Below, in pieces: positions 1-64,000 of a DNA stretch of 64,000 nt. The stretch's first letter is position 1, and each line of letters starts with the position of its first letter. Both the position numbers and the translations under genes were made by a program. Source of the DNA: an uncultured Acidimicrobiia bacterium (GTDB lineage: Bacteria > Actinomycetota > Acidimicrobiia > Spongiisociales > Spongiisociaceae); contig OY282370.1 of the NCBI GenBank assembly GCA_958295745.1, positions 2,702,548 to 2,766,547 on the forward strand. The letters are read 5' to 3'. The notes beneath the pieces were generated by a model. It searched no databases and was not told where the DNA came from. It worked only from the letters and a program-made list of their open reading frames with translations.

Positions 1-2637
1 CGCTAGCAGCTCCCGGTCCAGGGTCAGCGCCGCCGCCCTCCGCTCCGCCGGGGCGGTGTCCCCTTCATATAGGAAGGAGGCCACGAACTGGAACAGGAGC
101 GAGGAGGCGAAGGGGCCGGCGCCGGTGGTTTCCACTTCCACCATCCGGACCTTCCGTGATCCGATGTCCTCCAGCAGCCTCTTGGCCGCCGGGAGGTCGA
201 AGACGTCCTGGAGGATCTCCCGGTAGGTCTCCAGGACGATCGGGAACGAGCCGAACCGGGTGGCGATCGCCATCAGGTCCGAAGCCCGCCGCCGCTGCAG
301 CCAAAGGGGCGTCCGCCCGTCGAAGCGCCTCCGGGGCAGGAGGAGGGCCCGGGCGGCGGCCTCCCGGAACCGGGCCGCGAAGACGGCGGTGCCCGAAAGC
401 TCTTCGATCAGCATCCCCTCGAGCTCGTCGGGTTCGACCAGCAGATCGTCCAGAGCGGGAAGGTCGTCGGTGTCTATGAACCGGAAGGAAATCCCGTCGT
501 CGCTCCAGATGACGTCCAGGTTCCTCCCGTACCGCCGGCGGAGCCGCCGGTTGATGGCCATCGCCCACGGGGCGTGCACCCGTCCGCCCAGGGGGGAGAG
601 GATGGCGATCCGCCAGTCCCCGATCTCGTCCCGGAACCGTTCCACGACCACCGTCCGGTCGGTGGGGAGAACCCCGGCGGCGTATTTCTGGTCGGCCAGG
701 AATGCGGCCAGGTTGGAGGCCGCCCAGGGGTCGAGATGGTGTTCCTCTCGGAGGACCTCGGCGGCCCGATCCGGTTCCATGGCGCCGATCCGGCGGATGA
801 ACCGGCCCACGGCCAGCCCGGTTTCGAGGGGGCGGCCTTCCCGGTCGCCCCGCCAGAAGGGCATGCGGGCCGAGGGCTCGGCGGGCGCCGGAACCACCTC
901 GACCCGGTCGGGGGTGATGTCGCTGATGCGCCAGGTGGAGGTGCCGAGGATGAACACGTCCCCGGGCCGGGACTCGTAGACCATCTCCTCGTCGAGCTCC
1001 CCCACCCGGCTCCCGTCGGGCAGGTTGACCGTGTAGAGGCCGCGGTCGGGGATGGTCCCGGGGTTGGTTACAGCTAGCCGCTGGGCGCCGGAACGGGCGG
1101 TGAGAACGTGGGTTACCCGATCCCACACCAGCCGGGGCCGCAGCTCGCCGAACAGCTCCGATGGATAACGCCCCGCCAGCATGTCGAGCACCGCCTCGAA
1201 GGGGCCGCGGGCCAGGTCGCGGTAGGGGGTGGCCCGCCTCACCAACCCGTACAGGTCGTCTACGCGCCAGTCGTCCACCGCCACCGCCGCCACCACCTGC
1301 TGGGCCAGCACATCCAGAGGACTCTGGGGGACGACGGTGGGCTCCACAGCCCCGGACAGCATCAGGCCGGCCACCACGGTCGCTTCCAGGAGGTCCCCGC
1401 GGAACTTGGGGAAGATCTTGGCCACGCTGGTCGCCCCCACCTGGTGCCCGGCCCGCCCCACCCGCTGCAGCCCGGAGGCCACGCTGGTGGGAGACTCGAT
1501 ATGCACCACCAGATCCACCGCCCCCATGTCGATGCCCAGCTCCAGGGTGGAGGTGGCCACCACCGCCGGCAGATCGCCCCGTTTCAGCAGGTCCTCGATC
1601 GCCAGGCGCTGCTCACGGGAGACCGAGCCGTGATGGGCGCGGGCTATCTCCTCGCCGGCCAGGTCGTTCAGCTCGGTGCATAGCCGCTCGGCCAGCCGCC
1701 GGGAGTTGGCGAACACGATGGTGGACCGGTGGGCCCGGATCAGGTCGAGCACCTTCGGGTAGATCGAAGGCCAGATGGACCGGTACCCGGGGTCGGAAGG
1801 GTCGGAGTCGAGCGGGTCGGGGGGCGCGGGGGCCGCCATGTCCTCCACCGGGACCACGACCTCGACTTCCAGCCCCCGGTCGCTGGGGACGTCTATGACG
1901 GTTACGGGCCTGGGAGTCCAGACCTCTCCTTCGAGGCGGCCCCCGCCCATGAACTCGGCGATGACCTGCAGCGGGCGCTGGGTGGCGGACAGCCCGATCC
2001 GCTGGGGCGCGGCGGCGGTGACCTCCTCGAGCCTTTCGAGGGACAGCGCCAGATGCGACCCCCGTTTGGTGCCGGCCACCGCATGCACCTCGTCGATGAT
2101 CACCCAGCGGACCGAGGCCAGTATCCGGCGGGCCTGGCTGGTGAGGAGCAGATACAGCGACTCCGGGGTGGTTATGAGGATGTCGGGGGGGTGCCGCTGC
2201 ATGCGGCGGCGGTCGGCGGCGGGGGTCTCGCCGGTGCGGATGGCCGCCGTCACCTCGGTGAGGGGGTCGAGACCGCGCCGGGCGGCGGCGTGGCCGATCC
2301 CGGTGAGCGGCGCCCGCAGGTTGCGTTCCACGTCGTGGGCCAGGGCCTTCATCGGGGATATGTAGAGGACCCGGCACCGGCCGGCCTGCGGCGGGGTGGG
2401 TTCGGTCAGCAGCCGGTCGAGCGTGTACAGGAAGGCGGCCAGGGTCTTGCCCGATCCGGTGGGGGCGTGGATGAGGGTGTGGTCGCCCCCCGCTATGGCC
2501 GGCCATCCCCTGGACTGGGCGGGGGTGGGGGCGGCGAAGGTCTCATCGAACCAGGCGGCCGCGGCGGGGGAGAACAAGCCGCTCGTCAGGCCGCTCGCCA
2601 GGTTGTTCGCATCCGCCATGTCATCGTGTTCTGTCAT
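1..2637 (-). CDS. lhr: Lhr-type ATP-dependent helicase (C-terminal part outside window)
   Basis: Large superfamily 2 helicase of the Lhr family, which unwinds nucleic acid 3'-5' and is linked to DNA repair. 879 residues are visible; the reading frame is open at base 1, so the C-terminus is missing (family members are often about 1500 residues). Read from ATG at 2637: the N-terminus carries the Lhr signature FSPAAAAWF...PTPAQSRGWPAI, then Walker A APTGSGKT, the DEAH-type box IIDEVHAV, motif III LSAT, and a helicase C-terminal domain with ATSTLELGIDMG and RVGRAGHQ. The DEVH box and the WF/PTPAQ N-terminus separate Lhr from RecQ or UvrB. An upstream spacer of 283 bp (2638-2920) should hold its promoter; no clear hexamers were identified there. 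Family call is firm. Confidence 0.93.
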   Translation of the reverse strand, partial: MTEHDDMADANNLASGLTSGLFSPAAAAWFDETFAAPTPAQSRGWPAIAGGDHTLIHAPTGSGKTLAAFLYTLDRLLTEPTPPQAGRCRVLYISPMKALAHDVERNLRAPLTGIGHAAARRGLDPLTEVTAAIRTGETPAADRRRMQRHPPDILITTPESLYLLLTSQARRILASVRWVIIDEVHAVAGTKRGSHLALSLERLEEVTAAAPQRIGLSATQRPLQVIAEFMGGGRLEGEVWTPRPVTVIDVPSDRGLEVEVVVPVEDMAAPAPPDPLDSDPSDPGYRSIWPSIYPKVLDLIRAHRSTIVFANSRRLAERLCTELNDLAGEEIARAHHGSVSREQRLAIEDLLKRGDLPAVVATSTLELGIDMGAVDLVVHIESPTSVASGLQRVGRAGHQVGATSVAKIFPKFRGDLLEATVVAGLMLSGAVEPTVVPQSPLDVLAQQVVAAVAVDDWRVDDLYGLVRRATPYRDLARGPFEAVLDMLAGRYPSELFGELRPRLVWDRVTHVLTARSGAQRLAVTNPGTIPDRGLYTVNLPDGSRVGELDEEMVYESRPGDVFILGTSTWRISDITPDRVEVVPAPAEPSARMPFWRGDREGRPLETGLAVGRFIRRIGAMEPDRAAEVLREEHHLDPWAASNLAAFLADQKYAAGVLPTDRTVVVERFRDEIGDWRIAILSPLGGRVHAPWAMAINRRLRRRYGRNLDVIWSDDGISFRFIDTDDLPALDDLLVEPDELEGMLIEELSGTAVFAARFREAAARALLLPRRRFDGRTPLWLQRRRASDLMAIATRFGSFPIVLETYREILQDVFDLPAAKRLLEDIGSRKVRMVEVETTGAGPFASSLLFQFVASFLYEGDTAPAERRAAALTLDRELLA

Positions 2638-2920
2638 GCTCGACAGCGTATCGCCCCGGTGTGACACGCCGTGCGGGGCGCACCTCGGTGCGGGGCCGGC
2701 AGAGGGTGCGTCCGTTCCGTCCGACGATACTCCCCGCGGTCATGTTCGGACGGAAACGACCGTGCGGCCGCTTGCCTATCCGGGGCCGCACGGCAGTCGG
2801 GACCCCGTGAGACAACCGCTGCGAAAGAAATGCCGACAGAAAGGCACCGAGAGGTACTGATCCGGAACATCCCCGACAGTTTGAAAAGACGGCATCAGGC
2901 CCCGGCGGTCATACCGGAAA

Positions 2921-3658
2921 TCAGTAGGTGCGCATCACCTGCAGGGCTATCTCGGCGGCTTCCCCCTCGACCGTCAGGTTCTCGGCGTCGTCGGGGTGGA
3001 GGCGCTGGAGGGCGACCCGGCAGATCTCGCCCGCCGGACCCCGGATGAGCTGACCGGTACCTTCGGGGCCGGCCGCGTACTTGGCGTACATGGGGCCGAT
3101 GCCTTCGATGCGCACCGGGGTTTCGTACTCGTAGCCGGACTGCTCGAAGGCCCAGGGCAGCATCTTCTGGGTAATCACGACTATGTGGCGGAGCCGCTCG
3201 GTGTCTTGCGCCTCCTCGCCTACAGCGTCGTGGATGTCGAGCCCGTGCCCCCACGTCTCGGCCAGCCTCAGGGTGGCGAAACTTCGGGCTGACATCTCGG
3301 CGACGAACCATGGAACCCGGTCGCGGGCCTCGGCGCGGCTCAGGTCGTCCACCACCTCGGCCCTGCCGAGGCGCCACCATTCGATCACATCCTGGGGGCG
3401 CATCTGCCGGCCCCGCTCGACGCCGGACTCCGTGAAATCGTCGAAGGCCTCGTAGTCGTCGAGGTCTGCGAGCATCGACCCGCCTTCCGCCAAGGCGTTA
3501 TGGGCGTATTCTTCGATGTGGGCGAGGTGAGAAACCGTATCCCGGATGTCCCAGCCGTTGGCAGGGGTGGGTGAGCTCCAGTCGCGCACCTGCACCCTCT
3601 GGAGGAACTGGTCGAGCTGTTGTTGCTCGGCGACCAGATCGGACAGTATCTCCCGCAC
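2921..3658 (-). CDS. TIGR03084-like / DinB-superfamily metal-binding protein
   Basis: 245-residue protein resembling the actinobacterial TIGR03084 family, related to mycothiol-dependent maleylpyruvate isomerase and DinB four-helix bundles. The N-terminal helix bundle contains HLAHIEE, and about 90 residues later ETWGHGLDIHDA; these histidines match the usual metal ligands of DinB-like proteins. The C-terminal portion (MYAKYAAGPEG...) resembles the extra SCP-like lobe of this family. The start is GTG at 3658, preceded by GGAGAGG. Substrate is unknown; a thiol-dependent transferase or isomerase activity is only a family-based guess. Followed by a 283-bp spacer before the helicase gene and preceded by 222 bp of non-coding sequence, so probably transcribed alone. 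Confidence 0.8.
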   Translation of the reverse strand: MREILSDLVAEQQQLDQFLQRVQVRDWSSPTPANGWDIRDTVSHLAHIEEYAHNALAEGGSMLADLDDYEAFDDFTESGVERGRQMRPQDVIEWWRLGRAEVVDDLSRAEARDRVPWFVAEMSARSFATLRLAETWGHGLDIHDAVGEEAQDTERLRHIVVITQKMLPWAFEQSGYEYETPVRIEGIGPMYAKYAAGPEGTGQLIRGPAGEICRVALQRLHPDDAENLTVEGEAAEIALQVMRTY

Positions 3659-3880
3659 CCTCTCCAGTCTACTATATCCCGCCCGCCTTCGAATTCATCC
3701 GGCGGACATAACCGGAGCGGCCCGTGCGGACGCATCGCGGCGGCATCCTACGACCTGTCTGAGGCGCCCGTTTCTACGCATCCCCACCCGGCGGCTCGAA
3801 GCACATCCGGGCCGGTATGCGCCGGCATCACGAACCCGCCCGGCGGAATAGGCCCCGGCGTGTTCAGCCGGAGGGCGTGT

Positions 3881-4960
3881 TCAGTCGGAGATCGGGCGGG
3901 GGAATGGGGCCTTCGAAACCGGATCCTCATCCTCGCATATGAAGCCGTTGAGACGGTCGAGCAGCCGCCGCAGCCGCCCGAAGCTGCGCCGGTCGAAGGC
4001 CAGACCCACCCTGGCGCAGTCCAGAGCGTCCCGGTCGCGAATCTCGACCGCGTGGGGATCGACCCGCTCGATCCTTCCTTCTACGACCAGATCGGAGAAC
4101 TCGTCGTTGAGCAGATCCATCTGCCGGTCGGTCGGTTTTTGCCGGAGGCGGATCACCAACCGGCCCTCCACGTAGCGCTGCGAGTGGTAGTTGGCGTAGA
4201 ACCGGCATATCTCATCGGCCGCCTCCTCGACCCGGTTGGTGATCCTGTACAGGTCGAGGTCGCCGGGGCTGATCATCCCGGTTTCGAGCAGCTGCTCGGT
4301 TACGAACCGCTGCCAGGCGGGCCAGTATGACTCCTCCGACTCCATCAGGACGACCGGCTGGACGGGCGCCTTTCCCGTCTGGATCAGAGTGAGCAGCTCG
4401 AAGGTCTCGTCCATGGTGCCGACACCGCCGGGGAAGACGGCGAAGGCGTGGGACTCCATGACGAAACCGAGCTTGCGGGTGAAGAAGTACTTGAAGTTGA
4501 CGAGCCGGCCGCCGGGGATGTAGGGGTTGGCGCTGGTCTCGAACGGGAGCCGGATGTTGACGCCGAACGACCCCTCCCGGCCGGCGCCCCGGTTGCCCGC
4601 CTCCATGATCCCGGGGCCGGCGCCGGTCACCACCATCCAGCCGCGGCGTTTCCACATGTGCCGGGCGAAGTCGCAGGCCAGACGGTAGTCGGGATGGTCG
4701 GGCGGAGTCCGAGCCGATCCGAAGACGGTGACCTTGGGGACGCCGCCGTAGTCTCCGAACACCCTCGCCGAGTAGCGCATCTCCTTGAGGGCGCTGTTGA
4801 AGAGCTTCAGGCGGCCGCGGTCCGGCCCGTCCCGGTGCAGCTTGAGGGCGGTGGTCATCAGCTCGGCGATCAGGCCCCGGTCGGCGCCGCCCCCGGCCCG
4901 CTCTATCAGTTCGGCGATTCCCCGGTCGAGGTCCGGGTCTCCCATCTCGTATCCGGCCAT
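3881..4960 (-). CDS. LOG-family (lysine decarboxylase-like) nucleotide phosphoribohydrolase
   Basis: Rossmann-fold protein of the LOG/TIGR00730 family, whose characterised members cleave nucleoside 5'-monophosphates (cytokinin riboside phosphates, or AMP/GMP/IMP in PpnN) into base and ribose phosphate. Signature seen: GAGPGIMEAGNRGA followed by PGGVGTMDETFE, the PGGxGTxxE active-site motif. The protein is longer (359 residues) than plant-type LOG (about 200), with an N-terminal helical extension and a C-terminal extension after the Rossmann core, so it is closer to the long bacterial form. ATG at 4960 is preferred over an in-frame ATG at 4990, because AGAAGGAACGAG precedes the former. Soluble, cytoplasmic. 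Confidence 0.88.
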   Translation of the reverse strand: MAGYEMGDPDLDRGIAELIERAGGGADRGLIAELMTTALKLHRDGPDRGRLKLFNSALKEMRYSARVFGDYGGVPKVTVFGSARTPPDHPDYRLACDFARHMWKRRGWMVVTGAGPGIMEAGNRGAGREGSFGVNIRLPFETSANPYIPGGRLVNFKYFFTRKLGFVMESHAFAVFPGGVGTMDETFELLTLIQTGKAPVQPVVLMESEESYWPAWQRFVTEQLLETGMISPGDLDLYRITNRVEEAADEICRFYANYHSQRYVEGRLVIRLRQKPTDRQMDLLNDEFSDLVVEGRIERVDPHAVEIRDRDALDCARVGLAFDRRSFGRLRRLLDRLNGFICEDEDPVSKAPFPRPISD

Positions 4961-5054
4961 CTCGTTCCTTCTTCTGTATACGGCGCCCAAGGTAGCCGCC
5001 CCGGACGAGTAGACAGGGCGGGCCGGCGCGGGTTCCTCCCCGGCGGATATCGGT

Positions 5055-7946
5055 ATGTCACACGGGGGCGGTATCTTGACGACGATGTTGGATCATGTGA
5101 AATCGCTTCGTTCGAAGTTGGAACGACTGTCGGCGGTGTTGCTACCGATCCTGCTCCTCGCGGCTGCGGTGTTACCGGCAGGACCGGCGGGCGGAGTGGC
5201 GGGCGCGCCCGACGGCGCCCTGGCCGGAGGGTCGAACCCTGCCTGCCCCGACCCGGACCGGGCCGCCGAGCAGGCCGCCGGGAGGTTCACGGACGTCGCC
5301 GAAGACAACGCACACGCCGCCAACATCGGCTGCATCGCCTATTACAAGATCACGTTGGGGGTGGGCGACGGCGCCCGTTACGCGCCCGGCCAGACGGTGA
5401 CCCGGTGGCAGATGGCGTTGTTCCTGATACGGACCGCCGACCGGGCCGGAATCAACGTGCCTAGGCCGGAAGCCTCACTATTCGTCGATATCGGGGAAAA
5501 GAGCGCCGCCGTCCAAGCCGGGATCAACTCCGCCGCGGCGCTCGGCCTGATGTCGAGCACCTCCTCCACTGCGAGTTTCTCTCCTGACGGGGCGGTGACC
5601 CGGGGGGACATGGCCCTGTTCCTGGTGAGGCTGCTCGAGCTGACCACCGGCGCGGGGTCGGAGGCGCCGATCCGGGTCGACGTCGACGAGAACGGACGGG
5701 TGTCCCTGATCCGCAGCGGCGGCGGCCGCATCGACATCGACGACTCGTTTCCCGACACGCTGACCAGCGCCACACTCGAGCAGGAGTACGCCATCGAGGC
5801 CATGTACGAGCTGGGGGTGGCCGCCGGCAAGTCGGACGGGAACTACGACCCGAAGGGAAGGGTCACCAGAGCCCAGATGGCATCGTTCATCATCCGGACC
5901 CTGGGGCATACCTCGGTGCGCCCGGCAGGTGCCGTCACCCTCGATCCGCCGCCCACTACCACTACCACCACCACTACGGTCCCGGCCACCACCACGACTA
6001 CTACGACTGTCCCGGCCGCCGCTGCGGCCCCGGTCACCACCACGACGCTGCCGCCGGATCCGGACGGCGTCTATACGGGCGACCCGCTGCAGCTGATCAC
6101 CCACGCCGAGTTCGCCCGGGCCTACTCACTGCCGGGATCCACCGGGGACAGGTTCGAGGTGTGGCTGTGCAACACCCCGTGGATCGGCTACTACTCCGAG
6201 AACCTCGATCATCGGCACAACCCGTCCAACTACGCCGTCAAGTTCGCAAGCCAGGTGGAGCCCTGGTTCGACTGGATATCCGGGGGCTTGTACACCCCGA
6301 AGTTCAGTCCGGGCGGGGTGGTCAGCGTCAGCTCGTCCTTCGATTACTACCGGAGCTGTTACAGCGAGGTGGCCGGCCGCTACTCAGGCGGGCAGTCGGA
6401 CATCGAAGGGGTGGTGATCGTCGTGGGGGTGTCCGCCGGAGAGAGCATCTTGGGGCAGGCCGACTGCGGCTTCTACTCCCAGCGGAGCTTTCCTGACAAC
6501 GGGAGGTTGGTGATGGTCAGCGGCAACGCCTTCACCGACCCGACCGTGCTGGCCCACGAGATGGGGCACGGCCTGTGCTGGCCGCATTCCTACAGCGGAG
6601 AGACTGTATATGGCGGGGAGGTCTGGGAATACGACAACCCGATGGACATCATGGGCTGGGGCAGCAGCGGACGGTCCGCCGCGCTGCCAGGGCTGGGCAC
6701 CTCTGCTGTCAACCGCTACGCCGCCGGTTGGATACCGCCCTCCCAGGTGGCGGTGCATACACCGGGGACGACCGCCCGGTACACCCTGGAACCGATCGGC
6801 GGCGGGGGCGTCCAGATGCTGATCGTTCCCTACAAGGCGGACAACCGGCTCCGCTATCGGGCGATGGGGGTGAGGGTCAGAGGTGAAGGGGACCTTTGGT
6901 GGGCCGACGCGGACATTGTAGAAGAAGGTGTAGAGATATACCACATTGATCAGTCTGTATACGGCTGTGACCTGCCGGACCGCGGGTACTGTCATGGCCT
7001 GTCACGCAGGACGAGGCCCCTTTTCGGCCGTGACCCGTACATATCGAGCGAGGTTGCTCATGTGATGGAGAACCCCGGCCATAGGTGGTACTGGTCGGAT
7101 GGTGACCATATAGAGGTCATTAGCCGTAGTGGAGGCACCTTCGTAGTTGAGGTCCGTCCTTACATCCCTCCCAAATACACTGCTGTATCTGCTGGCGATC
7201 TGCATTCGTGTGGTATACGCACCGATGGTACGATTGTGTGCTGGGGTGATAATGAATACGGGCAGTTGGATGCGCCGACCGGAACTTTCACAAATGTAGC
7301 CGTTGGCATCCGACATTCGTGTGGGATACGCACCGGTGGTGCTGTTGTCTGCTGGGGCAGTTCTTCTAGGCAGTTGGATGCGCCGGGTGGACGGTTTTTA
7401 TCAATAGCGACCAACGCTTTTCACACTTGTGGCTTGCGTACTGATAACTCGGTTGTTTGTTGGGGTAGCAATGATGACGGAGAGTTGGATGTACCGGGTG
7501 GTAGATTCACAGCTATAGCCACTGGCTGGGATCATTCGTGTGGACTAGGTGCTGATGGTGCTGTTGTTTGTTGGGGTAGCAATGATGACGGAGAGTTGGA
7601 TGTACCGGGTGGTAGATTCACAGCAATAACCGCGGGAGGTAAAAAATCGTGTGGGATACGCACCGGCGGTACCGTTGTCTGTTGGGGCAACAGCGAGGAT
7701 AGACAGTTAGATGCGCCAGCAAGGAATTTCACTGCTATAGACGCAGGACATTGGTATGCATGTGGGATTCACACCGATGGTGCGGTTGTCTGTTGGGGCA
7801 ACAGCGCGTTGGGAAAATTGAATACACCTGCTGGGAAATTTGACACTGTAACAGCTGGCTGGAGACATTCGTGTGGAATATATACCGATGGTAGGGTTGT
7901 ATGCTGGGGTGATAATGAATATGGGCAGTTGGATAGCCCGACCTGA
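5055..7946 (+). CDS. Secreted SLH-domain zinc metalloprotease with C-terminal RCC1 propeller
   Basis: Modular cell-surface protein. Domains in order: signal peptide (hydrophobic LLPILLLAAAVLPAG), three SLH-type repeats (about residues 80-295, including VTRWQMALFLIRTADRAG and VTRAQMASFIIRTLG), a Thr/Pro-rich linker, a zincin domain with HEMGHGLCWPH (HExxHxxxxxH ligand spacing) and a Met-turn-like NPMDIMGWG, then seven 37-residue RCC1-like repeats running to the C-terminus. Seven blades make one complete beta-propeller. SLH domains usually bind cell-wall polymers, so the protease is probably displayed on the wall; its substrate is unknown. An in-frame ATG at 5085 gives a cleaner signal peptide and may be the true start. 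From about 6900 onward the DNA becomes visibly more AT-rich than the SLH and linker part, suggesting a different origin for the propeller. Convergent with the next gene. Confidence 0.87.
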   Translation: MSHGGGILTTMLDHVKSLRSKLERLSAVLLPILLLAAAVLPAGPAGGVAGAPDGALAGGSNPACPDPDRAAEQAAGRFTDVAEDNAHAANIGCIAYYKITLGVGDGARYAPGQTVTRWQMALFLIRTADRAGINVPRPEASLFVDIGEKSAAVQAGINSAAALGLMSSTSSTASFSPDGAVTRGDMALFLVRLLELTTGAGSEAPIRVDVDENGRVSLIRSGGGRIDIDDSFPDTLTSATLEQEYAIEAMYELGVAAGKSDGNYDPKGRVTRAQMASFIIRTLGHTSVRPAGAVTLDPPPTTTTTTTTVPATTTTTTTVPAAAAAPVTTTTLPPDPDGVYTGDPLQLITHAEFARAYSLPGSTGDRFEVWLCNTPWIGYYSENLDHRHNPSNYAVKFASQVEPWFDWISGGLYTPKFSPGGVVSVSSSFDYYRSCYSEVAGRYSGGQSDIEGVVIVVGVSAGESILGQADCGFYSQRSFPDNGRLVMVSGNAFTDPTVLAHEMGHGLCWPHSYSGETVYGGEVWEYDNPMDIMGWGSSGRSAALPGLGTSAVNRYAAGWIPPSQVAVHTPGTTARYTLEPIGGGGVQMLIVPYKADNRLRYRAMGVRVRGEGDLWWADADIVEEGVEIYHIDQSVYGCDLPDRGYCHGLSRRTRPLFGRDPYISSEVAHVMENPGHRWYWSDGDHIEVISRSGGTFVVEVRPYIPPKYTAVSAGDLHSCGIRTDGTIVCWGDNEYGQLDAPTGTFTNVAVGIRHSCGIRTGGAVVCWGSSSRQLDAPGGRFLSIATNAFHTCGLRTDNSVVCWGSNDDGELDVPGGRFTAIATGWDHSCGLGADGAVVCWGSNDDGELDVPGGRFTAITAGGKKSCGIRTGGTVVCWGNSEDRQLDAPARNFTAIDAGHWYACGIHTDGAVVCWGNSALGKLNTPAGKFDTVTAGWRHSCGIYTDGRVVCWGDNEYGQLDSPT
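7176..7943 (+). repeat. Seven tandem 111-bp RCC1 coding repeats
   Basis: Each unit encodes 37 residues of the pattern (F/Y)TAVSAG..HSCGIRTDG..VCWG...GQLDAP. Units 3 and 4 share a 62-bp exact repeat (7452-7513 and 7563-7624, 111 bp apart), so this part of the propeller duplicated recently. Every unit carries two Cys ten residues apart. Confidence 0.93.
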
Positions 7947-8077
7947 CCTCCTGTAGCCGGGTCGTTTGGCCCCGCCTCCTGGATGGCCGCCCGCCGAAGT
8001 CTTCATTTTTGCCGACTGATCCCGCCCTCGTCTTTCATTGGGGAATCGGCCACTGGGGGGGAATCGGCCTACCGGGG

Positions 8078-9385
8078 TCAGGGGGCGAAGTCGAAGACGA
8101 TGTTGTTCTGGCCTGCTTCGACGTCGCGGGAGTCGTTGTGAAGGATCACGGTCAGCTTCTGGGAGCCGCAGTCGCCGAACTCGTCGCAGGTGATCGGGCC
8201 GATGATCCCGTCGAAGTCGGTGCTGTTCATCTCGTCCCGCAGGGCCCGGCGGTCGATGTACAGGGTTCCGTCCACTTCCACCGCCACCCGCTCGATGGCT
8301 GACAGGAGCATCGTGGTCGCGTCGTAGGCATGCGCCCAATATCCCGCTGTCGGACCCTCTCCGTAGGCCGCCTCGTAGTCGGTGAGGAGGTCATCGGCGG
8401 TCTTGCCGGTGTAGCTGTTGCGGTTGGAACCGAACCGCAGGTCGGGCCCGGATATGTACACGCCTTCCGACTCCGGGAGCTCCATGAAGTTGTCGGTCAG
8501 CAACCCCGCCGAGGCTATGAGCCCCACCCCCTCTAGGCCGGACACCCCGCCTACCTGCTGAACGATGTACCCGCCCTCCGGCATGAAGATCGGAAAGAAG
8601 ATGGCCTGAGGCCCTCCCGCCGCCACTTCGGTCAGCAACGCCGTCATATCGATATCACCCTTGTTCACCGAGGTGAAGGCGGTAACCGCGCCGCCCGTCC
8701 CCTCGAACGCATCCTTGAAGGCCTGCGCCAAGCCCTGCGTGTAAGGATCGCCGTCGTGGACGGCCGCCACCTTGTCGAAACCCAGCTCTTCCTCTACGAA
8801 CAGCGCCACCGCCCGGCCCTGGAACAGATCGTTGTGGGAAACCCGGTAATACCCGGGGTGGTAGGAGTCCCCCGGCGTACCGGCCAGATCCGAGGTCAAT
8901 ACCGGAGAGGTGTTGGAGGGTGCGATCATCACCATCCCGGCCGCCGAGACCAACGGCGACACCGCAACCGCCGCCGCGGAACACGTCGTTCCGATCACCC
9001 CGACCACGCTCGGGTCCGACACGATCGTCTGGGCGGCCGCCTGGCCTCCGTCGGCGGAGCACAGGTCGTCCAGACCTTCCCCGATCGTCACCTCGCGTCC
9101 GGCGATGGGGCCGTAATCCGCCACCGCCAGCTCGACACCCCGCTGATTCGGCGTTCCGAGGTTGGCCGCGTCCCCGCTGATCGAGTTGAGCGAGCGGATC
9201 TGGATCATCTCGCCCGGCCTGACCTCGACCGCCCCCAGCGGCCCCGGCGTGAACTCCTCCACCGCGGTCTGAACCGTCGTAGAAGACTGCACCGCAGCAG
9301 TCTGTGTCGCAGCAGTGCCGTCCCCGCCGCCGCAGGACGCCGCGAGCAACGCCACCAGCAGTCCGGCGAGCCCTAGTCTCCGCAT
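8078..9385 (-). CDS. Lipoprotein substrate-binding protein of an ABC importer (branched-chain amino acid type)
   Basis: 435-residue periplasmic-binding-protein type 1 (Peripla_BP_6 / LivJ-like) lipoprotein. The start at 9385 gives MRRLGLAGLLVALLAASCGGG: a signal peptide with lipobox LAASC and a Gly-rich tail, preceded by the ribosome-binding sequence AAGGAAAGGACC; the frame extends upstream but without this fit. The mature domain has two alpha/beta lobes: IQIRSLNSISGDAA..., GVIGTTCSAA, MVMIAPSNTSP, YYRVSHNDLFQGRA and AAVHDGDPYTQGLA are typical of the family. No permease or ATPase genes are adjacent, so it either works with a transporter elsewhere or as a sensor or orphan binding protein. The ligand cannot be deduced. 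Cys pairs in the C-terminal lobe (ITCDEFGDCGS) may form a disulfide. Confidence 0.9.
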   Translation of the reverse strand: MRRLGLAGLLVALLAASCGGGDGTAATQTAAVQSSTTVQTAVEEFTPGPLGAVEVRPGEMIQIRSLNSISGDAANLGTPNQRGVELAVADYGPIAGREVTIGEGLDDLCSADGGQAAAQTIVSDPSVVGVIGTTCSAAAVAVSPLVSAAGMVMIAPSNTSPVLTSDLAGTPGDSYHPGYYRVSHNDLFQGRAVALFVEEELGFDKVAAVHDGDPYTQGLAQAFKDAFEGTGGAVTAFTSVNKGDIDMTALLTEVAAGGPQAIFFPIFMPEGGYIVQQVGGVSGLEGVGLIASAGLLTDNFMELPESEGVYISGPDLRFGSNRNSYTGKTADDLLTDYEAAYGEGPTAGYWAHAYDATTMLLSAIERVAVEVDGTLYIDRRALRDEMNSTDFDGIIGPITCDEFGDCGSQKLTVILHNDSRDVEAGQNNIVFDFAP

Positions 9386-9522
9386 GCCTTGGTCCTTTCC
9401 TTCTGTTCCCCGCCCGGTGGATCGAGCAGGGGAGAGTGTACCCGGCCAAGCCGCCCGCCCCTGCACCCCGCCGACGACGGGATGCCGTCTTCGTCTGTTC
9501 TGATCCATCACCGCCAAGGCAA

Positions 9523-9559
9523 ACTGCCCACCCCGACCGAACTTCATGAACGATCAGGG
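9523..9559. repeat. Copy A of a 37-bp intergenic element
   Basis: Begins ACTGCCC and ends CATGAACGATCAGGG. It matches copy B at 20322-20358 at 30 of 37 ungapped positions. It lies in the 185-bp spacer between ppx and the binding-protein gene. Confidence 0.6.
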
Positions 9560-9570
9560 TCGAGGTGTTC

Positions 9571-10512
9571 TCACAAGTCCGAGGTTTGCCGACCAGTGTC
9601 CGATGGTTCACAATCGAGAAGCGACCGGCACACTCCGTCGAGGATGTCGTGGTTCGTCACTGTTATCTCCTCCAGGTCCAGCGCCCGGAGGGCGGTCTCG
9701 GCTACGACCGCGCCGCCGAGTATCACCGGCGCCCGCTTCGGGTTCAGGGCGGGGAGGGCTTCCTTCTCTTCCAGGGTCAGGCTGCCCAGCCATTCCACCA
9801 GGGCTTCCAGTCCGCCGATGTCCAGGACGGCGCCTTCCACCTGCTCCGGGCCGCCGCTGTCTAGGCCCAGATGGAGGGCGGCCAGGCTGGTCCAGGTTCC
9901 GGCCGCTCCTATACCTTTCCTCCGTCCGGGTACGTCGGGGGTTCCCAGCACCCGGGCAGCTTCTCGGCGGGCGGCGGCCAGGTCTTCGGGGGCGGCGGGA
10001 TGGCGGGGAAGGCGCCGCTCGGAGAGCCGCACCGAGCCGATGTCCGTGGAAACCCCGCCTAGGTCGGTGACCATCTCGGTGCTGCCCCCGCCGATGTCCA
10101 CCACGATCACCGCTCCGGGATCGGCGGCATGGCGGGCGGCCCCTGCGAACACCAGCGCCGCCTCCTCACCGCCATCGATGATCTCGGGTCGGAAACCCAG
10201 CGCATCGGAGGCGGCTTCCAGGAAATCCCTTCCGTTGGCGGCGTCGCGGGCGGCCGAGGTGGCGACGGCGCGCACCGCTTCCACCCCCGCCTCCCCGATC
10301 AGACGCCCATAGGACTCCAGCACCCGGATGGTCCGCTCGACAGCTTCCGCAGACAGCCGCCCCGACCGGTCCACCCCCCGGCCCAGCCCGGTCACCATTT
10401 CGGTCCGCCGCACGTCGGTCAGAACAGGCCCGGTGCCCCCGCCGTAGGACGTATCGGCGATCAGGAGCCGGGTGGAGTTGGTGCCGATGTCCACGGCGGC
10501 CACCCGCCTCAC
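9571..10512 (-). CDS. ppx: Ppx/GppA-family exopolyphosphatase
   Basis: 313-residue protein of the actin-like ASKHA fold that hydrolyses inorganic polyphosphate and/or pppGpp. The phosphate-1 motif AAVDIGTNSTRLLI is at the N-terminus; VVDIGGGSTEMV (phosphate-2) is near the middle, and GAAGTWTSLAAL and ILGGAVVAE complete the nucleotide fold. At about 310 residues this is the short actinobacterial form without the C-terminal HD domain. GTG start at 10512, only 12 bp after the stop of the AAA+ gene, so it is probably translated from the same mRNA as the AAA+/VWA pair. Confidence 0.93.
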   Translation of the reverse strand: MRRVAAVDIGTNSTRLLIADTSYGGGTGPVLTDVRRTEMVTGLGRGVDRSGRLSAEAVERTIRVLESYGRLIGEAGVEAVRAVATSAARDAANGRDFLEAASDALGFRPEIIDGGEEAALVFAGAARHAADPGAVIVVDIGGGSTEMVTDLGGVSTDIGSVRLSERRLPRHPAAPEDLAAARREAARVLGTPDVPGRRKGIGAAGTWTSLAALHLGLDSGGPEQVEGAVLDIGGLEALVEWLGSLTLEEKEALPALNPKRAPVILGGAVVAETALRALDLEEITVTNHDILDGVCRSLLDCEPSDTGRQTSDL

Positions 10513-10524
10513 GCCCGCCCCGGG

Positions 10525-11511
10525 TCAGGCGCCGAAAGGAGGGGCGGACGGCCCCCGGCGGACGCAGGCCGCCCACACCGTTTCATAGTGGTCGATGTCG
10601 TAGGGGTCGATGTGGGGGATCACCATCGTTTCCCAGGCGGAACGGAGCGGATCCCGGCGGCCGTTGAACATCATCAGGCCGGCGGGGAGACGGTCCAGCA
10701 CCGTCCGCAGGCTCATCGGGGTCTCGACCCGGCTTCCCGGTTCGGTGGATAGGAAAGAACGGTTTATCTCGGTGGACAGACGGCTGATGTGGCTGACATA
10801 GACCTCCCGCATGGAGGGGTATCGCCGGTCGATCATGGCTTCGATCTCCGCACCGGTGGGGAAGTCCTTCTCCCATATGACCCACCGGTCGGCGAAAGCC
10901 TTGTTGAGGGTCTGGGTGCCTGCGTAGTCGCGCAGGTCGGTCGGGTTCATCGTCCCGAACAGGCGTACATCGTCCCGCAGGGGCACCGACTCGCCGGTCG
11001 GCAGATCGAGCGCCGAATACCGGTCGAGGAGGCCATGCAGCGCGAAGAGGGTCTCGGCCCCCGCCGCGTTCAGCTCCGAGAGGTTCACCAGCGCCGGCCC
11101 CCGCAGGGCTCTGGTGATGTCCCCGTCCTCCCATCGGCTCTCGGTGCCCCCCATGCCGTCGCCGTACAGCTTCACCGAACCGATGAGGGTGATGTCCCGC
11201 ACCTCGCCCGTGAGCGGGATCCGGTAGTAGGGAAGGCGGAGCAGGGAGGCGAACTGTTCTATGTCGTGGTCCTTGCCGGTACCCATATGACCGCGCACCG
11301 CCAGATGCAGAGGGACGGTGCCTTCGGGCTGCTCACGGCGGATCTTCTCCACCTGCGCGAACCGGTAGAGCATGCCCACATCCACGTAGTAGGGATCCGG
11401 CGCCGGCACCTTGGCGACCCGCTGGTCGTGGTCCGCCGCCTCTCCGACGGGCATGGTGAAGGTTGCCAGCGTGATGGGCGGGCCCTTCCCGGATGGGTCG
11501 GTGAAGGTCAC
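10525..11511 (-). CDS. CobS/MoxR-like AAA+ ATPase with degenerate Walker motifs
   Basis: 328-residue AAA+ protein aligning by eye with CobS, the ATPase subunit of aerobic cobaltochelatase: GHMGTGKDHDIEQFA (CobS has GYHGTGKSTHIEQ), then VRDITLIG, ALVNLSELNAA at the Walker B position, RLFGTMNPTDLRDYAGTQTLNKAFADRW. It differs from a normal ATPase at two key places: the Ser/Thr after the P-loop Lys is Asp, and the Walker B Asp before Glu is Ser. ATP hydrolysis may be altered. Start chosen at GTG 11511, 13 bp after the stop of the VWA gene and preceded by TAGGAG; the frame runs further upstream but only through the neighbour. AAA+/VWA pairs usually work as metal-insertion or remodelling complexes. 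No CobN-like subunit is in the window. Confidence 0.83.
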   Translation of the reverse strand: MTFTDPSGKGPPITLATFTMPVGEAADHDQRVAKVPAPDPYYVDVGMLYRFAQVEKIRREQPEGTVPLHLAVRGHMGTGKDHDIEQFASLLRLPYYRIPLTGEVRDITLIGSVKLYGDGMGGTESRWEDGDITRALRGPALVNLSELNAAGAETLFALHGLLDRYSALDLPTGESVPLRDDVRLFGTMNPTDLRDYAGTQTLNKAFADRWVIWEKDFPTGAEIEAMIDRRYPSMREVYVSHISRLSTEINRSFLSTEPGSRVETPMSLRTVLDRLPAGLMMFNGRRDPLRSAWETMVIPHIDPYDIDHYETVWAACVRRGPSAPPFGA

Positions 11512-11524
11512 GGTCGCGGGTCTC

Positions 11525-13708
11525 CTAGGCAATGCGGCGCTCCGCGTGTGTTCCGGTCCGGCCTGTAGAAAGATCGGCCGCCTGGCGGCCGGCCCGTCCC
11601 CACCAGGTGTCCAGCCCGTACATGGCCAGCCCCCGGCGAAGCGCCATCCCCACCCCCGCCACCATCGACTGGGCAAGCTCGTCGGGCCGCGTCACCACCT
11701 GGTGGCGGCGGTAGGCCGATACGACGGTGTCGTCCCCCACCCCGATCCCCAGAACGGATGCGCCGCGCCCTTCCACTTCTTCCACCGATCTGACCAGGGC
11801 TTCCATCGAGCCTCTGGTCATCCCGTCGGCCAACACCACCATCACCCGGACCTGGGCGCCGTGAGCGGCCAGGCGTCCGGCGGCGTAGATGACGTTGAAC
11901 TCGTCCACGTTGGCGGCCTTCTCGAACATCGAGACGGGCGGGGCTTCCCTGGGAGTCCGGCGCGCCTCCATCCCGGCGTCGCCGGCCTCGGCCGCCGTCC
12001 AGAACAATCCGGCCAGGATGTCGTCCGAGCGCCTCCACGGTTCGCCGAACCCGGACAGCAGGTAGTGGTTCACGGTGGAGGTGAGCCGGTCGGCGGCCGC
12101 CCCGCGGGTCTGCCGCAGCTCGCCGATGGTCGCGGTCCGGCGGCGGGTGTAGGACCACTCGGTGTCGTCCACCCGGGCGGCGAATCCCCGGTTGAACAGC
12201 GCCACCTCGAAATCGACCCGCAGCTCGTTGCACATGGCGGCCAGGGTCCAGGCGCCCAGCATGGCCGCCGCCAGACCCCACGGACGGCGGTCGCCGGGGG
12301 CGGCCAGACGCCGGGGTTGGAGCATCGAGGCCGACCCGTCCACCAAGACGCTCACCGCATACGAACGGCGGGTGGAGATGGAGCGCCGCTCGTACATTCG
12401 CTCGTAGAGGCCGGCGCCCAGTAGCAGGGCGGCATGGGGGGAGAAGTCACCGGCGTCGAACCCCGACTGCAGGCCCCGACGTTGGTTGGCCGCGAACAGC
12501 GGGTACAGCTCTCCGGAGACATGCCGCTGATCGACCTTCCACTCGCCGGCCGTCCTCAGCAGGGCGGCTCGACCCGGGACGGCAAACCTGCGGAAGGCTT
12601 CGGGCGCCCTGCCCACCGACAGCTTGCCGCTCTGGCCGGTGGGAAGGTAGACGACCGGGGCCTGGCTGATCCGCAGCAGCTGGTCCGTTCCCTCGCCCGA
12701 CGCCTCTTCCATCTTGCCCGGCTCGCCGGTGCTGCCGGGCGCCTTCTGGAGGCTGCGGCGGATCTCGTTGTAACGCTCGGCGTCCGAGACGATGGGGGAG
12801 AAGAGGCGCACCCGGTCCAGCCCGGCGGACATCGCTTCCTTCTCGGCCTGCTCCCGTATCTGCCGGTTGCTGTTCGCGTCCTCCATGCCCCCGGACACCA
12901 GCCCGTGGAATCTGGCCACCGTCAGCAGCTCCATGGCCAAGCCGGCCACCTCCCAGGGGTCATCGGCGGCGGCGGCCGCCTCGAGGATGCCCTCGGAATC
13001 ACGCCAGGCGGCGCCGGAGCGGGCGTCGAGCCGCCGGCGCAGCGAGGAGGATGTCAGATAGCCGCCCACCGACATGAAGCACATCACCGCGAACCGGGCG
13101 AGAGGGCCGCTCTTCGCGAGGGCGCCGGGGAGGGCGGCCCGATAGAGGTCCTCGAGCACCGACCGGGCACCCGGATAGGCGGCCATGCCCTGCAGCTCCT
13201 GGCGGGCGTCCTCTATCGCGAAGAACAGCATCTCGGCGGGCGGCCCTCCCGCCTGATCCAGCGCTTCGAGCAGGGTCAGTTCTTCTTCGCCGCAGGAAAG
13301 GCTGTTCTCGGGCAGGCCTCCTTCGGGCGCGTCTCCTTCGGGCGCGTCTCCATCGGGCGGGCGGTGGTCGGGCAGCCAGTGGAGGGGGAGCGGGCGGCGC
13401 TGGTCGAAGTCGGAAGAGACCAGATGCACCACCTCGTGGAGGGCGGAAGCCAGGGCGGTCTCCTCCGGCGTTACCGGGGCCCGCCGCCCGTAGGCCGCCT
13501 GGAAAAGGCCGGGGTCTATCACCACTTCGTGCTTGGAGACCCGGCTGGCAGCGCCCAGCACCACCCGCAGCTCCTCCCGGCCTGACAGGGTGCGGGCCAC
13601 TCTGGTAACGGCGCTCGCCACCCGCTGGAAACGGGCCACCACCGACTCGATGGCCCGTTCCTCCGGCGCCAGTATCTCGGTGAGGAGGGACTTGTCCTGT
13701 CTTACCAC
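11525..13708 (-). CDS. CobT-like von Willebrand factor A domain protein
   Basis: 727-residue partner of the neighbouring AAA+ protein. The N-terminal half contains ALHEVVHLVSSD, an HExxH motif of the kind found in putative-metallopeptidase VWA proteins; the middle is acidic and low-complexity (repeated EGDAPEG); the C-terminal VWA domain has the MIDAS motif VLVDGSASM (DxSxS) near residue 455, with downstream Thr/Asp in VMVVLADGMTRGS. The same layout is seen in CobT of cobaltochelatase and in MoxR-associated VWA proteins. GTG start. Separated from the upstream rhomboid gene by 64 bp and from the AAA+ gene by 13 bp, which implies cotranscription. Precise client unknown. Confidence 0.85.
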   Translation of the reverse strand: MVRQDKSLLTEILAPEERAIESVVARFQRVASAVTRVARTLSGREELRVVLGAASRVSKHEVVIDPGLFQAAYGRRAPVTPEETALASALHEVVHLVSSDFDQRRPLPLHWLPDHRPPDGDAPEGDAPEGGLPENSLSCGEEELTLLEALDQAGGPPAEMLFFAIEDARQELQGMAAYPGARSVLEDLYRAALPGALAKSGPLARFAVMCFMSVGGYLTSSSLRRRLDARSGAAWRDSEGILEAAAAADDPWEVAGLAMELLTVARFHGLVSGGMEDANSNRQIREQAEKEAMSAGLDRVRLFSPIVSDAERYNEIRRSLQKAPGSTGEPGKMEEASGEGTDQLLRISQAPVVYLPTGQSGKLSVGRAPEAFRRFAVPGRAALLRTAGEWKVDQRHVSGELYPLFAANQRRGLQSGFDAGDFSPHAALLLGAGLYERMYERRSISTRRSYAVSVLVDGSASMLQPRRLAAPGDRRPWGLAAAMLGAWTLAAMCNELRVDFEVALFNRGFAARVDDTEWSYTRRRTATIGELRQTRGAAADRLTSTVNHYLLSGFGEPWRRSDDILAGLFWTAAEAGDAGMEARRTPREAPPVSMFEKAANVDEFNVIYAAGRLAAHGAQVRVMVVLADGMTRGSMEALVRSVEEVEGRGASVLGIGVGDDTVVSAYRRHQVVTRPDELAQSMVAGVGMALRRGLAMYGLDTWWGRAGRQAADLSTGRTGTHAERRIA

Positions 13709-13772
13709 AACCCCCCATACTAACCCTGCGCCGGGCGCCGCCCGGTTGCACCGAGGCGCTCGGCGGGGCCCG

Positions 13773-14609
13773 TCAGACGGCTATGACCGCCGCCATCACC
13801 AGTACACCCAGGCCGTAGACCGTCAGCGCCCGCCGGAAGGATGCACCGCCGCCCCCGGGGATGCGCTGCCAGAGGGCCATGACGGCCATGCCCGCCGCCA
13901 GACCGCCCACGTGAGCTTCCCAGGCGATGCCGGAAACGAGGAACGGCAGGGCCAGGTTGATGGCCAACAGGAGGAGCAGCCGGCGTAGGTTGGCCGCTCC
14001 CATCGGAGTGTTGCGCAAGGGCATGACCCCGATCAGCACCGCTCCGAACAGGCCGAATATGGCCCCGGACGCCCCCACCGCGGCCCCTTCCGACAGGAAC
14101 TGGAAGGCGGCCCCCCCGGCGGCCGCCGAAGTCAGATAGAGACCCGCGAAGGAGAGAGAACCTACCTGTCTCTCCAGCCCGGGGCCGAACAGGTATAGGG
14201 CGTACATGTTGAACACGATGTGGAGCACCGAACCGCGGGAGTGCAGGAAGGCCGCCGTTATCACCCGCCACCATTCCCCCTCTTCCACCGCAGGGGTGAA
14301 GTGGATGTAGTCGACATTGAACTGCCAGTTCTGGCGTTGGACCAAGTAGATCACCGCCGATATCAAGATGATGGCCAGAACGACGGGGGTGACCCTGCCG
14401 GACATGTTGCGGGCGGTCACCACCCGGGTGGCGCCCCTGCCGGAGCTGCACTCGGGGCACCGCTGGCCGACGGGGGAATCGTGAGAGCAGAACGGGCAGA
14501 TGGGCCTCTCACACCGGGAGCACCGCAGTGAGGTGGCCCGATCGGGGTGCCGGTAGCATCGGGTGTAGCCGCCGTGTCCGGTTTCTCCGCGGTTTGCAGG
14601 ATCCATCAT
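13773..14609 (-). CDS. Rhomboid-family intramembrane serine protease with N-terminal zinc-finger-like segment
   Basis: 278-residue membrane protein. Residues 1-60 hold a Cys/His-rich B-box-like segment (CYRHPD...CSRCERPICPFCSH...CPEC), then six or more hydrophobic helices. The catalytic serine lies in GASGAIFG and the catalytic histidine in EAHVGGLAAG; the conserved LHIVFNMYALYLFG (HxxxN) oxyanion helix is present. Rhomboids cleave substrates within transmembrane helices. ATG at 14609. It heads the minus-strand run leading to the VWA, AAA+ and ppx genes. Confidence 0.93.
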   Translation of the reverse strand: MMDPANRGETGHGGYTRCYRHPDRATSLRCSRCERPICPFCSHDSPVGQRCPECSSGRGATRVVTARNMSGRVTPVVLAIILISAVIYLVQRQNWQFNVDYIHFTPAVEEGEWWRVITAAFLHSRGSVLHIVFNMYALYLFGPGLERQVGSLSFAGLYLTSAAAGGAAFQFLSEGAAVGASGAIFGLFGAVLIGVMPLRNTPMGAANLRRLLLLLAINLALPFLVSGIAWEAHVGGLAAGMAVMALWQRIPGGGGASFRRALTVYGLGVLVMAAVIAV

Positions 14610-14646
14610 CTGGCCATTCTAGATGTATGGGCGATGGGATACGCTC

Positions 14647-17600
14647 TCAGTGCCGGGCACCCCAGCAGGCCAAGACGCCGCTGGTGCGAATCCCGCACCA
14701 ATGCGACAGGCCGACGCTCACCGAGGTGAAAGCGCCGCCCGGTTCATGCCAGTCCCAGGAAGACTTGTCGCCCCAACATTCGATCGCGCCTTCGGTGCGG
14801 ATCCCGCACGTAAGTACTCTCCCGGCGTCCACGGCGATGAACGCCCCCTCCGGGGCATCCGCCTGGCCGAACTCGTTCAGGCCCCAGCAGGAAACCGCGC
14901 CGTCGGAATGTACGCCGCAGGAATGCCACTCCCCGGCGGACACCGCAGTGAACTCACCGGCGGGCGCATCCGTCTGACCCTGCTCGTTGTAGCCCCAGCA
15001 CGCGACGGCGCCGCCGGGCCGGAGTCCGCACGTGTGACCCAATCCGGCGTCTACGGTGGTGAACTCACCGGCGGGCGCGTCCGACTGCCCTAGGACGTTG
15101 CTGCCCCAGCAGACCACCGCGCCGCCGGCGCGGATCCCGCATGAATGCGCCCATCCGGCGGTAACGGCCGTGAAGTGGCCGTCCGGCGCATCCGACTCCC
15201 CGGCCCGGTTGTCGCCCCAGCACACCGCCGTCCCGTCGGAGCGAACCCCGCATGAATGCGCCCATCCGGCGGATACAGATGTGAAGGTTCCGCCGAGTGC
15301 ATCCAGCTGCCCGAACTCGTTGTCGCCCCAACATTCCACCTCCCCGTCGGAGCGAACCCCGCACGAATGGTTGTCGCCGATGGAAAAGTCCAGAAATCGG
15401 ATCGGTTCATCAATCAGTCCGAACTCGTTGATACCCCAGCAGACTACCGTGTTATCAGTGTGAACTCCGCAGGAATGTTCCCGTCCGGCGGATACCGACG
15501 TAAACTTACCCGCCGGCGCGTTCAGTTGCCCGTAGGTGTTGTCGCCCCAGCAGACCACCGTACCGTAAGGACGGAGGCCGCACGAATGAAGACCGCCGGC
15601 AGAAACCGAAATCAGATCACCGGACGGCGCGTTTATCTGTCCATAGTCGTTGCTTCCCCAGCAGACCACCCCGCCCTCAGTTCCAAGCCCGCAGGAATGA
15701 CCAACTCCGGCGGATATATACGTGAGTGTGCCGATGGGCGCATCCAATTGTCCAAAGTCGTTCCAGCCCCAGCAGACTACCGTGTTATCAGTTTTAAGCC
15801 CGCAGGAATGCGACCATCCGGCGGATACAGCTCTGAACTCGTCTTTCGGTGCGTCCGTCTGGCCGAACTCGTTCCAGCCCCAGCAGACTACCATGCCGTT
15901 GGGACGGAGTCCGCACGAATGAAAAATGCCGGTAGAAATCGATACGAAGCTTCCGGGTGGTGCGTCCGTATGGCCGTACTCGTTGTATCCCCAACAGGCC
16001 GCTGTTCCATCGGGATGGAGTCCGCATGAATACGTATCACCGGTGGAGACAGACATGAACTCGCCGGCCGGTACATCCGTCTGTCCTAACCCGTTATCGC
16101 CCCAGCAGATTAGGCCTCCTTCTGAATGCAACCCACACGAATGTATCCCACCGGCAGAGACGGAAGTGAACCCCATAGTTACTTCGAGAGAGACCGACGC
16201 GGTTGCCTCGTAGTCCGGTACGTCCAGCTGCCCATAGAAGTTGTCGGCCCAGCAGATGACCGCGCCGCCGGGACGGAGGCCGCAAGTATGATATCCCCCT
16301 GCCGACAGGTGAGTGAACTCACCCGCCGGTGCATTCAGCTGTCCACCCACGTTGTAACCCCAGCAGACAGAGGTACCGTCGGTGCGAATCCCGCAGGAAT
16401 GATATGCCCCGGCGGATACGGCGGTGAACTCACCCGCCGGTGCATTCAGCTGTCCATCCTCGTTGTAACCCCAGCAAGCCACCTCACCGTCGGTGCGGAT
16501 CCCGCACGAATGAAAACCCCCTGCCGACAGGTGAGTGAACTCACCCCGGGGCGCATTCAGCTGCCCGTACTCGTTGTAGCCCCAGCAGATCACATCACCG
16601 CCGAGGCGGATTCCGCAAGCATGAAAATGGCCGGCAGCGACAGATACGAATTGGCCGGGCGGCGGAGCGGTTTGTCCATGGTCGTCGTGACCCCAGCAGG
16701 CAACCGTGTGGTCGGTGCGTATCCCGCATGAATGCCCGCCGCTGGCGTCCACAACCGTGAAGCTTCCATCCAGCGCATCCGATTGGCCGTCCGCGTTGTA
16801 GCCCCAACATTCCACCTCGCCGCCGATGCGGACCCCGCAAGAATGATATCCGCCGGCCGCCACCGAAGAGAACTCACCGGACGGGGCGTCCGTTTGCCCG
16901 GACTCGTTGTAGCCCCAGCAGATCACCTCACCGTCGAGACCCACCCTGCACGAATGACGAAATCCGGCGTTCATGACGGAGGGCTTCGGTTTGTATCCAG
17001 CTGCGGGAAGGTCTGGGGGGACGATCTCGCTGACCGGTGCATTCAGTTGCCCATTGTCGTTGCTTCCCCAGCAGACCGCCACGCCGCCGGTGCGGATCCC
17101 GCAAGAATGTATACGCCCGGCCGCTATATGGGTGAACTCACCCCGGGGCGCATTCGTCTCTCCGAACAAGTTGTGCCCCCAGCAGATCACCGTCCCATCG
17201 GTATGTATCCCGCACGAATGAAGTTCACCGGCGGCTATATGGGTGAGCTCACCCGGGGGCGCATCCAACTGCCCGATATCGTTGGCGCCCCAGCAGACCG
17301 CCACGCCGCCGGGGCGGATCCCGCACGAATGCCAGCTCCCGGCGGCTATATGGGTGAAGTCGCCCGGGGGCGCATCCGACTGTCCAAAGTCGTTCCAACC
17401 CCAGCAGACCGCCTCGCCGCTGGGTCTGATTCCGCACGAATGTGCGTTTCCGGCGGTTATATGGGTGAAGTCGCCCGGGGGCGCATCCGACTGTCCAAAG
17501 TCGTTCCAACCCCAGCAGACCGCCTCGCCGCCGGGTCTGATTCCGCACGAATGCCAGCCGCCCGCGGAGACGGCGGTGAATATCCCGAGTGGGGAGTCCA

Positions 17601-18144
17601 GCTGACCAGATAAGTTGTCCCCCCAGCAGATCACCGTGCCAAAGGTACGAAGTCCGCACGAATGCACTTCCCCGGTGTATACGGCAGTGAACTTGCCCGG
17701 GGGTGCATTTGATTGCCCGTAGATGTTGTCGCCCCAGCAGACCGCCTCCCCGTCGGGTTGAAGACCGCACGAATGACCTCCACCGGCGGAGATGTAGATG
17801 AACCCACTTGCCTCTTCGTCGGCGGGAAGGGTCGTTCTTTGTTGCGGGCGGAGGGCTGACAGACCCGGGTGTTGCAGCGGTCTCCTCGGCCACGCCTTCC
17901 CGTTCGACTGCGCTGCGAAACCCCCATCCTCTTCGGAAGTGGTCTCTTCGGTCGCCGTGGGCGGCTCGACGGATTCCGGGGTGGCTGCAGCCGTCTCCGG
18001 AACCGCCCCCTCCGCCGACAGCGCAATGACGAAGGCGGCGGCGAGGACGGGCAGAGTGAGAAGTCGGCGGAAGGATCCTTCGCGAGCCGTGACGCCGCCG
18101 TCACGGTCCGAGCCGCCCGACCCTCCGTTGTCCATCGAACCCAT
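14647..18144 (-). CDS. Giant secreted RCC1-repeat protein (28 repeats, four seven-bladed propellers)
   Basis: 1165-residue exported protein. The N-terminus has a basic stretch then a hydrophobic segment (RRLLTLPVLAAAFVIALS), read as signal peptide or anchor, followed by a Thr/Glu-rich linker. The rest is 28 RCC1-type repeats of about 37 residues. By hand count there are seven repeats, a short linker (IVPPDLPAAGYKPKPSVM), seven more, a second linker (ATASVSLEVTMG), seven more, a small break (EPIRFLDFSIGD), then the last seven. This fits four complete beta-propellers in a row. Each blade carries two Cys ten residues apart (CGxxxxGxxxCWG). No catalytic domain or SLH repeat was seen. Function unknown; adhesion or protein binding is plausible. 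Good ribosome-binding site (GGGAGGGGCAG) before ATG 18144. Divergent from the M16 peptidase gene. Confidence 0.9.
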   Translation of the reverse strand: MGSMDNGGSGGSDRDGGVTAREGSFRRLLTLPVLAAAFVIALSAEGAVPETAAATPESVEPPTATEETTSEEDGGFAAQSNGKAWPRRPLQHPGLSALRPQQRTTLPADEEASGFIYISAGGGHSCGLQPDGEAVCWGDNIYGQSNAPPGKFTAVYTGEVHSCGLRTFGTVICWGDNLSGQLDSPLGIFTAVSAGGWHSCGIRPGGEAVCWGWNDFGQSDAPPGDFTHITAGNAHSCGIRPSGEAVCWGWNDFGQSDAPPGDFTHIAAGSWHSCGIRPGGVAVCWGANDIGQLDAPPGELTHIAAGELHSCGIHTDGTVICWGHNLFGETNAPRGEFTHIAAGRIHSCGIRTGGVAVCWGSNDNGQLNAPVSEIVPPDLPAAGYKPKPSVMNAGFRHSCRVGLDGEVICWGYNESGQTDAPSGEFSSVAAGGYHSCGVRIGGEVECWGYNADGQSDALDGSFTVVDASGGHSCGIRTDHTVACWGHDDHGQTAPPPGQFVSVAAGHFHACGIRLGGDVICWGYNEYGQLNAPRGEFTHLSAGGFHSCGIRTDGEVACWGYNEDGQLNAPAGEFTAVSAGAYHSCGIRTDGTSVCWGYNVGGQLNAPAGEFTHLSAGGYHTCGLRPGGAVICWADNFYGQLDVPDYEATASVSLEVTMGFTSVSAGGIHSCGLHSEGGLICWGDNGLGQTDVPAGEFMSVSTGDTYSCGLHPDGTAACWGYNEYGHTDAPPGSFVSISTGIFHSCGLRPNGMVVCWGWNEFGQTDAPKDEFRAVSAGWSHSCGLKTDNTVVCWGWNDFGQLDAPIGTLTYISAGVGHSCGLGTEGGVVCWGSNDYGQINAPSGDLISVSAGGLHSCGLRPYGTVVCWGDNTYGQLNAPAGKFTSVSAGREHSCGVHTDNTVVCWGINEFGLIDEPIRFLDFSIGDNHSCGVRSDGEVECWGDNEFGQLDALGGTFTSVSAGWAHSCGVRSDGTAVCWGDNRAGESDAPDGHFTAVTAGWAHSCGIRAGGAVVCWGSNVLGQSDAPAGEFTTVDAGLGHTCGLRPGGAVACWGYNEQGQTDAPAGEFTAVSAGEWHSCGVHSDGAVSCWGLNEFGQADAPEGAFIAVDAGRVLTCGIRTEGAIECWGDKSSWDWHEPGGAFTSVSVGLSHWCGIRTSGVLACWGARH
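14650..17802 (-). repeat. 28 tandem 111-bp RCC1 coding repeats
   Basis: Period 111 bp (37 codons) with a recurring CGCACGAATG / CCCCAGCAGACC pattern on the plus strand. Units differ enough in sequence to be stable, but two neighbours around 17330-17550 are almost identical. Confidence 0.93.
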
Positions 18145-18228
18145 CTGCCCCTCCCGGTCTTGCGAAGGTCTCAGACTTTGGACGCCCCCCGAAGGCTACA
18201 GGTTCCCGGTCTTGTACCATCGGGCGTC

Positions 18229-19482
18229 ATGCAACAGATAAATGTCTCTGAAACATCGAACGGGATGACGGTGGTCACCGAGACCGTCCCGGGGGTCCGG
18301 TCGGTGTCCGTGGGGTTCTGGGTGGACACCGGCAGCCGGGACGAGCACGGCAACGAGGCGGGCGCCGCCCACTTCCTCGAGCATTTGCTGTTCAAGGGTT
18401 CGGAGCGGCTCTCCGCCCGCCGGATCTCCGAGACCTTCGACGCCATCGGCGCCCAGAGCAACGCCTTCACCTCCAAGGAATACACCTGCTTCTGGGCGAG
18501 GATGCTCGACACCGAGCTCGACACCGGCCTCGACCTCCTGGCCGAGATGCTGCAGCGCCCCGCCTTCCGCCCCGACGAGATCGACTCGGAACGCCAGGTG
18601 GTCATAGAAGAGATCAACATGAACGAGGACGACCCCGCGGACGTGTCCATAGAAGCCTTCATGAGGAACATGTTCCTGGGGCACCCGCTGGGTTTGCCGA
18701 TCCTCGGCACCCGCGACTCCATAGGCGGCATGACCCCGGATGACATAAGGGGATACTGGCGCCGGAGGTACGGGGCCGGGACGGTGGCGGCGGCGATGGC
18801 CGGCAACGTCGAGCACGGCCGGGCGGTGGATCTGATAGAAGGACTGTTCGGCGCCTGGGACACCCGCGACCGCGGCCGCGATCGCACCCTTCCCCGGGTC
18901 GAGGCGCGCGCCGAGGTCGTCCGCAGGGACACCGAGCAGATACACCTGGTGTACGGAGGGGAGTCGATCGACCGGACCGACGACGGACGGTTCGCGGACG
19001 CGGTGGTTCAGCATGTCCTGGGCGGCGGGATGTCGTCCCGCCTGTTCCAGAAGATACGGGAGGAGCGGGGCCTGGCCTACGCCGTCCACAGTTTCGCCAT
19101 GCGGTTCGCCGAGACCGGCGCCTGGGGGGTCTACGTGGGAACCACCCCCGCCACCGCCCACATCGTGATGGAGATACTGGTCGAGGAGATCGAACGCATG
19201 ATGTCGGAAGGTGTCACCGACGCGGAGATGGAGCGGTCGAAGGGGCATATGAGGGGCGCCTTGGCCCTCTCCATGGAGGACACCAACACCCGCATGATCC
19301 GCCTGGGGCGCAACCACCTCTTCGGCCTGCCCCACCTGTCTCTCGACGAACGCCTGGCCCGCCTCGAGGCCATCACCCGCTCCGAGGTGGCCGACACGGC
19401 GGTGCGCACCCTGCAGGGACCGAGGGTCATCGGGGCGGTCGGCCCGTTCGAGGCGAAGGATTTCGAGGGATACCTGACATGA
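18229..19482 (+). CDS. M16-family zinc peptidase (processing-peptidase-like)
   Basis: 417-residue insulinase/mitochondrial-processing-peptidase-like protease. The inverted zinc motif HFLEH (HxxEH) lies near residue 49, with the downstream Glu in EEINMNEDDPAD; GGGMSSRLFQKIREERGLAY is the conserved glycine-rich substrate-binding loop of the C-terminal lobe. The frame is open upstream, but ATG at 18229 gives the usual N-terminus just before the first strand; the leader after TTGTACCAT is very short. Its stop overlaps the dapB start by 4 bp (ATGA), so the two are translationally coupled. In many actinobacteria this gene sits next to dapB. Confidence 0.93.
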   Translation: MQQINVSETSNGMTVVTETVPGVRSVSVGFWVDTGSRDEHGNEAGAAHFLEHLLFKGSERLSARRISETFDAIGAQSNAFTSKEYTCFWARMLDTELDTGLDLLAEMLQRPAFRPDEIDSERQVVIEEINMNEDDPADVSIEAFMRNMFLGHPLGLPILGTRDSIGGMTPDDIRGYWRRRYGAGTVAAAMAGNVEHGRAVDLIEGLFGAWDTRDRGRDRTLPRVEARAEVVRRDTEQIHLVYGGESIDRTDDGRFADAVVQHVLGGGMSSRLFQKIREERGLAYAVHSFAMRFAETGAWGVYVGTTPATAHIVMEILVEEIERMMSEGVTDAEMERSKGHMRGALALSMEDTNTRMIRLGRNHLFGLPHLSLDERLARLEAITRSEVADTAVRTLQGPRVIGAVGPFEAKDFEGYLT

Positions 19483-20249
19483 TCTCGGTGGGTGTCTCGG
19501 GAGCGCCCGGGCGGATGGGCCGCCTGACCCTCGGCATCGTCGCCTCCACAGACGGCCTCGAAGTAGGCGGCCTGTACGCCCCCGGTCATGAGGGCGAAGA
19601 CCTGCTCGGCCATACCTGTTCGGCTGATCCCGAAGCCCTGCGGGGATGCGGGGTGATCGTCGAGTTCACCAACCCGGAGGCGGCGCCCCAAAACGTGCGC
19701 CGGTGGAAGTCGTACGGGGCGCACGTGGTGATCGGAACCTCCGGGTACGACGCCGGGAAGCTGGCCGCCCTCGAAGACGAATGGGCCGGAAGCGCCCAAA
19801 GATGCCTGGTGGTTCCGAACTTCTCGGTGGGGGCGGTCCTGATGATGCGGTTCGCCGAGCTGGCCGCACCCCACTTCCCTTCGGCGGAGATCCTGGAGAT
19901 GCATCACGAGGACAAACCGGACGCTCCGTCCGGCACGGCGCTCGGAACGGCCGCCCGCATGAGCAAAGCCAGGGAGGCGGCGGGGGTGGCGCCGCATCCC
20001 AGGGGAAGGGAGCTGGCCTCCGGCGCTCTGGGCGCCGACGTCGAAGGGGTGGCGGTCCACTCCGTACGCGCCCGCGGGTTCCTCGCCCACCAGGAGGTGA
20101 TGCTCGGGGGCACCGGCGAATACCTGACCATCCGCCACGACACCACCGACTACGCCGCCTTCGCCCCCGGCATTCTGCTGGCCTTGCGGTCGGCGGCCGG
20201 GCTGGAGGAACCTTTGACGGTGGGGCTCGACTCGATACTGGGTCTCTGA
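19479..20249 (+). CDS. dapB: 4-hydroxy-tetrahydrodipicolinate reductase
   Basis: 256-residue DapB of the lysine/diaminopimelate pathway, reducing the DapA product with NAD(P)H. N-terminal Rossmann motif GVSGAPGRMGRL, IVEFTNPEAAPQNV and GTSGYD for cofactor binding, and the substrate motif EMHHEDKPDAPSGTAL containing the conserved HHxxKxDAPSGTA residues. Length is normal for the family. ATG overlaps the M16 peptidase stop. dapA follows after 241 bp. Confidence 0.96.
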   Translation: MISVGVSGAPGRMGRLTLGIVASTDGLEVGGLYAPGHEGEDLLGHTCSADPEALRGCGVIVEFTNPEAAPQNVRRWKSYGAHVVIGTSGYDAGKLAALEDEWAGSAQRCLVVPNFSVGAVLMMRFAELAAPHFPSAEILEMHHEDKPDAPSGTALGTAARMSKAREAAGVAPHPRGRELASGALGADVEGVAVHSVRARGFLAHQEVMLGGTGEYLTIRHDTTDYAAFAPGILLALRSAAGLEEPLTVGLDSILGL

Positions 20250-20321
20250 ACCCGGGCGGCGAGACGCGGACAGGTCGGTCGATGTTCACACCCGGCGCAT
20301 ACACATCTCGCAACCGGTGCC

Positions 20322-20358
20322 ACTGCCCGCCCAACCGAAACTCCATGAACGATCAGGG
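20322..20358. repeat. Copy B of the 37-bp intergenic element
   Basis: Starts ACTGCCCGCCC and ends CATGAACGATCAGGG. It lies in the dapB-dapA spacer. The last 15 bases are identical to copy A. Confidence 0.6.
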
Positions 20359-20490
20359 CTAAGCTGGCCGCAGAAACAGGGTTGAAGACCAAGGACCATG
20401 GAAAAAGACGCCATTAGGATCTTTCCGGGAGGGTGTACCTGTACGCCCGGCGGCGTTCGGCCCGTCCGACCCCGGGATATAAGGAGATAG

Positions 20491-21372
20491 ATGGGCCCTT
20501 TCGGTGCGTTGATCACCGCCATGATCACCCCGTTCACCGGCGACGGTTCGGTGGACTACGACCGGATGGCGCGCCTGGCCGCCCACCTGATCGACAACGG
20601 GCACGACGGTCTGCTGGTCACCGGAACGACCGGCGAGTCGCCCACTCTCACCGACCGCGAGAAGCTGGCTCTGTACTCGACGGTGGTGGAGGCGGCGGGC
20701 GGCAAGGCGGCGGTGGTGGCCGGCACCGGCACCTACGACACCCGCCACTCCGTAGAGCTCTCCGTCGAGGCCGCGAAGATCGGAGTCGACGGCCTGCTGG
20801 CGGTGACCCCTTACTACTCGAGGCCCCCCCAGGCGGGTCTGCTCGCCCACTTCCTGGCGATCGCCGACTCCACCGACCTGCCGGTGATCGTCTACAACAT
20901 CCCCGGACGCACCGCCCGGTTGATAGAGGCGGACACCCTGGCCGAGATGGCCCGGCACCCCAACATCGCGGGCACCAAGGACGCCGTCGGAGATCTCGAG
21001 TACACCAAGGCCAGCCTGGCCCTGCTCCCCGACGACTTCTCCTTGTACTCGGGGGACGACTCGGCCACCCTGCCCATGCTGGAGCTGGGAGGGGCCGGGG
21101 TGATCTCGGTGGCCGGGCATCTGGCGGGCCGGCAGATCGAGCGGATGATCGAGGCGCATAGGGCGGGGGACGCCGCCGAGGCCCGGCGGCTCCATGACGG
21201 GTTGACGCCCCTCTTCGACGCCTGCTTCTTAGAACCCAACCCGATGCCCGTCAAGGCCGGGCTCAACGCCCTCTGGGAACCGGTAGGCGACCCCAGGCTT
21301 CCCCTGGTGGCGGCGTCGCCCGCAACCCGCCGGGCGGTGGTGACCGCGGCAGGTCAGGCGCAGGAGCTGTGA
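20491..21372 (+). CDS. dapA: 4-hydroxy-tetrahydrodipicolinate synthase
   Basis: 293-residue class I aldolase condensing pyruvate with aspartate semialdehyde. Seen: VTGTTGESPTL (pyruvate-binding TTGE), VTPYYSRPPQAGL with the conserved Tyr, VIVYNIPGRT, and the Schiff-base lysine in GTKDAVGD. Length and motif order are standard. The start follows AAGGAGATAG. Its stop overlaps the RNase J start (GTGA), so dapA-RNase J is an operon, an arrangement common in actinobacteria. Confidence 0.96.
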   Translation: MGPFGALITAMITPFTGDGSVDYDRMARLAAHLIDNGHDGLLVTGTTGESPTLTDREKLALYSTVVEAAGGKAAVVAGTGTYDTRHSVELSVEAAKIGVDGLLAVTPYYSRPPQAGLLAHFLAIADSTDLPVIVYNIPGRTARLIEADTLAEMARHPNIAGTKDAVGDLEYTKASLALLPDDFSLYSGDDSATLPMLELGGAGVISVAGHLAGRQIERMIEAHRAGDAAEARRLHDGLTPLFDACFLEPNPMPVKAGLNALWEPVGDPRLPLVAASPATRRAVVTAAGQAQEL

Positions 21373-23027
21373 GCGTCCGGATCACCTTTCTCGGCGGCCT
21401 CGGCGAGATAGGGCGCAACTGCGCAGCCGTCGAGATCGACCGCCAGATCGCGCTGGTGGACTGCGGTCTCATGTTCCCCCGGGATGACATGTGGGGCGTG
21501 GACCTGGTGCTGCCGGACTGGCGATGGCTCGTGAAGCGGCGGAAAGACATCCGGTTCGTGGTGCTGACCCACGGTCACGAGGACCATGTGGGCGGGCTGG
21601 GATACTTCCTCAAAGAGGCGCCGGTTCCCGTATACGGAACCCGGCTTTCCCTGGCCATCGCCGCCGGAAGGGTGGACGAAATGGGCGTCAAGAAAGATTT
21701 CCGCCCCATACCGGACGGCCGATGGATCACTAGGGGCCCCTTCCGGTTCCGGCTGGTGCCGGTGTCCCACTCGGTGCCGGAAGGAAGCGGGGTGGTGTTC
21801 GATACATCAGAGGGCCTGATCGTCCACACCGGGGATTTCAAGCTCGACCCCACCCCCATCGACGGGCGCCGCACCGACCTTCCCTCCTTCGCCCGGTACG
21901 GACGCCGGGGCGTCCGCCTGCTCCTCTCGGATTCCACCAATGCGGAGCGGGCCGGGGTGATCCCTTCGGAGAAGTCCCTCGGGCCGTCCATTCGGAACAT
22001 CGTCGAGCAGGCCCCGGGGCGCGTGATCAGCACCTGTTTCTCTAGCCACCTCCATCGGGTCCATCAGCTGGCCGAAGCCGGGCTGGCCGCCGGGCGCTCC
22101 CTGGTTTTCATGGGCAGATCCATGGAGCGCAACGTCCGCATCGGACAGGAACTGGATGTTCTGGACCCGCCCCCCGACCGCGTGCTGAGCATCAAAGAAG
22201 CGGTCCGCCTGCCCCCCGAACAGGTCATGATCATCACTACCGGATCTCAGGGCGAGCCCTTCTCGGCCCTGTCTCTCATGGCCGCCGGGCGGCACCGCTG
22301 GGTGGATCTGGCCGCCGACGACACGGTGCTCATCTCGGCCACCCCGGTCCCCGGAAACGAGACCGCCGTATCGAGGGTGATCTCGGACATGACCCGCATC
22401 GGCGCCAAGGTGTTCCACGGTCACAACGCCTACGTCCATGTATCCGGGCACGCCTCCGCCGAGGAGCTGAAGACCTTTCTGAACCTGATGCGGCCGACCG
22501 CCCTCATACCGATCCACGGCGAGTACCGCCACCTCAGTGCGCACGCCGATCTGGCGGAGGAGATGGGGGTGCCCGAGGTGATGGTGCTCGAGGACGGAGA
22601 CGCCGTGGTGCTGCGAGGAGGGGCCGCCAGGGTGGAACGGAGGGCGGTGCCGGCCGGCTACGTGTATGTGGACGGTTCGGGCGTGGGCGACATACGCGAG
22701 CCTTTGCTGCGCGAGCGGGCCAAACTGGGCGGCAACGGTGTGGTGGTGGTGTCGCTGCTGGTCGATACGAACAACGGACGCCTGATCGGCGCCCCCCGTC
22801 TGATGAGCAGCGGATTCATGGACAATGCGTCGGCGGTGCTGGAGAAGGCGGGGGCGGCGGTGGAAGAGGCCGCCGGGGAAAACTCCGGCCGCTTCACCCA
22901 GGACCCGGCCGGGGTGGTCCGCCGGGTGGTCCGCCGGGTGGCCAAGGCCGAGACCGGCCGCCGTCCGGTGGTACTGCCGGTCGTTACCGAATTCACCCCT
23001 CCCGGACGGCGCCGACGCCGCCGATAA
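21369..23027 (+). CDS. rnj: Ribonuclease J
   Basis: 552-residue metallo-beta-lactamase/beta-CASP ribonuclease with 5'-3' exo- and endonuclease activity in mRNA decay and rRNA maturation. Motif 2 is LTHGHEDHVGGL (HxHxDH); HTGDFKLDPTP and the beta-CASP motifs FSSHLHRV and FHGHNAYVHVSGHAS are present, and IPIHGEYRHL is the motif C region. GTG start overlaps the dapA stop by 4 bp. Confidence 0.95.
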   Translation: MSVRITFLGGLGEIGRNCAAVEIDRQIALVDCGLMFPRDDMWGVDLVLPDWRWLVKRRKDIRFVVLTHGHEDHVGGLGYFLKEAPVPVYGTRLSLAIAAGRVDEMGVKKDFRPIPDGRWITRGPFRFRLVPVSHSVPEGSGVVFDTSEGLIVHTGDFKLDPTPIDGRRTDLPSFARYGRRGVRLLLSDSTNAERAGVIPSEKSLGPSIRNIVEQAPGRVISTCFSSHLHRVHQLAEAGLAAGRSLVFMGRSMERNVRIGQELDVLDPPPDRVLSIKEAVRLPPEQVMIITTGSQGEPFSALSLMAAGRHRWVDLAADDTVLISATPVPGNETAVSRVISDMTRIGAKVFHGHNAYVHVSGHASAEELKTFLNLMRPTALIPIHGEYRHLSAHADLAEEMGVPEVMVLEDGDAVVLRGGAARVERRAVPAGYVYVDGSGVGDIREPLLRERAKLGGNGVVVVSLLVDTNNGRLIGAPRLMSSGFMDNASAVLEKAGAAVEEAAGENSGRFTQDPAGVVRRVVRRVAKAETGRRPVVLPVVTEFTPPGRRRRRR

Positions 23028-23093
23028 CCGGGTAACGCGCCCTCCGGCGGAGCGGCAGAATCTGGTGGGCGAACAGCGCCCGTGAACGGCCGG

Positions 23094-23112
23094 CTCCGTG
23101 AACGATCTGGGC
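23094..23112. repeat. Shortened copy D of the intergenic element
   Basis: CTCCGTGAACGATCTGGGC differs at only two of 19 positions from the 3' part of copy B (CTCCATGAACGATCAGGGC). It lies between the RNase J and ftsK genes. The 5' half of the element is not recognisable. Confidence 0.4.
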
Positions 23113-23158
23113 CGGGTCGTTGAACGGCCGCCGTCTTTGGTGTAGAGTGCCTTCTCCC

Positions 23159-25708
23159 ATGGCCAATAGGACATCCACCCGTGGGGACACGGGGCGGAGG
23201 CGGGTGTCTCAGGTACATGTGAAGAAATCGGGTGCCGGTAGGCCCAAGCCGTCGGCGCGTCGCCGCGCCCCCTCCAAATCTCGCACCTCCTCCAAAGGCC
23301 GCGCTCCCTCCAAGGGCCGAGGCCGGGCCGCGGGAAACGGACGCCGGGGCACCCCGTCCGGTAAAGCCGGGAAAGCCCCCTCCAAGAAGAAGCAGACCGC
23401 TTCCAAGAAGACCGCTTCCTCCAAGGGACGTTCCGACAAGAGCCGCCGAGCCTCTGGACGACCCAGCCGCCCACAGCCGAAACAGTCCCTCCTGACCAGG
23501 CTCTACGAGCTCATCCGGTTCGGAATCGGGCGCCAGACCCCGGATGTGATCGGGTTGATCCTGGTGGGTTCCGGGCTGCTCGTAGCCCTAGCCTTCTTCC
23601 AGAGCTCCGGTCCGATCGGGCGCTGGGCATTGAGCGGATTCCGCTTCCTGGTGGGGATGTGGGTATATGTCCTCCCTGCGGTGCTGCTCGCGCTGGGTGG
23701 AGCGCTCCTGCTGGGCCGTTGCCGGAACGAATACCGCCGGGTAATGGTCGGAACGTCCCTCGGGTTCCTGGGTTCGCTGAGCCTGTTCCATCTGTTCACC
23801 GGGAACGCCCCCTTCGCCGGGGACTTCGAAAGGGTGAGGCAAACCGGCGGCGCCCTCGGCGCGCTCACCGCCTTCCCGCTCGACCGCCTGCTCGGTTTCT
23901 GGGGCGCCTTCCTGCTGCTGGCGGTCGTCACCGCCGCCGGGGTGATGATCGTGATGCGTGCGTCGGTGAGCGAAGTGTTGGGGGCGGCCGGGGCGATTCT
24001 GTCCTTGTCCGTCAGTTGGATGAAGGCCGGATGGACGGCGCTCCGGGCTCCTCGTCCGGCGCCTGACCGCGGACGAAGGCATCCGGCCCCCGAACACCGT
24101 CCGCCCCACCCGTCCGAAGCGGCCCGGGTCCCGCCGCCGCCTCCGGTGATCACCGAGGCCCCGCCGGCCGATTCACCGTCCGAAGCCCCGGCCAATGGGG
24201 GCAAGCCGGCCAAAGGGGGCAAGAAGCAGGCGGCTGCCCGTATCCCTGTTCCTCCCGGCGGCGACGGGTACGTACTTCCTCCGCTCGACTTGCTCGAGGC
24301 CGGCGGCGGCGAGGGCCAGAGCCGCCGCATGCTCGAAGAAACCGCCCGCCAGCTGGAATCGGCCCTCCACCACCACAATGTGGATGCCCGCCTCACCAAC
24401 GTGGTTCCCGGTCCCACCGTAACCCGTTACGAGATCGAGCTGGCGCCCGGGGTGAAGGTGTCGCGGGTCACCAACCTGACGGGGGACATCGCCTATGCGC
24501 TGGCCACTCCGGACATACGTCTGCTCGCCCCCATACCGGGCAGGTCGGCGATCGGGGTGGAGGTGCCCAACCGCGTCCGGCGTCTGGTCACCCTGGGAGA
24601 CGTGCTCTCCTCCCCCGAAGCGGCCGGGTCGGAGACTCCTCTGGCGGTCGGTCTCGGGGAAGATATCTCGGGCCGTCCGGAGATGCTGGACCTCGAACAG
24701 CTTCCCCACGTGCTGATCGCCGGCGCCACCGGCGCGGGGAAGTCCTCCTGCATAAACTCGATCGTCACCTCGTTGCTGATGCGCACCAGACCGGAGGACG
24801 TCCGGTTGATCATGGTGGACCCCAAGCGGGTCGAGCTAGGCCAGTACAACGGGGTTCCCCACCTGCTCACCCGGGTGATCACCAACCCGAAGAAGGCCGT
24901 GGAAGCCCTGCAGTGGGCGGTGGCCGAGATGGAACGCCGCTACGAGCTGCTGGCGGATGGAGGGGTGCGGGATATCACGGGTTACCAAGACAAGTTCGAC
25001 GCCGGACGGTTCACCGAGGACCGCTTCGACCGCTTCCCCTACCTGGTGGTCCTCATCGACGAGCTGAACGACCTGATGATGGTGGCCGGACGCGACGTGG
25101 AGAGCGCCGTCGTCCGCCTCGCCCAGATGGCCCGGGCGGTGGGCATACATCTGGTCATCGCCACCCAGCGGCCTTCGGTCAACGTGATCACCGGGGTCAT
25201 CAAGGCCAACATCCCCAGCCGCCTGGCCTTCTCCGTGGCTTCCCAGACCGACTCGCGGGTGATCATCGACACGATAGGCGCCGACAAGCTGGTGGGGATG
25301 GGGGACATGCTGGTGGTGACCGCCCGCGAACCGCAAGCCCGGCGGGTGCAGGGCGCCTGGGTGAGCGAGGGTGAGGTATCGGCGGTGGTGAATTGGGTGA
25401 AGGCCCAGAAGGAGGCCGAATACCGGGAGATCGCCGAGGAGGTGGCCGTGGAACGGGCCGCGGCCGCCGAGGCGGACGATGACGAGGACGCCGATCTGAT
25501 CCGTAGGGCCACCGAGCTGGTGGTCCGGTCGCAGCTGGGTTCCACCTCCATGCTCCAGCGCAAGCTCCGCGTCGGGTTCGCCCGGGCCGGGCGCCTGATG
25601 GACATCCTCGAGCAGCGGGGTGTGGTAGGGCCGTCAGTGGGATCGAAGGCCCGCGAGGTGCTGATCACGATCGAGGAACTGGAAAGCCGAAGCGCCGCCC
25701 CCGTCTGA
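23159..25708 (+). CDS. ftsK: FtsK/SpoIIIE DNA translocase
   Basis: About 849-residue septal DNA pump for chromosome segregation. The N-terminus is a very basic Ser/Lys/Arg-rich tail (repeats of PSKGR and SKKK), followed by four hydrophobic helices (GLILVGSGLLVALAFF; MWVYVLPAVLLALGGALLL; TSLGFLGSLSLF; GAFLLLAVVTAAGVMIVM), a Pro/Ala linker, and the motor domain with Walker A GATGAGKSSCIN, Walker B LVVLIDELNDLMM, and ATQRPSVNVITGVIKANIP. The C-terminal winged-helix gamma domain (STSMLQRKLRVGFARAGRLMD) is intact. ATG 23159 is chosen; an in-frame TTG at 23120 is possible but lacks support. The basic tail replaces the usual short cytoplasmic N-terminus. Confidence 0.95.
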   Translation: MANRTSTRGDTGRRRVSQVHVKKSGAGRPKPSARRRAPSKSRTSSKGRAPSKGRGRAAGNGRRGTPSGKAGKAPSKKKQTASKKTASSKGRSDKSRRASGRPSRPQPKQSLLTRLYELIRFGIGRQTPDVIGLILVGSGLLVALAFFQSSGPIGRWALSGFRFLVGMWVYVLPAVLLALGGALLLGRCRNEYRRVMVGTSLGFLGSLSLFHLFTGNAPFAGDFERVRQTGGALGALTAFPLDRLLGFWGAFLLLAVVTAAGVMIVMRASVSEVLGAAGAILSLSVSWMKAGWTALRAPRPAPDRGRRHPAPEHRPPHPSEAARVPPPPPVITEAPPADSPSEAPANGGKPAKGGKKQAAARIPVPPGGDGYVLPPLDLLEAGGGEGQSRRMLEETARQLESALHHHNVDARLTNVVPGPTVTRYEIELAPGVKVSRVTNLTGDIAYALATPDIRLLAPIPGRSAIGVEVPNRVRRLVTLGDVLSSPEAAGSETPLAVGLGEDISGRPEMLDLEQLPHVLIAGATGAGKSSCINSIVTSLLMRTRPEDVRLIMVDPKRVELGQYNGVPHLLTRVITNPKKAVEALQWAVAEMERRYELLADGGVRDITGYQDKFDAGRFTEDRFDRFPYLVVLIDELNDLMMVAGRDVESAVVRLAQMARAVGIHLVIATQRPSVNVITGVIKANIPSRLAFSVASQTDSRVIIDTIGADKLVGMGDMLVVTAREPQARRVQGAWVSEGEVSAVVNWVKAQKEAEYREIAEEVAVERAAAAEADDDEDADLIRRATELVVRSQLGSTSMLQRKLRVGFARAGRLMDILEQRGVVGPSVGSKAREVLITIEELESRSAAPV

Positions 25709-25757
25709 ACTGATGCGCCAGTCTGAAACGAATGCACCCGTCTGAACGAATGCGTCC
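25703..25757 (+). repeat. Three tandem approximately 18-bp repeats after ftsK
   Basis: Three units beginning GTCTGAA and containing (C/A)(T/G)(G/A)ATGC are placed head to tail at 25703, 25721 and 25740. The first unit contains the ftsK stop codon; the last ends about 20 bp before the E2 start codon. Confidence 0.7.
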
Positions 25758-25778
25758 TTTGCGCGTACCATAGAACCG

Positions 25779-26945
25779 ATGGCTTACGTTTTCCTGCTTC
25801 CTGACATAGGAGACGGCCTCACCGAGGCGGACATCGTCCGATGGCACGCACCGCTGGGCGGTTCTGTCGAGATGGACGGGTTGTTGGTCGAGGTCGAAAC
25901 CGCCAAAGCAGTGGTGGACATACCCGCTCCGGCGGCCGGAACCGTCCTTCACCGCGGGGCGGAAGAGGGCGTCACCTTGAAGGTGGGGGCCGTGTTGGCC
26001 GTGATCGGCGAACCGGGCGAGCAATGGCGGGACGAGGCGCCGGAGACCGTAGGCGCCCCGCTTTCCCCGGCGGCGGCAGAACCGGCCGGGGATGGCCGCA
26101 GACAGACGAAGGCTCTGCCGGTGGTGCGGCGCCTGGCCCGTGAACACGGCCTCGACCTAGCCGGCGTCACAGGGACCGGACCGGGGGGGCGGATCACCCG
26201 CGAGGACGTGATGGCCGCGGCGGACCGGGCGGCGGGGGAGCAGGAGGGAGCGGCGGCGGCCGGGGCGGGGGAACGGGGGCGGCTCTCGATGCTGCGCCGC
26301 ACTATCTCCGAGCACATGAGCACTTCGTGGCGGGAGATACCCCACGTGACTATCTTCGACAACGCCGACGCCGCCCGGCTGCTGGCCGTCCGTAGGGCCT
26401 TGGCCGTCCGGCACGATCGGAACATCCCTATGGAGGCGCTGGTGGTCATGGCCCTGGCTCCGGTGTTGCGCCGGTATCGGGAGTTCAACGCCACTCTCGA
26501 CGGGGAGGTTCTGATCCTTCACAGGGACTTGCATGCGGGCATCGCGGTCGATACCCGAGAGGGGTTGCTGGTGCCGGTCATCAGGCGGGCGGGGGAGCGC
26601 GGGCTTCTGGAACTGGCTGAGGCGGTGTCCGACATCGCCGCCCGGGGCAAGGCCCGCACCCTGGGGCCGGGCGAGCTGACCGGCGCTACCTTCACCATCT
26701 CCAACTTCGGCGCTTTGGGCGGGAGCCACGGAACCCCGATCATTCCGTCCGGCACCACTGCCATCCTCGCCCTCGGCAGGGCGGTCGATACTCCTGTGGT
26801 CGAGGGCGGGGTGGTGGCGGTCGCTCCGATGATGCCTTTGTCGCTCGCTTTCGATCATCGGGTGATCGACGGCGGTTTGGGTCAGCGTTTCCTCAGGATG
26901 CTGATCGAGAATCTCGAGGAGCCTGCTCTCTTCCTGGCGGGGTGA
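25779..26945 (+). CDS. Dihydrolipoamide acyltransferase (E2) of a 2-oxoacid dehydrogenase complex
   Basis: 388-residue E2 subunit. N-terminal lipoyl domain with the lipoylated lysine in VETAKAVVDIPAP; peripheral subunit-binding domain (VVRRLAREHGLDL...GPGGRITREDV); C-terminal catalytic acyltransferase domain ending in SLAFDHRVIDGGLGQRFL with the HRVIDG active-site motif. Pyruvate and branched-chain versions cannot be separated by eye. No E1 or E3 gene is adjacent, which is unusual for this family. The last 33 codons recur as non-functional fragments at 30964-31062 and 35075-35174 inside the downstream array. Confidence 0.93.
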   Translation: MAYVFLLPDIGDGLTEADIVRWHAPLGGSVEMDGLLVEVETAKAVVDIPAPAAGTVLHRGAEEGVTLKVGAVLAVIGEPGEQWRDEAPETVGAPLSPAAAEPAGDGRRQTKALPVVRRLAREHGLDLAGVTGTGPGGRITREDVMAAADRAAGEQEGAAAAGAGERGRLSMLRRTISEHMSTSWREIPHVTIFDNADAARLLAVRRALAVRHDRNIPMEALVVMALAPVLRRYREFNATLDGEVLILHRDLHAGIAVDTREGLLVPVIRRAGERGLLELAEAVSDIAARGKARTLGPGELTGATFTISNFGALGGSHGTPIIPSGTTAILALGRAVDTPVVEGGVVAVAPMMPLSLAFDHRVIDGGLGQRFLRMLIENLEEPALFLAG

Positions 26946-27118
26946 CCCGCCGCCATCGCAACGTAAGCAAGGTCTGATGCTGTAACTCGGTGTTCGATGG
27001 TGTCCGGGTCGGTATCGGGTTTCGGTTGTCTGGTTGAGGCCGATTTCGGGGGTAGGGAGTGTTTTTGTGTTCTGGCCTGGGGTTTTGGCGTGTGCGAGTG
27101 GTGTTGGGCGACGATAGG

Positions 27119-27147
27119 TTGCGGGGGGGGGGTAGTTATTGTACAAT
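27119..27147 (+). promoter_or_regulatory. Promoter of array gene 1 with 10-G tract in the spacer
   Basis: -35-like TTGCGG (27119-27124) and -10 TACAAT (27142-27147) are separated by 17 bp. Ten G residues (27123-27132) start inside the -35-like box and fill half the spacer. This is the only one of the five with a 17-bp spacer. The sequence upstream of the -35 box (TTTTTGTGTTCTGGCCTGGGG) is conserved in all five copies. Confidence 0.65.
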
Positions 27148-27231
27148 AGCATCCCCCGGCATCCCCCGGTCTGGTGATACGTGCCTGGTCGAGGCTGTCG
27201 ATTCTTTGTTCAGAAAAGAAAGGTGTTGATC

Positions 27232-30200
27232 TTGAAGGCTCTGGTGTGTGTGCGGCGGTCGTGGTTGGCTGTTGTTGCTGTTTTGGGTTTGGTGGGTTCG
27301 TTGCTGGCTGTAGGGGTGGTTCCGGCGGCGGCGGTTGATGGTACGGCGGACAACGAGGCTGTGTACTCGGCTTGTGTCGGTCCGGCGTTGGAGTCGTTGG
27401 GTTTGACCGACATCGAGGGGTCGTTCGCCGAGGACGCGGTGAATTGCTTGGGGCATTATGGGATCACTAAGGGTCGCACGGCGACTATGTATGATCCGGG
27501 TGCTCCGGTGTTGCGTTGGCAGATGGCGTTGTTCTTGAGCAGGGCGGCGGGTCCGGCGGGTGTGCAGCTGATGGCAGAGACTGCCGATGACTTCACGGAC
27601 TTGGAGGGTGTGTCGGACGAGATCCGTTCGGCGATCAATCAGATGGCGGCGTTGGAGATCATGTCGGGTACGGGCAGCGGCCGGTTCTCGCCGGATACGG
27701 CGGTGTCTCGCAAGACCATGGCTGAGATGTTGGATGCTTTCTTGGGTAAGGCCCGGTTGGGTAAGGGTGCTTTGGGCGGCGGTAGCGAAGACGAGCTGTC
27801 GGAGGTTACGCCTGATGACACGGTGTTCACCGATATCGGTAATGTGACGCGTGGTCAGTATTCGGCGATTCGGCGGATGTTCGAGGTGGGGGTTACGCGG
27901 GGGACTACGGATAGTCAGTTCTCTCCGGAGGGTTTGGTTACTCGGGGGCAGATGGCGGCGTTCATTACGCGGATGTTGGCGCATACGGTGGCTCGTCCGG
28001 CTGGGTTGACGATGCAGGCGAGTGTGTCGTCGGTTGCGGGCACCGAAACGGATCCGGGGGATTTGGATTTGGTGGTGTCGTTGCGCGACTCGAGTCATAT
28101 GGCGATGCCGGATGCCTTGGTGGATTTGTTCAAGTCCGAAAACCCGGGGGACGCGTTCGGGTCTGGTGGAAGTTGTTCCAACGACGATGTGATGTCGGTG
28201 GATGGTACTGCGGGGTTGTGTGAGATCGTGTCCTCGGATGTGCCTACGGACTCGGATGGGGATCGGGAGCTTGTGGGCGCGTCGTTTGGTGCTTCGGTGA
28301 CGGTGTGGGCGTGGACCGGTGATGCGGGCGACACGTTCGATGCTGATGATACGGTGTCGGCGTCGCTGGAGATCACGGTTACCAAGCCTGCTACGAAGCT
28401 GCGGATCACCGATGACATGGCTGCTAACGCTGTGGCGGCGAAGTTCGGGGATCGGGTTACGTTCACTATTCAGGTGGTGGACAACGACGGCAATCCGGTG
28501 GCTGCCAAGGACAAGTCGGTGGGCGTGGCGATGAGCACGACGGTTGCCAGCCCGGATACGGCTGATGTGTCGAGCAGCAGCACGACGTCTCATAAGACGG
28601 ACGATTCGGGGCGGATCGAGTTGTCGTACCGTCAGACCGATCCTCGGACGTCGGGCAGCAACAACGGCGGTGATAAGGCCTGGCTGAATTTGGTTATCAC
28701 CTACGCCGGGACTGATTTGACGTTGGATGACAAGACCACGTTGAAGATGGCCGAAACGGGCGCTATCGCTAATGGGAAGGGGCCTGAGGATAACGCGGCG
28801 GTGGTCTGGCTCGACACCACGGCTGCGCCTACAACTCTGACGTTGGCTCAGGCTGTTGAGTATCACGAGGCGTCGGGTACGGGGAGCGGCGCGGCGAATA
28901 CTGTTACGGCTACTTTGGTCGATCAGTACGGCGATCCGGTGTCCCGTCAGAAGGTGGAGTTCGCTTCCGACGACGCCAAGGGCATCGCCGCCGAGGCGGC
29001 TTCGGGTGACACTCCGGTGGCGTTGGCCTACTACAACGCGGCTCTCCTGACAAGGACGGGTACTCCTGTCGAGGTGGAGGATGTGGACCCGAATCGGGGT
29101 TTGCAGGGCACGGCCCGTTTGACGCGGACTACCAACCGGCGGGGGGTGGCCAGCCTTTCCTACAACCGGGATTCGTCCGTCGGCGGGATCGAGACGATCG
29201 CCGCCCGGGTGAAGGCCGATCTGTCGGTTACGTTGGCTTTGGCCAGGGATGCGTCGAGTGTTGTCAACGCGATGCGTCATGAGGACAAGTGGGACGCCCG
29301 CAGCGGCGACATCCTGGCCGAGCGGATCTACCATTACTGGGGTGTGGAACCCGGGGACGGCGATTCATTGCAGGGTCGTTTGCTGGTGGCCGACACCGAT
29401 AACAACAAGTTGGTGCTGGCGGGCGACAGCTCGGTGTTCATCGTGGGCTACGACAGCAACGATCATCTGAACGGCACCTCGGGTGCGGCTACGTTGTCGG
29501 GTTTCGAGACGGATCTCAAGGACAACGCCAAGCACGTGAGCGTGTCGGGCTATGACGACAACGCCAAGGGCGTGAGCACTATCACCGCCGCGGCTGAATG
29601 GGATCGGCTGTTCCCCACTACCGGCACCGGCTCTGCAAAGATGGAATCGAACGATGCCTTTTTGGGGCGGTTCGGGTCCGCATTCGCGGCTGACAACGGG
29701 GTGATCGTGGTGGGCGCCCCCCGTGAGAGCTCGAACGCCGGTAGGGTGTATGTGTACACCAGCAGCACCGCCGAACCGGTGGTCATCTCCCCGCCCACCG
29801 GCACGACCGGGCGGTTCGGGCAGTCGGTGGACATCAGTGGCGATGTCATCGTCGTGGGCAGCTGGAGCGTGAAAAAGGTCTACGTGTTCGTGAAACCGAC
29901 GGGCGGTTGGGCCGCAACCGACACGGCGACCGTCGAGCTGGATGCTTCGCATACTAAGTTCGGAAGGTATGTGGCTATCGACGGGGACACGATCGTGGCC
30001 GCCGCCCAGGGCGGGGTGTCCGTCTTCACCAAGGCCGGCGACGTTTGGGGCACCGGTACCGGCACCGACATGGCGGAGACCGAGGTACGGATAACGGATG
30101 CAAACATAGATCCTGAAGGAATTGCCAAGCAGGTGGATATCGACGGGGACACGATCGTCGTGGGCTCGTGGCGAGTGACAACCGGCCTTACCGGCCATGC

Positions 30201-30867
30201 GACGGGATTCAGCGGTTACGCGCATGTGATCGCCAAGGCCGGCAGCGCTTGGGGCGGCGGCGACGAGACGGCGGTCAGGCTCAACTCGCCCGAGAAGAAC
30301 GGCCAGGATCAGCATTCCCAGGGGTTCGCGCGGAGCGTGGCCGTGTCGGGTGACACTGTGGTGGCCTTCCAGGTGGATGTAGCCAACCGCTTGGTCGCCG
30401 TGGACGAGCCGCCGAATGTGGGCAAGGCTCATGTCTATGTCAAACCCTCCGGCGATTGGACGGCCACCGCCGCGCCTGACGCGACGCTCTCCATTCCTGT
30501 GGGGCCGGGCTACCACACATTCGGCCTGTTCGGGGATATCAGCTCCGACGGGAATGCCATCGCGGTGGGGGCGCACTACAGCCAGCAGGGCGACTGGCTG
30601 GGCGCGGTGTACGTGTACACCAAACTCTCCGGCGAAGAATGGGCGTCCACCACCAGCCCGGCGGAACAGTACGTGGGCCCGACCCCGAACGGACGGTTCG
30701 GCTGGGGAACCACCTTCGACAGCACCAACGGGGATATCGTGGCCTCTTTCCGTCAAGAGAAGACCGGGCCCACCTGCGACGACGAGACCGTGGGCGAAGG
30801 CACCGGCGCTGTCATGATCCCGACGTACTGCCTGCGCTATCTCCCCGTCTACGTCATCGACCGATAG
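27232..30867 (+). CDS. Array surface protein 1: SLH / Ig-like / FG-GAP propeller
   Basis: About 1211 residues. Signal peptide (WLAVVAVLGLVGSLLAVGVV...AAA), three SLH repeats (about residues 63-245; VLRWQMALFLSRAAGPAGV, VSRKTMAEMLDAF, VTRGQMAAFITRML), Ig-like and Big-type domains (about 255-700, including VDQYGDPVSRQKVEF), then about seven FG-GAP-like blades (RFGSAFAADNGVIVVGAP, RFGQSVDISGDVIVVGSW and so on) to the end. Probably anchored on the cell wall by SLH with the propeller outward. By alignment with its four paralogs translation starts at TTG 27232 rather than ATG; the frame continues to a GTG at 27181. It ends YVIDR, where three paralogs end FRIDR. First of five tandem copies. Confidence 0.88.
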   Translation: MKALVCVRRSWLAVVAVLGLVGSLLAVGVVPAAAVDGTADNEAVYSACVGPALESLGLTDIEGSFAEDAVNCLGHYGITKGRTATMYDPGAPVLRWQMALFLSRAAGPAGVQLMAETADDFTDLEGVSDEIRSAINQMAALEIMSGTGSGRFSPDTAVSRKTMAEMLDAFLGKARLGKGALGGGSEDELSEVTPDDTVFTDIGNVTRGQYSAIRRMFEVGVTRGTTDSQFSPEGLVTRGQMAAFITRMLAHTVARPAGLTMQASVSSVAGTETDPGDLDLVVSLRDSSHMAMPDALVDLFKSENPGDAFGSGGSCSNDDVMSVDGTAGLCEIVSSDVPTDSDGDRELVGASFGASVTVWAWTGDAGDTFDADDTVSASLEITVTKPATKLRITDDMAANAVAAKFGDRVTFTIQVVDNDGNPVAAKDKSVGVAMSTTVASPDTADVSSSSTTSHKTDDSGRIELSYRQTDPRTSGSNNGGDKAWLNLVITYAGTDLTLDDKTTLKMAETGAIANGKGPEDNAAVVWLDTTAAPTTLTLAQAVEYHEASGTGSGAANTVTATLVDQYGDPVSRQKVEFASDDAKGIAAEAASGDTPVALAYYNAALLTRTGTPVEVEDVDPNRGLQGTARLTRTTNRRGVASLSYNRDSSVGGIETIAARVKADLSVTLALARDASSVVNAMRHEDKWDARSGDILAERIYHYWGVEPGDGDSLQGRLLVADTDNNKLVLAGDSSVFIVGYDSNDHLNGTSGAATLSGFETDLKDNAKHVSVSGYDDNAKGVSTITAAAEWDRLFPTTGTGSAKMESNDAFLGRFGSAFAADNGVIVVGAPRESSNAGRVYVYTSSTAEPVVISPPTGTTGRFGQSVDISGDVIVVGSWSVKKVYVFVKPTGGWAATDTATVELDASHTKFGRYVAIDGDTIVAAAQGGVSVFTKAGDVWGTGTGTDMAETEVRITDANIDPEGIAKQVDIDGDTIVVGSWRVTTGLTGHATGFSGYAHVIAKAGSAWGGGDETAVRLNSPEKNGQDQHSQGFARSVAVSGDTVVAFQVDVANRLVAVDEPPNVGKAHVYVKPSGDWTATAAPDATLSIPVGPGYHTFGLFGDISSDGNAIAVGAHYSQQGDWLGAVYVYTKLSGEEWASTTSPAEQYVGPTPNGRFGWGTTFDSTNGDIVASFRQEKTGPTCDDETVGEGTGAVMIPTYCLRYLPVYVIDR

Positions 30868-30901
30868 ATCGTTTACCGCAACCAACCAAACGCCAGGGGC
30901 G

Positions 30902-30927
30902 GGGGTCTCCACTTCGGTGGAGGCCCC
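30902..30927 (+). terminator. Hairpin terminator after array gene 1
   Basis: 11-bp stem GGGGTCTCCAC / GTGGAGGCCCC (one G-U pair) closed by a TTCG tetraloop, followed by TTCCTGGTTT. The same hairpin follows all five array genes. Confidence 0.85.
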
Positions 30928-30963
30928 TTCCTGGTTTCAGGCTCCGATCACCGACCGGCGGGA

Positions 30964-31062
30964 GGCTTTGATCATCGGGTGATCGATGGCGGCCTGGGTC
31001 AGCGTTTCCTCAGGATGCTGATCGAGACCCTCGAGGAGCCTTCCCTGTTCCTGGCGGGGTGA
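30964..31062 (+). pseudogene. Fragment of the E2 acyltransferase 3' end (scar 1)
   Basis: Nearly identical to 26853-26944, the last 33 codons of the E2 gene, including the stop codon and the bases after it. One base is missing at the fifth or sixth position (GCTTTGATC against GCTTTCGATC), so the frame is lost at once. It has no start or promoter of its own. Confidence 0.88.
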
Positions 31063-31206
31063 CCCGCCGCCATCGCAACGCAGCAACGTCTGATGCCGTG
31101 AAGTCGGGGGGGGGTCGATGGTGTCGGGGTCGGGTCCGTTTTTGGGTTGTTTTTGTGTTCTGGCCTGGGGTTTTGGTGTGTGCGGGTGGTGTTGGTCGAA
31201 GAAAGG

Positions 31207-31238
31207 TTGCGGGGGGGGGGGGTATTTATTGTTACAAT
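31207..31238 (+). promoter_or_regulatory. Promoter of array gene 2 with 12-G tract
   Basis: TTGCGG (31207-31212), twelve G (31211-31222), -10 TACAAT (31233-31238). Apparent spacer 20 bp, too long for good sigma-70-type contact if the boxes are as read. Confidence 0.6.
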
Positions 31239-31313
31239 GGGTTGCCCGGGCTGGCATGTGTGTGCTGGCCGGGGTTGATCGGTCTTGTTCAGGAAGGAAA
31301 GGGGTTCGGTCTG

Positions 31314-34300
31314 ATGGCTCTGGTTGGTGTACGGCGGTCGTGGTTGGCTGTGGTTGCTGTGTTGGGTTTGGTGGGTTCGTTGTTGGCTGTTGGGGTGGTT
31401 CCGGCGGCGGCGGTGGACGGCAAGGCGGATAACGAGGCGGTGTATTCGGCTTGTGTCGGTCCGGCGTTGGAGTCGTTGGGTTTGGTTGATGTTGTTGGGT
31501 CGTTTGCTGAGGATGCGGTGAATTGTTTGGGGCATTATGGGATCACTAAGGGTCGCACGGCGACTACGTATGATCCGGGTGCTCCGGTGTTGCGTTGGCA
31601 GATGGCGTTGTTCTTGACGCGGGCTGCTAGCCCGGCGGGTGTGCAGCTGTTGGCGGACCCTGCGGATGACTTCACGGACTTGGAGGGTGTTTCGGACGAG
31701 ATCCGTTCGGCGGTCAATCAGATGGTGGGGTTGGGGATCATGTCGGGTAGGAGCGGCGGTCGGTTCTCGCCGGATACGGCGGTGTCTCGGGCGGAGATGG
31801 CTTCGATGTTGGACGCGTTTTTGGTCAAGGCCCGGCCGGGTAAGGGAGCTTTCGGCGGCGAGGCGGGTGTGGATGAGTTGGGGGATGTTTCGCCTGATGC
31901 CACTGGGTTTACTGACATCGGGAGCGTGACGCGTGGTCAGTATTCGGCGATTGAGCGGATGTTCGAGTTGGGGGTTACTCGGGGGACGTCGGATAATCAG
32001 TTCTCTCCGGGGGGTTTGGTTACTAGGGCGCAGATGGCGGCGTTCATTACGCGGATGTTGGCGCATACGGTGGCTCGTCCGGCTGGGTTGACGATGCAGG
32101 CGAGTGCGTTGTCGGTTGCGGGGACTTCGGATAGTTTGGGGGATGTGGATTTGGTGGTGTCGTTGCGTGATTCGATTCATATGGCGATGGCGGATGAGTC
32201 GGTGGATGTGTTCTCGGCGGCGAACGCGGGGGATGCGTTCGGGTCTGATGGGCGTTGCTCTGTGGATGAGGTGTTGAGGTTGGGGGATGGTACGGGGGTG
32301 TGTGAGGTCGAGGTGTCTGATGGGCAGACGGACTCGGATGGGGATGTGGAGATCACGGGTCAGTTTGGTGCTTCGGCGACGGTGTGGGCGTGGGCTGGTG
32401 ATGTTGGTGATCGGTTCGATGTTGCTGATACGGTGTCGGCGTCGTTGGAGATCACGGTGACGAAGCCGGCTACGAAGTTGCGGATCACCGATGATATGGC
32501 TGTGAATGCGACGGCGGCGCAGTTTGGGGATCGGGTTACGTTCGTTGTTCAGGTGGTGGACGACGACGGGAATCCGGTGGCTACCAAGGACGTGTCGGTG
32601 ACGGTGGCGGCGAACACGACGGTTGCCAGCAACGCCGACGGTGTGGGTCCGCAGACGAGCGGCGCTACGAATACGCGTAAGACGGACGACTCGGGGCGGA
32701 TCGAGCTGTCGTACCGTCAGGCTGATCCTCGGACGTCGGGCAGCGATCATGGGGGTGATAGGGCCTGGCTGGATTTGGATATCAGCTTCCCAGCCGGCTA
32801 CAGCGGGGATTTGATGTTGGAGGACAAGACCACCCTGAAGAAGGCCGTCGAAGCTGACGGCGCCATGGTGGGGGACGCGGCGGTGGTCTGGCGCGACGGC
32901 ACGCCTGTCGCTACGACTTTGACGTTGGCTCAGGCTGTTGAGTATCACGAGGCGTCGGGTACGGGGAGCGGCGCGTCGAATACGGTTACGGCTACTTTGG
33001 TGGATCAGTACGGCGATCCGGTGTCCCGCCAGAGGGTGGAGTTCACTTCTGACGACGCCGACGGCATCGGCGCCAAGCCGGATCCGGATACTGCGGGAGC
33101 TCCGGCGGTGTTGGTGCGCAATGTGAATACTGCTACCAGCGAGGGGACGCGTGTGTTCAAGGATGCTGATGCCCTTTTGACGCGGACTACCAACCGGCGG
33201 GGTGTGGCCAGCCTTACCTACAACCGGGATTCGGCTGACAGCCGGATCGAAACCATCCTGGCCGAGGTCACGGTCGGTTCAGGTTCCTCTGCCAGAACGA
33301 TCCCGGCTGACCGTATCTATCACTACTGGGCGAACGAGCCGAGCGACGGCGATAGGATCGAGGGTCGTCTGATGGTGACCAACACCGACGACAACCAGCT
33401 GGTGATAGCAGGCGTCGGGGTGTCGCTGATCAAATACGACAGCAACGATCATCTTACCACTCCCGACGGTGCGGTTACTTTGTCCGGGTTCGAGACAGAC
33501 CTGAAAGACAACGCCAAGCACGTTACGGTGTCGAGGTATCAGGACACCTCCAAGGACGTCAGCCAGATCGCAACCGGCGGTGCTTGGGCGAGTTTGGACC
33601 ATCCGGGCGGTCAGGCCGCTCTCAATGCCGACCCCCGGTTCGGGCAATCCGTAGCCGCCGACAACGGGGTCATCGTCGTAGGCGCCGGCCGAGAAAACGT
33701 CGATCACGACGACGACCCGACGACGCCCAAGCATGCCACTGCCGGTCGGGTGTATGTGTACGAGAGCTTTGACGACACCAAACCCACCATCCTCCAGCTT
33801 CACGAAGATTTCTCGGCTGCGAACGCCAAGTTCGGATACGATGTGGACGTCTCCGTGACAGGGTCCGGCGCCACAAGGCTTACCACGATCGTGGTCGGCG
33901 CGCCTGGAATATGGGGCAATGCCGGAAGAGCTTTCGTATTCACCCATACGGGCCCTTGGGGCGACAACAACACCATCAAGACCGACGATGATAACAGTAC
34001 CAAGGATACTGCGTGGATGAACCAAACCGGTGACCCCGGTTTGGCCAGTATGGAGTTCGGCGCCCATGTTGCGGTCTCGGGTGACGGCAAGACGGTAGCG
34101 GTTGCTGCTCCTTACACGGTTGATGCGTCGAAGGGTAAGGCCATGGTGGTCATGTACCAGAGAGGCTCCGACGGATGGAGCAACGACGGAGGCCATACTG
34201 ACAACGGGATACTGCAAAGCTCCTACAGCTCCCCGTACTTCAACAGAGGGGGCAGAGGGTTGGCAATATCCGAGGATGGTTCTGTCGTCGCGGTCGGAGT

Positions 34301-34976
34301 GGGCTGGGCCACGAATCCGCTATGGAGTACCGTGGAGCAGTATGCAGGGAAGGTCGCGGTGTTTGTCAAGGGGGCTGGTGTCAGCTGGTACGGTGATCAC
34401 CGTGAAGACCCCAATGCTTTGCTGTCTCCCGCTGAGGGCAGCACTTTTCAGGGGGTAGCCAAGTATGTGGGTATGTCGGATGACGGGAACACCATCGTTG
34501 CTTCGGGCCACTTCCAGCACAATCACGCTGAGGGAAGGACAGGCGCCGCATACGTGTTCACCAAACCCAACACCAGCGATGGTTGGGGAGCGACACCTAG
34601 CACAACTGTCTCGGTGACGGAGTTGAAGAATCCTGCTGTGCTGTCCGCCGCCGGAGTCCAGCCCAGCGACGTGCTGGGCCAGTACGTGGCCATCAAGAGC
34701 GACGGATCCGAGGTAGCAGCCAGCCGCCACCACCGGCAGGAGGGCGACTCGCGGGGCTCGGTGCTTACCTACACCAAGCCTAAGGAGGGCGGCTGGGCGT
34801 CCACCACCAGCCCGGACAGCGAGTATCTGGGCGTCAACCCCGGCGATGGTCTGGGCTGGGCGACCACCTACGACCGGGCGGACGGCACCCTCTACTCGTC
34901 CCTCGCCCGCAACCGCTCGAACCCGATCGACGGCGGCTACTACAAGCAGCTGACCATCTTCCGTATCGACCGATAG
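31314..34976 (+). CDS. Array surface protein 2: SLH / Ig-like / FG-GAP propeller
   Basis: 1220 residues with the same layout as array protein 1: signal peptide, three SLH repeats, Ig-like/Big domains, FG-GAP blades. ATG 31314 follows GGAAAGGGG; the frame extends upstream only through non-coding sequence. It is unique among the paralogs in having SFPAGYSGDLMLEDK where others have TYSGTD or TYAGTD. The blades (RFGQSVAADNGVIVVGAG, KFGYDVDVSVTGSG, EFGAHVAVSGDGKTVAVA) diverge from other copies, while the last 75 residues (LGQYVAIKSDGSEVAAS...FRIDR) are conserved. The first half is rich in G/T-ending codons; the propeller half is rich in C-ending codons. Confidence 0.88.
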   Translation: MALVGVRRSWLAVVAVLGLVGSLLAVGVVPAAAVDGKADNEAVYSACVGPALESLGLVDVVGSFAEDAVNCLGHYGITKGRTATTYDPGAPVLRWQMALFLTRAASPAGVQLLADPADDFTDLEGVSDEIRSAVNQMVGLGIMSGRSGGRFSPDTAVSRAEMASMLDAFLVKARPGKGAFGGEAGVDELGDVSPDATGFTDIGSVTRGQYSAIERMFELGVTRGTSDNQFSPGGLVTRAQMAAFITRMLAHTVARPAGLTMQASALSVAGTSDSLGDVDLVVSLRDSIHMAMADESVDVFSAANAGDAFGSDGRCSVDEVLRLGDGTGVCEVEVSDGQTDSDGDVEITGQFGASATVWAWAGDVGDRFDVADTVSASLEITVTKPATKLRITDDMAVNATAAQFGDRVTFVVQVVDDDGNPVATKDVSVTVAANTTVASNADGVGPQTSGATNTRKTDDSGRIELSYRQADPRTSGSDHGGDRAWLDLDISFPAGYSGDLMLEDKTTLKKAVEADGAMVGDAAVVWRDGTPVATTLTLAQAVEYHEASGTGSGASNTVTATLVDQYGDPVSRQRVEFTSDDADGIGAKPDPDTAGAPAVLVRNVNTATSEGTRVFKDADALLTRTTNRRGVASLTYNRDSADSRIETILAEVTVGSGSSARTIPADRIYHYWANEPSDGDRIEGRLMVTNTDDNQLVIAGVGVSLIKYDSNDHLTTPDGAVTLSGFETDLKDNAKHVTVSRYQDTSKDVSQIATGGAWASLDHPGGQAALNADPRFGQSVAADNGVIVVGAGRENVDHDDDPTTPKHATAGRVYVYESFDDTKPTILQLHEDFSAANAKFGYDVDVSVTGSGATRLTTIVVGAPGIWGNAGRAFVFTHTGPWGDNNTIKTDDDNSTKDTAWMNQTGDPGLASMEFGAHVAVSGDGKTVAVAAPYTVDASKGKAMVVMYQRGSDGWSNDGGHTDNGILQSSYSSPYFNRGGRGLAISEDGSVVAVGVGWATNPLWSTVEQYAGKVAVFVKGAGVSWYGDHREDPNALLSPAEGSTFQGVAKYVGMSDDGNTIVASGHFQHNHAEGRTGAAYVFTKPNTSDGWGATPSTTVSVTELKNPAVLSAAGVQPSDVLGQYVAIKSDGSEVAASRHHRQEGDSRGSVLTYTKPKEGGWASTTSPDSEYLGVNPGDGLGWATTYDRADGTLYSSLARNRSNPIDGGYYKQLTIFRIDR

Positions 34977-35011
34977 ATCCTTTACCGCAACCAACCACAC
35001 ACGCCAGGGCG

Positions 35012-35037
35012 GGGGTCTCCACTTCGGTGGAGGCCCC
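35012..35037 (+). terminator. Hairpin terminator after array gene 2
   Basis: Same 11-bp stem and TTCG loop as the other copies. Confidence 0.85.
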
Positions 35038-35074
35038 TTCCTGGTTTCGAGGCCCGATCACCGACCTGCGGGAG

Positions 35075-35174
35075 GCTTTGATCATCGGGTGATCGATGGC
35101 GGCCTTTGGGTCAGCGTTTCCTCAGGATGCTGATCGAGACCCTCGAGGAGCCTTCCCTGTTCTTGGCGGGGTGA
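35075..35174 (+). pseudogene. Fragment of the E2 acyltransferase 3' end (scar 2)
   Basis: Shares with scar 1 the same one-base deletion and the same substitutions relative to the intact E2 gene (GAGACCCTCGAGGAGCCTTC), so the two scars come from one another or a common copy. It also has a one-base insertion (GGCCTTTGGG). Confidence 0.88.
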
Positions 35175-35333
35175 CCCACCCGCCATGGCAACACGGCTAC
35201 GTCTGATGCCGTGAAGTCGGGGGGGGGGGTCGATGGTTGCGGGTCGGAGGTGTCGGGTTGGGGGGTGGTGGGTTGTTTTTGTGTGCTGGCCTGGGGTTTT
35301 GGGGGTGTGGGGGTGGTGTTGGTCTGGATAAGG

Positions 35334-35363
35334 TTGCGGGGGGGGGGGAGTTATTGTTACAAT
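35334..35363 (+). promoter_or_regulatory. Promoter of array gene 3 with 11-G tract
   Basis: TTGCGG (35334-35339), eleven G (35338-35348), -10 TACAAT (35358-35363). Apparent spacer 18 bp. The T that follows the G run in the other copies is absent here. Confidence 0.62.
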
Positions 35364-35442
35364 GGGTTGCCCGGGCTGGTGTGTGCTGGGCCGGGTTTTG
35401 TTCGATTTTTGTTCGGGAAGGACAAGGAAGGAGTTCGGTCTG

Positions 35443-38400
35443 ATGGCTCTGGTTGGTATGCGGCGGTCGTGGTTGGCTGTGGTTGCTGTGTTGGGTTTGG
35501 TAGGTTCGTTGCTGGCTGTTGGGGTGGTTCCGGCGGCGGCGGCGGACGGTGAGGCGGATAACGGGGCGGCGTATTCGGCTTGTGTCGGTCCGGCGTTGGA
35601 GTCGTTGGGTTTGGTTGATGTTGTGGGGTCGTTCGCCGAGGATGCGGTGAATTGTTTGGGGCATTATGGGATTACTAGGGGTCGTACGGCGACTACGTAT
35701 GATCCGGGTGCTCCGGTGTTGCGTTGGCAGATGGCGTTGTTCTTGACGCGGGCGGCGGGTCCGGCGGGTGTGTCGTTGTTGGCGGACCCTGCCGATGACT
35801 TCACGGACTTGGGGGCGGCGTCGGACGAGACGCGTTCGGCGATCAATCAGATGGCCGGGTTGGAGATCATGCCTGGTACGGGCAGCGTCCGGTTCTCGCC
35901 GGATACGGCGGTGTCTCGGGCGCAGATGGCTGAGATGTTGGATGCGTTTTTGGGTAAGGCCCGGCGGGGTGCGGGCGCTTTTGGCGGCGAGGACAAGTTG
36001 TCGGATGTGGATCCTGATGACACCGTGTTTACCGATATCGGTGGGGTGACGCGTGGTCAGTACTCGGCGATTCGGCGGATGTTCGAGGTGGGGGTTACTC
36101 GGGGGACGTCGGATAATCAGTTCTCTCCGGGGGGGTTGGTTACTCGGGCGCAGATGGCGGCGTTCATTACTCGGATGTTGGCGCATACGGTGGCTCGTCC
36201 GGCTGGGTTGACGATGCAGGCGAATAAGTTGTCGGTTGCCGGCACCGCGGACAGTCCGTCGCAGGATGTGGATTTGGTGGTGTCGTTGCGGGATTCGGCG
36301 CATATGGGGATGCCGGATGCTTCGGTGGATTTGTTCAAGTCCACGAATCCGGGGGATGCGTTCGGGTCTGATGGGCGTTGTTCCAATGATGAGGTGGAGT
36401 TGGTGGGGAATGGTGGGGGGTTGTGTGAGATCGCGTCTTCGGATGAGACTACGAACTCGGATGGGGATGTGGAGATTGCGGGCGGCGACGTGTCGTTTGG
36501 TGCTTCGGCGACGGTGTGGGCGTGGGCTGGTGATGTTGGTGATCGGTTCGATGCTGATGATACGGTGTCGGCGTCGTTGGAGATCACGGTTACGAAGCCG
36601 GCTACGAAGCTGCGGATCACCGATGATATGGCTGTGAATGCGACGGCGGTGCAGTTCGGTGACCGGGTTACGTTTGTTGTTCAGGTGGTGGACGACGACG
36701 GGAATCCGGTGGCTACCAAGGACGTGTCGGTGACGGTGGCGGCGAACACGACGGTTGCCAGCGGTGCCGACGGTGCGGGTGAGCAGACGAGTGGCGTTAC
36801 GAATACTCATAAGACGGACGACTCGGGGAAGATCGAGCTGTCGTACCGTCAGACCGATCCTCGGACGTCGGGCAGCGATCATGGGGGTGATAGGGCCTGG
36901 CTGGATTTGGATATCACCTACTCCGGGACTGATTATGAGTTGGAGGACAAGACCACCCTGAAGAAGGCCAAAGACCCGGACGACGCCATGGTGGAGAACG
37001 CGGCGGTGGTCTGGCGCGACGGCACGCCTGTCGCTACGACTTTGACGTTGGCTCAGGCGGTTTCTTTCCATGAGGCGGACCAGTCCGGTTCGGGCGCGTC
37101 GAATACGGTTACGGCTACTTTGGTGGATCAGTACGGTGATCCGGTGTCCCGCCAGAGGGTGGAGTTCACTTCTGACGACGTCGACGGCATCGGCGCCAAG
37201 GCGGCTGCTGCGGGGGCTCCGGCGGTGTTGGTGTTCGACATTGCCAGCGTAGGTACCCGGCTGTTGACGGGTGATGCCGCCTTGACGCGGACTACCAACC
37301 GGCGGGGTGTGGCCAGCCTTACCTACAATCGGGATTCGTCCGACGGCGGGATCGAAACCATCCAGGCCAAGGTCAAGATCGGTTCAGGCGCTACTGCCAA
37401 AACGATCGAGGCTGAGCGGGCCTATCACTACTGGGCGGAGGAGCCCGGGGTGGGAGATACAGCTTCGGGTCGTCTGGTGGCTTCTGACACCGACAACAAC
37501 CAGCTGGTGCTGGCAGGTACCGGGGTGTCGTTGGTCAAGTACGACAGCAATGATCATTTCACCACTCCCGACGGTGCGGCTACTTTGTCCGCCTTTGAGA
37601 CAGACCTGAGGGACAACGCCAAGCATGCTTCGGTGTCGAACTATCAGACCGCCTCCAAGAACGTCTCCCGGTTCACGACCGCCGGCGCTTGGGCGAGTTT
37701 GGACCATCCGGGCGGTATGGCCGCTATCGAGGCCGATTCCCGGTTCGGCCAGGCGTTCGCCGTAGACGACGAGGTCATCGTCGTGGGCGCCAGCCATGAA
37801 GCTGTCGACCATGATGCCGACCCCAGCGACAGCACGCCGGCGGTAAGCCTGAGTTTGGCCGGCATGGTGTATGTCTATCCCGATGGCATCACCGAAGCCG
37901 ACAGCAGGGTCGAACTGAAGTCGCCCAGCCCTATGGCGAACGGCTATTTCGGGTATGATGTGGACATCTCCGGGAACACCATCGTGGTCGGCGAACCCGG
38001 AGCGAACAAGGCTTACATCTACGTCGAAGGAGACAGTGGATGGCCCACTTCGCCTACCGCCACGTTGACCGGTGTAAAAGGCGACCATGACGACGACCCC
38101 GCCACCGCCGACATCGCAGACGGCGTCAAAGACTTCGGTAGGGCGGTGGTTATCTCCGGCGACGGGAAAACTATTGCGGTTGCGTCCCCGGGAGAAAGCA
38201 GGGGGCCGACGCCTAACCAGTGGACGATCAATTTTGAGGGGCGGCTGTTCGTGTATCCGAAGCCCGGCACCGGCGGTGCCGACCCTTGGGTTGACCAAAT
38301 GTCGAATGCGTCTGCCCTCAAGGAGCTGGCGCTTCCTGTAAATACTTGGAACATCGATGCTATAAGGTTTAGGACCTGGTGGTATGAGAGGTCGTTGGCC

Positions 38401-39057
38401 ATCTCGAATGATGGTTCGGTGATCCTGCACGGCCATAATGACTTGAAGCATCATGACTACATACCAGGAGGGTTGGCGCATCCCGGTGCAATACTGGTAC
38501 ATGTCAGGTCCGGTGCTACCTGGTCCGACTCCAATACACCGTCCGTGTTGAGGGCGTCCGAACGCAGCAGAAACCAGGCTGTGGGTAAGTATGTGGCCAT
38601 TTCGGGGGACGGCAATGTGATCGTGGCCTCGGGTCACTACAGAGCCGGAGAGCGCAAGCCGGGTGAGACATTGGTGTTTACCAAGCCCGCCGGCGGATGG
38701 GCCAACAGCACCGAGCCGGCTGTCCTGACCGTTGAGGGGGGCCGAACCTCCGACGTGTTGGGCCAGTACATTGCCATCAAGAGCGACGGTTCCGAGATAG
38801 CGGCCAGCCGCCACTACCGGCAGGAGGGCGACTGGCGGGGTTCGGTGGTTACCTACACCAAGCCTTCTTCGGGCGGCTGGGTGAGCGACGACAGTCCGGA
38901 CAACGAGTACCTGGGCATCGCCCCCCGCGACAAGCTGGGCTGGCAGACCACCTACGACAAGTCGGACGGTGATCTCTACTCCGGCATCCGCCGCAGGACC
39001 GACACCGACGAAGACAACTACTACTACCAGAACACGATCTTCCGCATCGACCGATAG
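35443..39057 (+). CDS. Array surface protein 3: SLH / Ig-like / FG-GAP propeller
   Basis: 1204 residues, same domain order as the other array members. ATG 35443 follows GGAAGGAG. Its N-terminal Ig-like insert (SVDLFKSTNPGDAFGSDG) resembles protein 1, while the middle (TYSGTDYELEDKTTLKKAKD, DDAMVENAAVVWRDGTPVA) is identical to protein 5. Blades: RFGQAFAVDDEVIVVGAS, YFGYDVDISGNTIVVGEP, DFGRAVVISGDGKTIAVA and others. Ends in LGQYIAIKSDGSEIAAS...FRIDR. Surface location by signal peptide and SLH repeats; ligand unknown. Confidence 0.88.
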   Translation: MALVGMRRSWLAVVAVLGLVGSLLAVGVVPAAAADGEADNGAAYSACVGPALESLGLVDVVGSFAEDAVNCLGHYGITRGRTATTYDPGAPVLRWQMALFLTRAAGPAGVSLLADPADDFTDLGAASDETRSAINQMAGLEIMPGTGSVRFSPDTAVSRAQMAEMLDAFLGKARRGAGAFGGEDKLSDVDPDDTVFTDIGGVTRGQYSAIRRMFEVGVTRGTSDNQFSPGGLVTRAQMAAFITRMLAHTVARPAGLTMQANKLSVAGTADSPSQDVDLVVSLRDSAHMGMPDASVDLFKSTNPGDAFGSDGRCSNDEVELVGNGGGLCEIASSDETTNSDGDVEIAGGDVSFGASATVWAWAGDVGDRFDADDTVSASLEITVTKPATKLRITDDMAVNATAVQFGDRVTFVVQVVDDDGNPVATKDVSVTVAANTTVASGADGAGEQTSGVTNTHKTDDSGKIELSYRQTDPRTSGSDHGGDRAWLDLDITYSGTDYELEDKTTLKKAKDPDDAMVENAAVVWRDGTPVATTLTLAQAVSFHEADQSGSGASNTVTATLVDQYGDPVSRQRVEFTSDDVDGIGAKAAAAGAPAVLVFDIASVGTRLLTGDAALTRTTNRRGVASLTYNRDSSDGGIETIQAKVKIGSGATAKTIEAERAYHYWAEEPGVGDTASGRLVASDTDNNQLVLAGTGVSLVKYDSNDHFTTPDGAATLSAFETDLRDNAKHASVSNYQTASKNVSRFTTAGAWASLDHPGGMAAIEADSRFGQAFAVDDEVIVVGASHEAVDHDADPSDSTPAVSLSLAGMVYVYPDGITEADSRVELKSPSPMANGYFGYDVDISGNTIVVGEPGANKAYIYVEGDSGWPTSPTATLTGVKGDHDDDPATADIADGVKDFGRAVVISGDGKTIAVASPGESRGPTPNQWTINFEGRLFVYPKPGTGGADPWVDQMSNASALKELALPVNTWNIDAIRFRTWWYERSLAISNDGSVILHGHNDLKHHDYIPGGLAHPGAILVHVRSGATWSDSNTPSVLRASERSRNQAVGKYVAISGDGNVIVASGHYRAGERKPGETLVFTKPAGGWANSTEPAVLTVEGGRTSDVLGQYIAIKSDGSEIAASRHYRQEGDWRGSVVTYTKPSSGGWVSDDSPDNEYLGIAPRDKLGWQTTYDKSDGDLYSGIRRRTDTDEDNYYYQNTIFRIDR

Positions 39058-39094
39058 ATCCTTTACCGCAACCAACCAACCACACGCCAGGGCG

Positions 39095-39120
39095 GGGGTC
39101 TCCACTTCGGTGGAGGCCCC
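39095..39120 (+). terminator. Hairpin terminator after array gene 3
   Basis: Same 11-bp stem with TTCG loop. Confidence 0.85.
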
Positions 39121-39140
39121 TTCCTGGTTTCGAGGCCCGA

Positions 39141-39244
39141 TCACCGACCGGCGGGTGGCTTCCCTTCCCCGGAGGGCCTCGAAAGGGGTTTTCGTAAACG
39201 ACGGAAGCGAGCAGTCTGTCCTCGGGGATGTCGTAGTGGGTGCG
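39141..39244 (-). pseudogene. Fragment of the GNAT acetyltransferase 3' end
   Basis: Matches 47298-47403, the last 34 codons and stop of the intact GNAT gene (shared CTTCCCCGGAGGG and CTCGGGGATGTCGTAGT). Substitutions are scattered. It has no 5' end. Confidence 0.85.
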
Positions 39245-39440
39245 TGATCCGCCGCCATCGCAACAGAAGCAAGGTCTGATGCCGTGAAGTAATGCCGTGA
39301 AATCGGGGGGGGGTGATGGTGTCCGGGTCGGGTATCGGGTTTCGGTGTCTGGTTTGAGGTCGATTCGGGGGGGTGGTGGGGTGTTTTTGTGCTCTGGCCT
39401 GGGGTTTTGGTGTGTGCAGGTGGTGTTGGTCGAGGGAAGG

Positions 39441-39471
39441 TTGCGGGGGGGGGGGTAGTTATTGTTACAAT
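39441..39471 (+). promoter_or_regulatory. Promoter of array gene 4 with 11-G tract
   Basis: TTGCGG (39441-39446), eleven G (39445-39455), -10 TACAAT (39466-39471). Apparent spacer 19 bp. Confidence 0.62.
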
Positions 39472-39551
39472 ATAGATTTGCCCTGGTTTGGTGTGTGTCG
39501 GGCCGGGGTTGTTGATTTTGTTCGGGAAGGACAAGGAAAGAGGTCGGTCTG

Positions 39552-42500
39552 ATGGCTCTGGTTGGTGCGCGGCGGTCGTGGTTAGCTGTTGTTGCTGTGT
39601 TGGGTTTGGTGGGTTCGTTGTTGGCTGTCGGGGTGGTTCCGGCGGCGGCGAAGGATGGTACGGCGGATAATGAGGCGGTGTACTCGGCTTGTGTCGGTCC
39701 GGCGTTGGAGTCGTTGGGTTTGGTTGATGTTGTGGGGTCGTTTGCCGAGGATGCGGTGAATTGTTTGGGGCATTATGGGATTACTAGGGGTCGTACGGCT
39801 ACTACGTATGATCCGGGTGCTCCGGTGTTGCGTTGGCAGATGGCGTTGTTCTTGACGCGGGCTGCGGGCCCGGCGGGTGTGCAGCTGTTGGCGGTGCCTG
39901 ACGATGTGTTCACGGATTTGGGGGATGCGTCGGATGAGACGCGTTCGGCGATCAATCAGATGTCGGCGTTGGGGATCATGCCTGGTAGGAGCGGCGAGCG
40001 GTTCTCGCCGGATACGGCGGTGTCCCGGGCGAGTATGGCTGAGATGTTGGATGCCTTCTTGGGTAAGGCCCGGCCGGGTGTGGGCGCTTTTGGCGGCCTG
40101 GCGAATGTGGATGAGTTGTCGGATGTTTCGCCTGATGACACGGTGTTCGGGGACATCGAGGGGGTGGCGCGTGGTCAGTATTCGGCGATTCGCCGGATGT
40201 TCGAGTTGGGAGTTACTCGGGGGACGTCGGATAATCAGTTCTCTCCGGGGGGTTTGGTTACTCGGGCGCAGATGGCGGCGTTCATTACGCGGATGTTGGC
40301 GCATACGGTGGCTCGTCCGGCGGGGTTGACGATGCAGGCGAGTGCGTTGTCGGTGGCGGGCACCGCAGCGAGTCCGGAGGATGTGGATTTGGTGGTGTCG
40401 GTGCGCGACTCGGCGCATATGGCGATGCCGGATGAGTCGGTGGATGTGTTCTCGGCCGAGAACGCGGGGGATGCGTTCGGGTCTGACGGGCGTTGCTCCA
40501 ATGACGAGGTGTCGAGGTTGGGGGATGGTACGGGGGTGTGTGAGATCGAGGTGTCTGATGGGCAGACTAACTCGGATGGGGATGTAGAGATCACGGGTCA
40601 GTTTGGTGCTTCGGCGACGGTGTGGGCGTGGGCTGGTGATGTTGGTGATCGGTTCGATGCTGATGATACGGTGTCGGCGTCGTTGGAGATCACGGTTACG
40701 AAGCCGGCTACCAAGCTGCGGATCACCGATGATATGGCTGTGAATGCGACGGCGGCGAAGTTCGGTGACCGGGTTACGTTTGTTATCCAGGTGGTGGACG
40801 ACGACGGGAATCCGGTGGCTACCAAGGACGTGTCGGTGAGCGTGTCGGCGATGACGTGGGTTGACGACGGCGCTAGTGATGCGGATCCGAGTGGCAGCGG
40901 CGCTTCGGGTAGTCATAAGACGGACGATTCGGGGAGGATCGAGCTGTCGTACCGTCAGGCTGATCCTCGGACGTCGGGCAGCGATCATGGGGGTGATAAG
41001 GCCTGGCTGGACCTGGACATCACCTACTCCGGGACTGATTTGATGTTGGAGGACAAGACCACCCTGAAGAAGGCCGTCGAAGCTGACGGTGCTGCCGAGG
41101 GGGACGCGGCGGTGCTCTGGCTCGACACCACGGCTAAGGCTAAGACTCTGACGTTGGCTCAGGCGGTTTCTTTCCATGAGGCGTCGGGTACGGGGAGCGG
41201 TGCGTCGAACACGGTTACGGCTACTTTGGTCGATCAGTACGGCGATCCGGTGTCCCGCCAGAAGGTGGAGTTCACTTCTGACGACGTCGACGGCATCGGC
41301 GCCGAGGCAGGCGATGAAGAGGGAGCTCCCGCAGCGTTGGTGTTCGACATTGCCGGCAGCAGCGAGACGCGTCTGTTCGAGGATGCTGATGCCCTTTTGA
41401 CGCGGACTACCAACCGGCGGGGTGTGGCCAGCCTTACCTACAACCGAGATTCGGCCGACAGCGGGATCGAAACCATCCTGGCTTCGGTCACGGTGGGTTC
41501 AGGTGACTCTGCCGAAACGATCGAGGCTGAGCGGGCCTATCATTACTGGGCGGAGGAGCCCGGGGTGGGGGAGACGGCCCAGGGCCGTCTGGTGGCTTCT
41601 GACACCGACAACAACCAGCTGGTGCTGGCAGGCGCCGGGGTGTCGTTGGTCAAGTACGACAGCAACGATCATTTCACTACCTCCGACGGTGCGTCTACTT
41701 TGTCCGCCTTCGAGACAGACCTGAGGGACAACGCCAAGCATGCTTCGGTGTCGAACTATCAGACCGCCTCCAAGAACGTCAGCCTGTTCACGACCGGCGG
41801 TGCCTGGACCAGGTTCGGTTATGCGGAGACGGCCTCCGGCCGCACGAACGCGGACGGCGTCCCCGTCGCTTACGGAGAGTCGCTTGCGGCGGACGGCGGC
41901 ACGGTGGTGGCGGGCGCCCCCTGGGAAGCCGTTGATCATGACGACGACGACGAAACCGCCGACTTGATCAAGGCCGGCAAGGTGTATGTCTTCGACGGCG
42001 TTGACACTTCCGCCAACCCCGAGCCGCAGGTGTTGCAGGCGCCCATGGCCGCGGCTGCGGACAACGGTTTCTTCGGAGAGATGGTGGAACTGGCGGGTAA
42101 CACGCTGGTGGTGGGCGCGCCCGCCTGCTGGAGCTGGGCGGCCTGCGGCAAGCCGGCCCATGACCGCACGAACACGACCGGGAATGTGTTCATCTACACC
42201 CGGGATTCCGCCGCCGCTGCCTTCACTTTGGACGCCACTTTGACGAACCCGTCCAACGCCCACAGGCTCGGTTCGGGTGTGGGGATATCCGCCGACGAGG
42301 AAACGGTGGCCGCCTATCAGCCTTACGGCAAGGTGCTGGTGTACCAGAAGCCGTCCGGCGGGTGGGCCGACGCCAGCACTCCGACGGCTACTTTGACGGA
42401 TGGCTCTACCAGCACCCTCGGGAGTGGCGGCAAGAGCATCGCCTTGTCCCGGGACGGGTCGGTGCTGGTGGGCGAAGCCTTCTCCCACGACCAGGCCACC

Positions 42501-43112
42501 CCCGCCTTGAGAGATATTGGTAGAGCGGTGGTGTTCGAGAGAGGGGGAGCTGCGTGGGCCAATGCCTCCACCGCGACGGCTATTCTGAGCGCCCCTACCC
42601 CCATGTTGCTGCAGCGGGTGGGCAAGTACGTGGCGGTCTCCGGCGACGGCGATGTCATTGCCATCTCGGGCCATTTCCGCGTCAATCAAGGCCGGCCGGG
42701 CGAGGTGTACGTGTTCACCAAACCTGCGACCGGCTGGGAGACCAGCACTGAACCGGCGGTGTTGAAGGCCGAGGGCGGACGGAAGTCCGATAATCTGGGT
42801 CAATATCTGGACATCGACGACGCGGGCACGCTGGTGGCCGCCAGCCGCCACCACCGGCAGGAGGGCGACTGGCGCGGTTCGGTGGTGGTGTACCGCAAGC
42901 CGGCCACCGGTTGGGAGAGCACCAGCACCGTCGACGAGGAATACCTGGGGGCCGCTCCGGGCGACAGGCTGGGCTGGCAGGCCTCCTTCGACCGCTCCGA
43001 CAGCACGTACATCTACGCCGGTCTCCGCAAAGGCCCGGACGTCTGGAACAGCGATGTGGACCTACGGACATACCCGGAGATGACGGTGTTCCGAATCGAA
43101 CGCATCAAATGA
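39552..43112 (+). CDS. Array surface protein 4: SLH / Ig-like / FG-GAP propeller
   Basis: 1186 residues. ATG 39552 is 15 bp after a GGAAAGAGG ribosome-binding stretch. Signal peptide, three SLH repeats (VLRWQMALFLTRAAGPAGV, VSRASMAEMLDAF, VTRAQMAAFITRML), Ig-like/Big domains and FG-GAP blades. One blade region carries a Cys-rich insert absent from paralogs (GAPACWSWAACGKPAHDRT). Its C-terminus is FRIERIK rather than FRIDR; 32 bp after the stop the DNA reads ATAGACCGATAG, a remnant of the ATCGACCGATAG that ends copies 2, 3 and 5. The ending was therefore rewritten by insertion or recombination. Confidence 0.87.
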   Translation: MALVGARRSWLAVVAVLGLVGSLLAVGVVPAAAKDGTADNEAVYSACVGPALESLGLVDVVGSFAEDAVNCLGHYGITRGRTATTYDPGAPVLRWQMALFLTRAAGPAGVQLLAVPDDVFTDLGDASDETRSAINQMSALGIMPGRSGERFSPDTAVSRASMAEMLDAFLGKARPGVGAFGGLANVDELSDVSPDDTVFGDIEGVARGQYSAIRRMFELGVTRGTSDNQFSPGGLVTRAQMAAFITRMLAHTVARPAGLTMQASALSVAGTAASPEDVDLVVSVRDSAHMAMPDESVDVFSAENAGDAFGSDGRCSNDEVSRLGDGTGVCEIEVSDGQTNSDGDVEITGQFGASATVWAWAGDVGDRFDADDTVSASLEITVTKPATKLRITDDMAVNATAAKFGDRVTFVIQVVDDDGNPVATKDVSVSVSAMTWVDDGASDADPSGSGASGSHKTDDSGRIELSYRQADPRTSGSDHGGDKAWLDLDITYSGTDLMLEDKTTLKKAVEADGAAEGDAAVLWLDTTAKAKTLTLAQAVSFHEASGTGSGASNTVTATLVDQYGDPVSRQKVEFTSDDVDGIGAEAGDEEGAPAALVFDIAGSSETRLFEDADALLTRTTNRRGVASLTYNRDSADSGIETILASVTVGSGDSAETIEAERAYHYWAEEPGVGETAQGRLVASDTDNNQLVLAGAGVSLVKYDSNDHFTTSDGASTLSAFETDLRDNAKHASVSNYQTASKNVSLFTTGGAWTRFGYAETASGRTNADGVPVAYGESLAADGGTVVAGAPWEAVDHDDDDETADLIKAGKVYVFDGVDTSANPEPQVLQAPMAAAADNGFFGEMVELAGNTLVVGAPACWSWAACGKPAHDRTNTTGNVFIYTRDSAAAAFTLDATLTNPSNAHRLGSGVGISADEETVAAYQPYGKVLVYQKPSGGWADASTPTATLTDGSTSTLGSGGKSIALSRDGSVLVGEAFSHDQATPALRDIGRAVVFERGGAAWANASTATAILSAPTPMLLQRVGKYVAVSGDGDVIAISGHFRVNQGRPGEVYVFTKPATGWETSTEPAVLKAEGGRKSDNLGQYLDIDDAGTLVAASRHHRQEGDWRGSVVVYRKPATGWESTSTVDEEYLGAAPGDRLGWQASFDRSDSTYIYAGLRKGPDVWNSDVDLRTYPEMTVFRIERIK

Positions 43113-43190
43113 CCGCCGCCGAGAGCGGTCCCGGCCGGGTGATAGACCGATAGAAATCGTTTTACCGCAACCAACCACACGCCAGGGCGG

Positions 43191-43216
43191 GGGGTCTCCA
43201 CTTCGGTGGAGGCCCC
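43191..43216 (+). terminator. Hairpin terminator after array gene 4
   Basis: Same 11-bp stem with TTCG loop. Confidence 0.85.
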
Positions 43217-43236
43217 TTCCTGGTTTCAGGCTCCGA

Positions 43237-43269
43237 TCACCGACCGGCGGGGGGCTTGCCTTCCCTGGA
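43237..43269 (-). pseudogene. Short fragment of the GNAT acetyltransferase 3' end
   Basis: About 33 bp matching the last codons of the GNAT gene (CCGACCGGCGGGGG..TTGCCTTCCC), cut off and joined to the sequence that normally follows the E2 stop codon. Confidence 0.7.
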
Positions 43270-43428
43270 GTTGACCCACCCGCCATCGCAACGTAAGCAA
43301 GGTCTGATGCTGTAACTCGGGGGGTTCGATGGTTGCGGGTCGGATGTGTCGGGTTTGGGGGTGGTGGGTTGTTTTTGTGTGCTGGCCTGGGGTTTTGGTG
43401 TGTGCGGGTGGTGTTGGGCGAGGATAGG

Positions 43429-43460
43429 TTGCGGGGGGGGGGGGTAGTTATTGTTATAAT
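43429..43460 (+). promoter_or_regulatory. Promoter of array gene 5 with 12-G tract and consensus -10
   Basis: TTGCGG (43429-43434), twelve G (43433-43444), -10 TATAAT (43455-43460), a perfect consensus where the other copies have TACAAT. Apparent spacer 20 bp. Confidence 0.65.
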
Positions 43461-43533
43461 GGGTTGCCCGGCCTGGTGCGTGTGCTGGCCGGGTTTGTTC
43501 GATTGTTGTTCGAAAGGAAAGGGGTTCGGTCTG

Positions 43534-46500
43534 ATGGCTCTGGTGTGTGTGCGGCGGTCGTGGTTGGCTGTTGTTGCTGTGTTGGGTTTGGTGGGTTCGT
43601 TGTTGGCTGTTGGGGTGGTTCCGGCGGCGGCGGTGGACGGTGAGGCGGACAACGAGGCGGTGTATTCGGCTTGTGTCGGTCCGGCGTTGGAGTCGTTGGG
43701 TTTGGTTGATGTTGTGGGGTCGTTTGCTGAGGACGCGGTGAATTGTTTGGGGCATTATGGGATCACTAAGGGTCGCACGGCGACTACGTATGATCCGGGT
43801 GCTCCGGTGTTGCGGTGGCAGATGGCGTTATTCTTGACGAGGGCTACGGGTCCGGCGGGTGTGTCGTTGTTGGCGGACCCTGCTGATGTGTTCACGGACT
43901 TGGAGGGTGTTTCGGACGAGACGCGTTCGGCGATCAATCAGATGGCCGGGTTGGGGATCATGTCGGGTAGGAGCGGCGGTCGGTTCTCGCCGGATACGGC
44001 GGTGTCTCGGGCGGAGATGGCTTCGATGTTGGACGCGTTTTTGGTCAAGGCCCGGCCGGGTAAGGGCGCTTTCGGCGGCGAGGCGGGTGTGGATGAGTTG
44101 GGGGATGTTACGCCTGATGCCACGGGGTTCAACGACATCGGGAGCGTGACGCGTGGTCAGTATTCGGCGATTGAGCGGATGTTCGAGTTGGGGGTTACTC
44201 GGGGGACGTCGGATAATCAGTTCTCTCCGGGGGGTTTGGTTACTCGGGCGCAGATGGCGGCGTTCATTACTCGGATGTTGGCGCATACGGTGGCTCGTCC
44301 GGCTGGGTTGACGATGCAGGCGAGTGCGTTGTCGGTTGCGGGGACCGCAGATAGTTTGGGGGATGTGGATTTGGTGGTGTCGTTGCGTGATTCGATTCAT
44401 ATGGCGATGGCGGATGAGTCGGTGGATGTGTTCAGTTCCTCGAATGCGGGGGATGCGTTCGGGTCTGATGGGCGTTGCTCTGTGGATGAGGTGTTGAGGT
44501 TGGGGGATGGTACGGGGGTGTGTGAGGTCGAGGTGTCTGATGGGCAGACGGACTCGGATGGGGATGTGGAGATCACGGGTCAGTTTGGTGCTTCGGCGAC
44601 GGTGTGGGCGTGGGCTGGTGATGTTGGTGATCGGTTCGATGCTGATGATACGGTGTGGGCGTCGTTGGAGATCACGGTTACGAAGCCGGCTACGAAGCTG
44701 CGGATCACCGATGATATGGCTGTGAATGCGACGGCGGTGCAGTTCGGTGACCGGGTTACGTTTGTTGTTCAGGTGGTGGACGACGACGGGAATCCGGTGG
44801 CTACCAAGGACGTGTCGGTGACTGTGGCGGCGAACACGACGGTTGCCAGCGGCGCCGCCGGTGCGGGTGAGCAGACGAGTGGCGTTACGAATACTCATAA
44901 GACGGACGACTCGGGGCGGATCGAGCTGTCGTACCGTCAGACCGATCCTCGGACGTCGGGCAGCGATCATGGGGGTGATAGGGCCTGGCTGGATTTGGAT
45001 ATCACCTACTCCGGGACTGATTATGAGTTGGAGGACAAGACCACGCTGAAGAAGGCCAAAGACCCGGACGACGCCATGGTGGAGAACGCGGCGGTGGTCT
45101 GGCGCGACGGCACGCCTGTCGCTACGACTTTGACGTTGGCCCAGGCGGTTTCTTTCCATGAGGCGTCGGGGTCGGGCAGCGGCGCGTCGAACACGGTTAC
45201 GGCTACTTTGGTGGATCAGTACGGCGATCCAGTGGCCCGCCAGAAGGTGGAGTTCACTTCCGACGACGCCGACGGCATCGGCGCCAAGGCGGCTGCTGCG
45301 GGGGCTCCGGCGGTGTTGGTGTTCGACACGTCCAGCGGGGGGACGCGTCTGTTCGGGGATGCTGATGCCCTTTTGACGCGGACTACCAACCGGCGGGGTG
45401 TGGCCAGCCTTACCTACAATCGGGATTCGGCTGACGGCGGGATCGAAACCATCCTGGCCGAGGTCAAGATCGGTTCAGGCGCTACTGCCAAAACGATCGA
45501 GGCTGAGCGGGCCTATCACTACTGGGCGGAGGAGCCCGGGGTGGGGGATTCGGCTTCGGGTCGTCTGATGGCTTCTGACACTGACAACAACCTGCTGGTG
45601 CTGACAGGCGTCGGGGTGTGGTTGGTCAAGTACGACAGCAACGATCATTTCACCACTCCCGACGGTGCGGCTACTTTGTCCGCCTTTGAGACAGACCTGA
45701 GGGACAACGCCAAGCACGCTTCGGTGTCGAACTATCAGACCGCCTCCAAGAACGTCTCCCGGTTCACAACCGGCCACGCTTGGGCGACTTTGGACAACCC
45801 CGGCGGTCAGGCCGCTATCGAGGCCGATTCCCGGTTCGGTCAGGCGTTCGCCGTCGACAACGGGGTCATCGTCGTAGGCGCCAGCTACGAAGCTATCGAC
45901 CATGACGACGACGACAACCCCAGCACGCCGACGGTAAGCCTAAGCAGGGCCGGTGCGGTGTATGTGTATGAGAGCATCACCGACACCAAGCCCACCAAGC
46001 TGGTGTCGGCTACTCCCGTGGCGAGTGCTTATTTCGGGTGGGATGTGGACATCTCCGGGGACACCATCGTGGTCGGGGCGCCGGGGCCGATGAATTTGCC
46101 TGAGGCCGATAGGGGGCCGGGCAACGCTTACATATTCACCAAACCCTCAGGCGGTTGGGGAGACGACAACACGATAGATACCGACGCCGATGATGTCCAC
46201 ACTTTGGCTGGTCGCCCCGGCGCTTGGGATAGCTCTCCCGTCGGCCGCTCAGGCAGCAAGTTAGGTATGGGGGTCGCCGTCTCCGGGGATGAGGAGACGG
46301 TGGCGGTTGTCGCCGCGCACAACGATGGGCCGGGTTGGCAGCGTGGCCGGGTCTACGTGTTCGAGAAGCCCTCCGGCGGTTGGGCCGACATTGCCGATGT
46401 TGCCGATGCTACGAATGGGGCGGATGCGGAGCTGACCAACAACTATCGTTATCTCCAGTATTATAATGATAGGTCGGTGGCGATCTCCGAGAATGGTTCC

Positions 46501-47217
46501 GTGATCGTGGCCGGTTCCGAAGCCTGGCGATCTCCGGGTCCCGGCCCTGGAGCGGTGTTGGTGTACGTCAAGCCCGGCGCTGCTTGGGTTGACGGCGTAC
46601 AGACCGCACATTTGAGCGCTCCCATAAAGCAGGGCGAGACCCACAACATACGTCAGGCGATGGGTAAATATGTGGCGGTCTCGTCGGATGGCCTCACGGT
46701 GGTCACTTCGGGGCACTACGCCCACACAGATACCGACGATCACGGTGTTACCTATGTGTTCTCCGTGGACGCCCTGACCGGCTGGGCGGCTCTCCCTGCC
46801 CCCTCAAGACTTAACCTCGAAACCGCGGGCGACTTGACTGATATGATCTCCTCACCCCAAACCAGTGAGCCTACGGCTACGTTGTCCGTTGCCGGAGCCT
46901 GGTACGGGGACGTGGTGGGCCAGTACATTGCCATCAAGAGCGACGGTTCCGAGATAGCGGCCAGCCGCCACTTCCGACAGGATGGCGACTGGCGGGGTTC
47001 GGTGGTTACCTACACCAAGCTTAAGGGGGCTTCGGCCGTATGGGCGGACGACTCCAGTCCGGACAACGAGTACCTGGGTGTCGCTCCCAGCAACCGTCTG
47101 GGTTGGCAGGTCACCTACGACAAGTCGAACGGTGATCTCTTCTCTGGCATGCGCCAAGAGATCCCGATCGGCGACGATGACTACAAGCTGATGACCATCT
47201 TCCGTATCGACCGATAG
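43534..47217 (+). CDS. Array surface protein 5: SLH / Ig-like / FG-GAP propeller
   Basis: 1227 residues, same layout. ATG 43534 follows GAAAGGAAAGGGG. It is a mosaic: residues of the SLH and first Ig region (SVDEVLRLGDGTGVCEVEVS, VSRAEMASMLDAFLVKARPG) match protein 2, while the next segment (TYSGTDYELEDKTTLKKAKD) matches protein 3. FG-GAP blades include RFGQAFAVDNGVIVVGAS, YFGWDVDISGDTIVVGAP and KLGMGVAVSGDEETVAVV. The last 75 residues are the conserved LGQ/VGQYIAIKSDGSEIAAS...FRIDR ending. Confidence 0.88.
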   Translation: MALVCVRRSWLAVVAVLGLVGSLLAVGVVPAAAVDGEADNEAVYSACVGPALESLGLVDVVGSFAEDAVNCLGHYGITKGRTATTYDPGAPVLRWQMALFLTRATGPAGVSLLADPADVFTDLEGVSDETRSAINQMAGLGIMSGRSGGRFSPDTAVSRAEMASMLDAFLVKARPGKGAFGGEAGVDELGDVTPDATGFNDIGSVTRGQYSAIERMFELGVTRGTSDNQFSPGGLVTRAQMAAFITRMLAHTVARPAGLTMQASALSVAGTADSLGDVDLVVSLRDSIHMAMADESVDVFSSSNAGDAFGSDGRCSVDEVLRLGDGTGVCEVEVSDGQTDSDGDVEITGQFGASATVWAWAGDVGDRFDADDTVWASLEITVTKPATKLRITDDMAVNATAVQFGDRVTFVVQVVDDDGNPVATKDVSVTVAANTTVASGAAGAGEQTSGVTNTHKTDDSGRIELSYRQTDPRTSGSDHGGDRAWLDLDITYSGTDYELEDKTTLKKAKDPDDAMVENAAVVWRDGTPVATTLTLAQAVSFHEASGSGSGASNTVTATLVDQYGDPVARQKVEFTSDDADGIGAKAAAAGAPAVLVFDTSSGGTRLFGDADALLTRTTNRRGVASLTYNRDSADGGIETILAEVKIGSGATAKTIEAERAYHYWAEEPGVGDSASGRLMASDTDNNLLVLTGVGVWLVKYDSNDHFTTPDGAATLSAFETDLRDNAKHASVSNYQTASKNVSRFTTGHAWATLDNPGGQAAIEADSRFGQAFAVDNGVIVVGASYEAIDHDDDDNPSTPTVSLSRAGAVYVYESITDTKPTKLVSATPVASAYFGWDVDISGDTIVVGAPGPMNLPEADRGPGNAYIFTKPSGGWGDDNTIDTDADDVHTLAGRPGAWDSSPVGRSGSKLGMGVAVSGDEETVAVVAAHNDGPGWQRGRVYVFEKPSGGWADIADVADATNGADAELTNNYRYLQYYNDRSVAISENGSVIVAGSEAWRSPGPGPGAVLVYVKPGAAWVDGVQTAHLSAPIKQGETHNIRQAMGKYVAVSSDGLTVVTSGHYAHTDTDDHGVTYVFSVDALTGWAALPAPSRLNLETAGDLTDMISSPQTSEPTATLSVAGAWYGDVVGQYIAIKSDGSEIAASRHFRQDGDWRGSVVTYTKLKGASAVWADDSSPDNEYLGVAPSNRLGWQVTYDKSNGDLFSGMRQEIPIGDDDYKLMTIFRIDR

Positions 47218-47250
47218 ATCCTTTACCGCAACCAACCACACGCCAGGGCG

Positions 47251-47276
47251 GGGGTCTCCACTTCGGTGGAGGCCCC
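47251..47276 (+). terminator. Hairpin terminator after array gene 5
   Basis: Same 11-bp stem with TTCG loop; it also faces the convergent GNAT gene 22 bp away. Confidence 0.85.
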
Positions 47277-47297
47277 TTCCTGGTTTTCAGGCTCCGA

Positions 47298-47828
47298 TCA
47301 TCGACCGGCGGGGGGTTTGCCTTCCCCGGAGGGTCTCGAAAGAGGTTTTTCGTAGACGACGGAGGCGCGCAGCCGGCCCTCGGGGATGTCGTAGTAGGTG
47401 CGGAGGGCCGTTTCGGGGTCCTCCGCGAGGCGAAAGCCTGACTTTTCCAGATGGCCCCGCGCTTTGTAGTTGGCTGCGTAGGTTCCTACGACCAGCCGTC
47501 TGGCGTCCGGTTGCTGTTGGAGCCGTTCCTCGATGTGTTCCACCAACGCCGAGGCCACTCCTCTTCTTTGATGGCGGGGCAGGATGTATGCGTGGCGCAG
47601 CAACACCGCCTGTCCGGCCGGTTCGCTCCCTATCACGCCCGCCAGCTCGCCGTCTATGAACGCCCCCCACCAGGTCATGCGCCGTCTCTCGGCTTCCCAG
47701 GCGGCCTCGTCCATCTCCGGTGAGTGGATCTCCTCGGGCGGCAGGAACTCCCGGTACCACTCGGCGGCGGTGTTGATCACCTCGACCGCCCTGTTACGGT
47801 CGCCGGATGTGAGTTCCCGGATCGTCAA
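47298..47828 (-). CDS. GNAT-family N-acetyltransferase
   Basis: 176-residue GNAT acetyltransferase using acetyl-CoA on an unknown acceptor. The acetyl-CoA-binding motif A is ILPRHQRRGVASALVEHIEE (Q/RxxGxG/A pattern), followed by VGTYAANYKARGHLEKSGF, typical of motif B. TTG start at 47828, seven bases after AGGAG. Convergent with array gene 5. Parts of its 3' end are scattered through the array, so it was the original right-hand neighbour of the ancestral surface-protein gene. Confidence 0.87.
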   Translation of the reverse strand: MTIRELTSGDRNRAVEVINTAAEWYREFLPPEEIHSPEMDEAAWEAERRRMTWWGAFIDGELAGVIGSEPAGQAVLLRHAYILPRHQRRGVASALVEHIEERLQQQPDARRLVVGTYAANYKARGHLEKSGFRLAEDPETALRTYYDIPEGRLRASVVYEKPLSRPSGEGKPPAGR

Positions 47829-47905
47829 TCGCCCGCTCCTCCCCGAGTCCGCCCGTGGAGTCTACCCTCTACCCTTCGAGGGGAGGCGGCCAAGGGGAGG
47901 CGGCG

Positions 47906-48598
47906 ATGGAAACGATGGATTTCGAGCGCAAGCGAGAGGGCGAGCTTTCGTATTGGTCGGTCCGGAAAAACGAAGAGGGCCAGCTAGAGAACTGGTGGTA
48001 CGAACGCTTCTATACGGAGCACTTCGGTTTGACCCTCGCCGACTACGCCGGGAAGCGGGTGCTGGACATCGGATGCGGCCCCAGGGGGTCGCTGGAATGG
48101 GCGGCTACCGCCTTGGAACGGGTGGGGGTCGATCCTCTCGCCGAGGAATACCTGAAGATAGGCGCGGCAGAGCATGGAATGACCTATGCAGCGGCCCCGG
48201 CGGAGTCCGTTCCGTACGCCGACGGCTACTTCGACATCGTCTGTTCCTTCAACTCCCTGGACCATGTAGACGACCTCGACGACGCGATCAGGGAGATCAA
48301 ACGGGTGGCGGCGGTCGGGGGGCTGGTCTTGTTGCTCACCGACGTGCACGAGGAACCGACCCCGCAGGAACCGATCTGTTTCGGCTGGGATGTGGTTTCC
48401 CGGTTCACGCCGGAGCTGGCGCCCCAATCGATCCGGTGTTACGAGAAGCAGGGGGGCGGCATGTATCAGAGCATCGATCAGGGAGTCCTGTTCGACCACG
48501 CCGACCGGGAACAGAGGTACGGGGTGCTGTCCGCCCGGTTCGTGCGGGTGGATGCACCGCCGGGCGGCGTTTCCTCGAACGACCCGGGCGATCCCTGA
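47906..48598 (+). CDS. Class I SAM-dependent methyltransferase
   Basis: 230-residue methyltransferase. Motif I is VLDIGCGPRGSLEW, motif II VGVDPLAEEY, motif post-I PYADGYFDIVCSFNSLDHVDD, then IREIKRVAAVGGLVLLL, the classical Methyltransf_11 order. ATG 47906 is preceded by GGGGAGGCGGCG; an upstream GTG at 47855 is in frame but has no such site. Substrate unknown. Divergent from the GNAT gene with a 77-bp shared upstream region. Confidence 0.88.
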   Translation: METMDFERKREGELSYWSVRKNEEGQLENWWYERFYTEHFGLTLADYAGKRVLDIGCGPRGSLEWAATALERVGVDPLAEEYLKIGAAEHGMTYAAAPAESVPYADGYFDIVCSFNSLDHVDDLDDAIREIKRVAAVGGLVLLLTDVHEEPTPQEPICFGWDVVSRFTPELAPQSIRCYEKQGGGMYQSIDQGVLFDHADREQRYGVLSARFVRVDAPPGGVSSNDPGDP

Positions 48599-48678
48599 GA
48601 AACGAGGGTGCTCCGACGCCGGGGGACGGGGCCTTTTTGATGAATTGATGTCCGAGTTGCTGATGTACGATGTCCGCA

Positions 48679-48939
48679 ATGAGAACCACCTTGACCCTCG
48701 ACGCCGACATAGGGGTGCGTTTGAAGGAGTTGGCCAAAGAACGGTCCGTTTCCTTCGAGGAGGTGCTGAACGCGACGCTCCGGGCCGGCCTGGCCGCAGA
48801 GGAACCGGTTACGCGGCCCTTCACGGTGCGGGCGAAGCCGATGGCCGTCCGTCCGGGGGCCGACCTGAACCGGGCTCTCCGGTTGGCGGACGAGCTCGAA
48901 GACGAAGCACTCGTACACGAGCTCGATCTCGGAAGGTGA
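48679..48939 (+). CDS. VapB-like ribbon-helix-helix antitoxin
   Basis: 86-residue protein beginning MRTTLTLDADIGVRLKELAK, a typical VapB/DUF2191 ribbon-helix-helix N-terminus, with a C-terminal toxin-binding tail. An ATG at 48670 is also in frame. The next frame opens on an overlapping GTGA, the classic vapBC coupling, but the toxin is destroyed (see next entry), so this is an orphan antitoxin. Confidence 0.78.
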   Translation: MRTTLTLDADIGVRLKELAKERSVSFEEVLNATLRAGLAAEEPVTRPFTVRAKPMAVRPGADLNRALRLADELEDEALVHELDLGR

Positions 48940-49010
48940 AACTTCTCGTCGAGCACGGCGCCGATCTGTATTCCTGCGATTGGGATTTTGCCCGTTTCGG
49001 TTGCCCGTTT
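48936..49010 (+). pseudogene. Internally deleted VapC toxin remnant
   Basis: GTG at 48936 overlaps the antitoxin stop. The frame reads VKLLVEHGADLYSCDWDFARF: the first four or five residues fit a VapC start, and EHGADLYSCDWDFARF fits the C-terminal end of PIN-domain VapC proteins (SxDxDFARF). About 100 residues carrying most of the PIN acidic site are missing. After this the frame continues only through non-homologous sequence. Confidence 0.6.
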
Positions 49011-49116
49011 CGCAGGTCTTCGGCGGGTCGACCCGCTTGCCTGAAGCGCCGCCGCCGGAGCCTACTATCGTGTCGTTCGACAGTGATCGGACGCGGCAGG
49101 AGAGGCGGAATCAGGG

Positions 49117-50175
49117 ATGGCCGGCATCGTGCACATAGTGGGAACGGGGACCATCGGTGAGCCCCTGATCGGGTTGATGGCCGACAACAAGGAGGCCTTC
49201 GGGATCGACGAGGTCACCTTCCACAAACGGACGCCGCTGATCCACGAGCGGGGCAAGGTGAACGACTTGGTGCGGAGGGGCGCCCGCCTCTCGGTGGACG
49301 CCGACCGATGGAGCGGGTTCGAGGAGCTGGGCCACGCCCCCAAACTGGAGGCGCGGGAAGCCATCGAGCGGGCCTCCGTGGTGATCGACTGCACACCGGC
49401 CGGCAACGAGAACAAGGAAAAGTACTACCGCCGCGCCGCCGCCGTCACCGGTTTCCTCGCCCAGGGGTCGGAGTTCGGTTTCGGCAAGATGTACGCTAGG
49501 GGCATCAACGACGCCGCCCTGGATCGGGACGCGGACCGCTACCTCCACATAGTTTCGTGCAACACCCACAACATCTCGGTGCTGCTCAAGACCCTCGGGT
49601 TCGATGCTGACGGAAACAACCGCGTGGTCGAGGGGACATTCCTCTGCATCCGGCGCGCCAACGACATCAGCCAGGACAAAGGGTTCATTCCCGCCCCCCA
49701 GGTGGGGACCCATCCTCTGGAAGGCTTCGGCACCCATCATGCCCGAGACGCCCATCACCTGTTCAAGACCCTGGGCCACGATCTCGACCTGTTCTCATCG
49801 GCGGTCAAGGTCAACAGCCAGTACATGCACGCCCTCCACTTCGAGATCGTCCTGGATCGCGCCGTGACCGTCGAGGAGGCCCGGGCGCGCCTGGAGGCCA
49901 ACCCGCGGGTGGCCATCACCTACAAGCGTTCGGCAGGCCAGATATTCTCCTTCGGGCGGGACCACGGCTACTACGGCCGGATCCTGAGCCAGACGGTGGT
50001 TCCGGTCGAGACACTGGCGGTTCGGGGCGGCAACCGGATCATCGGGTTCTGCTTCACCCCGCAGGACGGCAACCCGATGCTCTCCACGGTGGCCGCCACC
50101 TTGTGGCACCTCCATCCGGAAGGGTTCGACGACCGGCTCGATGTCCTCAGCCCTTACCTCTTCCCCGAGATCTGA
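49117..50175 (+). CDS. Type II (archaeal-type) glyceraldehyde-3-phosphate dehydrogenase
   Basis: 352-residue NAD(P)-dependent dehydrogenase of the archaeal GAPDH class. N-terminal dinucleotide motif GTGTIGEPL, DCTPAGNENK, GSEFGFGKMYARGIND, and the catalytic Cys in HIVSCNTHNISVLL, corresponding to SCNTT in archaeal enzymes; RANDISQDKGF, HHARDAHHL and SQYMHALHFEI follow. Bacterial class I GAPDH instead has SCTTN. It may act in carbon metabolism or on a related semialdehyde. ATG 49117 follows AGGAGAGGCGG. The SLH-VanW gene starts 20 bp downstream. Confidence 0.85.
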   Translation: MAGIVHIVGTGTIGEPLIGLMADNKEAFGIDEVTFHKRTPLIHERGKVNDLVRRGARLSVDADRWSGFEELGHAPKLEAREAIERASVVIDCTPAGNENKEKYYRRAAAVTGFLAQGSEFGFGKMYARGINDAALDRDADRYLHIVSCNTHNISVLLKTLGFDADGNNRVVEGTFLCIRRANDISQDKGFIPAPQVGTHPLEGFGTHHARDAHHLFKTLGHDLDLFSSAVKVNSQYMHALHFEIVLDRAVTVEEARARLEANPRVAITYKRSAGQIFSFGRDHGYYGRILSQTVVPVETLAVRGGNRIIGFCFTPQDGNPMLSTVAATLWHLHPEGFDDRLDVLSPYLFPEI

Positions 50176-50194
50176 CCGGGGAACGGTTATCCGA

Positions 50195-51538
50195 GTGCTG
50201 CGTCGTTCCCGTCTGCGCGCCCTCGCGGCCGGGCTGGCCGTGGCGGTGTCGGCCGCCGCGGCGCCCATCTCCGCCGCCGCCGAGGAAGGCGGCGCCCTAA
50301 CCGATACAGCCGAGGCCGGGATCCACTCCCCGGCGGTGGAGGTGCTCGAATCTATCGGCGTCTTCGACGGCGCCGAGTGCACCCCCGGACGCTTCTGCCC
50401 CGCCGAGCCTCTGCGGCGCTGGGTCATGGCGGTATGGCTGGTGCGGGCGCTCGACGAGAAGGATCCGGCCGCGGCGGACTCCGGCGGATTCGCGGATGTG
50501 GACGACGGCGTGTGGTGGGCGGGCCACGTGGATCGCCTCGCCGATCTCGGGATAACCAACGGATGCGCCGCCGAACCGGCCCGGTACTGCCCCGACGGGG
50601 TCGTGACCCGGGCGCAGCTGGCGAGTTTCCTGACCCGGGCCTTCGACCTGGCGCCGGCCGGCTCGGCCGGGTTCACCGACATCTCGGGCAGCAGCCACGC
50701 CGACGGCATCGATGCCCTGGTGGCCGCCGGGATCGCGGCGGGCTGCGCCGACGGCCCGCCCCGGTACTGCCCGGACGACCCCGTCACCAGGGCGGAGACG
50801 GCGACCTTCCTGGCCCGGGCGCTCCGTCTGGTGCCCTCCGCCGAGTTCGCAGACGCCGTGGAGAGGTTGGGGGTTGGTCACCTGGTGTCTCGATACACCA
50901 CCTACCATTCCTGCTGCGCCCCCCGGGTGAACAACATCCAATTGTTCGCCGACAAGGTCAACGGCGCGACGGTGCCGCCCGGCGGGAGTTTCAGCCTCAA
51001 CAGACGCGTGGGGAAGCGGACCGCGGCCGGCGGTTTTGTGGGGGCCGGCACCCTGGTGGGAGGGGAGCTCGTCAACACCGTGGGAGGGGGGGTGAGCCAG
51101 TTCGCCACCACCTTCTACAACGCCATGTTCTGGGGCGGCTACCGGGACGTGTTTCACAAGGTGCACAGCTTCTACTTCTCGCGCTACCCCGAGGGTATAG
51201 AGGCCACCATCAACTGGCCCGACGTCGATCTGGTCTTCCGCAACGACACCGCCGGACATGTGCTGATCGCGACCCGGTACACCGGAACCTCCATCACCGT
51301 GGAGTTCTACGGTGACAACGACGGGCGGATCGTGGCCGGGGACTGGAAGGACGGCCGGGGCAGCCTGGAGGTGGTCGCCGAGGGAGGCCCGGCGGCGCGG
51401 GCGGTTACCGCCCAGGTTTCGGAACGTTTCGATCATACGAACCCGCCTGAGCCCCTGCGGCGCGCCGATCCGGGCTTGGAAGTAGGGGAGGAGAAGCGGA
51501 AACAATCCGCCCGGTCGGGCTGGAGCGTGCGGGTTACC
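50195..51538 (+). pseudogene. SLH-VanW surface protein, 5' part, split by an IS110 element
   Basis: Signal peptide (LRALAAGLAVAVSAAAAPISA), three SLH-type repeats with conserved RYCPDxxVTRAxxAxFLxRA, then a VanW domain (PPGGSFSLNRRVGKRTAAGGF, GGGVSQFATTFYNAMFWGG, FSRYPEGIEATI). VanW/YoaR domains are found in cell-wall-associated proteins. GTG 50195 is taken as the start. The coding sequence breaks after ...SGWSVRVT; the intact frame runs on into the insertion element and stops at 51670, so a chimeric protein with a foreign C-terminus of about 44 residues may be made. The missing end lies at 53015-53161. Confidence 0.87.
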
Positions 51539-51540
51539 CC

Positions 51541-51780
51541 TTACCGTGTTCTGGCATGTCCCCGTGGGATGATTCGGGGATGGTTGCCCGTCACGGCGGG
51601 TAGGGCTGTCGGGCCCTGTCAGATAGATGACTTGGGGCGTGGTGCCGCCCGCCGTGTTGGGTGTGGTTGACCTCTAACAGGAACATGCTCCCAGGTTCTG
51701 GGGCTTTGTAAGGTGGTTGACGGCAGCTGCGCCCGTGGGCGGGTGACCTGTGGAAAAGCTGATTTCGTTGGAAGGAGACA
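51541..51780 (+). ncRNA. Candidate IS110 bridge RNA region
   Basis: Left end of the element, upstream of the transposase, where IS110-group elements encode their bridge RNA. An 8-bp stem ACGGCGGG (51593-51600) / CCCGCCGT (51648-51655) encloses a 47-nt internal loop with a smaller AGGGC/GCCCT hairpin; further hairpins are CCCCG...CGGGG (51560-51579 area) and CGCCC-GT-GGGCG near 51735. Exact ends not determined. Confidence 0.45.
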
Positions 51781-52998
51781 ATGATGGATCCCACAGGGAT
51801 CGGGGTGTTCGTGGGTGTGGACATCGCCAAAGAAGAACATTTCTGCCAAGCGATAGGCGCTGGAGGAGCCGAGCTGTTCGCCCGGGCGGTGGGCAACAAC
51901 GAGGCAGACCTGGAAGGAATGATCGACCAGGCCGAGGTGTCGGGGCGGGTGGTGCTGGTGGTCGACACCACCAGCTCGGGTGCTCATCTGCTGCTGGCAG
52001 CGGCTGCCCGCCGGCGGATACCCGTGGCGTATGTGAGCGGTCTCCAGATGCGCCGAGCGGCGGAACTGTACGCGGGTTCGGCCAAGACCGACCCCCTGGA
52101 CGCGTGGGTGCTGGCGGACTTCGCCCGCCGCAACGCCGATCGTCTGGTATGGGTCGAGGTAACCGACGAAGTGTTGATCCGGATGCGGGTCCTGTCGGGC
52201 CGCGATGAGGACCTGGCAGCCGACTCGACTCGGACGATCAACCGTCTTCGGGACGCGATGGTGTCTGTTTCCCCTGGTCTGGAGCGTGTTCTGGGTTCCA
52301 AACTAGTCCAGAGGGGCGTCCGTGAGCTGCTGGTGCGCTGGCCTGTGCCCACAGATCTGCGAGCAGCGGGTAAGACACGGATAAGAAACTTGTTGAAAAA
52401 GTATTATTCCAACAAGCCGCACAAGGCGGTTGAGCTGACAGACCGGATCTGGGCGGCGCTCGGAGCTCAGACCCTCACCCTGGCGGGCGAAGCCACCTGG
52501 GGGGAGGTCATCACCGACCTGGCCAGCACCCTGGAGGGGATATACACCAAACGCGCCCGCCTGTCCGCGGCTATCGAGGAGGCCTTCACCGCTCACCCTT
52601 TAGCCGAGATATTGATATCGGTCCCAGGGATCGGCGTCCGGACCGGCGCCCGTATCCTGACCGAGATCGGTGACCCACACCGGTTCGCCAACGGATCCCG
52701 CCTAGCGTCCTACGCCGGCCTAGCCCCGACCATCCGCCGATCCGGCCGAACCCAAAACACCACCAGACGCAACCCCGGAGGGAACCACCGACTCAAAAAC
52801 GCCATGTACTGGACCGCGTTCTCAGCCTCCCAACACGACCCAGCCGCCCGGGCCTACTACCAACGCAAACGAACCGAAGGCAAACGCCACGCCACCGCCG
52901 TCACCCACGTCGCCCGCCGCCGATGCGACCTCATACTCGCCGTACTCAAAAACCAAACCCTCTACAACCCACCCGAACCAGCCCCCGAACCCGTTTGA
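51781..52998 (+). CDS. IS110-family transposase (DEDD recombinase)
   Basis: 405-residue transposase. N-terminal RuvC-like DEDD domain: VFVGVDIAKEEHFC, VVDTTSSGA, GSAKTDPLDAWVLADFA; C-terminal Transposase_20 domain with ISVPGIGVRTGARILTEIGD and FANGSRLASYAGLAP, and the catalytic-Ser region GRTQNTTRRNPGGNHRLKNA. Intact and full length. ATGATG start after GGAAGGAG. Confidence 0.95.
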   Translation: MMDPTGIGVFVGVDIAKEEHFCQAIGAGGAELFARAVGNNEADLEGMIDQAEVSGRVVLVVDTTSSGAHLLLAAAARRRIPVAYVSGLQMRRAAELYAGSAKTDPLDAWVLADFARRNADRLVWVEVTDEVLIRMRVLSGRDEDLAADSTRTINRLRDAMVSVSPGLERVLGSKLVQRGVRELLVRWPVPTDLRAAGKTRIRNLLKKYYSNKPHKAVELTDRIWAALGAQTLTLAGEATWGEVITDLASTLEGIYTKRARLSAAIEEAFTAHPLAEILISVPGIGVRTGARILTEIGDPHRFANGSRLASYAGLAPTIRRSGRTQNTTRRNPGGNHRLKNAMYWTAFSASQHDPAARAYYQRKRTEGKRHATAVTHVARRRCDLILAVLKNQTLYNPPEPAPEPV

Positions 52999-53014
52999 CA
53001 AACCGACAGGAACA

Positions 53015-53161
53015 CGCACCATCGACCAGGCAGGGCGCAAGACCATCCAGAAGTGGAACGTAAAGTATCTTCCCCGGCGGGAGATCGTCGAAGTCCACCC
53101 CTGCGTGCTGGCCGACGCGTGTCCCGAGCCTGCGGACGATCAACCGGTTTCCGAAGCCTGA
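53015..53161 (+). pseudogene. SLH-VanW surface protein, detached 3' end
   Basis: Frame from 53015 reads RTIDQAGRKTIQKWNVKYLP ... and ends PADDQPVSEA at a TGA (53159-53161): 48 codons. It follows on from RVT at 51538 and matches the usual end of VanW-type proteins (VTRTI...K..YLP). It has no start of its own. Confidence 0.85.
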
Positions 53162-53264
53162 TACGCGCCCGTAGACCTCGGCGGCGGGCGGGGGGCGCTC
53201 ACGGAGGCGCCGCGGCGGTCGGCGTGGACGGGCTTGGCGGCGCGCCCTCTTTAGACTGGCCCCT

Positions 53265-54644
53265 ATGAAGGTTCATACGGCTCCGGCCGTCCACATCACC
53301 ACCCTCGGATGCTCGAAGAACCAGGTCGACTCCGAGAAGGCGGCGGCCATGCTGTACGAGGCCGGTTACCGCCCGGCGGATTCGGCCGGTCGAGCCGACG
53401 TGGTGATGGTCAATACCTGCGCGTTCATCGAAGCCGCCCGCCGTGAATCGGTGGAGACCATCCTCGAGATGGAGCAGGCCAGGGCGGACGGCGCCCGCCT
53501 GGTGGTGATGGGCTGCATGGCGCAGCGCTACGGGGCCGAGCTGGAGGAGGCCCTGGACGAGGTCGATGCGGTGGTGGGCCTCGACCGTTACGGCGAGCTG
53601 GTGGGGATCCTCGACGGCATGACCGGCTGGACGCCGGTGCGGATCGGGCCGCGGCGCCCTGCGATGGACATCCTTGAGCTGGTGAACCGGCCCGCCCCCG
53701 CCTTTCCCTACGCCTACGTGAAGGTTGCGGAGGGCTGCGACAAGACCTGTGCGTTCTGCGCCATCCCCCTGATCCGGGGCCCGCAGCGGTCGCGGCGCCC
53801 CGCCGACATCCGGGAGGAGATCGAGCTGCTCTGCGCAGACGGCGTGTCCGAGATCGTCCTGGTGGCCCAGGATCTGGCCGCCTACGGGCGGGATATCGGG
53901 GCCGGATCCGGATCGGGCGGCGCCATCGTCGATCTGCTGCGGTTCGTCTCGGAGGTGGAAGGCCTGGCCAGGCTGCGGCTCCTGTACCTGTATCCGACCG
54001 AGGTGCGGGCGGCGCTGATCGAGGAGATGGCGTCGAACCCCAAGCTGGCCGCCTACTTCGACCTCAGCCTCCAACACGCCTCCCGGCGGCTGCTCCGCTC
54101 CATGCGCAGGCCGGGCAGCACCGACAGCCATCTGAACCTGATCGCCCGCGTCCGCGCCGCCGAGCCGGAAGCCGCCCTCCGGTCCTCTTTCATAGTCGGC
54201 TATCCGGGCGAGACCGAAGACGACGTGGAGGAGCTGGCCGACTTCCTCACGGCGGCCGAGCTCGACTGGGCCGGTTTCTTTCCGTATTCCCCGGAGGAGG
54301 GCACCGGCGCGGTCGGCCTTGCCGGACGGATCGACCCCGGCGAGGTCTCGGTGCGGGTTCGGGAGCTGACCCGTATCCAGGACGAGGTCACCGCCCGGCG
54401 CAACTTCGAACAGGTGGGTAGGACGCTGACGATCCTGATCGATCAGGTCGAGGACGGGATACCGGTGGGCCGGTCCTACCGCGAGGCGCCGGACATCGAC
54501 GGCATGATCTGCCTGGACCGGGGCGCTCCGGGGGAGTGGGTGGAGGCCGAGGTCACCGGCAGCTACGAGACCGACCTGGTGGCCGAGATACGCCGCTTCT
54601 CCCGTGCGGGCGCCGTGTTCCCGAACGGGGGCCGGACGGCGTGA
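53265..54644 (+). CDS. rimO: Ribosomal protein S12 methylthiotransferase
   Basis: 459-residue radical-SAM methylthiotransferase modifying Asp of ribosomal protein S12. UPF0004 domain with GCSKNQVDSEKAAAML and NTCAFIEAARRES; radical SAM cluster CDKTCAFCAIP (CxxxCxxC); C-terminal TRAM domain. The CSKNxVDSE motif and IPLIRG favour RimO over MiaB. Stop overlaps the cinA start (GTGA). Confidence 0.95.
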   Translation: MKVHTAPAVHITTLGCSKNQVDSEKAAAMLYEAGYRPADSAGRADVVMVNTCAFIEAARRESVETILEMEQARADGARLVVMGCMAQRYGAELEEALDEVDAVVGLDRYGELVGILDGMTGWTPVRIGPRRPAMDILELVNRPAPAFPYAYVKVAEGCDKTCAFCAIPLIRGPQRSRRPADIREEIELLCADGVSEIVLVAQDLAAYGRDIGAGSGSGGAIVDLLRFVSEVEGLARLRLLYLYPTEVRAALIEEMASNPKLAAYFDLSLQHASRRLLRSMRRPGSTDSHLNLIARVRAAEPEAALRSSFIVGYPGETEDDVEELADFLTAAELDWAGFFPYSPEEGTGAVGLAGRIDPGEVSVRVRELTRIQDEVTARRNFEQVGRTLTILIDQVEDGIPVGRSYREAPDIDGMICLDRGAPGEWVEAEVTGSYETDLVAEIRRFSRAGAVFPNGGRTA

Positions 54645-55888
54645 TAGTCGAAGTGATCGCGGTGGGCACCGAGCTGCTGCTCGGCCAGATCGTCAACTCC
54701 AACGGCGCCCACCTGGGGGGGCGGCTGGCGGAGATGGGCCTCGACGCCCACTACCAGGTGGTGGTGGGCGACAACCTCGACCGCATGGTTTCGTCCCTCC
54801 GCACCGCGGCGGCGCGCGCCGATGCGGTGGTGGTGAGCGGCGGCCTCGGACCGACCCAGGACGACATAACCAGGGAGGCCATCAGTGCGGCCACGGGGAG
54901 GAAGCTGCTCTTCAACGAGGAGCACGCCGCCGAGCTGCGGGCCTTCTGGAAGGGGCTGGGGCGGGAGTTCCCCGAGTCCAACCTATGCCAGGCCGAATAC
55001 CCGGAAGGCGCCGAACAGCTGGCCAACCCCCGCGGGACCGCCCCCGGCCTCTTCCTGGAACACGACGGCGCCCTGATCTTCGCCCTGCCGGGCGTGCCGG
55101 CCGAGCTGTATCAGATGTTCGATGAACACGTTGCGCCGCGGCTGCGGAGGCGGTCCGGGGCGGGCGGGGTGTTGGTCAGCCGGGTGCTGAGGATCTGGGG
55201 GCATGGAGAGTCGGCGGTGGCCTCCTGTCTGGACGACCTGTACCACGCCTCCGCCAATCCGTCGATGGCTTTCCTGGCTTCGGAAGGGGAGGTGAAGGTG
55301 CGCCTGTCGGCCAAGGCGGCTTCGGCCCGCGCCGCCCGGGTGTTGATCGATCCGGTCGAACAGGAGGTGCGCAGGCGGTTCGGGGCTTCGGTGTTCGCGG
55401 CCGACGACCAGACCCTCGAGCAGATCCTCCTGGACGAGCTCCGGGCCCGGCGATGGACCATCGGGACCGCCGAGTCGCTGACCTCCGGGATGGCGGCGGC
55501 CCGCCTCAGCCTGCTCCCCGGATCGTCGGATGTGTTTCGGGGAAGCGCGGTCACCTACGCCGCCGACCTGAAACAGAGCCTGCTGGGGGTGCCGCCGGAG
55601 GTGATCGACGACCATGGGGTGGTGAGCATCGAAACCGCCCGGGCCATGGCTGACGGGGCGGCCCGGGTCTTGGGGGTGGACGTGGCCGTTGCCATGACCG
55701 GCGCGGCCGGACCCGCCGCTCTGGAGCATCCACCGGGCTCGGTGGCCGTGGCGGTGCGCACGCCCGACCGCACCCGGGGCCGGTTCCTGAGGATGCCCGG
55801 CGACCGGGAGAGGGTGCGGGCCTTCACCACCGCCTCAGCCCTCCATCTGACCCGGTTGGGGGTCATCGGCGAGTGGTGGGCCGAGTAA
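54641..55888 (+). CDS. cinA: CinA: competence/damage-inducible protein, NMN deamidase
   Basis: 415 residues. N-terminal MoCF-like domain (VIAVGTELLLGQIVNSNG, VVSGGLGPTQDDITREA, FALPGVPAEL) and C-terminal CinA amidase domain (GTAESLTSGMAAARLSLLPG, VAVAMTGAAGPA). The C-domain deamidates nicotinamide mononucleotide. GTG start inside the rimO stop. Lies just upstream of thpR and recA, as in many bacteria. Confidence 0.95.
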   Translation: MIVEVIAVGTELLLGQIVNSNGAHLGGRLAEMGLDAHYQVVVGDNLDRMVSSLRTAAARADAVVVSGGLGPTQDDITREAISAATGRKLLFNEEHAAELRAFWKGLGREFPESNLCQAEYPEGAEQLANPRGTAPGLFLEHDGALIFALPGVPAELYQMFDEHVAPRLRRRSGAGGVLVSRVLRIWGHGESAVASCLDDLYHASANPSMAFLASEGEVKVRLSAKAASARAARVLIDPVEQEVRRRFGASVFAADDQTLEQILLDELRARRWTIGTAESLTSGMAAARLSLLPGSSDVFRGSAVTYAADLKQSLLGVPPEVIDDHGVVSIETARAMADGAARVLGVDVAVAMTGAAGPAALEHPPGSVAVAVRTPDRTRGRFLRMPGDRERVRAFTTASALHLTRLGVIGEWWAE

Positions 55889-56427
55889 CGGGGGCCGCCG
55901 GACGGGTCTTCGTCGCCGTCCCTCTGCCGGCGGAGGTTCGGATGGCCGTGGACGCCTGGCGGGCCGGGTTGGATCTGCCGGGGCGGTTGACCCCGATGGA
56001 GAACTTCCACGTGACCTTGAGGTTCGTGGGCCCGGCCGACAGGGTGGGCAGGGAGAGGATCGCCGCCGGACTCGACGAGGCCGACCTGGGCGGCCCCTTC
56101 TCCTTTCGGATCGGCGGGCTGGGCGGGTTCCCGAAGCTGCGCCGGGCGGCGGTGGCGTGGGCGGCGCTGGAAGGGGGCGGCGCCAGGTTGGAGAAGCTGG
56201 CGGAAACGGTGGAGGAGGCGGTGGCGGCGGCCGGGTTCGGTTACGAGGAGCGGCCTTTTCGAGGTCACCTCACCCTGTCCAGGATACGGCCCCCGCGCGA
56301 TATCCGCCGGTCGGCTGCCGGTCGGCCGGCCCGGATCGAGGCCCCGGCGAACGAGGTGGTCTTCTACCGGAGCCGCGCCGGGGGCGGGCCCGCCGTGTAC
56401 GAACCCCTTGAGCGATTCCCGCTCTAG
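55873..56427 (+). CDS. thpR: RNA 2',3'-cyclic phosphodiesterase
   Basis: 184-residue 2H phosphoesterase. Two HxTx motifs, FHVTLRFVG and GHLTLSRIR, about 120 residues apart form the active site. Overlaps the cinA end by 16 bp. Final member of rimO-cinA-thpR. Confidence 0.9.
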   Translation: MVGRVTGAAGRVFVAVPLPAEVRMAVDAWRAGLDLPGRLTPMENFHVTLRFVGPADRVGRERIAAGLDEADLGGPFSFRIGGLGGFPKLRRAAVAWAALEGGGARLEKLAETVEEAVAAAGFGYEERPFRGHLTLSRIRPPRDIRRSAAGRPARIEAPANEVVFYRSRAGGGPAVYEPLERFPL

Positions 56428-56504
56428 CCCGCGGGGGCCGGGCATACACGGGCGCCCTTTCGGGCCGCGCGGGAGAGGTATCCCCGGCCCCGGTCAGGCA
56501 ATGC

Positions 56505-56533
56505 TTGTATGCGAACATTCGTTCGACTAACCT
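56505..56533 (+). promoter_or_regulatory. Probable recA promoter
   Basis: -35-like TTGTAT (56505-56510) and -10-like TAACCT (56528-56533), 17 bp apart, with the LexA box filling the spacer so that a bound repressor would block polymerase. The -10 is weak. Confidence 0.5.
56512..56525 (+). promoter_or_regulatory. LexA (SOS) box upstream of recA
   Basis: CGAACATTCGTTCG, matching the Gram-positive/actinobacterial consensus CGAAC(N4)GTTCG in both half sites. Confidence 0.88.
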
Positions 56534-56731
56534 CGGTTGGGAAGATTCTGTGGATAACATGGATGTAACTTTGGATGGAGATGATTCGGTACTCCGGCAG
56601 GCGGCCCGAAATTTTCTGAAAATACGATCCTGGGAAGGAGATCATCGGTTTCTGTCACAGCCGGCCCGTACCTTGTAGTTCAGCAACCTACGAGGACGAG
56701 CCCCACGGCTCGACAAGACGAAGGAGTGATC

Positions 56732-57760
56732 ATGAAAAAACGAGAGCAGACTCTGGACACGACCATAACCCAGATCGAGCGGCAGTTCGGCAAGGGTTCC
56801 ATCATGAAGATGGGCGCCGACGCCAACCGCAAGATCGAACACATCTCCACCGGGGCGCTGGCGCTGGATCTGGCGCTGGGCATCGGAGGGGTGCCCCGGG
56901 GCCGCGTCGTCGAGGTGTACGGGCCGGAGTCGAGCGGCAAGACCACCCTGGCCCTGCACATAGTGGCCGAGGCGCAGCGCAACGGGGGGATCGCCGCCTT
57001 CGTGGACGCCGAGCACGCCCTCGATCCCATATACGCCAAGGCCGTGGGGGTGGACATCGACGAGCTGCTGATATCCCAACCCGACACCGGGGAGCAAGCC
57101 TTGGAGATCACCGACATGTTGATACGGTCGGGCGCCCTGGACGTGGTGGTGGTGGACTCGGTGGCCGCCTTGGTGCCCAGGGCCGAGATAGAAGGGGAGA
57201 TGGGCGACACCCATGTCGGCCTGCAGGCCCGGCTGATGTCCCAGGCGCTGCGCAAGCTGACCGCCAACATCAACCGTTCGAAGACCACCGCCGTCTTCAT
57301 CAACCAGCTCCGGGAGAAGATCGGGGTCATGTTCGGGTCGCCGGAGGTAACCCCCGGCGGTCGGGCGCTGAAGTTCTACTCCAGCGTGCGCCTCGACATC
57401 CGGCGCATCGAGTCGATCAAGGACGGGCGCGAGCAGATCGGCAACCGGGTGAGGGTCAAGGTGGTCAAGAACAAGCTGGCCCCTCCCTTCCGTATGGCCG
57501 AGTTCGACATCATGTTCGGGCAGGGCATCTCCTGGGAGGGAAGCCTTCTCGACGTGGCGGTCACCAGCGGCGTCGTCAGGAAGAGCGGCGCCTGGTACAC
57601 GTTCGAGAGCGACCAGCTCGGCCAGGGGCGCGAGCGGGCCAAGAGATTCCTGCGGGACAACCCCGGGTTGGCGATGCAGCTCCAGGCCCGGGTGCTGGAG
57701 GCGGTCGGAATCACCGAGTCCGAAGAACCGGCGGTCGAAGCGGTGCCCGGTTCCAAGTAG
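56732..57760 (+). CDS. recA: Recombinase A
   Basis: 342-residue recombinase for homologous recombination and SOS induction. Walker [14 protein letters not shown], Walker [13 protein letters not shown], loop regions [20 protein letters not shown] and [22 protein letters not shown]. No intein. ATG 56732 is preceded by AAGGAG at ideal spacing; a GTG six bases earlier is also in frame. recX is not adjacent. Confidence 0.97.
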
Positions 57761-57776
57761 ACCTGTTCGCGGGGTT

Positions 57777-57804
57777 GCGGGGGGCGGCGCGGGCCGCCCC
57801 CCGC
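57777..57804 (+). terminator. Strong GC hairpin after recA
   Basis: 12-bp perfect stem GCGGGGGGCGGC / GCCGCCCCCCGC with a GCGG loop, 17 bp after the stop, followed by a C-rich stretch rather than T residues. Confidence 0.8.
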
Positions 57805-57959
57805 CCCCTTCCCCGCGTTTTCGCCGGAGCCTCCAAAACTATGGACACACCCGGCAACCCGTGAATACGGAACCTATAGGCCCCGGGATGTCCCATATCC
57901 ATATTCGGGGTTATACGATGAAGGCCGTTCTATTGGTCGTCTCGCCGGAGTCCTGGTAA

Positions 57960-59147
57960 ATGGCTTCCCATAATCGAAGAAAACCGGCTCAGAATAAGTC
58001 GGCGCGGGGTAAACCGACGCGGAAGGAACCGGGCCGCAAGAACCGGCCCCGCCGGGCGTCCGGGGCGCCGGGCGGACCGAGGGGCCGGCGGCCGGGCGGA
58101 CCGAGGGGGAGGGCGGGCGGCGCCGGTGGACGCGGCCGCGGTCGAAGCACGGGGCGGCCGGCGTCCGGCAAGCGTTCGAACCGCCGGACGGAGGGGGGCA
58201 AGCCGAAGCGCGGGCCGGGTGGGAAGCGGGACGGCAGAACGGCCCCGGATCGAAGAGGCGAGCCCCGTCGGAGAGGTGAGCAGCGGGGGAGAGGTGAGCA
58301 GCGGGGGAGAGGTGAGCAGCGGGGGAGAGGTGAGCAGCGGGGGAGAGGTGAGCAGCGGGGGAGAGGTGAGCAGCGGGGGAGAGGTGAGCAGCGGGGGAGT
58401 GCGCAGCGTCGGAAACCGGGCGGCAGGCCGGAGAACCGCAGGCCGGGCGGCGGCACAGATCGGAAACCCGGACGCAAACCTCCCCACACGGGGGTGGGTC
58501 CCGGCAACCTGCCCGGTTGGATGCGGGACGAGGTCCGCCTCACCACCCACAAAGACCGCCATACGGCCGTCCTGCGGATCATCTCCGAAGCGGTGGACGC
58601 CTACGGCGACGAGGATTTCGAAGCGGCCCGCCGCAAGCTGGCCAAGGCCAAATCGCTCAGCCCGAGAGCGTCTTCGGTGCGCGAGCTGCTGGGCCTCAGC
58701 GCCTACCGGGTCGAAAAGTGGGAGGAGGCGCTGGCCGAGCTGCGGGCCTACCGGCGGATGGCCGGCGACACCTCGTACATGCCGGCCGAGATGGACATCT
58801 TGCGCGCTCTGGGAAGGGACGTCGATGTCGAGAAAACCTGGTTGCGTTTCGAAGAGCTGGGCGGCAATCGCCCCGCCGAAGCCGAAGCGAAGGTGGTCTA
58901 CGGCGCCTTTCTCCTGGATCGGGGCCGCCCGGGCGAGGCCTTGGCGGTTACCCGGCCCGCCCGTATCCCCCGCGACGCCCCGCCCTACGAGCTGCGTAAG
59001 TGGTTCATAGCCGCCCGGGCCGCCCTGGAGGTCGGCGATGCGGAAGCGGCGGGGAAGCTGGCCGCCGCCGTCCGCCGAGGAGATCCCGACATGGCGGGCC
59101 TCGACGAGCTGATGGCCCTCATCCACACCGGCCGCCGTCCGGGATGA
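57960..59147 (+). CDS. TPR-repeat protein with Arg/Gly-rich disordered N-terminus
   Basis: 395 residues. The first 180 are extremely basic and low-complexity (RG, GR, KP repeats) and include seven copies of GEQRGR/S. The rest is helical with tetratricopeptide-like repeats (DEDFEAARRKLAKAKSLSP, RVEKWEEALAELRAYRRMAG, LDRGRPGEALAVTRPARIP). RG-rich tails commonly bind RNA or DNA; the TPR part would mediate protein contacts. No enzyme domain. ATG 57960 lacks a strong ribosome-binding site. Related to nothing I can name. Confidence 0.8.
   Translation: MASHNRRKPAQNKSARGKPTRKEPGRKNRPRRASGAPGGPRGRRPGGPRGRAGGAGGRGRGRSTGRPASGKRSNRRTEGGKPKRGPGGKRDGRTAPDRRGEPRRRGEQRGRGEQRGRGEQRGRGEQRGRGEQRGRGEQRGRGEQRGSAQRRKPGGRPENRRPGGGTDRKPGRKPPHTGVGPGNLPGWMRDEVRLTTHKDRHTAVLRIISEAVDAYGDEDFEAARRKLAKAKSLSPRASSVRELLGLSAYRVEKWEEALAELRAYRRMAGDTSYMPAEMDILRALGRDVDVEKTWLRFEELGGNRPAEAEAKVVYGAFLLDRGRPGEALAVTRPARIPRDAPPYELRKWFIAARAALEVGDAEAAGKLAAAVRRGDPDMAGLDELMALIHTGRRPG
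58271..58396 (+). repeat. 18-bp minisatellite, seven copies
   Basis: Unit GAGAGGTGAGCAGCGGGG repeated seven times, virtually perfect, encoding GEQRGR in frame. Confidence 0.95.
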
Positions 59148-59222
59148 TTTTCCACCGACGATGAGCCTCGGCGCCGATGACGCGGGCGGCGGGCCGGTCG
59201 TCCGGGTTCAATGCATCCACAC

Positions 59223-60261
59223 CTAGAGCGTTAGTTCCAAGGGTTCTAGTGGTCGTATGCGGTTAAGGAGCGGGCGGGGCCGGGTTGTTGGGTGGTTTCG
59301 TTGTACCAGATGACGGCGGTGAGGGCGAGGAGCTGTTGGAGGATGCGTACGGTGACGCCTGGTCGGGTGCGTCCGCCGTGGTGTTCGAGGCTGAGCTGGT
59401 TTTTGAGGGTTTGGGTGATTGATTCGATGATTTGTCGGGGATGGTTTGAGGAATTGTTGGTGGGGTCGGGGTGGTTCTGTTCTGAGGGACGGTCGGATGA
59501 GTGTCATGTTGGCTTGGTTGAGTTGTTGCTCGAAGGCGGCCCGCCGGTAGCCTTTGTCCGCGATGAGGGTCTGCCCTGGTCGGGTGAGGCGGCTGTGGTG
59601 GATCATGTCCCAGCAGGTGTCGCGTTCGTCGGTGGCGCCGGGGGTGAGGGCGTAGGCGGCGGTCTGAGGGCGCGGCGATGAGGTGCAGCCGCAGTCCCCA
59701 GAAGTATCGGCGGTGGGACGCCGAATTATCCGTAGTTGGTCCATCCTGGCGGGTCGGAGTGTTGTTTGGGTGGTGCGGGGGCGTCCGCATTCGATGGGGG
59801 CGGAGAGTGGAGTCCACCTGCCAGAGGTTGTCCCACCAGGAGGGGCAGTCTCGGGCGAGATGTGACATCACGTGTTGGAGGAGCCGGTTGCTGCGGCGGA
59901 GGCGCTTGTTGTAGCCGGCTCGTCTGGGGATGTAGGGGAACCACGGTCGGAGATGGGTTTTGGCGTAGCGGATGAAGCGGGCTTCGGAGTTGTATCCCAG
60001 CAGCGATTGGGGCACCGCGAGTGCGGCCGGCTCGGCGTCGGACAGCTTCGGGGCGATTCCCACCTCGGGTCTTTCGGGTGCCCAGGGGGGGTTCGATCAG
60101 CAGGTCGTCGATGGTCGCGTAGAGTGCGGTGACGAGGGTGTCCAGATCCGGGTTCATTCCAGGCTCTCCAAGGGTCGGGGAAGGTTGCACCCCGGATCTT
60201 GGACACCCCCACACCACAAACAGGGGATTTATCCACCTATCCCTTGGAACTACTCATCTAG
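59223..60261 (-). mobile_element. Decayed IS982-family insertion sequence
   Basis: About 1039 bp. Terminal inverted repeats: left CTAGAGCGTTAGTTCCAAGGG, right (complement) CTAGATGAGTAGTTCCAAGGG, 17 of 21 positions equal. The size is right for IS982. No clear target duplication. Confidence 0.83.
59246..60157 (-). pseudogene. Frameshifted IS982 transposase
   Basis: Starts MNPDLDTLVTALYATIDDLL at 60157, then shifts frame: SLLGYNSEARFIRYAKTHLR, YNKRLRRSNRLL and LWQVDST in one frame, GLRLHLIAAP in the same, then ALTPGATDERDTCWDMIHHS and GQTLIADKGYRRAAFEQQL in another, and finally RSLTAYDH at the stop (59246). These match the DDE transposase of IS982 in order, but at least three frameshifts make it inactive. 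Confidence 0.85.
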
Positions 60262-60280
60262 TAACCGGCGCCTTCTGCTG

Positions 60281-60311
60281 CTGCCTACATCCGAAATCTC
60301 ATGAATAATCA
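60281..60311. repeat. Diverged copy C of the intergenic element
   Basis: CTGCC, CCGAAA and CTCATGAATAATCA occur in the same order as in copies A and B; it lies 20 bp outside the IS982 end, in the ssb upstream region. Confidence 0.35.
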
Positions 60312-60390
60312 CTGTTGAACAATGAAATCTGTCATACCCATGTTTTATCTTGTACCTCTACTGCACTTTCCCGTTGGTATCGAGGAGCAA

Positions 60391-60744
60391 ATGATGACTA
60401 TGGAAAACCAGAACGGAACCTCCGCCGAGGTTCAGGCAAGCGACCGCAACGAGGTCGTCCTGCGCGGGAAACTCGCCACTGCGCCCGAGCACCGAACCTT
60501 CGGTTCCGGCGCTTCGCTGGCCCGTCTCCTGGTGACGGTGCGCTTGGCCTCTCCCGCCCGGACCGATGTCCTGCCGGTTACGGTCTGGGAACCCGACCCT
60601 TCTCTGGTGAAGGCCGTCCGGGGGATTCCCGTCGAAATCGTCGGGCAGGTGCATCGGCGTTTCTGGACAGATTCCGAAGGCCGCCACAGCCGGGTCGAGG
60701 TGGTGGCAACCACCGTCGAGCTGGGCGAGGAGTCCGGCGGTTGA
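60391..60744 (+). CDS. ssb: Single-stranded DNA-binding protein (short form)
   Basis: 117-residue OB-fold protein. NEVVLRGKLATAPEHRTFGSG and ARLLVTVRL correspond to strands 1-3 of bacterial SSB, VTVWEPD to the conserved VVxW strand, and GQVHRRFWTDSEGRHSRVEVVAT to strands 4-5. It lacks the acidic DDIPF tail that recruits repair proteins, so it is more likely a paralogous SSB than the essential one. ATG 60391 follows GAGGAG; the upstream in-frame ATG is unlikely. IS982 sits directly upstream. Confidence 0.75.
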   Translation: MMTMENQNGTSAEVQASDRNEVVLRGKLATAPEHRTFGSGASLARLLVTVRLASPARTDVLPVTVWEPDPSLVKAVRGIPVEIVGQVHRRFWTDSEGRHSRVEVVATTVELGEESGG

Positions 60745-60843
60745 CGCCGGGTGCGGCGCCGAGGTCCGGTCCGCCGGGTGATGCAGGCGATGTCTGCGCC
60801 GCCCGGCGGCCGGACCCGGCCTGGAAAGCGGGATAATGGGGCG

Positions 60844-61635
60844 GTGAGTCCTGCAGTCCGCCCCCGCTGGATCGTGTTGTCGATCTTCGTGACGGTCTTC
60901 ACCGTGACGTGTGTGGTGCTGGGGTTCTGGCAGCTGGGGCGGCTGGAGGAACGCAGGGCTTCCAACGCCGTGGTAGGTAGCCGCCTGGCCCGGGCGCCGG
61001 TCGACCTGGCCCTGCTGAGGGAGGCCCTGCTGCCCCAGGAAGGGGCGGCAACCGACCCTTCCTACTACGAGTTCACCCGGGTAACCGCCGAGGGCCGCCT
61101 GATGGACGAAGGCCGGGTGCTGGTCCGCTCCCAGGTGGCGGCGGGTCAGGCGGGAACCCACGCCGTCTTCCCGCTCGACCTGGGAGACGGCGCCGCGGTG
61201 CTGGTGAACGTGGGATGGTTCCCGCTCGGGGTCGAGCCGGCCCCGGCCGCGGACCTCTACCCTCCGTCCGGGCAGATGACCTTGGTCGGCTTGTTACGCG
61301 CCGACCAGCGGCGTCCTGCTTTCGGGAGGCGGGAACCGGAAGGGCTTCTGGAAACGGTGTCCCGGGTCGATGTGGGCCGCATCCAGGAACAGGTAGATAT
61401 TCCGCTCCTGCCGTTCTGGATACAGCTCGTCGAACCGGATGTCGCCGACCGGCTTCCGATCCCGGTGCCGATTCCTTCCCTCGACGAAGGTTCCCACCTG
61501 TCTTATGCGGTGCAATGGTTCTCGTTCGGAGCCACCGCGCTGGCGGTCTACCTGGCCCTGATGCGCAAGGAGATCAGGCCGGGTTCCCGCTTGCGCCGGC
61601 GGCGGGCGGAAGCGCCAGATCCTCGACCACGGTGA
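60844..61635 (+). CDS. SURF1-family cytochrome oxidase assembly protein
   Basis: About 263 residues. Two transmembrane helices, N-terminal (WIVLSIFVTVFTVTCVVLGFW) and C-terminal (YAVQWFSFGATALAVYLALM), flank an extracytoplasmic domain with the SURF1 motifs GFWQLGRLEERRA, VLVNVGWFP and HLSYAVQWFSF. Helps assemble cytochrome c oxidase. GTG 60844 gives the right N-terminus. Its 3' end overlaps the convergent YbaK gene by 62 bp. Confidence 0.9.
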   Translation: MSPAVRPRWIVLSIFVTVFTVTCVVLGFWQLGRLEERRASNAVVGSRLARAPVDLALLREALLPQEGAATDPSYYEFTRVTAEGRLMDEGRVLVRSQVAAGQAGTHAVFPLDLGDGAAVLVNVGWFPLGVEPAPAADLYPPSGQMTLVGLLRADQRRPAFGRREPEGLLETVSRVDVGRIQEQVDIPLLPFWIQLVEPDVADRLPIPVPIPSLDEGSHLSYAVQWFSFGATALAVYLALMRKEIRPGSRLRRRRAEAPDPRPR

Positions 61636-62110
61636 CCTGCGGCATCCGCTCGAAGACTTCGGGGTCCACGAATATCTTGGTAGACCTGTTGCCCCCTCCG
61701 ACCAGTATCTCGTCGAGGTCCATTACACGGGCATCCACGTAGACGGGGAGCTCGCCGGGGAGGCCGAAGGGTGTGACCCCGCCGGTTTTCATTCCGGTCA
61801 GCCCGGGGGTCGCCTCCGCCGATGCGAAGGAGAGCTTCCTCACCCCCAGCAGGGCGCGCACCCGGCGGTTGACGTCCAGCCGGTCGGCGGCGAGCACCAC
61901 ACACACCGCGTTGCGCCCGACCGGACGCCGGGAGGCGACCAGGATGGCGTTGGCCGACTGCTCGAGCGGGTACCCGTAATGTTCGCAGAAGGCGGCGGTG
62001 TGGGTGAAGGCGGGGTCGATCTCGATCACCCTGTATCGGGCGTCCAGGGCGGCGAGGGCCTCCTGCACGCGCCGGGCGGTGTCGGCGCCTTCCATACGAC
62101 CCGATTCCAT
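61574..62110 (-). CDS. ybaK: YbaK/EbsC-type aminoacyl-tRNA deacylase
   Basis: 178-residue YbaK-family protein, which clears mischarged tRNAs in trans. Core motif GMKTGGVTPFGLPGELPVYVD with the invariant GGVTPFGL; VVLAADRLDVNRRVRALLG and VGGGNRSTKIFVDP are typical. Start ATG 62110 preferred; ATG 62095 is an alternative. Confidence 0.9.
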   Translation of the reverse strand: MESGRMEGADTARRVQEALAALDARYRVIEIDPAFTHTAAFCEHYGYPLEQSANAILVASRRPVGRNAVCVVLAADRLDVNRRVRALLGVRKLSFASAEATPGLTGMKTGGVTPFGLPGELPVYVDARVMDLDEILVGGGNRSTKIFVDPEVFERMPQVTVVEDLALPPAAGASGNPA

Positions 62111-62177
62111 GACCCGCCAGTCTACCCCGGGAGGCGGCCCGGCCTGTACAGGGAGGCGGCCGGTGTACGATGCGCCC

Positions 62178-62381
62178 ATGCCCATCGACCCGGCCCTGCT
62201 CGACATCCTGGTCTGCCCCGCCAGCCTGGCTCCTCTGCGGGAGATCGACGGGGCGCTGATATCCACCGACCCCGCAACCAGGATGCGCTATCGGATCGAC
62301 GGAACCATACCGGTCATGCTGGTGGAGGAAGCCGAACAGATGCCGGAAGAAGAATGGAAGGAGGTGATGAGCCGTGGCTGA
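62178..62381 (+). CDS. Trm112/UPF0434-like small protein
   Basis: 67 residues: LLDILVCPASLAPLREIDG, then a beta hairpin ending in DGTIPVMLVEEAE, as in YcaR/Trm112. The usual CPxC zinc motif is reduced to a single Cys (CPAS). Trm112 activates methyltransferases in other organisms. Ends 8 bp inside the next gene. Confidence 0.82.
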   Translation: MPIDPALLDILVCPASLAPLREIDGALISTDPATRMRYRIDGTIPVMLVEEAEQMPEEEWKEVMSRG

Positions 62382-62775
62382 CGAGGTGCGAAACGCCGGA
62401 GAACCGCAGACGCGAGAACCGCAGACGCAGGGAGGCGGTACCGTCTTCGGGATGATCCTGCGGGGGGAGATCCCGGCCGACATCGTGTACGAGGACGATC
62501 TGTCCATCGCGTTCCGGGATATCGCCCCGCAAGCCGATGTCCACGTGCTGGTCATACCCCGGGAACCCATTCGCAGCCTGTCGCACGCCGCCGCCGAACA
62601 CCAGGCGCTGCTGGGGCATCTGCTGGGCGTGTGCGCGGCGGTGGCGGCCCGGGAAGGCATCGCCGAGTCCGGATACCGGGTGGTTACCAACATAGGCCGC
62701 GACGGAGGGCAGTCGGTCGATCATCTCCACTTCCACGTGCTCGGCGGGCGCTCGATGAGCTGGCCCCCGGGTTGA
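62374..62775 (+). CDS. HIT-family nucleotide hydrolase
   Basis: 133 residues. Histidine triad HLHFHVLGG; FGMILRGEIPADIVYEDD and HVLVIPREPI are typical of the HINT branch, which cleaves nucleoside phosphoramidates. GTG 62374 is preceded by GGAGGTGATGAGCC. Confidence 0.94.
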   Translation: MADEVRNAGEPQTREPQTQGGGTVFGMILRGEIPADIVYEDDLSIAFRDIAPQADVHVLVIPREPIRSLSHAAAEHQALLGHLLGVCAAVAAREGIAESGYRVVTNIGRDGGQSVDHLHFHVLGGRSMSWPPG

Positions 62776-64000
62776 TCCCCCGCCCGCGCCACCGGACGAG
62801 GCCCCGCCGCCCGGCTTCCAAAAAGTCCAGGATCGCGGCGGCCGCCTTCGGATTGGTGTTGGCGGCCTGCGGCGGCGGTGCGGAGACGCCCGATCCTCCG
62901 GTTTCCACCGCCGGCTCGACTGCTTCGGTCGCCGCCGTTCCTTCGGTCGACGCAACTGCGGCATCGGCGACATCGGCTTCGGTCGCAGATTCGACCGCCC
63001 CAGATTCGATCGCCCCAGATTCGTCCGCCCCAGATTCGACCCTCCCCGCCGGACCGCCCGACGAACCCGACGATCCCGGCTCTCCGCCCGACACCGCCGC
63101 GGCCGCGGCGTCGACGACCGCGGCGGCGCCTTCCGCCGGCCCCCGCAACACCTCCGTCTCGGTGGGAGGGTACGAGGTTTCGTTCACCCTCGATGAGTGC
63201 CCCTTCTTTCCCCCGCCGGGCGTCGAGCCCAGGTGCGGCTACCTGTCCGTCCCGGAGAACCGCGCCCGGCCTGACGAGGCCCGCATCCGGCTGGCGGTGG
63301 CCGTCTTTCCGCCCCGGGCGACCGAGAAATATCCGCCTGCCGTCTACCTCGAGGGCGGCCCCGGCGGCGAAGCCCTCGAGTCCCTGCCCTTCTCCTACGA
63401 AGCTCTGGTGAAACCCCTCGACGCCGAGCGGACGGTGATCGTGTTCGACCAGAGGGGGGTGGGGTTCTCCGAACCGTCCCTGTCCTGCCCGGAGAGCCGC
63501 CGGCTGGTCTTCGATCTGATGGCCGAAGACCTCTCGACCGAAGAGTGGCTGGCCCGTTACGCGGCGGTCATCTACGAATGCCGGGAAACCTGGGTGACCG
63601 GGGGGGCGGACCTCGCCAACTACCACAGCGCCGCTTCGGCGGCCGACGTGGCCGACCTCCGAACAGCGCTCGGATACCCGGAATGGGACCTGTACGGCAT
63701 CTCCTACGGAACCCGCCTAGCCCTGACGGTGATGCGGGATCATCCCGAAGGCGTCCGCAGCGTCGTCCTGGACTCGGCTTCTCCGCCCGAGGTCGACGAT
63801 CTGGCCCGCATCCTGCGGGGCGCGGCCGGCGCTCTGGACGAGCTCTTCTCGGCTTGCGACTCCGATCCCTACTGCAGATCTTCCTACGGGAACCTGGAAT
63901 CGCTCCTGTTCTCGGAGGTGGACCGGCTGAACGCCTCGCCGGTCGAGATACAGGTATTCGACTATTTCCCGCCCTTCGATGTCTACCCCGCCCTGCTGGA
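62772..64000 (+). CDS. Secreted lipoprotein alpha/beta hydrolase (TAP-like), truncated at window end
   Basis: 410 residues visible; open at base 64000. TTG 62772 overlaps the HIT stop. Signal peptide IAAAAFGLVLAACGGG with lipobox LAAC, a long Ala/Ser/Asp-rich linker that includes a fourfold APDS-type repeat, then an alpha/beta hydrolase: YLEGGPGGEALES (oxyanion region), VFDQRGVGFSEPS, and nucleophile elbow GISYGTRLAL (Ser). This matches proline-aminopeptidase/TAP-like hydrolases of actinobacteria. Acid and His residues lie beyond the window. Confidence 0.9.
   Translation, partial: MIPRPRHRTRPRRPASKKSRIAAAAFGLVLAACGGGAETPDPPVSTAGSTASVAAVPSVDATAASATSASVADSTAPDSIAPDSSAPDSTLPAGPPDEPDDPGSPPDTAAAAASTTAAAPSAGPRNTSVSVGGYEVSFTLDECPFFPPPGVEPRCGYLSVPENRARPDEARIRLAVAVFPPRATEKYPPAVYLEGGPGGEALESLPFSYEALVKPLDAERTVIVFDQRGVGFSEPSLSCPESRRLVFDLMAEDLSTEEWLARYAAVIYECRETWVTGGADLANYHSAASAADVADLRTALGYPEWDLYGISYGTRLALTVMRDHPEGVRSVVLDSASPPEVDDLARILRGAAGALDELFSACDSDPYCRSSYGNLESLLFSEVDRLNASPVEIQVFDYFPPFDVYPALL

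Follow-up and report, generated by a model that had tools for sequence, protein, structure and literature searches.

Mosaic S-layer-anchored proteins and candidate poly-G promoters in the genome of an uncultured acidimicrobiial bacterium

An array of five similar genes raises the question of whether each has descended as a unit or has been pieced together from the others. The array considered here lies in a window of 64,000 nucleotides (the whole stretch of DNA that was analysed) from an acidimicrobiial genome of 3.3 Mb in nine contigs, belonging to a genus of one species. An initial annotation of the sequence proposed that the fifth protein follows the second in its anchor and first Ig-like region and the third thereafter, that the fourth also mixes features of its neighbours, and that such switching implies recombination between copies. 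The span on which this reading was based (31314–47217) runs exactly from the start of g2 to the stop of g5, with g1 (27223–30867) lying outside. The strings that it quoted are located as claimed: SVDEVLRLGDGTGVCEVEVS occurs in proteins 2 and 5, TYSGTDYELEDKTTLKKAKD and DDAMVENAAVVWRDG in proteins 3 and 5, VEADGA in proteins 2 and 4, and SFHEA in proteins 3, 4 and 5.

Architecture and distribution of the family

The five genes stand head-to-tail in tandem on the plus strand (window positions 27223–47217; Table 1), with products of approximately 1190–1230 residues each. They share one layout, comprising a signal peptide, three SLH domains, approximately three Ig-like domains and an FG-GAP (integrin-alpha-like) beta-propeller, the leader and the number of SLH units being by-eye judgements and the helical SLH units also being visible in a structural model of the g4 product. 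Matches to the Pfam families SLH and FG-GAP_2 both exceed the cut-off in all five proteins. The g4 model (AlphaFold2, from 17 sequences; mean pLDDT 77) places the leader and SLH units before approximately residue 255 and Ig-like beta domains at approximately residues 258–383, 388–500 and 521–668, followed by a small beta region and, at residues 777–1186 (the C-terminal end), by repeated strands of variable confidence.

In sequence-profile comparisons, the anchor region matches solved chains of Bacillus Sap and SbsB (E-values of 1e-9 to 7e-9), and the C-terminal region matches integrin alpha-4 (1e-5) and alpha-5 (2e-3). The anchor is like that of SLH S-layer proteins such as these two, whereas the remainder of the chain here is Ig-like and integrin-alpha-like; the likeness to the integrin-alpha FG-GAP propeller is partial, confined to a sequence match at the level of repeats. 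A whole-model Foldseek search against the PDB was left unused, the chain having many domains and the matches being of low TM-score only (to macroglobulins and WD propellers).

Table 1. Positions of the genes, mosaic blocks, candidate promoters and hairpins (window positions, except for the dispersed copies, which are given on contig C1)
Feature	Position	Strand	Basis or remark
g1	27223..30867	+	ORF; Pfam SLH and FG-GAP_2; SLH x3, Ig-like domains, FG-GAP propeller
g2	31314..34976	+	ORF, Pfam domains
g3	35443..39057	+	ORF, Pfam domains
g4	39552..43112	+	ORF, Pfam domains, AlphaFold2 model
g5 (mosaic)	43534..47217	+	ORF, Pfam domains
g5 block, g2-like (also d676-like and d2093-like)	43534..44581	+	103:27 sites, codons 0–380
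g5 block, g3-like	44641..45139	+	3 g2-type : 35 g3-type sites
g5 mixed stretch	45139–45475		25:23 sites
Second g5 block, g3-like	45475..45715	+	6 g2-type : 43 g3-type sites
g3 block 98–99% identical to g5	36568..37051	+	Alignment codons 382–556
g2 stretch identical over 324 nt to d676	32676..33000	+	Pairwise identity runs
g4 stretch identical (140 nt) to d676	40788..40926	+	Pairwise identity runs
Candidate promoter, g1	27119..27147	+	TTGC + G10 + TAGTTATTG TACAAT, spacer 17
Candidate promoter, g2	31207..31238	+	G12, spacer 20
Candidate promoter, g3	35334..35363	+	G11, spacer 18
Candidate promoter, g4	39441..39471	+	G11, spacer 19
Candidate promoter, g5	43429..43460	+	G12, TATAAT, spacer 20
Hairpin after g1	30892..30935	+	Downstream alignment, RNA fold
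Hairpin after g2	35003..35045	+	Downstream alignment, RNA fold
Hairpin after g3	39086..39128	+	Downstream alignment, RNA fold
Hairpin after g4	43181..43224	+	Downstream alignment, RNA fold
Hairpin after g5	47242..47284	+	Downstream alignment, RNA fold
d116, dispersed full-length copy	116 kb		
d128, dispersed full-length copy	128 kb		
d676, dispersed full-length copy	676 kb (G000:C1:~676–679 kb)		
d2093, dispersed full-length copy	2093 kb		

The array forms part of a family of at least nine full-length copies, namely g1–g5 and four dispersed genes, and more distant homologues are found on C1 at 1311 and 1179 kb. A single 3.0-Mb contig carries every copy, and the reading frame is intact in all nine. 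Flank alignment shows the surroundings of the dispersed copies to be unrelated outside a promoter-like block and a hairpin (see below).

Close relatives were not found when public genomes were scanned with a single protein. An alignment-based scan of public genomes yielded 41 relatives; those with names are Acidimicrobiia or unclassified metagenome-assembled genomes, and many appear, going by their isolate labels, to come from sponge metagenomes. Homologues sampled in 14 other genomes of the taxonomic family are mostly approximately 690–820 residues long, with within-genome paralogs 29–61% identical and cross-species orthologs up to 97% identical. For each of the nine copies described here, by contrast, identity is 83–95% to the closest paralog in the genome and never above 47% to any sequence outside it; copies are thus more alike within the genome than across species (the reverse of most relatives), a pattern that recent duplication alone would also give. 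Set against the 29–61% of the relatives, the within-genome identity of 83–95% indicates that expansion and homogenization belong to this lineage.

Partner switching and incompatible segment trees

The switch of g5 from g2-like to g3-like sequence, noticed by the initial annotation, is confirmed and far exceeds chance. The gene follows g2 until approximately residue 350–370, and its g2-type and g3-type sites number 103:27 in alignment codons 0–380, 3:35 in codons 380–560, 25:23 in codons 560–690 and 6:43 in codons 690–800, with the first break placed between positions 44581 and 44641. In the nine-gene codon alignment, g5 is 95–98% identical to g2 over codons 160–400 and 98–99% identical to g3 over codons 400–560. 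Permutation over all sites brings p for the switch down to the floor (5e-5); restricted to third codon positions, it yields 0.001 and 0.0002. The case made for g4 holds in part: it carries the shared strings, but its switching between g2 and g3 is weaker when taken alone (p = 0.0002 and 0.006 at all sites; p = 0.013 and 0.64 at third positions). Its clear exchange partner is the dispersed copy d676, to which it is 97% identical over alignment codons 400–466, including an identical run of 140 nt. In a table of best partners, the N-terminal part of g1 resembles d128 and d116, and its later part resembles d676.

No one topology fits the genes over their whole length, cross-segment trees being rejected by the approximately unbiased (AU) test for the five genes and for the nine. 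With five genes, the trees of segments B and C are both excluded by the data of segment A (p = 3e-4 and 1e-7, respectively). Segment B is incompatible with the tree of segment A and with that of the whole length (p = 0.005), two trees that segment C on its own leaves standing (p of approximately 0.09). Once the four dispersed copies are added, no tree carried over from another segment survives the test (delta lnL 69–417). Topology was tested directly in this manner because a gain in BIC can also arise from rate shifts. A BIC breakpoint search with a separate tree per segment accepted a single break among the five genes, at codon 390 (gain 178), and two among the nine, at codons 406 (gain 935) and 557 (gain 259).

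Other tests point the same way. The triplet statistic reaches 4.45 for the five genes, against a maximum of 2.49 in 200 recombination-free simulations. Its maximum for the nine genes is 8.73, whereas 100 simulations on a single tree with rate variation never exceeded 2.81; the PHI test on nine genes gives z = -52. The strict, all-three-synonymous form of the triplet test had too few sites for strength among the five genes, and third codon positions were substituted. Incompatible segment trees together with a signal at silent sites support the earlier reading of recombination between copies, and end-to-end gene trees of these SLH-Ig-propeller proteins are not meaningful. The accepted breakpoints are suggestive of a link with Ig-like domain borders, there being two points only for any such link: codons 390 and 406 equal g4 residues 383 and 399, near where the first Ig-like domain gives way to the second (approximately 383–388), and codon 557 equals residue 537, early in the third.

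Exchange across the genome and its explanation

All four dispersed copies participate in the exchange, which is genome-wide and dies out before the propeller. Standing at about 0.95–2.1 Mb from the array, d676 is a four-part mosaic: codons 0–400 are 97% identical to g5 and d2093, codons 400–466 are 97% identical to g4, codons 466–580 are 100% identical to g2 and codons 580–800 are 90% identical to g1. The copy d2093 is mostly 93–99% like g2, g5 and d676 up to approximately codon 406 and approximately 65% thereafter. Identical runs of 100–324 nt join loci that are 0.6–2.1 Mb apart. This genome-wide reach, the fading before the propeller and the poly-G promoter-like blocks described below are additional to what the initial annotation noticed.

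Because mean dS is approximately 0.2 in codons 0–380 and approximately 1.2 past codon 800, anchor and stalk have evidently been homogenized and the propellers have not. For g2 and d676, dS is 0.00 in codons 480–580 and 0.92 in codons 690–800; for d676 and d2093, it is 0.05 and then 1.0 and more. Positive selection on the propellers is not claimed, dN/dS there being about 0.55–0.65 with dS near saturation and the alignment uncertain.

On the evidence of one genome of a one-species genus, we consider it very probable that these genes encode a family of secreted, S-layer-anchored proteins, nine or more in number and spread across the genome, whose anchor and stalk are shared by ectopic gene conversion. 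Each protein would consist of an SLH anchor, an Ig-like stalk and an FG-GAP beta-propeller tip. Homologous recombination, most simply ectopic gene conversion of the RecA type, would repeatedly copy anchor-and-stalk sequence from locus to locus in tracts of approximately 100 to 1200 bases, both within the array and between loci as much as approximately 2 Mb apart; such transfer would be non-reciprocal and confined to one genome. Exchange would fade on approaching the propeller, a region in which divergence between copies makes recombination difficult, and this fading would leave a shared scaffold with diverse tips, which selection may favour. Such conversion, carried out by the general recombination machinery, would account for short, multiple interior patches that recur at loci far apart and with unrelated surroundings.

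Alleles might instead have been imported from other cells by transformation or conjugation, with subsequent homologous replacement and with orthologs in other strains as donors. A single genome is compatible with import, and the opa repertoire of Neisseria has been shaped by recombination, gene conversion, and gene gain and loss (PMC13183285); this source is nevertheless unlikely, given that for many tracts the same chromosome carries donor-like sequence elsewhere, at up to 100% identity, which is the simpler origin. Reciprocal unequal crossing-over in the tandem array, which would give chimeras such as g5 (g2-like front, g3-like back) without conversion, suits the head-to-tail arrangement with its repeated candidate promoters and hairpins, as well as the one strong break, near codon 390, that passes BIC when only the five genes are considered. 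It is quite improbable, however, that such events gave rise to the mosaics: g5 switches several times (g2, g3, mixed, g3), and the dispersed mosaics d676 and d2093 have interior patches in common but unrelated outer flanks. Short non-reciprocal exchange is favoured over crossing-over because a patchwork within single genes is combined with the long identical stretches between loci 0.6–2.1 Mb apart, although crossing-over within the array may have contributed to copy number.

Partial collapse or cross-correction of similar copies during assembly or polishing would be a concern in a nine-contig assembly, close repeats being difficult to assemble and the named relatives being metagenome-assembled genomes. 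All copies lie on one 3.0-Mb contig with open frames in nine of nine, however, and the mosaic blocks are of graded divergence (90–100% identity), which makes an artefact very improbable and indicates that the mosaic events differ in age. That a single gene tree only looks mosaic through uneven constraint or convergent selection can hardly be credited, for although conserved motifs are constrained and two runs of codons do not differ among the nine genes, the triplet tests register a change of partner rather than of rate and still hold when confined to third positions, simulations with rate variation fall far short of what is observed, and dS within one pair runs from 0.0 to approximately 1.0.

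Poly-G tracts and candidate surface variation

Seven of the nine copies (g1–g5, d676 and d2093) are preceded by a conserved block of the form TTGC-G(n)-TAGTTATTGT-TATAAT-like, in which n is 10, 12, 11, 11 and 12 for g1–g5, 12 for d676 and 11 for d2093, and in which TTGCGG and the -10-like element are 17, 20, 18, 19 and 20 nt apart in g1–g5. The remaining two copies lack an intact G tract (broken in d128, none in d116). A general sigma-70 promoter scan did not call the blocks, because TTGCGG falls short of its threshold, and 14 related genomes contained no match to even a loose form of the block. In the 64-kb window there are eight homopolymer runs of at least 8, every one of them upstream of g1–g5; a first-order Markov model expects approximately five runs of at least 9 across the window, so it is their location and not their number that is striking. 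A long hairpin is conserved 3' of all five array genes (RNA fold z = -2.5 to -3.7) and is likely a terminator in each case.

Promoters of the Neisseria porA type carry a poly-G run between the -35 and -10 elements. The blocks described here likewise have a G run separating the candidate -35 element from the -10 element (17–20 nt apart), but their -35-like element (TTGCGG) is poor. The pattern of G runs resembles slipped-strand contingency loci, one mark of which is a homopolymer tract of hypermutable length in a promoter or coding sequence; a tract of G10–12 lies upstream of seven of nine copies, its length differs from copy to copy, and on/off switching is plausible in view of the other G runs that interrupt restriction and defence genes (see below). 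Each copy, with its separate promoter-like block and hairpin, would be its own transcription unit, and in the seven copies slipped-strand mispairing of the spacer tract would raise or lower expression; recombination would then supply variants, and phase variation would pick those displayed. This proposal stands outside the confidence expressed in gene conversion, and we regard its chances as evenly poised.

Homologs of sap in Campylobacter fetus are conserved in their 5' part and differ downstream, and they are mostly silent, promoterless cassettes clustered at one locus with an invertible promoter. The present family differs in its dispersed copies and in the individual poly-G promoter-like block that precedes seven of the nine. 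Eight S-layer gene copies are predicted in each of two complete C. fetus genomes, and recombinants such as sapAB occur (PMC4943207); several S-layer gene copies per genome, with recombinants, are a likeness in part. The opa genes of Neisseria are dispersed surface-protein genes that recombine and convert, each with a simple-repeat switch (PMC13183285). They are alike in being a multi-locus, recombining mosaic surface family with a repeat (here a candidate switch), and unlike in encoding outer-membrane proteins with the repeat inside the coding sequence, where it falls in the signal-sequence portion, whereas here the chains are SLH-anchored and multidomain and the tract lies in a promoter-like spacer. 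Family searches (Pfam and a profile search of solved structures) found no homology to opa or sap.

Ectopic gene conversion is a known process, and the parts described here are known; their combination, and this lineage, were not found in the open-licence papers searched, among which we found no paper on gene conversion in S-layer homology proteins and none that brings together Acidimicrobiia, sponges and S-layers. Ectopic conversion of surface families is best documented in pathogens, where it is explained by host antibodies. The present case concerns an uncultivated acidimicrobiial family with named members largely from apparent sponge metagenomes, an antibody-free setting. If the poly-G promoters do switch, the family makes it testable whether variation of a symbiont surface answers phages, sponge phagocytes or neighbours.

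The 3.0-Mb contig carries 33 G runs of at least 10, eight of which lie upstream of the SLH-Ig-propeller family and, sharing duplication ancestry, are not independent. Other G runs lie just 5' of large secreted or SLH proteins (LRR-SLH, RCC1-SLH, Calx-beta). A type ISP/IIG restriction gene has its halves (profile positions 9–513 and 554–1391) in different frames flanking a G10 run, and a PDC-M33A defence gene is likewise split across frames by G11, though tract lengths in an assembly may be inaccurate and homopolymer errors could give the appearance of frameshifts. We tentatively suggest, at somewhat less than even likelihood, a two-layer surface variation in which poly-G switching would select among the SLH-Ig-propeller proteins while genome-wide conversion lets anchors and stalks stay exchangeable and leaves the propellers diverse; with poly-G also switching restriction and defence genes, surface and phage defence would covary in the population. 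All 33 G runs are co-oriented within each half of the contig, 19 being on the minus strand below 1.26 Mb and 14 on the plus strand above 1.49 Mb.

G tracts at array, restriction and defence genes

A promoter-like block containing a homopolymer run of G10-12, a candidate site of slipped-strand switching, precedes each of the five tandem array genes in the window, and additional second tracts (G9-11) occur at window positions 31106, 35219, and 39305. Elsewhere in the source genome, a Type ISP/IIG restriction-modification gene (stretches L153, G000:C1:256000-260500, and L130) is broken by a G10 tract, with its two halves out of frame; it may be a phase-variable restriction system that is switched off here, or the break may be an assembly error. 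The frame of a Type IIG restriction-methylase (L154, G000:C1:2278000-2284500) begins exactly at a G11 tract, without the initial part of the family profile, and the 213-codon frame 5' of it has no family match. Two PDC-M33A-like defence genes carry such tracts in their 5' parts, at which one gene is frameshifted and the other reads open through.

G tracts at array and PDC-M33A-like defence genes
Feature	Tract	Sequence	Coordinates
Promoter-like block, 5' of array gene	G10-12	window	27119-27147
Promoter-like block, 5' of array gene	G10-12	window	31207-31238
Promoter-like block, 5' of array gene	G10-12	window	35334-35363
Promoter-like block, 5' of array gene	G10-12	window	39441-39471
Promoter-like block, 5' of array gene	G10-12	window	43429-43460
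PDC-M33A-like defence gene (L155)	G11	G000:C1	152500-157500
PDC-M33A-like defence gene (L156)	G11	G000:C1	1494000-1499000

Strand layout of long G runs

On the main contig (G000:C1), the 33 sites with a G run of at least 10 keep to a single strand per contig half: the 19 below 1.26 Mb are on the minus strand and the 14 above 1.49 Mb on the plus strand, which in each half is presumably the leading one. In contrast to the main contig, the 136-kb contig G000:C2 is dense in runs of this length, almost all on one strand and often preceded by T or A; it is perhaps a different replicon or contamination.

Other surface proteins and a mobile element

SLH-like matches also lie inside open frames of 5055, 9515, and 10646 codons (G000:C1 near 262 kb, 1064 kb, and 1221 kb), which would encode giant surface proteins. 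Close to the array, two more SLH proteins (window 5055-7946 and 50141-51670) have, one, RCC1 repeats and, the other, a VanW domain. The dispersed full-length family copy d116 adjoins an IS110-family transposase gene (L108:7262-8494), which may have helped the family to disperse.
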